A DNA stretch of 64,000 nt from contig NC_035433.2 of assembly GCF_002127325.2 (NCBI RefSeq), forward strand, positions 91,714,033 to 91,778,032. Reading direction: 5' to 3'. Source of the DNA: Helianthus annuus (lineage: Eukaryota > Streptophyta > Magnoliopsida > Asterales > Asteraceae). Made by a program: the position numbers and the translations under genes. Positions within the stretch are counted from its first letter, which is position 1. Each line of letters begins with the position of its first letter. Below, piece after piece: positions 1 to 64,000 of this stretch. Below the pieces are notes generated by a model, which did no database searches, was not told where the DNA came from, and saw only the letters and a program-made list of their open reading frames with translations.

Positions 1-2317
1 CTTTTCCCATCATCTTCACACTAGAATTTCTACCCTAGCCTTGTGCTAGTAGTAAGTCTTATTACACCTTGCTTCATTTAGTTCTTAGTCAAGATATGTA
101 GTATGATGATATTGTTTAAATCACAAAAGAATAAGAATACTAAAAGATGTTAAAACAAGAATAATGAACATAAAAGTTTACTTGAAGATGAAATATGACT
201 AGTTTGATGTTGTTATGAGTATGTTGTTATTTCATGATGATTCTTGGTTGTAGGAGGATAATCACCATAAAAGTCTTGTTAAATAAATTTAGAAGCATGA
301 TGTAACAAGAATAGGAAGTGGTTATGTACTACATAAATAACCACCTTCTAAGTTAGTCATGAACTTGAATAAAAAGAGATTTTTCTAAAACATAAGTGAA
401 CTAGTAGATTGGTGACCATGTTGATTCAAGTTTACTAGAAGCTTTTTCTAAGTAAACCAAGTTAGGAAAGCGGTTTTTTTTGGAAAAATCATAACTTTAC
501 ATAAATTTACACTATTTTAATAAATAAAATAAACGTAAGAACATTTATTTACAAAAAGAGTTCTAGAAGTTAATTTTTGTAAATATTGATTACAAGTTGC
601 GAAAATGTAACTCGTTTAAGAAAGTGATTTTTAACGAAATAAATACACTTTGGAAGGTAACTAAGCCTACTAAAGGCTTCACTATGTTTCTACGCGTTTT
701 CGGGAAATATCAAGTTCATGACTATAGTATAACACACATATTTTTGCTCTTGGTAAAGTAAGAATTGATTATTGATGATTGTTGGTTGATTTTGAAAAGA
801 AAATGATATGCTAGTAAGCATGGACACTCCCGTTTTAGGGGAAACTCTGGCGAAATTTTAAAAAAATCTCTAGACTTAGAAAAATTATTTTCTAACAAGT
901 ATTTAGAAAATATATTGACTTGTTTTTCGGAAGTAAACTTCGCCATACAATTTATTACAAAACTCCAAAGTGTTGGAGGTGGGTTTTCTAAAATAAAGGC
1001 GAATAAATATATATTAATAATATATATTTGACAGTAAAACACTTGTGTGATTATATTATTTATTTTGGGGTAAATATTATTTGGTTGCACAATAGTAAAT
1101 ATATTATTTTTGAGAAAAATATATATATTTTGGGTTATATGGATTTCGATAAATATGTTGAATGTATTTTTCTTAAGTGGGACTTAAAAATATATAATGT
1201 CAATACTCTAAATCACAAGATACATGTATAAATACCCCCATACTTGGGAAGGAAATACACATATAGATACTTGAGAAGTGTAGATACGAAATAGTTGCCT
1301 AACTATTTTCCTAAATACAAGGGTTAGTTAAAATAATTATTATTTTAACAAGTATAATACCAAAGTAACGCAACTCAAAACACTAAACCCTAAGCCAAGG
1401 CACGGCCCATTCGTCTAATAGACATTGGGACGTGTAGGTCGTCACGCAGCAGTTTGAGTTTGAGATTGACATTTCTGGATACGCACTTCAGTGAGTTCAT
1501 GTCCCCCTTTTCTCTTCACTGTTTTCAGTTTTATACTTCGGGGGTGAAATACATGCGACAATTATTACAAACATTTATTTACATGGTATGGTTAGCGTAG
1601 GGATGGTTTATACTACTAGATCATGTGAGGGGTGGGTACAACACTCGAGGCCATTAATCCTCGTTGTAGGACCGAGGGGCACAAGAGTGATAGATCTATT
1701 TGGGTGTAGCGAGCCCACACCCGTGAGGCCGGGGAGGCCCATAGAGGTGACTGTGTCTTACAGCCGAAGCCCGGTAACAAATTTGCTAGGTTTGAGTTTC
1801 CCTGCACTTTCTCACACATACAAGTGGCTTTGCAACCCATTGGTGATCTCTTTTTCCTTATTGCTACATACCAGGGACTTTTACACATACTTTGAAGGTT
1901 TATACATACTCACTTTTACATGAACTCGCTCAACTTTTTGTTGATTTTTCAAACTACATGTATTTTAGGAAATTAAGGGATCTGGCAAGGTATGCATCTC
2001 CGTCAAGCTGCGTAAGGAAAATGATGTCATCCGAGTTTAGGGATTGTGACTTTTGCCTGGATGAGTCACAAGTCTTAAACTGTGTTTTTATTTCATGTCT
2101 TTCGTTATGTCGTTGAACATGTTTTCATTATGTCATGGTTGTATTTGGTTTGTCATGTCAACTTTAAAAAACAATGTTGTCGTGTTAACTTTTCAAACTT
2201 GAATGAATGGATGAACATCATGGTTTTATTTTCATATAGCATTGTTGTGATAATTGCTATGGTATTAAGAAGTCACACCAAATAAACTCACGCTTCCGCA
2301 AAATTCAGGGTGTGACA
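1..2317 (+). repeat. G1 5' LTR, right two thirds
   Basis: Near-identical to 17872-20190, with scattered substitutions and small indels. It ends GGGTGTGACA just before the primer-binding site, the same end as the right LTR. A TATA-like TATAAATA lies at 1227-1234 (19100-19107 in the right LTR). Short open frames inside it at 1588-1923 and 1892-2285 recur in the other LTR but resemble no known protein, so I do not call them genes. Confidence 0.93.
1227..1234 (+). promoter_or_regulatory. TATA box of G1 LTR
   Basis: TATAAATA followed by a C-run, conserved in both LTR copies (second copy 19100-19107). Transcription would be expected about 30 bases downstream, which would place most of the right part of the LTR in R-U5. 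The start site is inferred, not seen. Confidence 0.55.
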
Positions 2318-2320
2318 GCT

Positions 2321-2332
2321 TGGTATCAGAGC
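2321..2332 (+). other. G1 primer-binding site
   Basis: TGGTATCAGAGC, three bases after the LTR end, is the usual plant primer-binding site complementary to the 3' end of initiator tRNA-Met. It fixes the LTR end and the element orientation. Confidence 0.9.
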
Positions 2333-2489
2333 ATTGATCATAGTGAACTAGGATTCCTTCTCGAGTCTAGACTATGATCACTAGGGCTCTCACGAAAACA
2401 TTTTTACATTGCATACATTACGTCCAGATCCAGGATACAAAACATTTTTACGAACAAAAAGTACGAGCACTTTTTTTCACAATTTATGG

Positions 2490-2662
2490 TTCAGTCTTAG
2501 GGACTGAGGGAGTTCAGCCCTAAAGGCTGGGGAGGTTCAGTCATGAAGACTGAGGGGCCAATCTTAGAGATTGGGGAGGTTTTGGTCTTAGAGGCCAGGG
2601 AGTTGGTTTGAGAGACTAGGAGGTTCAGTCTGAGAGGCTGGGAGGGTAGTCTAGTAAGACTA
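2490..2662 (+). other. Array of eight tandem short hairpins in G1 leader
   Basis: Eight consecutive units of about 20-25 bases each hold a 5-6 bp stem, a 4-5 base loop and a G-rich linker. Stems in order: CAGTC/GACTG at 2492-2506, CAGCC/GGCTG at 2515-2529, CAGTC/GACTG at 2538-2552, CCAATC/GATTGG at 2558-2574, TGGTC/GGCCA at 2583-2597, TGGTT/GACTA at 2604-2618, CAGTC/GGCTG at 2626-2640 and TAGTCT/AGACTA at 2647-2662. The stems change in sequence but keep pairing; most loops are variants of TTAGA or TGAGA. The array lies between the primer-binding site and the first ORF, where genomic RNA packaging or translation signals normally lie. Function is not known. Confidence 0.8.
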
Positions 2663-2754
2663 GGATGATTATTTGTTTGCTTTATTGCGACTAACGTGTT
2701 TATTTGACTTTATGATTGATATGTGTGCATATATGTGATTGTGTTACAGACATT

Positions 2755-4327
2755 ATGGTTTTATCGTCAGACACAGGGATATCCGACACGCTAGACCCCA
2801 TGGCGATCGTATCAGATGACGAGATTCAGTCAGAGCGAGAGGTCTACACATCCGACACCACCAGCACTGATGACGATGACTTCCAGCCGTTCGTGCTACC
2901 TGACGTCAAAGTTGAGCCTGCTGATGGCCTTCCTGCCGGGGATTTACCGCTTGCGGTGATCCCTGCTCCTATACCGCTTGCTGCTTACCCAGTAGTAGAT
3001 ATGCCCCTCGATGTCGTTTCTGACGACGACATCGATCTGTTTGAGGAGGATCCGCCTGAGGCTGACTATGAGGGTGGGGCCCCTATTGTTGCTGATGATA
3101 TTCTTCCCATTGAGGCCCCTGTGGAGGAGCATCCTGTTGGTTCACCTGTCCCAGATTCATTTGAGTCTGTGGCGTCTGCATCTTTGCACGACCGGGGAGT
3201 GCAGCATCACTCTCCTGACGCCGACCCAGACATGGCGTCATCAGCTGCACCTGCTCCCGCACACGAGTACGAGTTTGACCACGAGGTCGATGATGATTTA
3301 GATCCCGTCTTTCCCCCTGATTTTGAATCAAGTTCATTCACTTGAATCAGCCCCTAGAGGCACCCGTAGCTCCCATCGATCCTTTGTTTGACGACCATGC
3401 TGACTTCGATATGGATCTTGTTGACCCGGAGCCTGTTGTGGCCCCAGAGCCTTTAGCTGCTCCTGACCCTGCATTAGAGCATGACCCTGTTCAAGATGAT
3501 GCACCAGCCATTGCACCCTTTGTTGATGATGTACCCGTTGCTGACGTTCCTGTTGATGCTCCACTCTTGATAGAGGATCCTGTTGTTGCACCATTTCCTG
3601 ATCCTGTGCCGGTGATGTTTGACCGTGCACCTTTTTCTACTCATGTAGATCCACGTTACGCCGACACCCGTAACGGGTGGATCGATGACGATGACGATTA
3701 TCCACCATTTGTGTTCCCTGTTACACCCCCAGTAGCACATGTGTCTGCACCCACTGATGTTCCTTTGTTTCCCCCACACACCACGGATGTTCACTGCACT
3801 GATCTACCTATCACGTTTCTTCAGGACATACCGCCGCCGCGTCCTGGAGAGGGGTCATCTAGGCAGCCGCCTGTTCCTGTTCCACCCATGCTGTCATCAC
3901 CTTTACCGTTCACATCACAGTTTCCTTCTGTTGCACCACCTACTGCACCATCGTTCATGCCATCGAGCGAGCCATTCTTATGGACTACGCCCCCTATCAT
4001 GCCACTGTCTGACCCGTACCACCCGTACCATGTTGGGTACTCTATGGAGGACATCCTTAAATCCTTGATGATATAGCAGGATGCATTGACGCGCCGTATT
4101 CAGGATTTGGAGAGAGCTCCATGTCCATCCTGTCATTGTCAGACCCGTTTGCAGCATCACACCCTCCGCGTCCACTTTCCCCCGACTCAGACGCTCGCTT
4201 TTGGACTTCTGAGCAGCAGATAGCATATCTGCTGCGCGTCTGTCGTGCTTTAGAGGAGGACTGGTTACATATGCATCGCTTGCTCTTTTCTCATTTTCCT
4301 CCTCCTCCTCCTCCGCCATCAGCATAG
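2755..4327 (+). pseudogene. G1 accessory ORF upstream of gag, acidic Pro/Asp/Val-rich, frameshifted
   Basis: The first ATG is at 2755. Frame one runs to a stop at 3343-3345; the same style of protein continues in a second frame from about 3342 to 4076, and a third stretch with a SDARFWTSEQQIAYLLRV-like segment and a proline run lies at 4121-4327. I read this as one ORF of about 520 residues broken by a frameshift near 3330-3345, a stop at 4074-4076 and another shift before 4121. The product is very acidic, rich in Asp, Pro, Val and Ala, with many DPV and PAPI-type words and no recognisable domain. Extra ORFs between the LTR and gag are known in large plant Ty3 elements, but I cannot assign a function. 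Low complexity makes antisense frames look open too; those are shadows. Confidence 0.7.
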
Positions 4328-4734
4328 GCATTTTGATTCGATGCAGGTAGACTTTTGGTGAGAAGACCGCGATTGTGCAGACTATACAGTTTTTGAAGAC
4401 CACATTTTGATGTCTTGACTTTTGATGTTTAGTTTTGGTTGTTGTTGTAGATGACAAGATTGTTCGGACAAGGGCGATGTGGCCCTTAGTCACTGTTGAT
4501 GTACGATACAGTTATGAACTTGTAAACATTACATTGTGGTCTTGATTTCATGATAGTGCAATCGCAGTATTCTCATTATATGTGAGGTTGGATTGATTGT
4601 TTTAATTTTATAACACGAGATGCTATGTGCTTAATTTATTTATAACATGAGATGTTATGTGCTTAATGAATGTTATTATGTATGCATACTATTTACTTAC
4701 TATGACCTGACCAACGTGAAACATCTTTTAGAAG
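4328..4734 (+). other. G1 spacer between accessory ORF and gag
   Basis: AT-rich with no coding frame. It holds a near-perfect direct repeat of about 26 bases (4611-4636 and 4651-4676, units built on GAGATGYTATGTGCTTAAT), the second of which can also form an ATAACAT/ATGTTAT hairpin. It may be the 5' untranslated part of the gag message. Confidence 0.5.
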
Positions 4735-7042
4735 ATGCCTCCAAGACGTGACCCGCGCATGCCCACTAATGAGGCAGAACTCTAAGGGATCATTGCGGTA
4801 GCTATCGCGCAATACGCTGCTTCTCATGCAGAAACGAGTGGAAATATCTTGCATAACCACGGCAATAACAATCCACCCAATGGTAATGTTAAGTCGTTTG
4901 GGATATACTATGATACATTTGGATATTTATAGCATGTTCGCTAATACCATTTGTAAATTCTAACGTATGTGCAGGGTGTACTTACAAGCAATTTCTCGAC
5001 TGCAAGCCCGTGAACTTCGACGGCACAGGAGGTGCTGTTGCGTTTGTTAGATGGGCAGAGAAGACTGAATCTGTCCTTAGAATGAGCAAGTGTGCTCCCG
5101 AGCAACAAATGACCTACATCTCAGGGCTGTTTTTGGATGGAGCCCTATCTTGGTGGAATTTGCAAGTGCAAACTTTGGGTGAAGCTGTTGCTTATGCGTT
5201 GTCATGGAATGAGCTGAAGGAGCTCATGAGAAGGAAGTACTGCTCACGTGCTGAAATTCAGAAGCTAGAGACTGAATTCTGGCATCTGAAAATGGAAGGT
5301 TCCAAGATTGCTGAGTATGTTCAAAGATTTCACGATTTGTCCCATGTAGTGCCGTACATGGTCATACCGGAGTTCAAACGTATTGAGCGCTTTATCTGGG
5401 GATTGGCACCTCAGATCATGAGTATGGTTACTACGTCCAAGCCTACAACCATCACAGAAGCCATAGATCTCAGTGTGGCTCTTACTGAGGAAGCTATTCG
5501 ATTGAACAAGTTTTCAGTGTCTGAGCAGAAGAAGAAAGAGACTCATGTGGAGTCGTCTGGTGAAAATAAAAGGAAATTTTCAAACTTCAAGCAAGGTACC
5601 AGCAATGTGAACAAGAAGGGTGAATCAAGCACATTGGCCAGAGCTGTAACCGGTGTTGAGAACAAAGGGAAGGGTTACATGGGTACTCTGCCCAAGTGTA
5701 ATACGTGCCAGCGCCATCATACTGGCCAATGCAGATTGAGGAAGTGTGAATCATGTGGAAGGAACGACCACACGAAGGATACGTGTTGGGCCGGAACTGG
5801 TGCTGGGCGTACTGGTAATAGAGGTTATGGGAATGGTAATGGAAACCGCCAGCAGGGAGGAAACGGCGGAAATGGAAACCGGGGAAACGTTGCGAATCAA
5901 GTTGGGAATGGGAATCGCAGCCAAAACAACACTCAAGCTGGAAACGGAAGTGGTAATGGTCAAGGACCGGGCTGTTTTAACTGTGGAGAAGTTGGGCACT
6001 TTAAGAAGGAATGCCCAAAGCTGAATCAAGCCCGTGGAAGAGTGTTTAACATTGGAGCAAGGGAAGTGCGCCAGGATCCCAACGTTGTCACTGGTACGTT
6101 CCCTATAAATCGACGATTTGCATCTGTTCTGTTTGATACTGGTGCTGACTATAGCTTTGTATCGTTAGAATTTAAGAACATGCTTGGGTTAACTGCTAGT
6201 AAGTTAGATGTTCCGTACTCAATTGAACTGGCTAATGGAAAGCTAGTTGAAGCGAATGAAGTTGTCCGAGGATGCGTAATTGAGCTGGGAGAACGCGAGT
6301 TCACTTTGGATCTACTACCAGTCGAGTTGGGAAGCTTCGATGTGGTAGTAGGGATGGATTGGTTGTCAAGCAACAAAGCCGAGATTGTTTGTCACGAAAA
6401 GACCATTCGCATCCCAATAGAAGATGGAGAAACGATCGCGGTTCACGGAGAGAAGCGCGATACGCCTCTGAGAATCATTAGTTATCTGAAAGCTAGAAAG
6501 CATTTACAGAAGGGATGGGTTGCCTTCTTGGCACACATCGTGGATAAGGAAGCTGCTGAGCCAAAGATCGAAGACATTCCAGTCGTAAAGGAGTATCCTG
6601 AAGTTTTCCCAGAAGACTTGCCAGGATTACCGCCGCAAAGACAAGTCTTCCCAGAAGACTTAGTTCCAGGCGCCGCGCCTGTGGCTAAGGCTCCCTACCG
6701 ACTTGCGCCTTCGGAGATGCAGGAGTTGTCGACGCAACTTCAGGAGTTGTTAGACAAGGGATTCATCAGACCAAGTGTCTCACCTTGGGGAGCTCCAGTT
6801 ATGTTTGTTAAGAAGAAAGATCGTAGCTTTCGCATGTGTATCGACTACCGAGAACTAAACAAGCTGACAATCAAGAATAGATATCCTCTGCCGCAAATTG
6901 ATGACCTATTTAATCAGTTGCAAGGTTCAAGTTTCTACTCAAAGATCGATTTGCGATCAGGATATCATCAGTTGAGAATTCAAGAGGAAAGTATTCCCAA
7001 GACCGCTTTAGAACTCGATATGGACATTACGAGTTTCTGGTA
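4735..7042 (+). pseudogene. gag-pol: G1 gag, protease and first half of reverse transcriptase
   Basis: The likely start is the ATG at 4735 (MPPRRDPRMP). Joining 4882 to 4975 across a GT-AG intron keeps the frame into the long Gag frame ([11 protein letters not shown], then a retrotransposon Gag core with a LSWWN-type segment). A TAA at 4783-4785 stops exon 1 after 16 codons. Zinc-binding clusters lie near 5697-5790, and a CCHC knuckle C-x2-C-x4-H-x4-C at about 5974-6015. The aspartic protease motif DTGA is at 6135-6146. RT begins near 6640 ([24 protein letters not shown]). The frame is lost by a one-base deletion near 7004-7010, just before [10 protein letters not shown], and ends at a stop at 7041-7043. 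Gag would form the particle, protease would process it and RT would copy the RNA; this copy cannot do so. Confidence 0.9.
4883..4974 (+). other. Predicted 92-base intron within G1 gag
   Basis: GT at 4883 and AG at 4973-4974, with a TATGTGCAG acceptor and an AT-rich interior. Removing it joins AAT-G to GG-TGT exactly in frame and links the ATG at 4735 to the Gag body. Read through, the sequence hits stops. No transcript evidence is available here. Confidence 0.6.
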
Positions 7043-7624
7043 ATGCCGTTTGGGTTGACAAACGCGCCAGCTATTTTTATGGATTTAATGAATAGAGTTT
7101 GTAAGCCGTACCTCAACAAGTTTGTGATTGTGTTCATCGATGATATTTTGATCTACTCGAAGACGAAGGATGAGCACGGACAACATTTAAGAGCTATTTT
7201 GGAGTTACTTAAAAAAGGAAAGCTGTATGCCAAGTTCTCGAAGTGCGAGTTCCGGTTACGTGAAGTCCAATTCCTTGGACATGTGGTTAATGGAGATGGA
7301 ATCCATGTGGATCCAACAAAGATCGAAGCAATAAAGAATTGGGAAACTCCAAAGACGCCAACCGAGATTCGTCAATTCTTAGGTTTGGCTGGTTACTATC
7401 GAAGGTTCATTGAGGATTTCTCAAAAATCGCTCAACCTTTGACTTCCCTCACGCAGAAAGACAAGAAGTTCGATTGGGGAGTCAAACAAGAAGAAGCGTT
7501 CCAGTTATTGAAGAACAAGCTTTGTGACGCACCGATCTTACCGCTACCCGAAGGAACAGACTATTTCGTGGTATATTGTGATGCCTCGCGTCAAGGTTTA
7601 GGATGCATGTTGATGCAGCGATAG
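7043..7624 (+). pseudogene. pol: G1 reverse transcriptase C-terminal part and RNase H start
   Basis: The frame resumes at [15 protein letters not shown]. The RT catalytic box FIDD is at 7133-7144, followed by the thumb ([16 protein letters not shown]). The RNase H start, YCDAS, is near 7575-7590. A stop at 7622-7624 ends the frame, after which similar coding sequence continues in the same frame, so this is a nonsense mutation, not a natural end. It belongs to the same polyprotein as 4735-7042. Confidence 0.9.
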
Positions 7625-8160
7625 AAAGTTATAGAATATGCTTCTCGCCAACCAAAGGTTCACGAGAAAAATTATACCACGCATGACTTGGAATTAGGCG
7701 CGGTGATATTCGCATTAAAGATCTGGCGACATTATTTGTATGGTACGCGATGTACAGTCTTCACTGATCATAAGAGCCTGCAGCACATATTCGATCAGAA
7801 GGAACTTAACATGAGATAAAGACGCTGGGTTATGTGGTCACCGATGCCCTAAGTCGAAAAGAAAGGATCAAGCCCATAAGGGTTAGGGCTTTGGAAATGA
7901 TTGTCCAGATAGATCTCTCATTGCACATTCGTGCCGCGCAGAGAGAAGCTCTGAAAGAAAGAAATATTAAGGACGAATATCTCCGTGGAATGGAGAAGCA
8001 GTTGGTACCAAACGAGGAAGGAACTTTATGCTTTATGAAACGGATTTGGGTTCCTCTGTTTGGTGGATTGAGGAAGGTTATTTTCGATGAAGCGCACAAG
8101 TCACGGTACTCTATTCATCCGGGAGCGGATAAAATGTACCAAGATCTTAAGGATTATTAT
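7625..8160 (+). pseudogene. pol: G1 RNase H end and integrase zinc-finger start
   Basis: Starting at 7625, [28 protein letters not shown] and [11 protein letters not shown] are RNase H; a TAA follows at 7817-7819 (after ELNMR). Between RRWV (near 7830) and TDALSRK (near 7840) the usual linker of about 20 residues is missing, which suggests a small deletion with a change of frame. From 7834 the integrase N-terminal part is open (DALSRKERIKP, EAHKSRYSIHPGADKMYQDL), holding the histidines of the HHCC finger, and stops being G1 sequence at 8160 where A is inserted. Confidence 0.85.
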
Positions 8161-8591
8161 TGTTGGTGCAGTCATCTGTCGTCTTCGTCTTATGTCGATT
8201 CTCGGGTTTGTTACAGATCTGATCAAGCAAGAAATCAAGAAAATGGTAGCTGGCCGTTTGAAGTCAAAGCTGGCCGTTTGAAGAGGAGCTGTCCGTTTGA
8301 GTAGTGATAGTTTGAGAGTATCCGTTTGAATGTTAGGTGACCATTTGAAGCATGTTCAAACGGTCAGGTCATGTCTATATATAGTTCTCAAACGGTTTCA
8401 TTTGTAACGATTGGAAAACTGATACCGAGGTGCTGCCGGTAGTTTCTTGTACTGTAATCACTGTCATATCAATAGAAAAGAGGTTTAAAGTGTAATCAAG
8501 CTGTTTTAAAGTGCGTTTCTTAGTATTCCGCCTCTGAAACGTACAAGAGCTCTTCCGAACGACTCATTCAGGTCGCGAAACCGATCCTACA
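8161..8591 (+). repeat. A 5' LTR
   Basis: 431 bases, matching 15077-15507 with six substitutions. It holds six direct copies of a GTTTGA-core motif (mostly CCGTTTGAA) and two inverted copies clustered upstream of the TATA box, then CTATATATAG at 8375-8384 and a likely polyadenylation region in the right third. Confidence 0.95.
8339..8384 (+). promoter_or_regulatory. Inverted GTTTGAA motif and TATA box in A LTR
   Basis: 8339-8349 and 8355-8365 are inverted copies of GACCGTTTGAA around the five-base centre GCATG (one mismatch here, perfect at 15255-15281 in the 3' LTR). The TATA box CTATATATAG is at 8375-8384. This spacing suggests an upstream promoter element or a protein-binding palindrome. 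Confidence 0.6.
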
Positions 8592-8593
8592 AT

Positions 8594-8605
8594 TGGTATC
8601 AGAGC
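8594..8605 (+). other. A primer-binding site
   Basis: TGGTATCAGAGC two bases after the LTR, complementary to initiator tRNA-Met. The same site follows the left LTR of B, C and (on the minus strand) D. Confidence 0.9.
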
Positions 8606-8789
8606 TCAGGACAAGGAGTTCTTGCCATTTTCAGCTTGGAAATCTGATTTTCTACACCTTCTGTTCAAAACCGATACTTTTTACGGTCAAAATCAGCTTA
8701 AATCTTCACATTAGGCTCGGAATGGATAACTGACAAAGCCTTGAAAGTTTCAGACTGAAAATCAAAGTAAAATCGATAGAAAATTGTCT

Positions 8790-9113
8790 GTCCGTTTGAA
8801 ATCATTCGACAAAATGATAACGTCATAGACCTTCCGTTTGAAAAATCAGCTCCTGTCGTTTGAAACAAGGTCTATCGTTTGAACTGATCGTTTGAATCAG
8901 TATCCCATCGTTTGAAATTGGTTTCCATCGTTTGAAAGCATCCTCCGTTTGAACCTATTGTTTGAAATCAGCTTCTGTCGTTTGAAGAACACACTATTGT
9001 TTGAAAATAGATCTTGTCGTTTGAAAAGTTCACCGTCGTTTGAAACTGTCACGTTTGAAGGTCCACCGTTTGAACCAACTACCGTTTGAATCTGTGTTGT
9101 CTGTTTGAAAACT
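8790..9113 (+). repeat. A leader array of 17 GTTTGAA motifs
   Basis: Within about 320 bases I count 17 copies of GTTTGAA, 14 of them CGTTTGAA, separated by variable 8-30 base spacers, all in the same orientation, ending just before the gag ATG at 9130. The same word is clustered in the LTR of this element. Spacer sequence is not conserved, so this is not a simple tandem repeat. Confidence 0.85.
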
Positions 9114-9129
9114 GTTTAGTTTGTGAAAT

Positions 9130-12100
9130 ATGAGTACCGATTTCTACAACGCTTTTGCAACACCGTCAAGTCCAGCTGCAGTTGTTCAAGCTATGAATTT
9201 AGATAACGAGACAGGAACTACCCAAAAACCACCAAAATTAATGAGTATCGAAGAATATCATGGATGGAAAGATCGCTTTGAAAACTGGGTTCAAGCCAAT
9301 CATCTAAGATCGTGGGAGTGCATACTTAAGAAATATGTGTTACCGTGTACTGATATGCATGTTGAAAAGGAATTATCAGAATTCACGGATCAAGAATGGG
9401 TTATGTACAGAGCTGAAAAGATGATGATCAGTTTGCTTCAACAAGCCATCAAAGAAGACATCTTCATACTGCTTCAGCATGATAAAACTTCAAAGTCTAT
9501 TTGAGATGCTCTTCGTATTAAGTTTGAAGGCAGTGAAAACATGATCAAGAGCAAGAAAGCTTTACTAAAGAAAGAATTTGATCTTTTTAGTAGTTTACCC
9601 GGAGAAGATACCAAGCAGCTTATTGAACGGTACTGTCACTTAGTACGATCCATGTCGATGCTGAGTATAAAGAAGGATAGAGATGAGTGGGTAGACAAGC
9701 TAGCAGATGCGTTACCACAGAAAGAATGGGGAACGTATTTGATTATTTTTAAGAATACAGGTGTTTATGAAGGATTAACAATTGGGCAGTTTATTGAAAA
9801 GATCGAGAGTCAGAATCTGGAACAGCAGAAGATCGCTAGGATGAACAGTCCGAGCGGTCAACAGGATGTGAAAATGTACTACAAGGGTAGTATTCCAGCT
9901 CCTGAAGCTGAGAGAAGTCCGAAAATTCAAACTGCGTTCAGTGCTGGAGATTCATCTGAAAAAGCTGATCAGGGTTCGAACAACAGCAGCAGCGGGTTCT
10001 CATCATTTCCGAGTGTCAATCCTAAAGAAACAAATACAAGCTTTCAATCTCAGGGAACAAAGACAGGAAATGGATACGTGATTCAATGCAACATAGCTCT
10101 CAACCTTCCAGAAGGTCAAAGCTTCTCTGAAGACACTGCGAAAGACCACATGGCACTTCTGGGTTCTGTTCTGTTATCCTATGAAGGTCTGGTTGCTGGT
10201 CGGATCGGAAATCCTATGCTCACCAAAGAGGATTACGATCAAATAGACGCCGAAGAGATGGAACTCATGGATATCAAATGGTGTCTTGCAAGTGTTCTTC
10301 GACGTGCTGAGAAGTTCAAAACCATCACCAGGAGAAATGACTTTCTTGATGCTCATGTTTCTACTTTAGGTTTTGATAAATCTAAAGTTACTTGTTTTCG
10401 GTGCAGGGAGAAAGGCCATTTCAAGCGGGAGTGTAAAGGTAGAGAAGCCAGTGGAGCACAGAATCCATTCCGAAAAGATGACTACTGCCGTAAAGCTATC
10501 TATCAGCAAGTTGGTCAATCTCAAGAACCACAGACAGCTCATGGTAGGAAGATTGAAGACCCCAAAAGAGCATGTTTGGTAGATTTCAGCTGGAGTGATT
10601 ACATATCATCTGAAGGCAAAGCAGCTCGCATAATCGATCAAGATGATGAGAAACTACCAGAAGGTTTTAGTTGGGATATGTTTGTTGATGAAAAAGGAGA
10701 GTTCAAAGCATTCATTGCCAAGATTGTCAGAGAGCCAGATTTGTTTGCTACATGGATGAAGTCTATCGGGGTGAATGTGTCTAGTGAGAATGAAAAGTCT
10801 GTTGCGTCTGATGAAAATTCAGAAAGTACTGATGAACTTTCAGAAAGATCTGGAGAAATTTCAGAGGGTTCAGATGAAAGTTTACAGAGTTTGTGTGAGA
10901 GTGTACAGAATGAGGTTATTTCAGAAAAAGCAGTTGTATTTGATCAAACACCGTCTGATTCTGGTGTATCAGATGCTGATTCTGAAAAATCTGTACAATT
11001 TGATCAATCACCAGTTGACAGTAGCAGCGATGATGAGGAAGAAAAACATATAAATGTTGCAAAATCTCATCTTTCTCCTGAAAGTTTTCATTTCTATTTT
11101 GCAGATCGCATGAAGAAATTGAAGGAGAAAAGAGCTGCTAAAGAACGACAAAAGGAATCTGAAAGTGATGTTCAAAATGTTGAAAGTGTTGCTGAGAAGA
11201 TTACCGAAGTTGTGAAAGACGAAGAAAAGGTGACTGGAGCTGAAAAGGTGATTGAAGTTGTAAAAACAATCGAAGTTGAAAAGATTGTTGAAATCGTCAA
11301 ACCTTGTGAGAAGTGTTTAGAAGCTTGCAAGGATTGTGCTGCAAAAGATAACATAATAGCTGAGTACGAGAAGAAGAAGGAACAATTAATGTTTAATCTC
11401 AACTATGTGAAAGAATCGTATGATGTCTTGAACAAAACAGTAACTGGTCTCCAAAAGACAAACTCAGAAAGAGAACAAGCACTGACGATGATGAATGCTG
11501 TTATGATGACAAAGCAGAAGGCGATAAATTTCTACATCGAAGAAAGTGCCAAATGGAAGCAAGAGTTGGAAACGGAATAGATTGAGAATGAGAGAATTAG
11601 ACGTTTACTGCAAAGTTATTCTAGTTCTGATTATCTCATTGATCGTATTTACCCAACTGTTGCAGGTATGGAAGCTTTTCAAGATGAGAAGCCAAAGGGA
11701 AAGAAAGACTGTGGTAAGAAACCGACTGGTAGCTATAACAAGTGTCCACCTCCTATTTGGGAAGGGTATTCTCCTACAAAAATGAGGAGGAACTTGCAAA
11801 AGCAGTCAATATAAAGCTTAAAACCGACACAACTGACGTTTTACCAGATAACATTGATGTTACGTTCACCTCGTCCGATACTGATCATGAGTCCGAATTA
11901 ATCAAAAAGGTGGTCGATCAGGTGTTGGATACTGATGAGGAGTCCGAGTCTAAGTCTGGGTCTGGAGGGTCAAATTCGTCAGTCAACAGTGAAAAGTCGT
12001 CGGTCAAACGGTCTTACAGTAAAGAATTTTTGTTATCGAAGGCAGATTTGAATGATGAAACATTCGAAGTTGTCTATACTTTGAATGGTTTTGACAAAGT

Positions 12101-13092
12101 ATATTACAACAAAGAGTTTCCAATTATGAGTATTAAAACAGAATTGATTAACAAAACTTTCAAACTAATAGAGATTAATATTCCTGAATTAAAAGTTTTA
12201 AAAAATTTTGAAAAATCTAAAAAATATACTTCAAGAGTTCAACAACGTTTAAACAAGAAAAAGGGTTACAATTCTGGTTCTGGTTTTCAAAAGAAACCTA
12301 ACCAAAATTGTAGCTACAAAAAGAAAGGATTAGGCTTTGTTCCACCAGAAAAATATAAAAATGAGAAAAATTCTAAAGCAAAAACAGAATTTGTGTCAGG
12401 TGGAAGCTCGGAAGATGAACAGCAGAAACCGTTCTGGAAACAATCGAATCAAGAGTTTCTTGCTGAGAGGAAAAGGAATGGTACTGGAGTATTTCATCCA
12501 AGAGAAACTCGAACCTGTTTCAAATGCAATGAAGCTGGTCACATTGCATGGAATTGTCCGAAAAATATCAAAACAAAACAGGGAGTTTCTCAGAAACTAA
12601 AAGAAAAGGTTGTTGATATTGAACCACCAACAGAAAAACTTAAAGTTTTTGAAAATTCAACTTTTGAAGTTGGTGAGTGTTCGACAAAGAAGAGGTATGA
12701 AAAGAAAGGAAAAGACAACCAAGTATGGGTTGCTAAGCAGATTGATGTGAATGTCGGCGATGAATCTGGTTCCACAAAGCTAGAAGAGCCACAAGTTGAG
12801 AAGAAAATTTTAGTGAATGATGAAGAGTTTCCATCACTAAAATTTGAGGAAGTTAAGAAGAAAATTGGAAAAAATTGACATTTCAAATCAGTTTTACAAT
12901 GAAGAAAAAGAATTTGATGTCGAGAAAACATTCAATGGAAATGTTAAAAAGATTTTTGGGAAAATGTTGAGTGGGAGAGCTAAGGGGGTAAAAGATTTTT
13001 ACGCAACTAAAAAGGCAACATACAACCCTACTGCTCAAGAGCTAAAAGCCATCAAGTCTGAGAAGACTTGGATGGAAGTCTTCTTTCCATGA
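9130..13092 (+). pseudogene. gag: A gag-like polyprotein, broken by two stops and two frameshifts
   Basis: Starts at ATG 9130 (MSTDFYNAFATPSS). Residues 1 to about 240 match the copia-type Gag domain (UBN2 family): EEYHGWKDRFENWVQANHL, LLKKEFDLFSSLPGE and LADALPQKEWGTYL. Zinc knuckle 1 (CFRCREKGHFKREC) is at 10393-10434. A long Glu/Ser/Lys-rich tail with predicted coiled-coil character follows, then CPPPIWEGYSP, a second knuckle (CFKCNEAGHIAWNC, near 12513-12555) and a conserved end (FDVEKTFNGNVKKIFGKML to WMEVFFP). Breaks are a TGA at 9502-9504, a TAG at 11578-11580, a small deletion near 11780 and a one-base shift near 12870. The protein would coat its RNA in a particle. No enzymatic domain is present, and no second gene follows before the 3' LTR. 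Confidence 0.85.
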
Positions 13093-15076
13093 TAGTCTTA
13101 GGACTATGCCGGAGATCCCAAGTTTATATCGTGGATCAGGAATGGGCATCATTCTAGTGTTTGAAAAGCTTGTTTGAAAGATGTTGAATAGTGTTTGAAT
13201 TTTACAGGTTGAAGGACTACGCCGGAGCTTCCAGGTTGGTAAGTGCGAAGCAGGAATCGGCATACTGATTGGTAAAATGGTGATGTAGACGTAACATTCC
13301 TACAAGTGGTATTGTGTTTTTACAAGTGGTTATTTTTACAATTGGTTTAGAGGTTGCTTGATTGCAAATGGTAAATCAGGGACATTAAGTTGTACTTGAT
13401 TTACTACATTTGATAAAACTGACAAGATGATGAACCATATCCCCGTACTTAAACAAGTGGTAAACTTACAAATGGTAAACACAAACTCATTTTCTAGAAA
13501 AATCATTTTTGATTAAAACAAACTTAAGTGTTTTGAAATCTAAATGAGAAAATGGTTTGTTGAAAGGGGAGTTCAGATTGTTTATGCCTAGTGAATGGCG
13601 AATTGATGCGATTTGATATCGGTTGTCATATTTCTGTATAGTTTGGTTTAAATTTTCTTTAATGTGTTTGCATTTTAGGGGGAGTAGAAAATTTCAGAAA
13701 ATCCAAAAACATTAGAAAATTTGAAAAAGACAAAAACATGATAAAATTCAAAAATGAGTTTCGTTGTGAAAAGAGGAAATGATAGTACATCAGTGGACTG
13801 TCACAACATGCTAAAGATTTGAAATGTTAATATGTGATAAACAGTCTTACTGTGGATATGTCAGTAGGTTTTTACACATTTAGTAAATTGTGACGAGATA
13901 TAAATCTAAATTTCAAACTTGCTTTGTTCTGTGGGTTAACACAAACTTGGATATATAGGTAACCCCTGAAATCTTGTTTGAAATGTCCCTTATTCTGAGA
14001 TACTAGGTCTTTATGCTCAGGGATATCTGGGGTATTATCCCGGGACTTCTGCTGTATGGAAGTACTGACCTAGTCCCCGGATAATGCTTTCCGCAAAAGC
14101 TTGAAACATAGCTTCGCCCTCAGCATGCTGATGAAACAATAAAATTGATAGTCGCTGCTGTTGAAATAAAAAGATCCTCTAAAGGGGACACACCAAAAGT
14201 CGAGCCGTCATCTCTCTGCTGAACGGAAGTTCTGACCTGAGCTCTCACGGCCTCACATCTAACCCCTATACAGATATCAGCTGTGGTATACTCACCTGTA
14301 AGACTGAATATTGGGATTTGGATACGGGAGTATATTCAAGTAGTGGGACACACGGATAAGTTTAAGTTCTTAAAACATTAATATCGTATCTCGGATCAGT
14401 TGAACTTTGTGTGAAAATTTCAGTGGACCGATATACTGACAATCTAGGTAAATTGTTTAGAACTGAAAATGAAATCAGCTTAACGGTGTTAGTAACATGT
14501 CTCATAAACTGATATGATCCTCTTACACGATCTCACAAAAATAGTGTATGTAAATATTTCTTTACTGCATTTTATTTCTCTTATGTCACAATTAAAAAAA
14601 GATTTTGTGTGTGTTTTAGCATAAACTTTTGAAAAATTCAAAAAGATTTTCGACAACTGGTATTGAAAAGCAGAATTTCAAAATTCCAAGTGCTAAACAT
14701 GACGAGCAATATTTGAGGGGGAGTGTATGTTAGGAATTAAAAGTTTTCATGATCTAACCATAAAGTGGTTCATCTGATTGGAAAATCATTGTGTTTTTGA
14801 GAAGTGAGTTGGAGTTAGTACATGTGTTTATGTTTGATATTTTTGTGAAGAAAAGTTTACTTTGAGGTAGAGTGTTTGCAGGAGAAGATGAAAAATTGTG
14901 ACATGTGAAGGCCAGATAACGATCCTGTAGATATTGCTGAAGAACAAAGAAATACCAGCAAATCGAGAGGGGGAGTCTGAAAACAGACAGAGAGAGAGAG
15001 AAACTCGGAGGACTGATAAAGACTGAAGATTGTGAAGACTCGACACTTAAGACTCGTCAACATCTGAGGGGGAGTC
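13093..15076 (+). other. A 3' non-coding region with conserved structured RNA and polypurine tract
   Basis: No frame resembles a protein, yet much of this 2 kb is recognisably conserved in B and C. It opens with two related segments of about 50 bases (GCCGGAGAT...GGCAT at about 13109-13150 and GCCGGAGCT...GGCAT at about 13220-13263), continues with scattered ACAAGTGGT words and holds the crossing-helix structure at 14002-14087 and the small hairpin at 14221-14232. Polypurine-like GGGGAG blocks occur at about 13566, 13678, 14714 and 14968, and the functional tract GAGGGGGAG is at 15066-15074. Confidence 0.7.
14002..14087 (+). ncRNA. Putative pseudoknot-like element in A 3' region
   Basis: Helix 1: ACTAGGTC (14002-14009) with GACCTAGT (14067-14074). 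Helix 2: 14032-14045 with 14074-14087, thirteen of fourteen positions pairable (one U-G, one C-C mismatch). The order is arm 1, arm 2, arm 1', arm 2', so both helices together make a pseudoknot; otherwise they are alternative folds. Homologous structures lie at 41213-41298 (B), 61202-61287 (copy of B) and 53199-53285 (C), with compensatory changes in helix 2. Confidence 0.6.
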
Positions 15077-15507
15077 TGTTGGTGCAGTCATCTGTCGTCT
15101 TCGTCTTATGTCGAGTCTCGGGTTTGTTACAGATCTGATCAAGCAAGAAATCAAGAAAATGGTAGCTGGCCGTTTGAAGTCAAAGCTGGCCGTTTGAAGA
15201 GGAGCTGTCCGTTTGAGTAGTGACAGTTTGAGAGTGTCCGTTTGAATGTTAGGTGACCGTTTGAAGCATGTTCAAACGGTCAGGTCATGTCTATATATAG
15301 TTCTCAAACGGTTTCATTTGTAACGATTGGAAAACTAATACCGAGGTGCTGCCGGTAGTTTCTTGTACTGTAATCACCGTCATATCAATAGAAAAGAGGT
15401 TTAAAGTGTAATCAAGCTGTTTTAAAGTGCGTTTCTTAGTATTCCGCCTCTGAAACGTACAAGAGCTCTTCCGAACGACTCATTCAGGTCGCGAAACCGA
15501 TCCTACA
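15077..15507 (+). repeat. A 3' LTR
   Basis: Starts TGTTGGTGCA directly after the polypurine tract and ends CGATCCTACA, followed by the ATTAT duplication. The inverted GTTTGAA pair is perfect here (15255-15281). Confidence 0.95.
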
Positions 15508-16721
15508 ATTATTGGTGGCCTAGAATGAAAGGCGATGTTGCCGTATATGTTAGCAAATGTTTAACGTGCACTAAGGTAAAAGCCGAATACCAGAAGCCTT
15601 CAGGTCTTCTGCAGCAACCTGAGATACCCAAATGGAAATGGGAACAGATTTCAATGGATTTCATAATGAAGTTGCCAAGGACACCCAAAGGACACGATAC
15701 GATTTGGGTAATTGTAGACCGTTTAACGAAATCTGCGCACTTCTTGCCAATCAGGGAAAAAGACAACACGAGTAAACTAGCTGAGATATACATGAGAGAG
15801 ATCGTTGCACGACATGGAGTGCCCATCTCAATCATCTCTGATAGGGATGGAGGATTTGTGTCAAGGATTTGGCAATCCTTTCAAGAAGCGTTTGGTTCTC
15901 AGTTGAATCTGAGTACAGCTTTTCACCCGCAAACTGATGGACAAAGTGAACGAACGATTCAGACATTAGAAGACATGCTGCGAGCTTGCGTAATGGATTT
16001 AGGTGGAAGATGGGATACTCACCTACCATTGGTCGAATTTTCATACAATAACAGTTATCATGCAAGTATTCAAGCCGCACCGTTCGAAGCCCTTTATGAA
16101 CGCAAATGCCGATCACCGATTTGCTGGGCTGACGCAGGTGATAGACAACTAGTTGGCCCGGAATTGGTCTAGGAGACGACAGACAAGATCGCACAGATCC
16201 GAGAGCGCATCAAGACGGCTCACGATCGACAAAAGTGTTATGCGGAACGAAGAAGGAAACCCTTGGAATTTGAGGTGGGAGATATGGTATTATTGAAGGT
16301 TTCACCCTGGAAGGGTGTGGCACGCTTTGGGAAGCATGGGAAGTTGAATCCGCGTTACATTGGTCCTTTCAGAATCCTGCAAAGGATTGGGGTTGTAGCA
16401 TACAAATTGGACTTACCTGCTGAACTTAATGGCGTTCATGATACATTCCATGTATCGAACCTGAAAAAGAGTCCAACTCAAGAGACAGTTGTCATTCCTG
16501 CTGACGAAGTTTATATCGACGACACACACCACTTTGTTGAAGAACTGGTTGAGGTTACGGATTGGAAGATGAACAAAATGCGCAGGAGTAGTTTCAAGCT
16601 CGTCAAAGTCCGATGGAATGCAAGACATGGTCCAGAATTCACATGGGAACGTGAGGATCGTATGAAAGAAAAGTACCCCCATTTATTTCCTAAGACCCCT
16701 ACGACTAGAAGCAGAACCTAA
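15508..16721 (+). pseudogene. pol: G1 integrase core and chromodomain
   Basis: Resumes exactly where 8160 left off ([12 protein letters not shown]), giving the cysteines of the HHCC finger (CLTC near 15558-15569) and the DDE catalytic core: aspartate in MDFIMKLP (near 15654), aspartate in SDRDGGF (near 15838) and glutamate in [10 protein letters not shown] (near 15947). A TAG at 16170-16172 interrupts the frame; the same frame continues with a GPFRIL, HDTFHVS segment and a chromodomain-like end ([16 protein letters not shown], near 16605-16660), stopping naturally at 16719-16721. The chromodomain places the element among chromoviruses and normally directs integration to chromatin marks. Confidence 0.9.
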
Positions 16722-16756
16722 AATTTCGGGACGAAATTTTCTTAACGGAGGGAGAA
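16720..16756 (+). other. G1 near-terminal hairpin and polypurine tract
   Basis: 16720-16728 (AAAATTTCG) pairs perfectly with 16732-16740 (CGAAATTTT) around GGA. The polypurine tract GGAGGGAGAA (16747-16756) follows and primes plus-strand DNA. G2 has the same arrangement with a T-A to C-G compensatory change (27068-27087). Confidence 0.75.
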
Positions 16757-19700
16757 TGTGACAACCCTCACAAATTCAGGTATCCGTACACTTAATTAAT
16801 ATTAAATTTGTGCTTAATGAATGTGCTTGATTAAAACTGTGATTAAACTGCTTTCTGTTTTCGGTTACATACATACATATGCATCACACCTTATACTGTC
16901 ACTCCATTTATTACACACAAACATTAGTGACAAACTTGATGCACAAAGCACAGTTAGCACACTGAGCGGATAACCCAGAAAACATGCTGACAATGCCAGC
17001 ACCTAGACAGACAATGTCATTGAGGCCAGTATGAGTCCGGAATAGAGTACTACACTAGTAGGGAGTGTAGGGAGGTGAGGACCAAAAAACTGCGTCACTA
17101 GGTGATAGTTACAGTGCCGGGAAGTGCTTAAAACACACTTTAAATGCAGAATTCTGCACTCATTAAATGCAGCATTTTAAAATACTAGTAAAGCGCAAAA
17201 ATATGTCAGAATGGTCTTGTATACTTTCCTAAGTGTCGGGGATTAATTGTGTTGCTAAAATACATATGAAAGTCACTTTAGGGAATAATTAAACACTTTA
17301 ACGGGACAAAATCTAACTGGATAACCGGACATTACCCGAAACACTAAATTTTTGCCAGACACATTGTTTTAGTATTTCTTGGCTTGTCGTGATCCCCGAA
17401 CACCCTAACACCCACTAAAAAGTAACTAACTAACATATGTAAACACATTACTTGAAATCTAACTTACCATTACACTTTAGTTACAAAATGTTTCCCTTTA
17501 CCCTCCCCCCCCCCCTTAGCCGAAATCGGTCCCAAGTGGACCCACGATATCATTTTTACCATGCTTCGTAATCTCCTACTTGATTTAATTCCAATTGTTT
17601 AATGGGTGTTGCTTGTGAGAATGACGAAAAGATGAAGACATGTTCTATAAGTATGGACCAAGATCACAACCATTTCCATTCATTATCACACACCCTCACT
17701 TCACTCACTCTCTCTCTCTCATTTTTGGCTCCCCCAAACCGAAACCATCACCACCACTTAACATCATCATCTTCTTCATTATCAAGTTCCATTCAAAGCT
17801 TTGAAGGTGATCCATGGAGGTTGCATCTTGAGGAGCATTCAAAGGAGCTTTGTTCTAGTCTTTTTCATCATCTTTTCCCATCATCTTCACACTAGAATTT
17901 CTACCCTAGCCTTGTGCTAGTAGTAAGTCTTATTACACCTTGCTTCATTTAGTTCTTAGTCAAGATATGTAGTATGATGATATTGTTTAAATCACAAAAG
18001 AACAAGAATACTAAAAGATGTTAAAACAAGAATAATGAACATAAAAGTTTACTTGAAGATGAAATATGACTAGTTTGATGTTGTTATGAGTATGTTGTTA
18101 TTTTATGATGATTCTTGGTTGTAGGAGGATAATCACCATAAAAGTCTTGTTAAATAAATTTAGAAGTATGATGTAACAAGAATAGGAAGTGGTTATGTAC
18201 TACATAAATAACCACCTTCTAAGTTAGTCATGAACTTGAATAAAACGAGATTTTTCTAGAACATAAGTGAACTAGTAGATTGGTGACCATGTTGATTCAA
18301 GTTTACTAGAAGCTTTTTCTAAGTAAACCAAGTTAGAAAAGCGTTTTTTTTTTGGAAAAATCATAACTTTACATAAATTTACACTATTTTTATAAATAAA
18401 ATAAATGTAAGAACATTTATTTACAAGAAGAGTTCAATAAGTTAATTTTTGTAAATATTGATTACAAGTTGTGAAAACGTAACTCGTTTAAGAAAGTGAT
18501 TTTTAACGAAATAAATACACTTTGGAAGGTAACTAAGCCTACTAAAGGCTTCACTAAGTTACTACGCGTTTTCGGGAAATATCAAGTTCATGACTAGAGT
18601 ATAACACACATATTTTTGCTCTTGGTAAAGTAAGAATTGATTATTGATGATTGTTTGTTGATTTTGAAAAGAAAACGATATGCTAGTAAGCATGGACACT
18701 CCCGTTTTAGGGGAAACTCTGGCGAAATTTTCCAAAAATCTCTAGACTTAGAAAAATTATTTTCTAACAAGTATTTACAAAATATATTGACTTGTTTTTC
18801 GAAAGTAAGCTGCGCCATAAAATTGATTACAAAACTCCAAAGTGTCGGAGGTGGGTTTTCTAAAATAAAGGCGAATAAATATATATTAAAAATATATATT
18901 TGATAGTAAAACACTTGTGTGATTATATTATTTATTTTGGGGTAAGTATTATTTGGTTACACAATATGAAAATATATTATTTTTGAGAAAAATATATATA
19001 TTTTGGGTTATATGGATTTTGATAAATATGTTGAATGTATTTTTCTTAAGTGGGACTTAAAAATATATAATGTCAATACTCTAAATCACAAGATACATGT
19101 ATAAATACCCCCATCCTTGGGAAGGAAATACACATATAGATACTTGAGAAGTGTAGATACGAAATAGTTTCCTAACTATTTTCCTAAATACAAGGGTTAG
19201 TTAAAATAATTATTATTTTAACAAGTATAATACCAAAGTAACGCAACTCAAAACACTAAACCCTAAGCCAAGGCACGGCCCATTCGTCTAATAGACATTG
19301 GTACGTGTAGGTCGTCACGCAGCAGTTCGAGTTTGAGATTGACGTTTCTGGATACGCACTTCAGTGAGTTCATGTCCCCTTTTTCTCTTTACTGTTTTCA
19401 GTTTTATACTTCGGGGGTGAAATACATGCGACAATTATTACAAACATTTATTTACATGGTATGGTTAGCGTAGGGAGGGTTTATACTACTAGATCATGTG
19501 AGGGGTGGGTACAACACTCGAGGCCATTAATCCTCGTTGTAGGACCGAGGGACACAAGAGTGATAGATCTATTTGGGTGTAGCGAGCCCACACCCGTGAG
19601 GCCGGGGAGGCCCATAGAGGTGACTGTGTCTTACAGCCCAAGCCCGGTAACAAATTTGCTAGGTTTGAGTTTCCCTGCACTTTCTCACACATACAAGTGG

Positions 19701-20190
19701 CTTTTCAACCCATTGGTGATCTCTTTTTCCTTATTGCTACATACCAGGGACTTTAACACATACTTTGAAGGTTTATACATACTCACTTTTACATGAACTC
19801 GCTCAACTTTTTGTTGTTTCTTCAAACTACATGTATTTCAGGAAATTAAGGGATCTGGCAAGGTATGCATCTCCGTCAAGCTGCGTAAGGAAAATGATGT
19901 CATCCGAGTTTCGGGATTGTGACTTTTGCCTGGACGAGTCACAAGTCTTAAACTGTGTTTTTATTTCATGTCTTTCGTTATGTCGTTGAACATGTTTTCA
20001 TTATGTCATGGTTGTATTTGGTTTGTCATATCAACTTTTAAAAACAATGTTGTCGTGTTAACTTTTCAAACTTGAATGAATGGATGAACATCAAGGTTTT
20101 ATTTTCATATAGCATTGTTGTGATAATTGCTATGGTATTAAGAAGTCACACCAAATAAACCCACGCTTCCGCAAAATCCAGGGTGTGACA
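16757..20190 (+). repeat. G1 3' LTR, complete
   Basis: 3,434 bases, starting TGTGACAACCC and ending GGGTGTGACA. It contains a C-run near 17506-17515, a CT-rich microsatellite near 17705-17720 and the TATA-like box at 19100-19107. The open frame at 17602-17895 lies wholly within the LTR and is probably not a gene. Confidence 0.93.
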
Positions 20191-20578
20191 GGCTTACCAT
20201 CAGCCACTTCTACAACGTGTCTGTCTTCAAGAGGCATCTGGGTTAAACAGAACAGAGACGAAGCGATTAGTTACCTAAAAACATGCAAGCTACCATGTTG
20301 CTATTATGCCTGGCGTCACCTACACCAATTCTAAATGCCCTTCCACGAGCACCACTTCCAATGTTTTTGTTACTGTTACGAGGATTCCCAATATTGTCAT
20401 GGTTCCCTGGGTTGTTGACATCTTGACTTATCAACGGCCGATCCTTGTCAAAGTCACCTTCATGGCTTCATCTTTATATTAGAAGTTATGATTTGCGAGT
20501 ACCTTGTTGTCGCTGTGGCCATTGCCTCTAAGGTTGTTGCTTTAAAAACAGATCCTTGCGATCTTTTTCTTTTAGGGT
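20191..20578 (-). pseudogene. G3 gag-protease remnant (minus strand)
   Basis: Read on the minus strand, about 20400 down to 20276 encodes a segment like GARGRAFRIGVGDARHNSN, the same Gag-protease linker seen in G1 ([17 protein letters not shown]). Near 20240-20196 a retropepsin-like HVVEVADGK segment follows. The active-site region between them is missing and frames are broken. G1 cuts it on the left, G2 on the right. Confidence 0.65.
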
Positions 20579-22008
20579 TGTAACAACTCTCATTAAAATT
20601 ATTATTTATTATGTTAATTATCCAATAGGAAACCCTAATTGAGACCCCCAAGTGATTCTGTATAAACCCTAAAATTTTCAGAACAATCAGAATCAGGATC
20701 AGGGCCCCTAAAACTCAAGGGGGGGGGGTATTCCCTATTGACGATTATCCACATAATTTGCTGTCAAAATTGAAATTTGACATTCCGTCAACTCAGCTAA
20801 GCTAGTTAGGGACGTGGCTACCCTATGGTAGAGTGTGACCCCTCGCGTCACGCGACGCACCCACATAACCCCTCACGTCACGCGAGGATCTCAAATTTTC
20901 AGTATAAATAGAGGGCATTGGCACTTAGATTTCTGCGTTGGTTCGACGTTCAAATTTGTTATACACACTGAGTTATAGTCTGTTCACTACAAAACACACA
21001 CACAGCACGAAACGCTGCCACAAAACATGGTAATAACTCGATCTCTGCTATGATTCAATGTCCGATCGATTGAAACTATCCAACGGATGTTTAAGTGCTG
21101 CTCAAATTGGGTTTATACTTTGTCATTCGTCGTTAATTCGATGGATGTTTAAGTATTGCACTTTGTCATTCGTTGTGAGGGTTTAATCTCGTGAGTTATC
21201 GTAAAAGCTGTTTGCAGTTACTTACTAGTTTCAGGTGCATTATTGTTTAAATTAGGTTATCAGGCTTATCAGTAGGCTAAACTTTACCCCATACACTTAC
21301 AATCAAAGTAGATGCTAATTCTCAGAAGAATTTGAATCAGGAAGCTTGCTAAATCAATACTGCATGCTTATAATGTGAGTCATTCTCTTTTTATCCACTG
21401 TTTTACAATACCTCAAAACTATTTTCAAAGGTTATAATTACAGGGAGTAAGTCGTGGTTATCTTAATCACTGGCTAGTGGGGTATTGTGCACATTACTAA
21501 TTTCTCACGGGTTAGGCTAATAAATCCTCACCATGATAAACGTCACTACTTGGGGAGGGACCCAATAGTGGTATGACCATCGTCAGCAAGTGACAAAGTG
21601 CCAGATAAAAATAAGATAGAAGCCATTGTAATCGCTCTTATGCTGTAATTTATGACTAATGGTCATTTTATAAAATCTGAATGAACTCACTCAGTATTTC
21701 CTGCTGCAAAACCTTTTTAAACCGCGTTTCAGGTAATTACAGAAGTGGCTCATTTTATCAGTTAAATTAAATTAAGAATTTTCATTTCATGTAATCGGGT
21801 ATATCCCATATTAAAGCTACCTTTGTAAAACATGGGTTTATCCCATCTATTTAATAAATAAAATTCGGTGTTTCTAAACTCTGATATTTTTCCTAACTCA
21901 CGGTTCTGATGAAATTTACGCTTGCACTACTTTTTAAAATAACCACCGGTATCACTTGGCTGCTCGCGGCGCCCGATTCCATCCAGGGTGGGGTCGGGGG
22001 TCGTGACA
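20579..22008 (+). repeat. G2 5' LTR
   Basis: 1,430 bases. Promoter region: two copies of a CCTCRCGTCACGCGA-type motif (20841-20857 and 20871-20887, period 30) containing CGTCA, followed by the TATA box TATAAATA at 20903-20910. A G-run of nine or more lies near 20721. Confidence 0.92.
20841..20910 (+). promoter_or_regulatory. G2 LTR promoter: duplicated CGTCACGCGA motif and TATA box
   Basis: Two 17-base near-palindromic copies 30 bases apart, the second 16 bases before TATAAATA (20903-20910). CGTCA is the core bound by plant bZIP (TGA-type) factors, so stress or defence control is plausible but inferred. The matching place in the 3' LTR (near 27425) has lost the TATA box in a deletion of about 14 bases. 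Confidence 0.6.
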
Positions 22009-22013
22009 GAAGG

Positions 22014-22027
22014 TGGTATCAGAGCCA
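22014..22027 (+). other. G2 primer-binding site
   Basis: TGGTATCAGAGCCA five bases after the LTR end, complementary to initiator tRNA-Met. Confidence 0.85.
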
Positions 22028-22605
22028 CTGATTTAAGCCTATAGGTGTTGTGCTAATAATACCTAAGCATATATAAAAGAGTTAGGAGATTGCTATTAAC
22101 TGGTAGCACACATAATAACATTTAGACTTGAACTTAAGAAAAGATGCCTTAGTGTAAGCTAAGCTAAATACTTGTGTAAATAAAGTGTGATAGAATTTTT
22201 GGTATTCCATGAGAATGATAACTAGAACGTTGCAAGTATAATAAATAAGCAATAACACTTGACCACTGTTATTTCTTATCTATTAGTACTACTTTGTTCT
22301 AGAACATGATCCGTCATGTGAAGACTAATTTACTTAGTCTTTGTTGAAAGTCATAATGCACTTTCCAAATCATGATTTAAGAAAAATACTATTTATGAGA
22401 AATACAAATTTTTCTCCGGCAAGACTGGGTATGTTGTAGCAGACTCTCCAGTTTGTCCGGATATACTGAGGTTACCTCTCCGGCTAGAACCGGGTAAGCA
22501 GGTATATAATATGTCAAACAAGTGACATAATTTCCCTAAATAGTATCATAACTTGATATCTGACTTGTTTTTGGAAATATGAATCTGTTAAATACATTAA
22601 CCTTA
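22028..22605 (+). other. G2 leader, no gene seen
   Basis: AT-rich with no convincing frame. A CTCCGG-containing stretch at about 22415-22500 shows partial self-complementarity. Nothing else is recognised. Confidence 0.5.
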
Positions 22606-23571
22606 GGCTAGAGGGTATGGTGACATCCCATCTTTGGAGGACCATCCGCCACGTAGGCGTCACGTCATAGTCTTCCCAAGGATGCTCCATCCCCCAAAAC
22701 TAGAGGGTATGGGAGGATGGTCCTAGTCATAGTCCTCCCACCACTTTTATATATATATTTTTTTAATCTTCTACTTTTTTTTTAATCTTCTACTTTTTTT
22801 TAACATTTAACAAATAAACTAATAACAAAATTATCATTAACATTAAAAGACATTACATAAATAATATATAGGTATTTAAAAATATAGAATATGCTAGATG
22901 GTGTAAAATTTTCCTTACTCATATTACAGTTCAAATTAATTCTACATATTTGTTATCTTGTTGTATAATTTGATTGGTTTTTTATTATTTGTAAACAACT
23001 AAATGAAAGTGTTTTATTGGAACCTGAAATGTTTTATTATATAAAATATATTAGAAAATTAACAAAATAAATAAACAAAGCATTTCACATATTTCTAGAC
23101 AACCAAACGTTTTAATTTATTACTTCTTAGTACTGTCCCTTCCTTTCCTTCATCGAAAACATACACACGAAAGCTTTCTTTTCTTCTCCTACCCTATACT
23201 GAAAAACAACCACCAACCAACGAGGAAAATCGAAGACGAGAAAAAAGAACAGAGAAGAAGGGAAGGAAGCTTGTGAGAAAGAAGGACGACCGGCTCGACC
23301 GTGATATACACTGAATTTCCAGCCAAACCGCCGGCCCTCAAAACACTGTTTGAAAGGCCGTTGTCCTCTCCGACGAAGCAGGCAAGATTCCGGCGGACCA
23401 GGCAAATTTAATTTTTTTTATCTAACGGTTAAATTTAGGAGGGGCCCACAGTTTTGGTTCGTCCCCAACGTCCAGGAAGCGACGCTGAGGACGGGGACGG
23501 CGGGGGGCGTGTTGGTGTTGCTGCCGTCGTCGGACCGTGACGGGCTGAGGACGGCTCCATACCGTGTAGCC
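22606..23571. mobile_element. PIF/Harbinger-like non-autonomous DNA transposon in G2
   Basis: 966 bases flanked by TTA on both sides (22603-22605 and 23572-23574), the three-base target duplication of PIF/Harbinger elements. The termini are imperfect inverted repeats: GGCTAGAGGGTATGG on the left and, reverse-complemented, GGCTACACGGTATGG on the right (13 of 15). A second copy of the left terminal word TAGAGGGTATGG occurs near 22709-22720. The right half (about 23120-23560) is GC-rich and gene-like in base composition but has no recognisable transposase; it may be a remnant of an autonomous gene or a captured fragment. Confidence 0.75.
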
Positions 23572-23574
23572 TTA

Positions 23575-24840
23575 TGAAAGGTATGTATATTACAGCATGT
23601 GAAATATATGATTATATAGATATGTATATCTATAAGGAAATCCAAAAACCATAAGGATTGACAATTTGGAATAAAGCACAAGCATATGTGTCAATATTAA
23701 ATCTTGATTCCTTTATCAAGAATCTCTTACATATATCGATATCAAACATTATTTCGTTTGATTATCTGCCTCGTAACTCGTGTGACAATATAAACCCTTT
23801 AAGTTGGGACGCCATCAAAAGTATAAGAATTTCCAATGTGTTACCATAAACTATTAACGCAAGTAAGAAGCATGTAAAGTTGTGCTAGTGCACAAGAAAA
23901 CACATGAAACTTAAAGTATACGTCCACAGACGTCGAAGTATATCACACACGACTTTCAAGGCAAGACCTTTGGAAAAAATAATTGGCATGACGACTCCAA
24001 TACGAATCCTATCAGTGGAAGAACTACTAATCAAAAGCAGCACTTGGCCATGTGATCCTACAAATGACATGAATTTTGCTGAGGTACGATAGAACAAGAA
24101 TTTTCACAACCATCGGTGCACAGTCTAATCAGAGTCATAATTATTATCACTGAAAAAGGAGTCACACACCTTTGCAACTCCCTCTATTTCATTTTATTCG
24201 GCATTCCATGATAACGTCACTTAACAAACGGTTATCACACGAAATTCCAGATAAAGTTCTTATATTTCTTTCGTTGAAATCCTGACTTCTGCATATAATG
24301 ATTTGACTTTCGCGTTTCTACTTCCCCTAATGGTCATCATACCATGAGGATTTCTTTCATAGTAGCAAATATTGATCTATTTCATTTCTTGGTAAATCCA
24401 CACATTACACATGCACTGTTTGTTGTGCATGTGGTTCATTTGAGTTATGAAGACCATAGGATGGCTTCATTCCAATCTGTTGTTTTATCAAAAGTTCAAA
24501 TCTCGTTTTGCTATACTTGATCTTTGCATTGTAAACCGTATTTTTGCAAAACGATAATTCTTTGATATTGAATCGATGAATTTCCTGAAAAACTCGATTT
24601 TCTTTTGAATGGTATACATGGTTTTTGTTGTGACCATGTCAGAACTTTCTTATCAATATATGAACTCGTTGTGTTTAAACCAAGTTCAATTGCTTGAACT
24701 TGCTTGCATTACGTATTCCATTTAAGATCCCATATGATGGATTGAGGCTATCATATTCAAAATAGTACCAACAAGCACTTCATTTGTTTTGAACCATAAC
24801 AGGCTTGTTTGGTCTTCGAATTCATCAAATCATTTCTTTG
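23575..24840 (+). other. G2 interior, no gene seen
   Basis: AT-rich, no convincing frame on either strand; short open stretches (for example 23904-24092) have no recognisable similarity. It leads into the diverged repeat block. Confidence 0.5.
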
Positions 24841-26720
24841 ATCACGATCACCTTGTGGTGACGTTTTCACAAATTTGAAGCTTGCGCTAATCTCGTTGCT
24901 CACACCATGCTCGGATTTAATTATTTAATTATTTATTGTGTATTGATATTAAATCCGCTTGTTCGATCTATGTATTATCAGTCTTAATGCAACTGTGTGT
25001 TAAGATAATGGTACCCCAGTTCGTGTTAAATATTCCGGTGTACCTCTTAACGGTTCTTTCACCATCGAGCGAACATTTCGTGATATTCATTGCTTTTCCT
25101 CTTCGCTCAAAAATATTGTTTATTCATTCTATTTTCAGTTTTAGATCCTATGAAAATTATTTGAAACAAATATTCATATTTACTTTGTGAACCCTTCGCT
25201 TAATTTCAAAACAGGTGATACTTGTTCGATCACTTCTATTATTGCCTTGTTTCAATCCCTACGACACCTTGTGGTGTTGGTATGAACCTGCAACTTGTGC
25301 TAAATTACTATCAGTCGTTTCATGTGGAACTATCTATGCTTTTCGTTTGCACATATTATATACGGATTTAATTATTTATTTGTACTGAATCCGCTTTGTT
25401 GGTTTATTCTATAAAAGCAATCTTAACACAATCGTGTGTTAAGATAATGATACACAAATTCATATCATATTTCAGTGTATCTCTTAATGATTCTTACATC
25501 ATCAATCGAGCGTTTCGTAATCTTTATTGCTTTATCATCTTTGATCGAAAAACATTATTCAATCGTTTCAATTTCAATCAAAAATCCTATTAGATTGTTT
25601 GAAACAAACATTCGAACTTACTTCGTTGAACTTTCAAATTAGTTTCAAGCATGGTGAAACTCATTCAGTCACCACTACTATTATTTTGATTACTACGACA
25701 CCTTGTGGCGTCGCAATAAATTTATAGTTTGAGCTAATCTCATTTTCACACCTGATATACGAATTTATTTATTTATTTTCTGTTGGTTCATTATCTTAAA
25801 CAATCTTAATATAATTATGTGTTAAGATAAGAGTACACAAATTCATATCATATTCCGGTGTACCTCTAAAGTTTCTTTCATCATTGATCGAAAATTCTAT
25901 GATATTAATTTGGTCTTATCATCATCAATTGAAAATCCTATTCGAAATGAATATCTAAAATTTTACTTCATTAAAGCTTTCAATTGATCACACGGTGAAT
26001 TTGTTCGATCACCATAATTATTGAACTATTTCAATCATTACGACACCTTGCGGTGTCGGTATAAACTTGTAGCTTGGGCTAATCATAAGCATACGAATCA
26101 TTCAAAACTATGTATTTCTTTCGCTTGATTCATCCTTGAAAGTAGTCTTGATACAATTATGTATTAAGACAATGATACACTAAACTCTGATGTATATCCA
26201 TGTATCCTTGCAATTCAATAAATGTCAACACATTGATTTTTCTCATATCATAATTCGATAGTTGACAAATCATTTTCATACTTCTATTTTATTCAAGCCT
26301 GTTAATTCTGAGTCTTCCTCAGTTGAAATCAAAGTGAATTTTCTGTTGACAGTAAAATTCTATTCACGTCCATTGATCATATATCTCTTTTGACTTGAAC
26401 CTAATCACCTTGGAAACTATATCATTTCATCTCATTCATCTGAACATCTCATCTTTTGAAATATCCAGATTCGCTTCCTTGAAACTCTCAGTTAATTTCG
26501 AAAACGGTGAATTTATTTGGTCACCATAATTATTGAATTCTTACAACACCTTGCAGTGTCCGTATAAATTTGTAGCCTGTGCTAATAATAAACCCTATTC
26601 ATACGTCATTCGTTTAATTCGTCATTTTAATAGTCCTGACACAGTTATATATTCAGACCATGATACACTAAATTCTATTGTATTATCCAGTGTACCCTTA
26701 CCATTTAAGTAAACGATATT
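24841..26720 (+). repeat. Five diverged tandem repeats of about 350-500 bases in G2
   Basis: The anchor CACCTTGTGGTG and its variants recur at 24849, 25265, 25699, 26044 and 26547. Each unit carries the anchor, which is itself a hairpin (CGACACC/GGTGTCG around TTGC in the unit at 26042), then a GCTAA word, then a second inverted pair of the form TTAAGA...GATACAC...GTGTATC...TCTTAA. Units are heavily diverged in between while these two stem-loops persist. Role unknown. Confidence 0.7.
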
Positions 26721-27105
26721 GATTTTCGGGTGATCATTGACAAGTCATTTTTCATACTTCCCTTCACAAATAGAGATTTATCAATTCAATTGATCAAAGT
26801 AAGTTCTCTTCTGACATTGAATTCTATTGTTTCTACAAAGTCATTTTATTTCAAAATTCATGCCTATCAAATATCTTTTGATTCATGAAACTTAGTCAAA
26901 CTTGTTAATGTTATTATTTTATCCCATTTGGTTAACATCAATTCCTGAAACTAAAGTTTTAAAACCATTGAATTCCAACTATCCTATGATATTGATCTTT
27001 AGATTCCATCCCAGACACCATGATATATCAAAAGAAGTAACATAAACCCAAGAAGATATCATAGTCCAAATCTCGAGGACGAGATTTAAAATAAGGTGGA
27101 GAGGA
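26721..27105 (+). other. G2 3' end with hairpin and purine tract
   Basis: Non-coding. 27068-27075 (AAATCTCG) pairs perfectly with 27080-27087 (CGAGATTT) around AGGA. The purine-rich tract AAGGTGGAGAGGA (about 27093-27105) adjoins the 3' LTR and sets plus orientation. Confidence 0.75.
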
Positions 27106-28567
27106 TGTAACAACTCTCATTAAAATTATTATTTATTATGTTAATTATCCAATAGGAAACCCTAATTGAGACCCCCAAGTGATTCTGTATAAACCCTAAA
27201 ATTTTCAGAACAATCAGAATCAGGATCAGGGCCCCTAAAACTCAAGGGGGGGGGGTTTCCCTATTGACGATTATCCACATAATTTGCTGTCAAAATCGAA
27301 TTTTGACATTCCGTCAACTCAGCTAAGCTAGTTAGGGACGTGGCTACCCTATGGTAGAGTGTGACCCCTCGCGTCATGCGACGCACCCACATAACCCCTC
27401 ACGTCACGCGAGGATCTCAAATTAGAGGGCATTGGCACTTAGATTTCTGCGTTGGTTCGACATTCAAATTCGTTATACACACTGAGTTATAGTCTGTTTA
27501 CTACAAAACACACACACAGCACGAAACGCTGCCACAAAACAGGGTAATAACTCGATCGCTGCTACGATTCAATGTCCTATCGATTGAAACTATCCAACGG
27601 ATGTTTAAGTGCTGCTCAAATTGGGTTTATACTTTGTCATTCGTCGTTAATTCGATGGATGTTTAAGTATTGCACTTTGTCATTCGTTGTGAGGGTTTAA
27701 TCTCGTGAGTTATCGTAAAAGTTGTATTCAGTTACTTACCTAGTTTCAGGTGCATTATTGTTTAAATTAGGTTATCAGGCTTATCAGTAGGCTAAACTTT
27801 ACCCCATACACTTACAATCAAAGTAGATGCTAATTCTCATAAGAATTTGAATCAGGAAGCTTGTTAAATCAATACTGCATGCTTATAATGTGAGTCATTC
27901 TCTTTTTATCCACTGTTTTACAATACCTCAAAACTATTTTCAAAGGTTATAATTACAGGGAGTAAGTCGTGGTTATCTTAATCACTGGCTAGTGGGGTAT
28001 TGTGCACATTACTAATTTCTCACGGGTTAGGCTAATAAATCCTCACCGTGATAAACGTCACTACTTGGGGAGGGACCCAATAGTGGTATGACCATCGTCA
28101 GCAAGTGACAAAGTGCCAGATAAAAATAAGATAGAAGCCATTGTAATCGCTCTTATGCTGTAATTTATAACTAATGGTCATTTTATAAAATCTGAATGAA
28201 CTCACTCAGCATTTCCTGCTGACAAAACCTTTTTAAAACGCGTTTCAGTTAATTACAGTAGATTGGAGTAAGAGTTGGATACAACATCAACAAGACTTAC
28301 AGAAGTGGCTCATTTTATCAATTAAATTAAATTAAGAATTTTCATTTCATGTAATCGGGTATATCCCATATTAAAGCTACCTTTGTAAAACATGGGTTTA
28401 TCCCATCTATTTAATAAATAAAATCCAGTGTTTCTAAACTCTGATATTTTTCCTAACTCACGGTTCTGATGAAATTTCCACTGCACTACTTTTTAAAATA
28501 ACCACCGGTATCACTTGGCTGCTCGTGGCGCCCGATTCCGTCCAGGGTGGGGTCGGGGGTCGTGACA
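27106..28567 (+). repeat. G2 3' LTR
   Basis: 1,462 bases, homologous to 20579-22008 with scattered substitutions. Two notable indels: a deletion of about 14 bases removing the TATA box near 27425 and an extra stretch of about 42 bases near 28255-28300. It ends GTCGTGACA, followed by AGGGT. Confidence 0.92.
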
Positions 28568-29622
28568 AGGGTCCACCTTCCCGATGTTCCTATCACGTCC
28601 TAGGGTACTGCCCATGGCACTAATGATTACACATCCCATATTCCAGTCGGTTTCCAGCGTTTATGCCATGATTGGTTCGTAAGAGTTGGCTCCCAGACGT
28701 TGCTTACTAGGGTTAGGGACTCGATTGAAGTCAACCTACTGATGTTCGTTGTCAGAGAGCAGGGTCATCCTAACACTAGGGTTGGTAATGCATCACGTTC
28801 ATCTTCTTGTCCATCGGTCTTGCGAGTCGATTGAATAACGCACGGTAAATCGTTAGAGAACCACAGAGGTGTCCATACTTCTGAATTTGAGGCGTTAATT
28901 TGTTGCGTCAAAGTAAACGAGAGAAGTGAGAAAGTATAGACCAAACATTTATGTTTCAACATCTATCTCAAAGACGTTCGCACTAACACCTAACATTTCT
29001 ACACGGCTCGCTAGATGTTCAGTTACGTGTTCAGGTATCACTCAATATCATAGAGATCCGTAAAGGGTTCAGAGGGAAGTGAAAAGATCACACTCGAGTA
29101 GGAGACAACCACTGCTATGACTCCTATAGATTTGTTACGTTTCTCATTTAGCTAATAACGGAACAAAACCCCTTCTTCACTTGTTAAGCCTCACTAGGAC
29201 TCACATGCACCCCACATTATTATTATGTGTGCAACCCACAACAATATTGTGATTTGCATGCTCATCTCAGTTCTTCCTAACTCATGTCAAATGGTTCCTC
29301 AAACTCAAATGTTAAACGGAGGTTGTCAAAATGACAAGATCACAGGAATCCAAGGACTACAATACACTAACAGCGCATCATAATGTATGCAAGCAATTCA
29401 TGTAATTATGCTATAGTGACGAGTGTGTGTCCATATGCTACATCAAAAACAAGTGTGTACTGGTCATATAATTTATGTAGCAGGTAAAAAAGACGAACAT
29501 TGCAATCTGGAGCTGAGTGTCATGGTCGTATTCACGTATTCAGAACTATTCGGTTATAGTCTGGTTTTATAAAAACATTTTTGAAACCAAGTTCACTATA
29601 ACCAGTGGCCCTGATACCAAAC
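28568..29622 (-). mobile_element. G3 leader region and primer-binding site (minus strand)
   Basis: Continues the G3 sequence cut by G2. On the minus strand the primer-binding site TGGTATCAGGGCCA (plus 29606-29619) directly follows the LTR end GGGGGTGTGACA. The rest is non-coding as far as I can read; an open minus frame at 28765-28962 resembles nothing known. The front part of gag is not recognisable. Confidence 0.65.
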
Positions 29623-30833
29623 TGTCACACCCCCAAAATACCACATGTGGAAACCCCGCTAGACGTGTGACATACCAGGATCTAGCCACCAATCACATTG
29701 AACTCATAATAATATTTCAAATAAAAACTTGCATTCATTAAAATAAAGTGTTACAAAACATTTATTAAACTTGACACGTTCATCCGGAAGCATAAATCGT
29801 TTGTTATGTTTTTCATAATCCATATGTATGTAAGCTATTAGATGTGTCTCGTGATTCCATGTATCTCGACCCATGACCACTTCAGCATTCCAGATAGCAA
29901 GTTCCAACAACATGTACCTATAGACCTGCAAGCATGCAGAAAAGTGTATCAGACAACGCTGGTGAGTTCACAGTTTTGTTTACCGTAAATCAAGTTACGT
30001 GTTTCGCTGTCACATGTTTAGTTCAGTTCAAAAGCAATTCCAAAAACAATGTTGATAATAACTCGATACCGTACAAGATGGCTCCAGATTATTTGCCTGT
30101 CCCCAATGCCCCTATCAAAGCATTGGTCATGATTTAAGGTAATTAGTTCACGCCCGTCCTCCCCAGTATGGTGTGAGGGTGCCAAACCTAATAGCGCTAT
30201 CAACTAATAACCCCGTTGCCTCCCTTGCAACCTTTTCGGTAGTAGATGGGACTTAAGGTGATAGGAGTGAGTGTATTATCCAACATTCCGGTTTAACATT
30301 CCAGTCAAACCCATTACCCAATATTCCTCCCCGGAATTTTTACCAGATGTCCCCCCCCCCCCGGGACGCATGCTTGAAAAAGAACAATGAACTCACCTTA
30401 GATTACTCGGTATGTTACGTTACATTACCCATTCCAAGTTGGTAAACCATACCCTACCGTGGTTACCAAGAATAGTCAGTATAATGTTCACATATCTCAT
30501 GTTTCCATCGTACACGTTACACAAGTAGCAAACAAGTAAAACACACGTCTTTATATGAGTCGTAACCGTTATTCATGCAACCCATTGATTCGGAACGTTT
30601 ACCGTAAAGTCACAGAACAAGTGTATGGGTTTCATATGTAAGTCAATCACCTAACAGTACACTTATTTTCACAGATTGCCATTGCCGCTAAGATCACCGT
30701 ATAACACGCAGCAAGTACTCAAATTTCATATAAGTCCACATCTCACTTGCATATCACGTATCAAGGCTTAACAGGAAAGTTTGCTACTCACAAAAGCAAA
30801 ATCAGGTTTCTTATTCTTAATCAGCATTATTAT
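29623..30833 (-). repeat. G3 5' LTR, part 1 (minus strand)
   Basis: On the plus strand it begins TGTCACACCCCC next to the G3 primer-binding site, as expected for the end of a minus-strand gypsy LTR. A C-run lies near 30350-30362. It is cut by element C at 30833 (ATTAT); flanking sequence resumes at 55039. Confidence 0.75.
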
Positions 30834-30971
30834 TGTTGGTGCATATGTAAGTCGACTTTGTCTTGTATCGAGTCTTGTAATAGATTGAATAGATCAAGTC
30901 ATGTAGTTCGAAAGAAATGGCAGTTTCACACGAAATGACAGTTTCATGCGAAATGACATTTCGTGCGAAAT
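30834..30971 (+). repeat. C 5' LTR, left piece
   Basis: 138 bases matching the start of 54414-55033, ending inside a CATTTCG/CGAAATG motif where B inserted (GAAAT, 30967-30971). Confidence 0.9.
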
Positions 30972-31400
30972 TGTTGGTGCACTACATTTGTCAACTTCGT
31001 CTTGGATCGAGTCTTAGATTACATTGTATAGATTAGGGCATGTTTTACGAGAAAATAGGAAGTGTGTAGTAGTTAGCATGCTGATTTCGCTCATAGGGAC
31101 AGGTAGGTGATTTCAGGCGAAATCACATGTTCTGATTTCGCTCATGTGGACCTTGTGTCTCTTGGAGCGAAATCTGGAACCTATATATAGGTGTCCATGA
31201 GCGAAATCACATAACAGTTGTACGTATTCCATGCCGAAGTGCTGCCGGTGTGAAGACTGCTTGTAATTGAGTTCTAATCAATACAATCAGTAGTTAAAGT
31301 GAAGAATCAGCTGTTTCTAGCTTTGTTTCTTGTTATTCCGCACCTGAAACAGAGTAGAACTTCTCTGAACGACTCATTCGGGTCAGATCACGATCCTACA
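30972..31400 (+). repeat. B 5' LTR
   Basis: Contains GATTTCGCTC and its inverse GAGCGAAATC several times upstream and downstream of a TATA box lying in the 14-base palindrome ACCTATATATAGGT (31179-31192). It ends CGATCCTACA. Confidence 0.95.
31179..31192 (+). promoter_or_regulatory. Palindromic TATA box of B LTR
   Basis: ACCTATATATAGGT, a perfect 14-base palindrome, preceded within 100 bases by GATTTCGCTC and GAGCGAAATC copies. It is also present in the 3' LTR near 42722-42735. Confidence 0.6.
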
Positions 31401-31402
31401 AG

Positions 31403-31414
31403 TGGTATCAGAGC
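31403..31414 (+). other. B primer-binding site
   Basis: TGGTATCAGAGC two bases after the LTR, complementary to initiator tRNA-Met. Confidence 0.9.
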
Positions 31415-31614
31415 TCAGGAGGAGGAGTTCTCCGGAGATTAGCTGGAATTCATCTTCTTTTCTTACTTCTACACCTTCTTTCATTATTTCAGAAAATTTT
31501 AACGGTCAAAACCTGCTCAATTTTTTCACAGACTGTAGATAATTGGACATAATCAAATCCCTGAAAGTTTGACACTGAAATTCGGACTAAAAATGGACAA
31601 AATTAGGGCCTGAG

Positions 31615-31858
31615 TTGATTTCGCTCATATGGACATTCTCTGATTTCGCTTTTTGGAACATCTTGATTTCGCTCATAGGGTTTAATTTCTTGAGATTTCG
31701 CTCCAGGGTGTCCAAAACCCTTGATTTCGCTCTTGTGCACTCCTGATTTCGCTCCTGGGAAATATCAAGCTGGTGATTTCGCTCCAGTGACACATAATCT
31801 GCTATTTCGCTCCAGAGTGTCTTCTTATTTCGCTCCAGTGTACTGATTTCACTCGAAA
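31615..31858 (+). repeat. B leader array of ten TTTCGCTC-type motifs
   Basis: Ten copies of GATTTCGCTC or close variants in about 240 bases, same orientation, variable spacers, ending shortly before the gag ATG at 31892. The same word is used in the LTR of B but not in A, whose corresponding word is CGTTTGAA. Confidence 0.85.
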
Positions 31859-31891
31859 GTTGCTGTTTTTTGAAAAACGTAATAAGTCATC

Positions 31892-32709
31892 ATGGATACC
31901 GAGTTTTACAACGCGTTTGCAACTCCGTCTAGTCCGTCCGTCATTGCTCAAGTTATGAATTTGGAAAACAAGACGGGAACCACCTCAAAGCCCCCGAAAC
32001 TGATGAGTATCGAAGAATACTACGGGTGGAAAGACAGATTCGAGAATTGGGTTCAGGCAAACCATCTTAGATCGTGGGAATGTATTCTTAAGAAATATGT
32101 GTTGCCTCGAACAGAATTGCAGGTTACTAAAGATCTGTCAGAATTTACAAATGAAGAACGAAATATGTATAAAGCAGAAAAGATGATGATCAGTCTGTTT
32201 CAACAAGCGATCAAAGAAGACATCTTCATACTCCTACAGCATGACAAAACATCGAAATCGATATGGGATGCACTTAAAGTCAAGTTTGAAGGTAGTGAGA
32301 ACATGATAAAGAGCAAAAAGGCACTGCTCAAGAAAGAATTTGATCTGTTTAGCAGCCTACCAGGTGAAGACACTAAGAAGCTAATTGAACGCTATTGCCA
32401 CTTAGTGGGATCAATGTCGATGTTGAGTATTACAAAAGATCATGAAGAATGGGTAGACAAGCTAGCTGATGCATTACCGCAAAAAGAGTGGGGAACGTAT
32501 TTGATGATTCTGAAAATACGGGTGTTTATAATGGGCTAACGATTTCTCAGTTTATCGAAAAGATTGAAAGTCAGGATTTGGAACAGCAGAAGATCGCTAG
32601 GATGAACATTCCGAGTGGTCAATAGGACGTAAAAATGTACTACAAAGGTAGTGTTCCAGTTCCAGAAGCTGAGAGAAGTCGGAAAATCCAGACTGCATTT
32701 AGTGCTGGG
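31892..32709 (+). pseudogene. gag: B gag, N-terminal part up to D insertion
   Basis: ATG 31892 (MDTEFYNAFATPSS) begins the copia-type Gag domain, closely similar to A. A one-base deletion near 32515 shifts the frame; a TAG follows at about 32623-32625 in the continuing frame (after PSGQ). D is inserted right after the AFSAG codons (CTGGG, 32705-32709), and the frame resumes at 37141. The role would be particle protein; broken here. Confidence 0.88.
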
Positions 32710-33103
32710 TTCCATTGCGTAACTGACGTTTCACGTGCGGAATCCGTGAACGTACGTGACTGAACACACGATAACGTACTACTAATGTGATTCCATTGAT
32801 AGAATTGACGTGTACGGTACAAGAATCACAAATACGATACTTTCTCTTTCTACTTTCTCTCTCTAGAAAGTCTTCTCCTCCAAGTCTCCTACTAATTCTC
32901 CCAAAAATCTAACTCAAAACCCTTACTAAAAGAATGACATAACCTCTATTTATATGGTCAAGGCACTTTAATGATAGTTATCATTAATTACAAGTTTGCC
33001 ACCTTGCCATTTCTAACTAAATAAGACATTATGCGCTTGATTCCTTCCGGCTTTTCACTACGACTCGGTTTGACGAAGGCGATAGACATTAAATGCATCA
33101 ACA
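32710..33103 (-). repeat. D 3' LTR, truncated at outer end
   Basis: Matches 36742-37135. On the minus strand it starts TGTTGATGC next to the polypurine tract but ends about 22 bases short of the normal CCGGTCCAACA end. Confidence 0.85.
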
Positions 33104-33247
33104 ATCTCCCCCTTGGATATTGCCGTAGTCAATCTCGTAGTGAAACTCGTAGCGACTTGTCTTTCTCTCTCTCTTGAGTTCCTCTTGCTTGAACAGAATC
33201 CCGGTGGATCTGTCTTCAGCTTCCGTTGCTCTTTTTCTTCAGAATCT

Positions 33248-35494
33248 TCAGGCTCCCCCTTTCGTCAAGCTTCCGTGCTTTTGGGATCGACGCCTTGCTT
33301 TCCGAATACAAGCTCCTTTTGCATTAAGCTCGTCTTCAGACTCCCCCTTAGACTCGGCTGTCGGGATCGTAGTCTGGCTTTTCGTAGCAACAAATTCAGA
33401 AACCTCAATAACTGGCTCTTCTGGTTTTGACGAACCAGAATCATTGCCTGAATGTGGCTTGTCTGACTTTGACGAGCTAGCTTCATTGCCTGAAGGTGGC
33501 TTGTCTGACTTCGGCATGTCAGATTCATCGCCGACCTTTTCCTTCTTCTTTAACTCCTCTTTTGTCCTCAGATTTGCATCTGACGAATTCGGTTTACTTG
33601 TCTTTACAGCTGAGGGAGTAGATTCATCAGAACTTTTACTCGATCTGTCGGGCGAACCCGAGGACAAAATCTTCTCCAGATATTCTCTGGCCTTCTTCCT
33701 CTTCTTTCGCAGTTTGTCTTTCTGCCCTTGAGAAAGCTTCACTTTCTTTTCTTGAACTTTAGGTTCTTGGACCTTCTGTTCTTTGACATTCTGTTCTGAA
33801 ACTTTCAGTTTCTTGGGCTTGACAGTGACTGGTTTCTTTGCTGATTTCTGAGAATTAACCCTCAATATTTCATTTGATCTCCTTGGGCAATCTCTTGCAA
33901 TGTGACCTTTGATTTGGCAATTATAGCATCTTCTCGTCTCAAATCTTTGTCTCTGGCAGTTAACAGCAATGTGTCCTTGATAACCACATTTGTAACACAC
34001 TCTGTTATCGTACCAATCACCAATTTCATACCAAACGCTCAGATCAAAGCACTGTTTGGCTTGGTGATATTCCTTCCTCAAATCTGCTGGATTTGGCTTT
34101 GAAGCACTGTGGTCTGTCCTGCACCCAACAATTTTTGAATTTTCATTTTCTACTTTTTGTAATTTTTTCTTTTGATTGGATGATCGTACTGATGAGTTTT
34201 TTTCTTCATTTTTAAATTTTTGTTTCTGTTCTACAATCTTCTTCACAGGTTTTTGCTTAGAGCATTCTCCCTTTTCAATCGAGTGCAAAACAGTTTTCTG
34301 AAATTTTCCTCTTAATTTTGAAATTGTTTTCTTTTTCTTAATTTCAGCATCAGACTCTGTCTCAGACTCATCTGCTGAATAAAATTTCTCATTTTCATCA
34401 TCAGTTTTCTCATCACAATCTTCAACTTTGACTTTGTCAAAGTTTGTAACATTTTCACTTATCGGCATAGAATTGATTGGTTTTGGACAGGGAAAATTCA
34501 AACTGTCTGATTTAGTCACAAAACCTATCAATTTCTTCTCAAGTTCATCAATTTTGTTCCTCGAATTCTCAGCTTCACTTTCAAGCTGAGATATTCTCCC
34601 AAAATGAGACTTGATTGTTTTTTCATTATCATTCTTCAAATTTTCAAGAACAGATTTTTCATTCATCAAAACTTTTATCTGTTCCTGAAATTTTGATTCA
34701 TTCACTTTCAGATTCTTGTTTTCAAGCTTAATCCAGAAATCTAAATCTTCTGAAGATTTCTGTTTGCTTTCAAGCTCTTTTTCCAACTCTTTGATTTTCT
34801 TTTGAGCCCATTCACCTTCTTTCTCCAATTTCATAATCTTCTAAAGATGAGAATTTATCATTTTCTGTTTTTCAATGTTGTTTTTGCTAAACACATCTCT
34901 CCCATCTTCAAGAATTTTCATTTGATTTTGAAAATCCTTTTCAATTCTGGATTTTTCAATTTTCATCTTCTCACACGTTTCCTTTAATAGAAGGATCTGC
35001 TTATCATCATTCTGCTTCTCGTCTTTCAACTTCTTGATCTCCAACGCCAAACTTTCTGCAACTTTTACGAGTTTGTCATTATCGGTCTTAAAGTTGTCAC
35101 ATTTGAAACATACTGATGCATTCTTCACAGATTCTCCAACTTTTGAATCTTTTTCTTCCTTCGCTCTTTGGACCTCATTCTGAATTTTCTTCTTCATAGC
35201 GTTACTCTCCATTTGTTCTTCAAGTCTCTCAATGAATTGACAAATTGTCAATCTAGAGTATTCTCCAGTCCTTTTTAAGTCCAAAAGATATGTACCCCAT
35301 TCTTGTTGAGGTATGGAATTGGCTAATCTTTCAACCCATTCATTTGGACTTTTCTGAATACCCTTCTCAGACATTGAGCAAACAAGAAGTCTATATCTCC
35401 CAATGATATCCTTAGTGTTTTCTCCTGGATAACCTGAAAATGAATCAAATTCTTTCTTTAATACATTTATTCTATCAAATGTCTCTTGATTCAT
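33248..35494 (-). pseudogene. gag: D gag-like protein, one internal stop, N-terminal domain missing
   Basis: On the minus strand the frame opens at 35494 (MNQETFDRINVLKKEFDSF), matching A and B Gag only from about residue 145, so the front of the Gag domain is absent or lies in an unrecognised exon. A TAG at plus 34841-34843 splits it; the same frame continues from 34834 (MKLEKEGEW) to 33248. A Lys/Glu coiled coil of about 200 residues, two adjacent CCHC knuckles (CYKCGYQGHIAVNC and CYNCQIKGHIARDC, about plus 33895-33995) and a Ser/Lys-rich tail follow. Adjacent twin knuckles differ from the widely spaced ones of A, B and C, so D is a more distant subfamily. Confidence 0.8.
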
Positions 35495-36705
35495 ATTAAA
35501 GAAATTTGTATCCGTGATTCGGTAATAAAAGATTCACAATTATGAATTCTCAATCAATAATGAAATTCGAACAAACAAACGACTATTCAATCGAATAACA
35601 AAAATTAGGCAACAACAAATCGAGTGAGGATTCTCTCGAACGAGGATCCTATTCTTGACAAACACCTTACATTACCTGCAAACCACACAAACAAACAAAC
35701 AATCAGTTTAAAAAAATATCAAACTCTCAAACTGATCAACTGACAAATGAATAGGGCCTTTATAATAAAAATGGACGGTGATGTTGGGCTTTGATTGGGC
35801 CAAATTATCACTTCAATTAATGGGCAATGTCTACACTATGATTGGACCTCAATAAGTAGATCTTGGGCGGTGGTGCACATGGGCGGCAATACTCTTCAAA
35901 CTGAATAGTCACATGCCACACCAAACGTGATTGGGCCAAATGGGCTGTACAAATGACAACTCAATAACTGCCTTTGAATCCTGTGATTGGGCCGATAAAA
36001 ACTAGTGGGGCGGTGACTTAAAACCAATCAACAACACTATCAAATCTTAGTGGGGCGTAGTGGCCGACAAACAATAACAACCTACCACACCCAACGTTTT
36101 TAATTTGTTCAGCTTTTTGAGAAGTCTAATTCAGCTTTTAACCATGAATTCGTTTTATTGGGCGGTGATCAAATCATTAAGTGAACCTGCAATTTACCAC
36201 TGACAACGATGACTTAAAAGCGAACTAGATTCAAACCTTTTGAGCAGACCACCTTATGACACAATAAGCGGACCAAGAGTTCTTATGAGCGAACCACCAA
36301 ATTAGACCAAAAAAGCGATCCAAACTAATGCATCATGAGCGGACCAGAATCTTATCACATGAGCGGTCCTGAAGATTGTCTTAAAAGCGGTTCATACCAG
36401 TTGCCCTATGAGCGAACCAACCTTCTGTTTGACGCGAATCGGACCCGAAAAACTGCGTTTTCTCCAAAACGGCTTGGAGTTTCGAGCTGAAACTTGGTAG
36501 GGTTGTAGATCGGGTCTATACGCACAACATATCCAAAAATCAGACGAAACGGACCGTATTTACCTGTTCAATTTGATGAAAAACGATGAAAAACGTGAAA
36601 AGTAGGTAGAAGATGAAGAAATAGATGAAATTGGATCTGAATCGCCTCTGAAATCTCTGAAATCTGTACGAGAACGATGTGTTTGATCAAGCAATCGAGC
36701 TCCTA
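35495..36705 (-). other. D leader with reiterated words
   Basis: Non-coding. Nearest gag (35750-36070) it holds, on the minus strand, several GGCCCAATCA words and GCCGCCC or CACCGCCC words. At 36230-36440 it holds about nine copies of GGTYCGCTCAT-type words (plus: ATGAGCGGACC, ATGAGCGAACC). The array occupies the same place as the motif arrays in A, B and C. Confidence 0.65.
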
Positions 36706-36719
36706 GCTCTGATACCAAT

Positions 36720-37135
36720 TGTTGGACCGGTTTTGACTCCGTTCGATTGCGTAACGGACGTTTCACGTGCGGAATCCGTGAACGTACGTGACCGAACACA
36801 CGATAACGTACTACTAATGTGATTCCATTGATAGAATTGACATGTACGGTACAAGAATCACAAATACGATACTTTCTCTCTCTACTTTCTCTCTCTAGAA
36901 AGTCTTCTCCTCCAAGTCTCCTACTAATTCTCCCAAAAATCTAACTCAAAACCCTTACTAAAAGAATGACATAACCTCTATTTATATGGTCAAGGCACTT
37001 TAATGATAGTTATCATTAATTACAAGTTTGCCACCTTGCCATTTCTAACTAAATAAGACATTATGCGCTTGATTCCTTCCGGCTTTTCACTACGACTCGG
37101 TTTGACGAAGGCGATAGACATTAAATGCATCAACA
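36720..37135 (-). repeat. D 5' LTR, full length
   Basis: 416 bases. On the plus strand it starts TGTTGGACCGG beside the reverse primer-binding site and ends GCATCAACA, followed by CTGGG. Confidence 0.9.
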
Positions 37136-40100
37136 CTGGGGATTCAACGGAAAAGGTTGATCAGGGTTCTAACAAAAGCAGCAGTGGATTCTCATCATTT
37201 CCAAGTGTCAATCCTAAAGAGTCAAATACAAGCTTTCATTCTCAGAGCACAAAAACAGGAAATGGTTATGTGATTCAGTGCAACATCGCTCTAAATCTTC
37301 CAGAAGGTCAAAGTTTTTCGGAAGAAACTGCTAAAGACCACATGGCTTTACTTGGTTCTGTGTTACTCTCATATGAAGGTCTAGTGGCTGGACGAATCGG
37401 AAATCCTATGCTTACAAATGAGGATTACGATCAAATAGACGTCGAAGAGATGGAATTAATGGATATCAAATGGTGTCTAGCCAGTGTTCTCAGACGAGCT
37501 GAAAAGTTCAAGCTTATTACTGGGAGAAATCACTTTCTCGATGCTCATGTATCTACTTTAGGTTTTGATAAATCTAAAGTTACTTGTTTTCGATGCAGGG
37601 AGAAAGGCTATTTCAAGCGAGAGTGCAAGAACAGGGAAGCTAGTGGAGCTCAGAATCCATTTGGAAAAGACGATTACTACCGGAAAGCCATTTATCAGCA
37701 GGTTGGTCAATCACAAGACTCACAGACGGCTCATGGTAGGAAGATTGAGGATTCAAAGAGAGCGTGTTTGGTAGACTTTAACTGGAACAACTACATATCA
37801 CCTGAAAGCAAAGCATGTTTAGTCGATTAAGATGATGAAAGATTACCTGAAGGCTTCAGCTGGGATATGTTTGTTGATGAAAAAGGAGAATATAAAGCTT
37901 TCATCGCTAAGATTGTTAGAGAACCAGACATGTTTGCCACATGGATGAAGTCTATCGGAGAGACTGTGAAGAGCGTGGATGAAGAGTCCGTTGCATCTGA
38001 TGAGAGTTCAGAAAGTACTGATGAAAACTCACAGAGTTCAGATGAGAGTGTTCAAAATGATATTAGTTCAGAAAAAGAAGTTGTTTTTGATCAAACACCA
38101 TCTGATTCTGGTTTATCAGATACTAGGTCTGAAAAATCTGCACAGTTTGATCAGTCACCTCCAGATGAAAGCAGTGATGATGAGGAAGAAAAACATATCA
38201 ATATTGCAAAATCTCATTTATCTCCTGAAAGTTTTCATTTTTATTTTGCAGATCACTTGGAGAAACTGAAGGTAAAACGAACTGCTAAAGAACAACAACA
38301 AAAGAATACTGAAGATGTTGTTCAGAATGAGAACGTTGAATGTGTTGCTGAGAAGATGGTTGAGAATGAGCAAGTGAAGGTAGAAGAAAAGGTGAAAGAA
38401 GAAGAAAAGGTGGTTGAAGTGGTGAAAACTATCGAAGTTGAAAAAATTGTTGAAGTTGTCAAACCTTGTGAGAAGTGTTTGGAAGCATGCAAAGAATGTT
38501 CAGCAAAAGATGATATAATTGCTGAGTATGAGAAGAAGAAAGAGCAGTTGTTGTTCAATCTCAACTATGTGAAAGAATCTTATGATGTCTTGAACAAAAC
38601 AGTAACTGGTCTCCAAAAGACAAATTCAGAAAGAGAACAAGCACTAACGATGAAGAATGCAGTCATGATGACAAAGCAAAAAGCTATAAATTTCTACATC
38701 GAAGAGAGTGCTAAGTGGAAGCAAGAGTTGGAGACAGAAAAGTTTGAGAATGAGAGAATTAGACGTTTACTACAAAGTTATTCTAGTTATGATTATCTCA
38801 TTGATCGTATTTACCTAACTGTTGCAGGTATGGAAGCTTTTCAAGACGAGAAGCCAAAGAAAAAGAAAGATAGTGGTAAGAAACCGACTGTTAGCTATAA
38901 CAAGTGTCCGCCTCCAATTTGGGAAGGGTATTCTCCTAGAAAACCAAACGAGGAGCAACTTGAAAAAGCAGTCAATATAAAGCTAAAAACCGACACAACT
39001 GACGTATTACCAGAAAACATTGACGTCACATTTACCTCGTCTGACACTGATCATGAGTCTGAGTTAATCAAAAAGGTGGTCGATCAGCTGTTGGATACTG
39101 ATGAGGAGTCCGAGTCAAAGTCTGAGTCTGGAGGGTCAAATTCGTCAGTCAACAGTCAAAAGTCGTCGGTTAAACAGTCTTACAGTAAAGAATTTTTGTT
39201 ATCAAAAGCAAATTTGGATGATGAAACATTTGAAGTTGCATACACTTTAAATGATTCTGACAAATTATACTATGACAAAGAGTTTCCAATAAGAAGTGTT
39301 CGTTTTGACAGGATCAAAAAGGTTTTCAAAATGACAGAAATTAATATTTCTGAAATAGAAGATTTAAATCTTACTGGAAAACCTAAAAAATACACTTCAA
39401 GAGTTCAACAACGTTTAAATAAGAAAAAGGGTTACAATTCTGGTCCTGGTTTTCAAAAGAAACCAAACCAAAATCGTAGCTACAAAAAGAAAGGTCTTGA
39501 TTTTATTCCACCAGAAAATCATAAAAATATGAAAAATTCTAAAACAAAAACAGAATTTGTGTTAGGTGGAAGTGCAGAAGAGGAACAGAAGAAACCATTC
39601 TGGAGACAGTCAAATCAAGAGTTTCTTGCTGAGAAGAGAAAAAATGGAACTGAAGTGTCTCATTCAAAGGAAACTCGAACCTGTTACAGATGCAATGAAG
39701 CTGGTCACATTGCATGGAACTGTCCGAAAAATGCCAAAACAAAACAGGGAGTTTCTAATAAATTGAAAGAAAAGGTTGTTGAGGTTGAACCACCAACCGA
39801 AAAATTTAAAATTTTTGAAAACTCAACTTATGAGGTTGGTGAGTGTTCTAAAAAGAATTTTTATAAAAGGAAAGAGAAAGACAACCAAATGTGGGTTGTT
39901 AAAAAGGTTGATGAGAAAGTCGGCGATGAATCTGGTTCCACAAAGCCAGAAGAGCCACAAGTTGAGGTGAAAATTTCAGTGAATGATAATGAGTTTCCAT
40001 CACTGAAGTTTGAAGAGGTTAAACAAAAGGTTGGAAAGGTTGAAATCTCGAATCAGTTTTACACAGAGAAAACTAAGTTTGATGTCGAGAAAACATTCAA

Positions 40101-40257
40101 TGGGAATGTTAAGAAAATTTTTGGGAAAATGTTGAATGGGAAAACAAAGGGGGTTAAAGATTTTTATGCAACTAAAAAGGCAACATACAACCTTACTGCG
40201 CAAGAATTGAAAACCATCAAGTCTGAGAAGACTTGGATGGAAGTTTGTTTCCCTTGA
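37136..40257 (+). pseudogene. gag: B gag, part after D: knuckle 1, charged tail, knuckle 2
   Basis: Resumes with DSTEKVDQGSN at 37141. Knuckle 1 reads CFRCREKGYFKREC: the zinc-binding histidine of A and C is tyrosine here. A TAA at 37828-37830 interrupts; the same frame then runs open for 796 residues from the next ATG (37867) to 40257. That part holds acidic Ser/Glu stretches, coiled coil (EVEKIVEVVKPCEKCLEACKEC, KELE-type), NERIRRLLQSYSSYDYLIDRIY, a CPPPIWEGYSP segment, knuckle 2 (CYRCNEAGHIAWNC, near 39682) and the end FDVEKTFNGNVKKIFGKML to WMEVCFP. The 5' end of the frame overlaps D LTR sequence, which is not part of the gene. An identical copy lies at 57440-60246. Confidence 0.88.
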
Positions 40258-42514
40258 AGTCTAAGGACTACGCCGGAGATCCCAAGTTTATATCGTGGAT
40301 CAGGAATCGGCATCATTCATGTTTTAATGAGTTTGTATGAAAGCTTTTGAAAATGTTTGAATGATTACAGGTGAAGGACAACGCCGGAGCTTCCAGGTTG
40401 GTAAGTGTGAAGCAGGAATCGGCATCCTGATTGATAAAGTGTTGTATGTAGATGACTCATTCCTACAAGTGGTATTTGTTTGTTATACTTACAAGTGGTT
40501 ATTCTTACAATTGGTACAGAGGTTGCTAAATTGCAAATGGTAAATCAGGGACATTAAGTTGTACTTGATTTACTACACATGATATAAATAGACAAGATGA
40601 TGAACCATATCCCCATACTTAACAAGTGGTAAACTTACAAGTGGTAAAAACAAACTCATTTTCTGGAAAAATCATTTTGATTAAAACAAACTTAAGTGTT
40701 TTGAAATCTAAATGAGAAAATGGTTTGTGATAGGGGGAGTTCAGATTGTTTATGCCGAGTGAATGGAGATTAGATGCGATTCGATGTCAGTTGTCAAAGT
40801 TTTGTACAGTTTGTTTTACATTTCATGTTTCAAGTGGGTCAAGAGCTTAGTTATTTTCAAATTTCCTTTGAAATGTGTTTGCATTTTAGGGGGAGTAGAA
40901 AATTTTCAGAAAATCCAAAAACATTAGAAAATTTGAAAAAGACAAAAACATGATAAAATCAAAAATGAGTTTTGTTGTGAAAAGAGGAAATGATAGTACA
41001 TCAGTAGGCTGTCACAACATGCTAAAGAAATGTAAAGATAAAATGTGATAAATAATCTCACTGTGGATGTGTCAGTAGGTTTTTACACATTTAGTAAATA
41101 GTGACGAGATATAAACATAAAAATTCAAACTTGCTTGTTCTGTGGGTTAACAACTTCTTGGATATATAGGTAACCCCTGAAATCTTGTTTGAAAGGTCCC
41201 TTATTCTGAGATACTAGGTCTTTATGCTTAGTGATATCTGGGGTATTATCCCGGGACTTCTGCTGAATGGAAGTTCTGACCTAGTCCCCGGATAATGCTT
41301 TCCGCAAAAAGCTTGAAACATAGCTTCGCCCTCAGCATGCTGATGAAACAATAAAATTGATAGTCGCTGCTGTTGAAATCAAAAGATCCTCTAAAGGGGA
41401 CACACCGAAAAGTTGAAGCCGTCATCTCTTTGCGTATACGGAAGTATCGACCTGAGCTCTCACGGCCCTCGCATTTTAACCCCTAAACAGATATCATCTG
41501 TGGTATACTCACCTCTAAGACTGAATATTGGGATCTGGATACGGGAGTATATTCAAGTAGTGGGACACACGGATAAGTTCAAGTCATTAAAACATTAACA
41601 TCGTATCTCGGATCAATTGAACTTTGTGTGAAAATTTAAGTGGACGAATATACTGACAATCTAGGTGAATTGTTTAAAACTTAAAATGTAATGCAGCTTA
41701 ACGGTGTTGGTGACATGTCTCATAAACTGATATGATCCTCTTACACGAACTCGCAAAAATATTGTCTGTAAATATTTCATTTCTGCATTCTGTTGTTTCT
41801 ACAAGTGGTGTCATTTATTTTCTTTCAGAGAATCCAAAAAGATTTTGTGTGTGTTTTAGCATAAACTTTTGAAAAAGTCAAAAAGATTTTCGACAACTGA
41901 TGTTGGAAAGCTGATTTTCAAAATTCCGAGTGCTAAACATGATGACATTGTTGTGAGGGGGAGTGTGTCTTGAACATCAAATGTGTGTTTTTAAATCAAC
42001 AATTGGTTCATCATAGAGAAAGTGATTTGAGGGAGAGTCAGTGTTGGTGCATATGTTTATACTCAAATTGTTAAATGTAAATCTTACTTTGAGGTAGAGG
42101 TTTTGCAGGTTAAGTTGAGCCAGGTTAATTCAATCCTGAGAGTTAAGCTGAACGAAAGCCAGGTTTCCGATACCTGAGGACTCTAATTGAAGAAAGCCAG
42201 GCTGATCGATCCTGAAGAGTTTGTGAACAGAGCTAGTGCCAGGTTCCGATTTTGTGGACAGTGTTAAAGCCAGGCATCGATATTGGACTTGTGAAAGCCA
42301 GACAATGATCCTGAAGCAGATATTACTGAAGAACAAAGAAATGTCAGCAAATCGAGAGGGGGAGTCTGAAGATATTCAAATAAATATTGTTAAAGGAGAG
42401 TCTGTTGATGAAGATAGAAAGAGAGAAGCCCAGAGACTGATCAAGACTGAAGAAGTGAAGACATGACATTGTCAAAGACTCGATGGACGACTCGTCAACA
42501 TCTGAGGGGGAGTC
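40258..42514 (+). other. B 3' non-coding region
   Basis: Homologous to 13093-15076 of A. Two GCCGGAG...GGCAT segments (about 40273-40315 and 40385-40425), ACAAGTGGT words at about 40465-40640, the crossing-helix structure (41213-41298), the small hairpin (41436-41447), GGGGAGT blocks near 40735, 40890, 41957 and 42358, and the polypurine tract GAGGGGGAG at 42504-42512. No protein-like frame. Confidence 0.7.
41213..41298 (+). ncRNA. Putative pseudoknot-like element in B 3' region
   Basis: Helix 1: 41213-41220 (ACTAGGTC) with 41278-41285 (GACCTAGT). Helix 2: 41243-41256 with 41285-41298. Sequence nearly identical to A; the identical duplicate is at 61202-61287. Confidence 0.6.
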
Positions 42515-42943
42515 TGTTGGTGCACTACATCTGTCGACTTCGTCTTGGATCGAGTCTTAGATTACATTGTATAGATTAGGGCACATTTTACGAGAAAATA
42601 GGAAGTGTGTAGTAGTTAGCATGCTGATTTCGCTCATAGGGACAGGTAGGTGATTTCAGGCGAAATCACATGTTCTGATTTCGCTCATGTGGACCCTGTG
42701 TCTCTTGGAGTGAAATCTAGAACCTATATATAGGTGTCCATGAGCGAAATCACATAACAGTTGTACGTATTCCACGCCGAAGTGCTACCGGTGTGAAGAC
42801 TGCTTGTAATTGAGTTCTAATCAATACAATCAGTAGTTAAAGTGAAGAGTCAGCTGTTTCTAGCTTTGTTTCTTGTTATTCCGCACCTATAACAAAGTAG
42901 AACTTCTCTGAACGACTCATTCGGGTCAGATCACGATCCTACA
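42515..42943 (+). repeat. B 3' LTR
   Basis: 429 bases, TGTTGGTGCACT to CGATCCTACA, followed by GAAAT and the rest of the C LTR. Confidence 0.95.
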
Positions 42944-42948
42944 GAAAT

Positions 42949-43340
42949 GAAAAGTCCATTTCGTGCGAAATGACATTTTCCGAAATGAAAAGTCCATTTC
43001 GTGCGAAATGACATTTCGTGCGAAATGAAAAGTCCATTTCGTGCGAAATGACATTTCGTGCGAAATGACATTTCGTGCGAAATGAAATGTCCATTTCGTG
43101 CGAAATGAAAAATCCTATAAATAGGTGGCTTGAGATTTCATTTGTAACTTTGGATTCCGGTAGCGAAGCTTTGCCGAAGTGTCTCCAGGTTGTAAAATGT
43201 TGTCAAATCAATACAAGAGATAGTTTAAGTGATTCTCTGTGCAAATCAAGCTGATTCATCATCAAAACATTTGTTTCCGCCTCTCGTTTTGATCAAAAAC
43301 TCTTCTGAACGACTCGTTAAGGTCGCACAACGATCATACA
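42949..43340 (+). repeat. C 5' LTR, right piece, with palindrome array
   Basis: Continues 30971 after the duplicated GAAAT. Between 42955 and 43110 it holds seven perfect CATTTCGTGCGAAATG palindromes (arms CATTTCG/CGAAATG) plus one degraded copy, then a TATA box TATAAATAG (43116-43124). It ends CGATCATACA at 43340. Confidence 0.9.
43116..43124 (+). promoter_or_regulatory. TATA box of C LTR
   Basis: TATAAATAG directly after the CATTTCG palindrome array, the same layout as in A and B (motif cluster, then TATA). Confidence 0.6.
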
Positions 43341-43342
43341 AG

Positions 43343-43354
43343 TGGTATCAGAGC
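43343..43354 (+). other. C primer-binding site
   Basis: TGGTATCAGAGC two bases after the LTR, complementary to initiator tRNA-Met. Confidence 0.9.
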
Positions 43355-43579
43355 TCAGGAGGAAGAGTTCTTACCGATTTAGCTTGATTTCATCCTAAAT
43401 TCTCACTTCTACTCACTTTCTTCACATTTTTTCAAAATTTAAGCAAGATTTTACGGATAAAATGGTTTGATTTTCACATATAACGTGCGAAATACAGTTT
43501 TAACCAATCCTTGAAAGAATCAGACCTAAAATCTAACTAAAAGTTGATCAATTTCCCAAAAAACGATCGATTGGGTGAC

Positions 43580-43866
43580 ATCATCATTCATTTCGTTTGT
43601 ATTGAACTCTCATTTCGTACGAAATGGATTTTTAGTGTGACTATTTTGTTTAAAAAAACCCATTTCGTATGAAAACATTGTTTCATTTCACACGAAAAGC
43701 CTATTTCGTGTGAATTGCATATTCATTTCGTACTAGATAAGTCCATTTCGTGTGAAACTAGAATTTATTTCGCACGAAACCTTCATTTCGTACCAAAGTT
43801 ATCTATTTCGCACGATATGATAATTCATTTCATGTGAAATCAACATTTCGTATGAATATTTCGTAT
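43580..43866 (+). repeat. C leader array of about 13 ATTTCG-type motifs
   Basis: About 13 copies of CATTTCGTA(C/T)GAA-type words (variants TATTTCG, CATTTCA) within 290 bases, echoing the LTR palindrome. Copies are more degenerate than in the LTR. Confidence 0.8.
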
Positions 43867-43867
43867 G

Positions 43868-44238
43868 AATTGAATTTCCAGGTCTGTTGAATAATCATTA
43901 GTTTTGAGATAAAGTGTTCAGGTCGCACATGGTTGGTAAAGTGGTATGAATTTGAATTGAATTTCCAGGTCTGTTGAATAATCATTAGTTTTGAGATAAA
44001 GTGTTCAGGTCGCACATGGTTGGTAAAGTGAAGGTCCGATTGAGTCATAAAGCTTGTCGGCTTCATTAATCTTGTTTGAAAATAAATATCATCGGTCCAG
44101 TAAGTTTGTGTTTAGTCTAAGTGTTTGTTAGCCCACTATATAATCATTTCGGTCCAATCATATGATGTTTCAGTTGTCGGCTTTGTGGTTTTTGTTGGCC
44201 CAATAAATTAATTAACAGATCCATATATAGCGGCCCAA
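43868..44238 (+). other. C leader, first part, with 87-base duplication
   Basis: A stretch of about 74 bases (from about 43868) recurs at about 43955 with period 87; each copy contains a TTTCCAG|GT acceptor-like word. GGTCCAATCA and GGCCCAAT words follow at about 44151-44238. No coding frame. It is cut by the Helitron-like element. Confidence 0.65.
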
Positions 44239-44462
44239 TCACAATATTATACATATATTAAAAAACAAACCTTGTGAATAGTACCTCAGCCCATTTCATT
44301 CACCAATATATATACATGTTTTTCTTCAGTTAGTTGTATATTGACATTTGGTAAAGTGATTGATGTGTAGTGTGTGTTGATAAATGGCACTGGGTCGACC
44401 CCTCTTTTTGCCTTTTTTTTTTTTACCTTCTACTTTATTTTCTCCTTCTCAACAGCAAAATG

Positions 44463-44910
44463 CAGAGACGAGGGTCACGAGACAAAGAAAGAGAACAGAT
44501 AGCGAGCAGAGCGGTAAGAGAGAGAAACAGAGATCCGGGAGACGGCGAGTCTCCGGCAACCGGCCTTCGACGCGTGCTCGCCTCCCACAAACAGAACTGA
44601 ACGACTCTAGGGCTTTCCGGTGAAGATTATGAAGTGCAGTAACACGGACACCACTCGTCGCGGTGACTGTCACTGCCGCCGCTGACAGAGACGAGAGTCA
44701 CGAGACAAAGAAAGAGAACAGATAGCGAGCAGAGCGGTAAGAGAGAGAAACAGAGATCCGGGAGCCGGCGAGTCTCTGGCAACCGGCCTTCGACGCGTGC
44801 TCGCCTCCCACAAACAGAACTGAACGACTCTAGGGCTTTTCGGTGAAGATTATGAAGTGCAGTAATATGGACACCACTCGTCGCGGTGACTGTCATCGCC
44901 GCTGCTGACA
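44463..44910 (+). repeat. Tandem duplication of a 223-base exon-like block in the Helitron
   Basis: 44463-44685 and 44686-44910 are direct copies with few differences, GC-rich and UTR-like (CGAGACAAAGAAAGAG, CCTCCCACAAACAGAAC). It probably comes from the 5' end of a captured gene whose identity I cannot tell. Confidence 0.8.
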
Positions 44911-45939
44911 TGAAGATTTAGGGTTCCGCCGTGACAGAGTGTGACGATGGTGTTGTTAGTTGTCACCGAAGGTGAGTAACTCTGGCCAATCGACTCTATG
45001 GTGTTTCTGTGCAACCAAAATCGGCACCGATCAGGTACAATGAACCCACCTCCTGGTTATCTGTAGATCTAGGGTACGGGTATTTCATCTTTCGTTGAAA
45101 GGGTTTTTGAGTGTGGGTTTCCGAAATCTTGAATTTGCTGTCTTTAATCTAAATGAAATCAGTTTGTGGGTTTTGTGTCAATAAAGGTTTGAGTTCAATT
45201 GGGTATTTTGTGTTGAGTGTGTGGGTTTCTTGAAATCTTTAAGCTTGCTAATCAATGTGCAGGTGTCGTTTGTCTAAAGATGCGACTTCAATTGGGCGTG
45301 AACTCGCTAAGCAAAATTCACATAAAACCCTTAATAGTTTTATGTTCAATTTGTATAATTTGAACCTCAATTTCGCTAAATTGTTGTTTATGGTTTATAA
45401 ATTTGTTCTTAAATGGGAGTAATCTGTTCAAGAACACATCAATTTAGGTTAAAATTGATCATCACAACATCTCATGACAGTACTCTTCAAGCTCTTCACA
45501 GGTACATCTATTGTAGTAATGATTTTTTAGGGGTAAAATTGCTCAAAATTATGTTTATATTCACTTTAGGAGATAGGAGATTCAGTTCATTGTCATGGGT
45601 TTTAGATTATCTAAATTGTTCTATCATCTCAGCTCATTAGTTGGGTTTAGAACCAATACAACTGTGAGCTTGAGAGTTAACAAACTTTTCGTTTCTGTGT
45701 TTTGATTATTGTACCAGTAGTTACATTACTGCTATTGATCATTCATACAATTTATAATATAGTAATGTGCTCTCGGATGTCCCACGTTGGTCATTTGCTT
45801 GAGCTTATAAATGCCTTCTGCATCAGTAAATATCTGGATTCATCTATGCAATGAAATCTTTTAAATTTCTTTATTTTTGGTTGTTATTTTTCTACATAGA
45901 TACATTTTATCTTATGGAAAAATAAGGAAAGGCAGAACA

Positions 45940-46020
45940 GCAAAGATGGGGAATTGAACCAACATCAAGTGGGTAACACCGGATGCATCTAAACCACTAA
46001 TCCATTGAGCTTTTCCAGGT
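45940..46020 (-). other. tRNA-like Pol III box pair (possible SINE head), minus strand
   Basis: On the minus strand, AATGGATTAGTGG resembles an A box and GGTTCAATTCC (plus about 45951-45961) a B box, about 40 bases apart. No full cloverleaf, so not a tRNA gene. A second B-box-like GGTTCGACCCC lies on the plus strand near 46880. Confidence 0.3.
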
Positions 46021-46314
46021 TAATATTTGTTTCCTTTAGTCGATGTGTCCAGTGAATTGAAAAAATGAGTGGAAGTCCGAATCTTAAAAGTATATTTTGA
46101 ACTTCTAATTTGATAGTTGTCTTCACGAATACAGGTTTCTCAAAATGCTTATTTATAGATATATAACATCATCGGCAAACTATACATAAAAAGACCCAAG
46201 ACTGAAGAAAAAGGATAGGAGACAGGGTAAAATTCTTATTCTAAAGATGCCTAACAATCATATCAACTCTGAAGATGGAAAACAAGATATTTATTTGGCT
46301 TATAAAAGTATGAA

Positions 46315-47642
46315 ATGCTTAAAAAAAAACTCATTTATTTGTTGATACATGTAATTTGCTATAACATGATTTATGTTTTTGACCATTCTTTTGTGTGGGT
46401 GAAGATGCGGTCTGATGGTGGGGTCTCTAAGATGTCTATTTGGTGGCATGGGCATATGGATATGGATCACTATAATCAGCTCCAGTATATGGATGTCCCG
46501 CTAACATGGCCGAATGAAACAGGTCCGATTGCTACGATGACCTGAATTTTACTGTTTGGTATAAGTCGGAGTTAAGGTAACCTTTAAAACAAAGACTCTG
46601 TTTGGCAAGTTGTATTGATTTTAAAAGTCTACATGTTGTAAAAGAAAATATGTAATTAGAGATTAGCATTTGATGTATAAAATTTGCTGCTATGAATGAA
46701 TGTTTTGGAAACTAACTCATATGTTAAAAACGGAAGGCAAATGAACAGTGTTATCATCTGCGTGGAAGGTTTTGATTCAGTTTTTTTCTTTTCTCTTCTT
46801 TCGTAATGTTTTCAAGTTATTCGATTTCACCTATGACGTTTTGCTGGAGTGGTTATGTTCCATGTTTTGTTGGTACCGGTCCGGGTTCGACCCCCAGGTT
46901 GGCCTATTTTTTCCCAATTCTTATTTTTATTTTACATGTGTCAGATTTATATAGCGTACAGGTGTTGTTGTCTTTGTAAAATAGTGGCCTCTGTTGTGGG
47001 TTTGGTTTCCACGATAAAATTGGGTCAACATGTTATAGAAAATTTTAGTTTATTTTGTATCATCTTACCTACTGAATATATGAAGTGAAATAACAGGCAA
47101 TTGTACATTTAAAAAAACTGGCGCAACGCATTATTTCGTAACGCGTTTCCGCTGATGTGCAGTGTTGATGATCAGTATGTGTTTATACATGTATGTATGT
47201 CTTGATCATGTTACCTTTTTGTTATTTACCAGCTTCAAGACAATTCACGCGTGTATTTCGAAGAAAGATCATATCAAGATCCAATGTTTTTAAAAATAAA
47301 GTGGTTTGATTTTATGATTTGGTTTGTTTTTTGCCTATTGATACTTTTCTGTGATGGATGTTATGTGTAAATAGACCATGTTCATCGCATTGGTAGGTCA
47401 TAATAAAAGGCTTTACTGTATTCAATATGTCTTGGAAATGCATGCTATATTTATATACTTTGCTGTGAATCTTTCATATGAAGTTATAGTGCATCAAAGT
47501 TATTAGCATGTTTTTGATGTTTACCTTCTTAATTATGACAGTTATGAAGTTGTAGTGCATCAAAGTTTTTAGCATGTTTTTGATGTGTACCTGCTTAATT
47601 ATGATGGTTTTATTTTGAACACCATAATTGTCATAAGTGTTT
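46315..47642 (+). other. Helitron interior, probable captured exon and intron fragments
   Basis: A frame near 46387-46545 (VKMRSDGGVSKMSIWWHGH, DHYNQLQYMDVPLTWP) looks like a host exon by composition, but I do not recognise the protein. The flanks are T-rich like introns. It has no start context and no continuation, so it is treated as a fragment. 47480-47600 holds a direct repeat of about 80 bases (TTGTAGTGCATCAAAG units). Confidence 0.4.
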
Positions 47643-47676
47643 GCGCGCCGCGAAGCGCGCGCCGTATAAAACCTAG

Positions 47677-48587
47677 TTATGATCAACAATTGTCGGCCAT
47701 GCACATTTGAAGTCCAATCAAATTGAATTGAATCGTAATAGATTGTTGCCCAATGAGATTTCAATAAATAAAAGAATTGTCGGTCAACTAAAGTTGTCAG
47801 CCAGCTTATCAAGAAGGTCCAATCAGATTGTGTTGTGAATTGAATTGTCGGATATTAAATAGTTTGTCAGTACATGTTTCCTGAATACATCAATACATCA
47901 CATGGATAATTAACATTCGGTCCAATTAAAATCATTAGAATTCATTTGTCAATTGATGTTGTCGGCCCAATTTGAATAAAATTTTGTTAATAACAGCCCA
48001 ATATATTTCAAAGATCCAATTACATTTGAAAAATTGTTTTTGCGGCCTAACAAATAGTCATTTGTTTGTTGAAGACTCTCGGCTCAAATAGTTCTAAAGC
48101 CCATTCAGATTGTTTTAAGTAATCCATTTCGTTTTGATATGTTCGTTTGAAAATAGATCAGAAGGGTCAAGACTATTTTTGAAATAAATCAGGTCGTTTG
48201 AATTTGATTCAGGTCATAGCAATCCGTATGGTTTGACAACTTGAACCTCAGTTCGCACAGAATAGTCACCATTTCGAGTACCAGTTTGATTCAGTCAATT
48301 GATAAGTGTTTGAACTAATCTTGTGTATTTGTATCTCCAGGTGTTTCACGAGGTGAACCAGTTCGTTTGAAAGCTTTTTGGGTGAATATTCAAAACTGAA
48401 GCATGGATTCTGAATTTTTGCTTCTGTTCAATACATAATGACTGAAGCTAATTTTGGTTGGTTAATCCGATCAGTTCAGTCAATTGATAAGTGTTTGAAC
48501 TAATCTTGTGTATTTGTATCTCCAGGTGTTTCACGAGGTGAACCAGTTCGTTTGAAAGCTTGTTGGGTGAATATTCAAAACTGAAGC
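47677..48587 (+). other. C leader, second part, with start-codon duplication
   Basis: Non-coding, with repeated GTCCAATCA, GGCCCAAT and TTGTCGGCC words (47690-48060). Around 48290-48418 and 48475-48604 about 130 bases are duplicated (shift 185), including an acceptor-like CTCCAG|GTG and the gag start ATGGATTCTGAATTTT; only the second copy (48588) runs on into gag. Confidence 0.65.
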
Positions 48588-51500
48588 ATGGATTCTGAAT
48601 TTTACAATGCATTTGCTACTGCCCCGAGTACTCCTGTTACCGTTGCTCAGAGTGTGACAATGGAAAATGAAACCGGAACATTACAGAAACCTTCAAAGTT
48701 GATGGGCATTGAAGAATATCACAGTTGGAAAGAACGTTTTGAGAATTGGGTTCAAGCAAATCATCTAAGATCTTGGGAAAGTATTGAAACAAAGTATGCT
48801 AGACCACTGTCTGATTTGGGAGTTGCAAAGATTATTTCGGAATTTTCTTATAAAGAGAGAGATTCGTACAAAGCAGAAAAAATGATGGTCAGTCTACTTC
48901 AGCAAGCTGTGAAAGAAGATATTTTTATCTTACTTCAACATGATGGTAGTGCTTATTCGGTTTGGGATGCCCTTCGCAAGAAATTCGAAGGAAGTGCAGA
49001 GATGATCAAGAGTAAAAAATCATTATTGAAGAAAGAATTTGAATTGTTTACGAGTGTACCAGGTGAAACTACAAAGACTCTCATTGAGAGATATTGTCAT
49101 CTTGTGCGTTCAATGTCTCGATTGGAAATTACTAAAACTCCAGAGGAATGGGTTGAGAAGTTAGCCGATGCGTTACCTCAAAAAGAATGGGGTACTTATC
49201 TCATGATTTTGAAGAATTCTGGAAAGTATAGTAGATTGTCGATTGCACAGTTTATTGAAAAACTTGAGGGACAAGATCTTGAGCAACAAAAGATTGCTAG
49301 AATGAATAATTCAAGTGGTCAACAAGATATCAAGATGTATTACAAAGGCAATGTTCAGAGTGTTGAAGCAAGTCCAAAGATCCAAACCGCTTTCAGTGTA
49401 GAGAACTCATCTGGATCAGTTAATCAAAGCTCAGTCAATACTAGTAGTTTTTCTTCATATCCAAGTGTCAATCCGAATGTTCAAAGTTCAAACAGCAGTA
49501 ATGGTCATGTGTTAAACTGCAATATCGCGTTGCATCTTCAGAATGGTCAAAATTTCTCTGAAGAAGTCGCCAAAGGTCACATGGCATTGCTTGTTACTGT
49601 ATTAGAATCATATGAGGGTTTGGTTGCAAGAAGGATCAGAAATCCTATGTTGACAAAAGAGGATTACGATCAAATCGATGCTGAGGAATTGGAGCTTATG
49701 GATATAAAATGGTTTTTAGCGAGTGTATTGAGGAGAGCCGAGAAATTTAAACAGATTACCGGAAGAGATGACTTCCGTGATGCTAATATTTCTACTTTGG
49801 GTTTTGATAAATCTAAAGTTACTTGTTTTCGATGCAGGGAAAAAAGGACATTTCAAGAGAGAATGTACCAATCGAGAAGCAGGTGGAGCTCAGAACCCGT
49901 TCGGCAACAATGTTTATTATAGAAAAGCGATTTATCATCAAGTTGCTCAACAGTCAAATCAACAACAACCATCATCATCCAATACTAAACAAATTAAAGA
50001 TGGAAAGAAGAAAGCTTATCTAGTGAATCAAGACGATGAAAAAATGGCAGAAGGCTTTAGCTGGGATAAATACATTCCACCTGATTTAGGGCTTGGAGCA
50101 TTCATTGCTAAAATCATTCAAAAACCAGAGTTGATGAAAGAGTGGATGGATGTGTTTGCTGATGATGAGAAAAGCCAAGATGGAGAATCTATTTCTTCTG
50201 AAAGTTCAGAAAAGACCCCTGATTTTGATCAATCATCAACTAATAGCAGTGATGATGAGGAAGAAATTAATCAAATAAACATTGGAAAAACTCATTTGTC
50301 TACTGAAAGTTTCAAATTTTATTTTGCAGATAAATTGGAAAAGCTAAAGGAAAGGCGAGTAGCAAAAGAAAAGAAAAAGATAAAATGCGAGAATGTTGCT
50401 CAGGAAGAGAAGTTTGAATAGATTAAAGAAGCTGAAGTTGCTAAGAAGGTGATTGAAGTTGAAAAGATAATTGAAGTTGAAAAGATAATTGAAGTTGAAA
50501 AGATAGTCGAAGTTGAAAAGATAGTCGAAGTTGAAAAGATTATTGAAATTGAAAAAGTTGTTGAGGTCACAAAGCCGTGTCTAAAATGTTTGGAACCTTG
50601 CAAACATTGTGAAGAAAAAGATGAGAAGTATAGTGAGCTTGACAAGATGAAAGAAAAATTATTGTTCGATGTCAAGTATGTGAATGAATCGTATAATGTT
50701 TTGAACAGATCAGTTAACAGTTTGCAAAAGACAAACTCAGAAAGGGAAGATGCTTTGACCATGATGAATGTAGTGATGATGTCTAAGCAGAAGGCTATCA
50801 ATCACTATATTGAAGAATGTGCAAAGTTGAAGCAGGAGTTGGAGACTGAAAAGATAGAAAATGAAAGAATCAGAAGATTGTTGCAAAGTTATTCAAGTTC
50901 TGATTATTTGATTGATAGAATTTATCCAACTGTTGCAGGTTTTGAAGTTTTCAAGACAAGAAGATGGAAGATAAGGATACTGGTAAGAAACAAAGTGCAA
51001 ATTATAAAAAGTGTCCGCCTCCAATCTGGGAAGGTTATTCTCCCAGAAAACCAAATGAGGAACAGGTCAAAAAGGCAGTCAATATAAAGTTAAAGTCCGA
51101 AATCAACTGATGATTTACCAGTCAACATTGACGTCACGTTTACATCATCTGACACTGATCATGAGTATGTGTTAATAAAGAAAGTGGTCGATCAGGTGTT
51201 GGATAAAGATGAGGAGTCAGAGTCAAAGTCCGAATCCGAATGTTCGAGTTCATCATCAGTTGACAGTCCAAAACCGTCGGTCAAAAGGGTTTACAATAAA
51301 GAATTTCTATTATCAAAATCTAATTTGAATGATGAAACATTTGAAGTTGCATATACTTTGAATGATTCAGACAAATTATATTCTGATAAAGAATTTCCAA
51401 TAAGAAGTGTTCAAATGGAAAAGATTCAAAAGGTTTTCAAATTAACAGAAATTAATATTTCTGAAATAAAAGATGTAAATCTTACTGAAAAACCTAAAAA

Positions 51501-52389
51501 ATACACGTCAAGAGTTCAACAAAGATTAAACAAGAAAAAAGGTTACAGTTCTGGTTCTGGTTTTCAAAAGAAACCAAACCATAATAGTAATTTCAAAAAG
51601 AAAGGTTTAGGATTTATTCCACCCGAAAATCATAAAAATGAGAAAATTTCTAAAACAAAAACAGTTTTTGTTTCAGGGTCAAGTTCTGAGGAAGAAGAAA
51701 AGAACTCATTTTGGAAACAATCAAACAAAGAGTTCTTTGTAGAAAAACAAAAGTATGAGAAGAATGGAGCTAATAAGAAAAGGGAAACAAGAACCTGTTA
51801 CCGATGTCAAGAAGTCGGTCACATCGCCTGGAATTGTCCAATGGCCACCAACACAAAACAGGAAGTTGTTTCTAAACTTAAAGAAAAAATTGTTGATAAA
51901 ACTGAACCACCAACTGAAAAATTCAAAGTGTTTAAAAATTCAGCATTCGAAGCTGGTGAGAGTTCTAAAAGGTTTTACAAGAGAAGAGTGAATCTTAACA
52001 ACCAAACGTGGGTTGTTAAGAAATCAGATGTGAAATTTGGCGATGAATATGACTCGTTAAAGTTAGAGGAGCCACATGTTGAGCTAAAAAGTGAAAAGTC
52101 AGTGCCGCCAATGGATGATGTCAACTTTCCACCATTGCGGGCTGAAAATTTAAAATCAAAAGTTGGTAAAGTGGAAATTTCGAATCAATTCTATTCTGAA
52201 AAGAAAGAATTTGATGTCGAAAAAGCGTTCAATGGGAAAGTTAAAAATATCTTTGGTAAGATGGTCGAGGGTAAGGCCAAAGTGGTGAAAGAATTTTATG
52301 AAATAAAAAGAAATGTTCAAACCCCGAGTGAAACTGAGAAAGTCACACCCAAAGCTGGTCAGGCTTGGGTGTCTGTATTCTTTACTTGA
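48588..52389 (+). pseudogene. gag: C gag-like polyprotein, frameshifted
   Basis: ATG 48588 (MDSEFYNAFATAPS) opens the copia-type Gag domain (SWKERFENWVQANHLRSWE, LADALPQKEWGTYL). An extra A in the A-run near 49838-49846 shifts the frame inside knuckle 1 (CFRCRE). The second frame carries KGHFKREC, an acidic region and a TAG at 50419-50421. Next come six tandem six-residue units like IEVEKI (50446-50560), CLKCLEPCKHC, and NERIRRLLQSYSSSDYLIDRIYPTVAG. The frame is lost near 50948 and regained near 51100. The end has an acidic Ser region, knuckle 2 (CYRCQEVGHIAWNC, near 51798) and FDVEKAFNGKVKNIFGKM to WVSVFFT at 52389. Same architecture as A and B, the most diverged of the three. Confidence 0.87.
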
Positions 52390-54413
52390 AAATCCTGACT
52401 TACCGGAGCTCCCAAGTTGGTAATCGTGGAGCAGGAATCGGCATCATTTTTGAAATATGTTTGTTTGGAAAGCCTACAAGTGGTAAAATTAAAAATTGTC
52501 ATATTTCAATTTACAAATGGTATTGTTGAGAAGTGAACATACAAGTGGTTGTTCCTACAAGTGGTTAATCAAGGTCATTAAATTGAACTTGATTTAACTT
52601 TCATACAAGTTGTTGAAAAGGGGGTTTCATTCATTGTAAAGAGGAAAGAAATAAAGTGATGAACATATCCCCTAACCTACAAGTGGTTGGTGAATTTCAA
52701 CAAAACTAATTTTCCGGAAAAACCATTTTGATTAAAATAAACTTAAGTGTTTTGAAATCATAATGGGAAAATAATTTGTTGTCAGGGGGAGTTCTGATTG
52801 TTTACGCCAAGTGGATAGAGAATTGAAGCATTTTGCATCAGTTTGTCAAATTTTCTTTACATGGTTTTGAATTTTAGGGGGAGTAAGAAATTTCAGAAAA
52901 TCCAAAAACATTAGAAAATTTGAAAAACGACAAAAACATGAGAAAATGAAAACGAGTTTTGTTGTGAAAAAGAGGAAATGATAGTACATCAGTGGACTAT
53001 CACAGCACGCTAAAGATTTGGAAAGTCAAATGTGATAAACGGTCTCATTGAGGATGTGTCAGTAGGTTTTTATACATTCAGTAGATTGTTTTGAGATATA
53101 AACCTAAATATCAAGATTTGCTTATCTCGTGGGGACCATCTCTCGGATATATGGGTAACCCCCGAAATCTTGTTTGAAAGACTTTCTATTTCTGACATAC
53201 TAGGTCTTTGTGCGTGATGATATCTGGGGTATTATACCAGGACTTCTGATTTTGCGGGAGCAATAGCCTAGTCCTCGTATAATACTTTGCATAGCTTTAA
53301 TCATAAAGCCCACCCTCAGCATAAAAAATAATGAAACATTGAAAATGCTAATCATGTGCTGTTGAAGAAAAGATCCCCAAACGGGACACACCGAAAGATG
53401 AGCCATCATCTCTTTGTCTGAACAGAAGTTCTAACCTGAGCTCTCATGGTCTCGCATTACCCGTTTACAAATATCATTTGTGTACATTCACCTGTAAGAC
53501 TGAATATAGAAGTCTGGATACGGGAGTATATTCTGAGGTGGTACACGCGAATAAGTTTAAGTGCTTAAAACACTAATCTCGTATCTCAGAACAGTTGGAC
53601 TTTGTGTGAAAATTTAAGTGGATCAGTATACTGACAATCTAGGTGAATTGTTTAGAACTTAAAATGATTAAAGCTTAACGGTGTTAGTGATTTGTCTCAT
53701 AAACTGACATGATCCTCTTACACAAATTTACAAAAATATTGCATGTAAATATTTCTTTACTACTTTTAAAAATCCAAAAAGATTTTAAGTGTGTTTTAGC
53801 ATAAAATTTTTGAAAATAGAAAAAGATTTTATTTCATCTTATTTTCGACAACTGGTGTTGAAAAGCTGATTTTCAAAATTTCGAGTGCTAAACATGACGA
53901 CAACTGGGTTGGGAGAGTGTGTTTGAAATGTTAAAATGATTTTAATGAAATACCAAATGTATATGTTTCAATTACAAGTGGTTAGTAGAGATTAAAATTG
54001 TTAAATTTTAATAATTATAAAAACTTATGTTTTGGGTAGAGATTTGTGCAGGTCCCCGTGTTTGATCCTGTTGCTACGAAGAGCCAGGAATCATTCTTGA
54101 ACCTGTGAAAGTGCTATGTCAGATTGCGATCCCGGAACAATTTAAGGGGGGAGTCTGCTAGCAAAGGGGAGTCTGAAGATAGTAGAATCAGTGTCAAATC
54201 CTGCTGTCTGAGCCAGCTGCTGATCCTGAAGAATTTATTGGATCAACATCCAAGGGGGAGGTTAGCTGCAGAAGCTGATAAAGAGAAGAGAGAAGATTGA
54301 GGATGCTTACAATGTCAGACACTTTGGAAAGAGCATGTAGACAGATCAAGACTGAAGACTTGCCAAACTGAAGACTCGACACCGAAGACTTCGTCAACAT
54401 CCAAGGGGGAGTC
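52390..54413 (+). other. C 3' non-coding region
   Basis: Homologous to the A and B 3' regions. It has one ACCGGAGCT...GGCAT segment (about 52400-52444), ACAAGTGGT words (52476-52690), the crossing-helix structure (53199-53285), a GAAC/GTTC hairpin (53420-53431), GGGGGAG blocks near 52785, 52877, 54147, 54166 and 54252, and the polypurine tract AAGGGGGAG at 54403-54411. Confidence 0.7.
53199..53285 (+). ncRNA. Putative pseudoknot-like element in C 3' region, covarying
   Basis: Helix 1: 53199-53205 with 53266-53272 (six Watson-Crick pairs plus one U-G). Helix 2: 53229-53242 with 53272-53285, thirteen of fourteen pairable with the same C-C mismatch as A and B. Relative to B, two pairs change on both sides (C-G to A-T and G-C to A-T) and a T-G becomes T-A. 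Confidence 0.65.
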
Positions 54414-55033
54414 TGTTGGTGCATATGTCTGTCGACTTCGTCTTGTATCAAGTCTTGTAATAGATTGAATAGATCAAGTCATGTAGTTCGAAAGAAATGG
54501 TAGTTTCACACGAAATGACAGTTTCACGCGAAATGACATTTCGTGCGAAATGAAAAGTCCATTTCGTGCGAAATGAAAAATCCTAAAATAGGTGGCTTGA
54601 GATTTCATTTGTAACTTTGGATTCCGGTAGCGAAGCTCTGCCGAAGTGTCTCCGGGTCGTGTAAAGCTTTCATATCAATACAAGAGACAGTTTAAGTGAT
54701 TCTAAGTGCATTACAAGCGGATTCAACATCAAAACGTCTGTTTCTGCCTCTCGTTTTGATCAAAAACTCTTCTGAACGACTCGTTAAGGTCGCACAACGA
54801 AAAATCCTATAAATAGTGGACTTGAGATTTCATTTGTAACTTTTGGATTCCGGTAGCGAAGCTCTGCCGAAGTGTCTCCAGGTTGTAAAACGTTGTCAAA
54901 TCAATACAGGAGATAGTTTAAGTGATTCTCTGTGCAAATCAAGCTGATTTATCATCAAAATGTCTGTTTCCGCCTCTCGTTTTGATCAAAAACTCTTCTG
55001 AACGACTCGTTAAGGTCACACAACGATCCTACA
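54414..55033 (+). repeat. C 3' LTR with internal tandem duplication
   Basis: 620 bases. The stretch from GAAAAATCCTA to GGTCGCACAAC (about 54573-54799) is repeated in diverged form (about 54800-55025), so the TATA-to-end portion is present twice; only two perfect CATTTCG palindromes precede it. It ends CGATCCTACA, followed by ATTAT. Confidence 0.85.
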
Positions 55034-57439
55034 ATTATCATGCAATCAGATAATATTAATAAACACAAATATTTATTAACATATTCATCACAGTGGAGTG
55101 TCTTCACTACGAAGAACCCTCATGGCAACGAACCTTCATGGCGAAGAACTACACTTCGTCAAGAAGTAATTGCGACGAAGGTTCATAGTTGTTCGTCGAG
55201 AAGGCCAGTCGACGAAGAACCATACTTCATCGACTTGGGTTCTTCGTGGGAAGTTTTGTCGCTGCACCTCAACACGTAAACATGATTTCCTCAAGAACCC
55301 TAATTACTATTTAACCATTACTAACCCAAACATATCCATAGTTGGTGGGGGCTTCCCCATGTTAACCACTAGACCCGTTACCATATCGACCACTGACTGA
55401 AGTAAGTTGGTGCCCTGACGTCAATGTCTATCATCATTGACTAGTGCCCAGATCCATTAGTTCACGCCACTCCTCTGCGGCACGGTGTGAGGCTTGTCAA
55501 ACCTAAATAGCGCTATCTAACTAATGACCCGCTCGCCATTGGCCCGACGATTAAGTCGATATAAAAGGAGGGACTTCATGATAGAAAGTTTTGGTCTAGT
55601 ATCCGTGTTGTCACCCTTCAGTAAAGAGGGTGTGTACGTAATCCCCAAATCAGGAGATTACGCAGGTTCCGATTATATTCTTATCACGTGTTGTCACCCT
55701 TCAATAAAGAGAGTGTGTACGTGTCCCAAACCAGGAGATCACGCAGTTTCAGTTTAAATCCTTTACCCATTCCTAACCCTTGGGAATCCCATGCCTTGTG
55801 GAAAGTGTGAACTCACCTTGGTTTGCTCGGATAGACTAAATGCTTGTTTAACAATTGATCAATCAAACCCTATTGTGGTTACCAACGACAGTCGGTTTCA
55901 TGAATTCACGATTCACGTAGCTAGTCACACGTATTGCTCAAGTAGTAAACAACCAAACATAGACATCACGTATGTCATGCAAGAATTCTGGTCATAGTAC
56001 ATTTACGATACAAGTTCACATAATGAATCATTCACATTCGGATCACAAGTGGTTTCGCATCACAAGCATTACCGACTAAACAACACATGGCAATTTATTA
56101 CATCATTCAACTTAAAGTGCGGCCCACTTGGTTTCAAGCCCGGCTAAGTGTGTGGCCAGTTGTGCGACCCATTACTGTTCGGGTTCAACCCAGCACGGAG
56201 TCATAGATCAATACATTAAAACACAAGATTTAATTTGTATATCCTAATCTAACCTGAAATCCAATAAGACACTTTTAACATAGCCCAAAGGCCCAAGCAA
56301 CTATGCGATCCCTCCCCCCTATATACAAACAGTTAGGCTTGTGGCCCAACTTAATGGAGCGGTCCAATTGAATAAATTCTTCAATAAAACTTTGTCGGCC
56401 ATTGTATTAAAAATTGATATTTTGAATCATAGTTGCATGTGAATTGATAAAGGTGTCGGCCATAAGAATCTTTTGATTGAGTAACTAAAAGCTTGAAAGT
56501 CAATGTTGTAAGACATTTCTTGCATGATCACGTGAATCGTTGGCCTCTTTATTTGAAAATATCAGTTTTCACGTGATTCAAAGATGTTGTTAGGATACAT
56601 GTGAAGTTCATGTACTCAAATTAATATATAGTACTCCCCTCATTTATATCCTAAATAGATTGAATCAGTACCATTGTTCCATTAACCGTTCATCATCATG
56701 CATCATAATTCAAGCAATATCAAGTTACCATTTAGCAATCACATTGACATTTAGATCAAGTATCAACCATATTAGGGAGTAACAATTATGATTACACAGT
56801 ATTTATGGTTCGCTAATATCCCTAATCGTTACCGAACCGTTAGTGTATGACAATTATTCAAATCCTAATATTCATGCACTATGGTTATTAATTCTAAAAT
56901 TCACACATAGGTTTTTATATGTATCATCGAGCAGCAACAAGCAAACGACTAATCACAAGATTCTTATATCATATAATCCACACAAGAGATTAAGGTTTAT
57001 AGGATTTCCAATGATATTACCCCCTCCCCCACGCACCAAGATTCAATTATAACACATAACATGATAGTTAGACAATGAATCCTAAATCATACACAAGCCT
57101 ATCATAATAAGAACACTCAATAGGTTTCTAATCAGAACTAACCTTACAACTCAATAGGTTTCAGCCGAAGATCACAGGGACGGGGAGGGTTTTCCTCTTG
57201 TTGCCGACGCCGAGAGATAGGAGAGGTTAGCTAGGGTTGATAATTCTAATGCGTGATTTGCAAAATTATGGGGAAACATCACTTATTTGTACGTATAACC
57301 TATGGGGGCGCATGTGGGCTTCAAGTGATGTGGGCCGAGGAAAGGTTTCGAGTATCGTGGCCTCCAGCCCAAACTAACGTTGTGAAGATTAAACATGCTC
57401 GCAACCCAGGTGCATAACTAGATTCAAATTCGGCCCAAG
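55034..57439 (-). repeat. G3 LTR, part 2 or related gypsy LTR sequence (minus strand)
   Basis: Contiguous with 30833 once C and its ATTAT duplication are removed. Parts resemble 29623-30833 again (TTAGTTCACGCC...GGTGTGAGG at about 55458 and 30147; GAACTCACCTT at 55809 and 30390), so either the LTR has an internal duplication or a second LTR of this family is joined here. It holds a tandem unit of about 75 bases with GTGTTGTCACCCTTCA (55606-55745), inverted GAAGAAC words (55110-55260) and a promoter/UTR-like GC-rich patch near 57160-57240. No gene seen. It ends abruptly at the duplication junction. Confidence 0.55.
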
Positions 57440-60246
57440 TGGAATTAATGGATATCAAATGGTGTCTAGCCAGTGTTCTCAGACGAGCTGAAAAGTTCAA
57501 GCTTATTACTGGGAGAAATCACTTTCTCGATGCTCATGTATCTACTTTAGGTTTTGATAAATCTAAAGTTACTTGTTTTCGATGCAGGGAGAAAGGCTAT
57601 TTCAAGCGAGAGTGCAAGAACAGGGAAGCTAGTGGAGCTCAGAATCCATTTGGAAAAGACGATTACTACCGGAAAGCCATTTATCAGCAGGTTGGTCAAT
57701 CACAAGACTCACAGACGGCTCATGGTAGGAAGATTGAGGATTCAAAGAGAGCGTGTTTGGTAGACTTTAACTGGAACAACTACATATCACCTGAAAGCAA
57801 AGCATGTTTAGTCGATTAAGATGATGAAAGATTACCTGAAGGCTTCAGCTGGGATATGTTTGTTGATGAAAAAGGAGAATATAAAGCTTTCATCGCTAAG
57901 ATTGTTAGAGAACCAGACATGTTTGCCACATGGATGAAGTCTATCGGAGAGACTGTGAAGAGCGTGGATGAAGAGTCCGTTGCATCTGATGAGAGTTCAG
58001 AAAGTACTGATGAAAACTCACAGAGTTCAGATGAGAGTGTTCAAAATGATATTAGTTCAGAAAAAGAAGTTGTTTTTGATCAAACACCATCTGATTCTGG
58101 TTTATCAGATACTAGGTCTGAAAAATCTGCACAGTTTGATCAGTCACCTCCAGATGAAAGCAGTGATGATGAGGAAGAAAAACATATCAATATTGCAAAA
58201 TCTCATTTATCTCCTGAAAGTTTTCATTTTTATTTTGCAGATCACTTGGAGAAACTGAAGGTAAAACGAACTGCTAAAGAACAACAACAAAAGAATACTG
58301 AAGATGTTGTTCAGAATGAGAACGTTGAATGTGTTGCTGAGAAGATGGTTGAGAATGAGCAAGTGAAGGTAGAAGAAAAGGTGAAAGAAGAAGAAAAGGT
58401 GGTTGAAGTGGTGAAAACTATCGAAGTTGAAAAAATTGTTGAAGTTGTCAAACCTTGTGAGAAGTGTTTGGAAGCATGCAAAGAATGTTCAGCAAAAGAT
58501 GATATAATTGCTGAGTATGAGAAGAAGAAAGAGCAGTTGTTGTTCAATCTCAACTATGTGAAAGAATCTTATGATGTCTTGAACAAAACAGTAACTGGTC
58601 TCCAAAAGACAAATTCAGAAAGAGAACAAGCACTAACGATGAAGAATGCAGTCATGATGACAAAGCAAAAAGCTATAAATTTCTACATCGAAGAGAGTGC
58701 TAAGTGGAAGCAAGAGTTGGAGACAGAAAAGTTTGAGAATGAGAGAATTAGACGTTTACTACAAAGTTATTCTAGTTATGATTATCTCATTGATCGTATT
58801 TACCTAACTGTTGCAGGTATGGAAGCTTTTCAAGACGAGAAGCCAAAGAAAAAGAAAGATAGTGGTAAGAAACCGACTGTTAGCTATAACAAGTGTCCGC
58901 CTCCAATTTGGGAAGGGTATTCTCCTAGAAAACCAAACGAGGAGCAACTTGAAAAAGCAGTCAATATAAAGCTAAAAACCGACACAACTGACGTATTACC
59001 AGAAAACATTGACGTCACATTTACCTCGTCTGACACTGATCATGAGTCTGAGTTAATCAAAAAGGTGGTCGATCAGCTGTTGGATACTGATGAGGAGTCC
59101 GAGTCAAAGTCTGAGTCTGGAGGGTCAAATTCGTCAGTCAACAGTCAAAAGTCGTCGGTTAAACAGTCTTACAGTAAAGAATTTTTGTTATCAAAAGCAA
59201 ATTTGGATGATGAAACATTTGAAGTTGCATACACTTTAAATGATTCTGACAAATTATACTATGACAAAGAGTTTCCAATAAGAAGTGTTCGTTTTGACAG
59301 GATCAAAAAGGTTTTCAAAATGACAGAAATTAATATTTCTGAAATAGAAGATTTAAATCTTACTGGAAAACCTAAAAAATACACTTCAAGAGTTCAACAA
59401 CGTTTAAATAAGAAAAAGGGTTACAATTCTGGTCCTGGTTTTCAAAAGAAACCAAACCAAAATCGTAGCTACAAAAAGAAAGGTCTTGATTTTATTCCAC
59501 CAGAAAATCATAAAAATATGAAAAATTCTAAAACAAAAACAGAATTTGTGTTAGGTGGAAGTGCAGAAGAGGAACAGAAGAAACCATTCTGGAGACAGTC
59601 AAATCAAGAGTTTCTTGCTGAGAAGAGAAAAAATGGAACTGAAGTGTCTCATTCAAAGGAAACTCGAACCTGTTACAGATGCAATGAAGCTGGTCACATT
59701 GCATGGAACTGTCCGAAAAATGCCAAAACAAAACAGGGAGTTTCTAATAAATTGAAAGAAAAGGTTGTTGAGGTTGAACCACCAACCGAAAAATTTAAAA
59801 TTTTTGAAAACTCAACTTATGAGGTTGGTGAGTGTTCTAAAAAGAATTTTTATAAAAGGAAAGAGAAAGACAACCAAATGTGGGTTGTTAAAAAGGTTGA
59901 TGAGAAAGTCGGCGATGAATCTGGTTCCACAAAGCCAGAAGAGCCACAAGTTGAGGTGAAAATTTCAGTGAATGATAATGAGTTTCCATCACTGAAGTTT
60001 GAAGAGGTTAAACAAAAGGTTGGAAAGGTTGAAATCTCGAATCAGTTTTACACAGAGAAAACTAAGTTTGATGTCGAGAAAACATTCAATGGGAATGTTA
60101 AGAAAATTTTTGGGAAAATGTTGAATGGGAAAACAAAGGGGGTTAAAGATTTTTATGCAACTAAAAAGGCAACATACAACCTTACTGCGCAAGAATTGAA
60201 AACCATCAAGTCTGAGAAGACTTGGATGGAAGTTTGTTTCCCTTGA
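57440..60246 (+). pseudogene. gag: Copy of B gag, 5' truncated by duplication junction
   Basis: Identical to 37451-40257: the changed knuckle 1 (His to Tyr), the same TAA (57817-57819), the 796-residue open part from 57856 and knuckle 2. It lacks the Gag core, leader and promoter of B. Confidence 0.88.
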
Positions 60247-62932
60247 AGTCTAAGGACTACGCCGGAGATCCCAAGTTTATATCGTGGATCAGGAATCGGC
60301 ATCATTCATGTTTTAATGAGTTTGTATGAAAGCTTTTGAAAATGTTTGAATGATTACAGGTGAAGGACAACGCCGGAGCTTCCAGGTTGGTAAGTGTGAA
60401 GCAGGAATCGGCATCCTGATTGATAAAGTGTTGTATGTAGATGACTCATTCCTACAAGTGGTATTTGTTTGTTATACTTACAAGTGGTTATTCTTACAAT
60501 TGGTACAGAGGTTGCTAAATTGCAAATGGTAAATCAGGGACATTAAGTTGTACTTGATTTACTACACATGATATAAATAGACAAGATGATGAACCATATC
60601 CCCATACTTAACAAGTGGTAAACTTACAAGTGGTAAAAACAAACTCATTTTCTGGAAAAATCATTTTGATTAAAACAAACTTAAGTGTTTTGAAATCTAA
60701 ATGAGAAAATGGTTTGTGATAGGGGGAGTTCAGATTGTTTATGCCGAGTGAATGGAGATTAGATGCGATTCGATGTCAGTTGTCAAAGTTTTGTACAGTT
60801 TGTTTTACATTTCATGTTTCAAGTGGGTCAAGAGCTTAGTTATTTTCAAATTTCCTTTGAAATGTGTTTGCATTTTAGGGGGAGTAGAAAATTTTCAGAA
60901 AATCCAAAAACATTAGAAAATTTGAAAAAGACAAAAACATGATAAAATCAAAAATGAGTTTTGTTGTGAAAAGAGGAAATGATAGTACATCAGTAGGCTG
61001 TCACAACATGCTAAAGAAATGTAAAGATAAAATGTGATAAATAATCTCACTGTGGATGTGTCAGTAGGTTTTTACACATTTAGTAAATAGTGACGAGATA
61101 TAAACATAAAAATTCAAACTTGCTTGTTCTGTGGGTTAACAACTTCTTGGATATATAGGTAACCCCTGAAATCTTGTTTGAAAGGTCCCTTATTCTGAGA
61201 TACTAGGTCTTTATGCTTAGTGATATCTGGGGTATTATCCCGGGACTTCTGCTGAATGGAAGTTCTGACCTAGTCCCCGGATAATGCTTTCCGCAAAAAG
61301 CTTGAAACATAGCTTCGCCCTCAGCATGCTGATGAAACAATAAAATTGATAGTCGCTGCTGTTGAAATCAAAAGATCCTCTAAAGGGGACACACCGAAAA
61401 GTTGAAGCCGTCATCTCTTTGCGTATACGGAAGTATCGACCTGAGCTCTCACGGCCCTCGCATTTTAACCCCTAAACAGATATCATCTGTGGTATACTCA
61501 CCTCTAAGACTGAATATTGGGATCTGGATACGGGAGTATATTCAAGTAGTGGGACACACGGATAAGTTCAAGTCATTAAAACATTAACATCGTATCTCGG
61601 ATCAATTGAACTTTGTGTGAAAATTTAAGTGGACGAATATACTGACAATCTAGGTGAATTGTTTAAAACTTAAAATGTAATGCAGCTTAACGGTGTTGGT
61701 GACATGTCTCATAAACTGATATGATCCTCTTACACGAACTCGCAAAAATATTGTCTGTAAATATTTCATTTCTGCATTCTGTTGTTTCTACAAGTGGTGT
61801 CATTTATTTTCTTTCAGAGAATCCAAAAAGATTTTGTGTGTGTTTTAGCATAAACTTTTGAAAAAGTCAAAAAGATTTTCGACAACTGATGTTGGAAAGC
61901 TGATTTTCAAAATTCCGAGTGCTAAACATGATGACATTGTTGTGAGGGGGAGTGTGTCTTGAACATCAAATGTGTGTTTTTAAATCAACAATTGGTTCAT
62001 CATAGAGAAAGTGATTTGAGGGAGAGTCAGTGTTGGTGCATATGTTTATACTCAAATTGTTAAATGTAAATCTTACTTTGAGGTAGAGGTTTTGCAGGTT
62101 AAGTTGAGCCAGGTTAATTCAATCCTGAGAGTTAAGCTGAACGAAAGCCAGGTTTCCGATACCTGAGGACTCTAATTGAAGAAAGCCAGGCTGATCGATC
62201 CTGAAGAGTTTGTGAACAGAGCTAGTGCCAGGTTCCGATTTTGTGGACAGTGTTAAAGCCAGGCATCGATATTGGACTTGTGAAAGCCAGACAATGATCC
62301 TGAAGCAGATATTACTGAAGAACAAAGAAATGTCAGCAAATCGAGAGGGGGAGTCTGAAGATATTCAAATAAATATTGTTAAAGGAGAGTCTGTTGATGA
62401 AGATAGAAAGAGAGAAGCCCAGAGACTGATCAAGACTGAAGAAGTGAAGACATGACATTGTCAAAGACTCGATGGACGACTCGTCAACATCTGAGGGGGA
62501 GTCTGTTGGTGCACTACATCTGTCGACTTCGTCTTGGATCGAGTCTTAGATTACATTGTATAGATTAGGGCACATTTTACGAGAAAATAGGAAGTGTGTA
62601 GTAGTTAGCATGCTGATTTCGCTCATAGGGACAGGTAGGTGATTTCAGGCGAAATCACATGTTCTGATTTCGCTCATGTGGACCCTGTGTCTCTTGGAGT
62701 GAAATCTAGAACCTATATATAGGTGTCCATGAGCGAAATCACATAACAGTTGTACGTATTCCACGCCGAAGTGCTACCGGTGTGAAGACTGCTTGTAATT
62801 GAGTTCTAATCAATACAATCAGTAGTTAAAGTGAAGAGTCAGCTGTTTCTAGCTTTGTTTCTTGTTATTCCGCACCTATAACAAAGTAGAACTTCTCTGA
62901 ACGACTCATTCGGGTCAGATCACGATCCTACA
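60247..62932 (+). mobile_element. Copy of B 3' region and 3' LTR
   Basis: Same as 40258-42943: crossing-helix element at 61202-61287, polypurine tract at 62493-62501, LTR at 62504-62932, followed by GAAAT (62933-62937). Confidence 0.9.
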
Positions 62933-64000
62933 GAAATGAAAAGTCCATTTCGTGCGAAATGACATTTTCCGAAATGAAAAGTCCATTTCGTGCGAAATGA
63001 CATTTCGTGCGAAATGAAAAGTCCATTTCGTGCGAAATGACATTTCGTGCGAAATGACATTTCGTGCGAAATGAAATGTCCATTTCGTGCGAAATGAAAA
63101 ATCCTATAAATAGGTGGCTTGAGATTTCATTTGTAACTTTGGATTCCGGTAGCGAAGCTTTGCCGAAGTGTCTCCAGGTTGTAAAATGTTGTCAAATCAA
63201 TACAAGAGATAGTTTAAGTGATTCTCTGTGCAAATCAAGCTGATTCATCATCAAAACATTTGTTTCCGCCTCTCGTTTTGATCAAAAACTCTTCTGAACG
63301 ACTCGTTAAGGTCGCACAACGATCATACAAGTGGTATCAGAGCTCAGGAGGAAGAGTTCTTACCGATTTAGCTTGATTTCATCCTAAATTCTCACTTCTA
63401 CTCACTTTCTTCACATTTTTTCAAAATTTAAGCAAGATTTTACGGATAAAATGGTTTGATTTTCACATATAACGTGCGAAATACAGTTTTAACCAATCCT
63501 TGAAAGAATCAGACCTAAAATCTAACTAAAAGTTGATCAATTTCCCAAAAAACGATCGATTGGGTGACATCATCATTCATTTCGTTTGTATTGAACTCTC
63601 ATTTCGTACGAAATGGATTTTTAGTGTGACTATTTTGTTTAAAAAAACCCATTTCGTATGAAAACATTGTTTCATTTCACACGAAAAGCCTATTTCGTGT
63701 GAATTGCATATTCATTTCGTACTAGATAAGTCCATTTCGTGTGAAACTAGAATTTATTTCGCACGAAACCTTCATTTCGTACCAAAGTTATCTATTTCGC
63801 ACGATATGATAATTCATTTCATGTGAAATCAACATTTCGTATGAATATTTCGTATGAATTGAATTTCCAGGTCTGTTGAATAATCATTAGTTTTGAGATA
63901 AAGTGTTCAGGTCGCACATGGTTGGTAAAGTGGTATGAATTTGAATTGAATTTCCAGGTCTGTTGAATAATCATTAGTTTTGAGATAAAGTGTTCAGGTC
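62933..64000 (+). mobile_element. Copy of C LTR right piece and leader
   Basis: Same as 42944-44011: palindrome array, TATA box near 63105, LTR end at 63329, primer-binding site 63332-63343, ATTTCG leader array 63569-63855 and the start of the 87-base duplication. It continues beyond the window. Confidence 0.9.

What the first reader, a model, noticed from the sequence alone, without database searches (positions are those of the whole stretch)
14002..14087. Pseudoknot-topology element with double compensatory changes in the 3' region of Gag-only elements
A, B and C share two crossing helices. In helix 2 (14032-14045 with 14074-14087; 41243-41256 with 41285-41298; 53229-53242 with 53272-53285), going from A/B to C, a C-G pair becomes A-T and a G-C pair becomes A-T, each by changes on both arms, and a T-G becomes T-A; the single C-C mismatch is shared. 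Helix 1 (ACTAGGTC/GACCTAGT) is kept as six pairs plus a wobble in C. The strand order makes a pseudoknot or a two-state switch. It lies in non-coding sequence that would otherwise be free to drift, so it may guide packaging, dimerisation, RT or translation.
Basis: partly seen in the sequence, partly recalled or inferred. Interest (0 to 1): 0.86.

Follow-up and report, generated by a model that had tools for sequence, protein, structure and literature searches.

The report
Structured RNA domain in sunflower retrotransposons
Three related sunflower-type jumping elements carry a roughly 300-letter stretch of non-coding RNA whose folded shape has been kept while its letters changed, which suggests an undescribed RNA signal that elements lacking their own copying enzymes may use to get copied.

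Summary
Helix 2 has 17 nested pairs plus the shared C·C mismatch and is one arm of a conserved RNA domain of about 300 nt (A 13998-14303, B 41209-41516, C 53195-53496), closed by a long-range helix. In a sequence-only alignment 99.0% of 201 pair cells are standard pairs and 15 of 67 pairs changed on both sides. Re-folding 1000 shuffled alignments never reached the observed energy (z -8.3) or 15 double-changed pairs. Without helix 2 the rest stays significant. The domain holds two copies of one hairpin; a model of the first copies finds the second in all three elements and nothing else below E = 1. The pseudoknot (helix 1) shows no covariation and its 5' arm has a competing nested partner; it stays open. 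The hosts look like Gag-only, Sirevirus-type elements of a Helianthus genome. No Rfam family matches. Most likely it is a bivalent protein-binding RNA, perhaps for packaging by Gag; that function is inferred. Only three independent copies were available.

The parts
13998..14303 (+). Whole structured RNA domain, copy A
41209..41516 (+). Whole structured RNA domain, copy B
53195..53496 (+). Whole structured RNA domain, copy C
61198..61505 (+). Copy B' of the domain, inside an identical duplication of B; not independent and not counted
   Evidence: 100% over 6,561 bases; coordinates by the constant offset of 19989
14001..14008 (+).
   Evidence: nested MFE folds of A, B and C; outer part not kept in B
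14294..14300 (+). P0 3' strand (ACCTGTA)
14012..14029 (+). P1 5' strand, long-range closing helix (16 pairs, 2 double-changed, 1 broken cell in C)
14271..14290 (+). P1 3' strand
14030..14047 (+).
14072..14089 (+). P2a 3' strand
14048..14071 (+). First copy of the hairpin motif: UCUG/ACCU internal loop and P2b stem capped by GGAA (GGGA in C); 4 of 5 P2b pairs double-changed
14121..14160 (+). P4 (14121-14125/14156-14160, invariant) with inner hairpin P4b (14137-14140/14144-14147, 1 double-changed)
14183..14267 (+). P5 (14183-14187/14263-14267): one G-C pair becomes C-G in copy C
14202..14254 (+). P6 (14202-14208/14247-14254, one bulge): 2 double-changed, 1 broken cell in B
14212..14241 (+). Second copy of the hairpin motif (P7a, UCUG/ACCU internal loop, P7b capped by GGAA; AGAA in C)
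41426..41456 (+). Second copy of the hairpin motif in copy B
   Evidence: E 0.0011 with a model built from first copies only
53410..53440 (+). Second copy of the hairpin motif in copy C
   Evidence: E 0.00034
14002..14074 (+).
8161..15507 (+). Host element A: Gag-only LTR retrotransposon; LTRs 8161-8591 and 15077-15507, TSD ATTAT, PBS word at 8593, terminal PPT 15067-15074

Best explanation
It is a cis-acting, independently folding RNA domain of about 300 nt in the 3' non-coding region of a family of Gag-only, Sirevirus-type LTR retrotransposons in a Helianthus genome. A long-range helix (P0/P1) closes it into a multi-branched fold. The fold displays two copies of the same hairpin: a GNRA-like cap, a stem of 4-5 pairs, and a UYUG/RCCU internal loop over another stem. 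Shown here: structure, strand, conservation, twin hairpins. Inferred: the two hairpins are a bivalent protein-binding site, most likely for the element's own large CCHC Gag. That would mark the genomic RNA for particles that also carry reverse transcriptase and integrase supplied by a helper element.
For: Re-folded shuffles: energy -74.9 against -38.4 (sd 4.4), 0/1000 reach it; 15 double-changed pairs against a mean of 4.07 and maximum of 11; 5 broken cells against a mean of 16.3 (1/1000 has 5 or fewer). Counted on a sequence-only alignment: 99.0% of 201 cells paired, 15 of 67 pairs double-changed; slid controls give 33-44% paired and 0-1 double changes. Energy beats 300/300 shuffles for A+C, B+C and A+B alone and for the domain without P2 (z -5.3, 9 double changes, 0/300 reach). 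Twin hairpin: a model of the three first copies finds the second copies at E 6.6e-10, 3.4e-4 and 1.1e-3, then nothing below E 1; all six hairpin sequences keep the 4-bp cap stem and the outer closing pair through changed letters (30/30 cells). Sense strand and non-coding. Gag of about 1,250 aa with zinc knuckle and no pol domain in the 3 relatives scanned, nor in the Pfam column of the 120 relatives listed of 189 (proteins longer than 1.75 times the query are not candidates, so full Gag-Pol could not appear). LTRs of A and B are 98.6% and 97.0% identical, so these elements moved recently.
Against: The packaging role is untested. Three independent copies only, all in one window; no homologue DNA was found. 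The nested Gag-type element D (32709-37135) has 98.7% identical LTRs yet shows no match to the domain, so the domain is not needed by every such element here. Packaging signals of Ty1 and retroviruses lie near the 5' end (passages of PMC4974528 and PMC5035971). Single-sequence stability is modest: z -2.6, -3.1 and -3.0; 3 of 21 control windows reach -2.6 or lower (-2.6, -3.1, -4.0). In real-sequence alifold controls z falls as low as -5.8 outside the domain. On sub-parts the signal is weaker: A+B alone has 3 double changes, which 5/300 shuffles reach; P3-P7 alone has z -2.8, with 1/300 as low.
Confidence: 0.37

Rival explanations
1. The domain is an RNA export, stability or localisation element that recruits host proteins through the two equal internal loops, comparable in role to the constitutive transport element of simple retroviruses.
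For: Position between the coding region and the 3' LTR; two copies of one internal loop. The CTE is described as a long stem-loop with two internal loops (PMC7551171, passages). Direct studies of plant LTR-element RNA export have not been made (PMC12786077, passages).
Against: Fold differs: multi-branched, twin loops on two separate arms. No host factor is known. Splicing of these RNAs was not examined here. No Rfam family reached its cut-off.
Confidence: 0.22
2. Pseudoknot or two-state switch: AGGTC upstream alternates between the closing helix P0 and the ACCT of the hairpin loops, switching the RNA between translation and packaging or reverse transcription.
For: 8-bp match in A and B, 7 pairs with one wobble in C; isolated duplex -11.0, -11.0 and -9.1 kcal/mol; chance 0.002 for the loop, 0.029 for the rest of the domain. 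The 5' arm is invariant in the three copies.
Against: No covarying pair. P0 is in the nested fold of all three. Helix 1 shares AGT with P2a and G14067 with P2b; without AGT the duplex is worth -5.6, -5.6 and -3.7 kcal/mol. ACCT of the second hairpin is conserved too, so conservation of the loop needs no helix 1. On checking I raised this rival from 0.13 to 0.15, because the folder used cannot score pseudoknots and so does not count against it as much as I first wrote.
Confidence: 0.15
3. The domain acts in reverse transcription: it lies between copies of the polypurine tract and controls which tract primes plus-strand synthesis, or pauses the enzyme.
For: AGGGGGAG occurs at 13677, 14716, 14968 and 15067 in A, on both sides of the domain.
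Against: Several tracts are usual in Sireviruses (about 4 per element, PMC2829016, passages), and the passages read describe no domain of this kind with them. That template RNA is degraded before plus-strand synthesis is recalled knowledge.
Confidence: 0.1
4. A captured host non-coding RNA, or a translation enhancer, carried as cargo.
For: No known origin; the surrounding block of about 1 kb is conserved.
Against: No Rfam match in the window at the gathering threshold, none for A at E 5, five for C far below their cut-offs. A host source could not be searched for because no plant genome was reachable.
Confidence: 0.1
5. DNA-level palindrome maintenance (template switching), or chance.
For: Template switching can make arms complementary by copying.
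Against: The C·C mismatch persists; P1 arms lie about 240 bases apart; four pairs vary through G·U states, which pair in RNA but not as Watson-Crick DNA; shuffles of the whole domain never reach the signal.
Confidence: 0.03

Closest known systems
TR-GAG non-autonomous LTR retrotransposons, including those expressed in sunflower (PMC9784723, PMC11728184, passages)
   Same: Two LTRs, an internal region coding for Gag only, sunflower host
   Different: The passages read name no RNA structure. The active sunflower TR-GAG of PMC11728184 are assigned to Galadriel, while A, B and C look like the Copia/Sirevirus type
Sireviruses (Ty1/copia), PMC2829016 (passages)
   Same: Large CCHC Gag, iMet-type PBS, several AGGGGGAG tracts with the last starting exactly 10 bases before the 3' LTR
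   Different: No pol; TC/TG instead of AT/TG at the junction; the passages read describe a short inverted repeat around the tract/3' LTR junction, not a domain like this one; 'pseudoknot' and 'packaging' do not occur in its main text
Ty1 5'-terminal pseudoknot domain (PMC4974528, passages; PMC5454406, search listing)
   Same: Multi-helix cis-acting RNA of an LTR element, with a Gag binding site
   Different: It is at the 5' end, and the review says a role of that pseudoknot in packaging could not be shown; here the domain is 3' and the pseudoknot unproven. No sequence or model relation was tested
Constitutive transport element of simple retroviruses (PMC7551171, passages)
   Same: Two internal loops; the 3' non-coding position of the CTE is recalled
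   Different: Single long stem there; multi-branched domain with two separate arms here; plant host

Membership tests
TR-GAG (Gag-only LTR element) | Two LTRs with target-site duplication | tested here: met
   A: LTRs 8161-8591/15077-15507, TSD ATTAT. B has two LTRs (its TSD was not examined). C: only a 3' LTR was recognised in the window.
TR-GAG (Gag-only LTR element) | Codes for Gag and no pol domain | tested here: met
   7 of the 9 ORFs of 150 aa or more in A, B and C (B' and D left out) were scanned: only zf-CCHC and Retrotran_gag_2, two ORFs with no hit. The 6 of 6 plus-strand frames of 40 aa or more in A 12879-15076 gave nothing above a cut-off. Decayed pol below ORF size was not sought.
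Sirevirus | AGGGGGAG tract starting 10 bases before the 3' LTR, several copies | tested here: met
   A 4, B 5, C 4 copies; terminal ones at 15067, 42505, 54404
Sirevirus | AT/TG at the tract-LTR junction | tested here: not met
   TC/TG in A, B and C; the nested element D has AT/TG. The paper gives AT/TG for 20 elements, not as universal.
Sirevirus | Reverse-transcriptase phylogeny | not testable with these tools
   No pol in the elements
Any Rfam family | Covariance-model match | tested here: not met
   0 in the window at gathering; 0 for A 13960-14420 at E 5; 5 weak ones for C 53150-53610, all far below cut-off
H-type pseudoknot | Two crossing helices that form together | tested here: inconclusive
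   Helix 2 is supported by covariation; helix 1 is complementary in all three copies but has 0 of 8 covarying pairs, and no pseudoknot-aware folder was run
Packaging signal | Needed in cis for particle uptake; bound by Gag | not testable with these tools
   Needs an experiment
Constitutive transport element | Raises nuclear export of unspliced RNA | not testable with these tools
   Needs an experiment

The most novel reading that the evidence does not exclude
A previously undescribed RNA family lets Gag-only plant retrotransposons capture the enzymes of other elements. Twin hairpins present a bivalent docking site. The conserved upstream AGGUC can pair either with the closing strand or with the ACCU of the hairpin loops, so the domain is a switch that commits each transcript to translation or to packaging.
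Probability: 0.1. Interest if true: 0.82.

Novelty: new variant of a known kind. Interest (0 to 1): 0.62.

Why it matters
How plant elements without pol are chosen by a helper's particles is, to my knowledge, open, and a 2025 review says that RNA export of plant LTR elements has not been studied directly (PMC12786077, passages). A defined domain of about 300 nt with two equal hairpins gives a concrete object for probing, deletion and pull-down. The many Helianthus Gag relatives (427 and 189 hits) suggest that many more copies exist, which would make a strong covariation test possible.

Tried and rejected
Coding sequence: rejected. There is no codon phase in the domain, while gag shows one, and stop-to-stop frames around the domain reach at most 71 aa in A and 76 aa in C. 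A protein search with the 76-aa minus frame of C found no candidate.

Homologue DNA elsewhere: none found. A 17-mer gave 11 viral and 27 prokaryote loci; a sensitive comparison of these 38 loci with the window showed only short local matches (around the 17-mer at most 38 bases at 82%, best E 0.002). Two longer patterns gave 0 in viral contigs. Plasmids and phages gave 0 at E 1e-5. The B Gag protein gave no related viral contig. None of these is a plant collection.

Hammerhead or other known RNA: no Rfam hit; the CTGATGA word in A and B is absent from the aligned place in C.

Results against my reading: single-sequence z is only -2.6 to -3.1, and the minus strand of C scores lower still (-3.8). 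Plus-strand 120-nt windows away from helix 2 lie between -2.1 and +2.0. Alifold windows over 12540-13160 reach z -4.0 to -5.6 on the plus and -3.8 to -5.8 on the minus strand. Of the 38 control rows not overlapping the domain, the largest number of double changes was 11, with 22 broken cells (50 shuffles per row, which keep columns but not dinucleotides). The nested fold of C alone holds 47 of 66 model pairs (A 59 of 67, B 65 of 66). P5-P7 alone: 5 double changes, reached by 1/300 shuffles. Hairpin P3 was left out of the pair counts because its register differs between A/B and C.

Full report
What was checked. The two helices of the finding are at the stated coordinates in A, B and C, with the stated changes. 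The fourth copy in the window belongs to a 6,561-base stretch identical to 37451-44011 and was not counted, so the statistics rest on three copies. Element A is complete: LTRs 8161-8591 and 15077-15507 with target duplication ATTAT. A and B are 84% identical over their shared 5 kb; C is 73% (coding) to 78% (3' region) identical to A. The three share a conserved block of about 1 kb downstream of gag.

Is it chance? In the block (1,044 compared columns, 18.8% A-C divergence) helix 2 is the longest stem shared by A and C. Column shuffles gave no stem as long in 2,414 tries, and letter permutation gave 2 in 2,483 with two double changes.

The larger structure. RNAalifold on the surrounding sequence showed that helix 2 is one arm of a domain. 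On a 319-column alignment made by sequence only, 67 pairs in nine helices give 99.0% paired cells and 15 double-changed pairs: P1 2, P2a 2, P2b 4, P4b 1, P5 1, P6 2, P7b 3. Controls give a mean of 5.1 for shuffled partners and 0-1 when partners are slid. These include a G-C to C-G exchange in P5, and four changes private to B: one in P2b, one in P6 and two in P7b. Broken cells: one in P1 of C and one in P6 of B. Because the model was chosen on the same data, the fair test is to re-fold each shuffled alignment: 0 of 1000 reached the energy or the number of double changes, and 1 of 1000 had as few broken cells. In energy the signal stays for each pair of copies and after removing P2 (0/300 each); A+B alone has only 3 double changes, which 5/300 reach. 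As a control on real sequence, 48 rows of 320-column windows along gag and the 3' region were treated alike. The exact domain window has the lowest z (-7.4), the most double changes (15) and the fewest broken cells (5). The 38 rows that do not touch the domain reach -5.8, 11 and 6 respectively, in different rows.

Strand and coding. Sixteen cells are G·U and two are C·A on the plus strand, and four pairs vary through G·U states, so the selected molecule is the sense RNA. Substitutions show no codon phase. Paired positions change nearly as often as unpaired ones (A-C 20% against 25%): shape is kept, not letters.

Twin hairpins. The loop of helix 2, which looked free, is a stem of 4 pairs with cap GGAA, GGAA and GGGA (A, B, C), kept through changed letters. 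The same unit, UYUG - stem - four-base cap - stem - RCCU closed by another stem, occurs a second time in each copy. A pattern scan of both strands found the closed form twice in each of A, B, C and B' and nowhere else in the window; 0 closed in 20 mononucleotide shuffles of one strand. A covariance model from the three first copies finds the second copies (E 6.6e-10, 3.4e-4, 1.1e-3) and nothing else below E 1 on both strands of the window, filters off. Calling the cap GNRA-like is a sequence reading; C's second cap is AGAA and does not fit GNRA.

Helix 1. It never covaries. Its 5' arm pairs with ACCT(GTA) beyond P1 in the nested minimum-energy fold of all three copies; B does not keep the outer part of that alternative. 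The folder cannot form pseudoknots, so helix 1 was not weighed against P0. Both are conserved words and neither is proven. A chance probability of 0.002 for the 8-bp loop match keeps the pseudoknot open.

Host. Gag relatives are Helianthus: the C query is 98% identical to a H. annuus protein (427 hits, 120 listed, 119 of these named as Helianthus, one unnamed). The B query gave 189 hits, of which 120 were listed, all named as Helianthus and none with a pol domain in the Pfam column; that search scores only proteins up to 1.75 times the query, so a full Gag-Pol would be missed. Three relatives of 1,248-1,291 aa hold only Gag and zinc-knuckle families above cut-off. Sirevirus-type traits are several AGGGGGAG tracts, the terminal one ten bases from the LTR, and an iMet-type PBS; the tRNA assignment of the PBS is recalled.

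Function. Nothing here measures function. A bivalent, 3'-placed, element-specific RNA fits a protein docking site. Gag is the simplest partner because these elements seem to code for nothing else. That D, a recent Gag-type element nested in B, shows no match to the domain means such a site is not universal. Export or stability is the main rival.

Novelty. No Rfam family matches. Eight literature searches (open-access library only; listings, with passages of ten papers seen) showed no report of a conserved multi-helix RNA domain in the 3' region of plant LTR retrotransposons. What they did show is the short inverted repeat at the tract/3' LTR junction of Sireviruses (PMC2829016, passages) and hairpin-like structures in maize transposable elements (PMC10760457, listing only). 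Subscription papers were not searchable.

Noticed in passing
57440-64000 and 37451-44011: 6,561 bases 100% identical, reaching the window's end: a very recent duplication or an assembly artefact.
   Followed up: partly
13677-13797 (also in B and C): A-rich block just after an AGGGGGAG tract, about 95% identical between A and C and more conserved than gag. 120-nt windows over its start (13620, 40830, 52840) fold unusually well on the minus strand in all three copies (z -3.6, -4.4, -2.9; plus strand -2.0, -1.5, -1.7).
   Followed up: no
32709-37135, minus strand: Gag-type element D nested in B: LTRs 98.7% identical, tract AGGGGGAG with AT/TG, about 145 bases between gag ORF and the 3' LTR, no match to the RNA domain.
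   Followed up: partly
13996-14188 and 41207-41399: A and B are 96-99% identical here but about 84% overall, which hints at recombination or gene conversion between lineages.
   Followed up: no
30834-30971 and 43044-43333: Pieces of a C-type LTR on both sides of B: B seems to have inserted into an older C-type LTR.
   Followed up: no
1-2318 and 17872-20191: 97.5% identical repeats around a Ty3-type gag-pol ORF (5010-7043), PBS-like word at 2320: A is probably nested in a Ty3/gypsy element with about 2.3-kb LTRs.
   Followed up: no
12540-13160: End of the gag region also gives low alifold z (plus strand -4.0 to -5.6; minus strand -3.8 to -5.8) with 5-11 double changes and 7-22 broken cells; possibly composition, possibly a second structure.
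   Followed up: no
14121-14130: Perfect 10-base palindrome CAGCATGCTG in A and B, lost in C.
   Followed up: no
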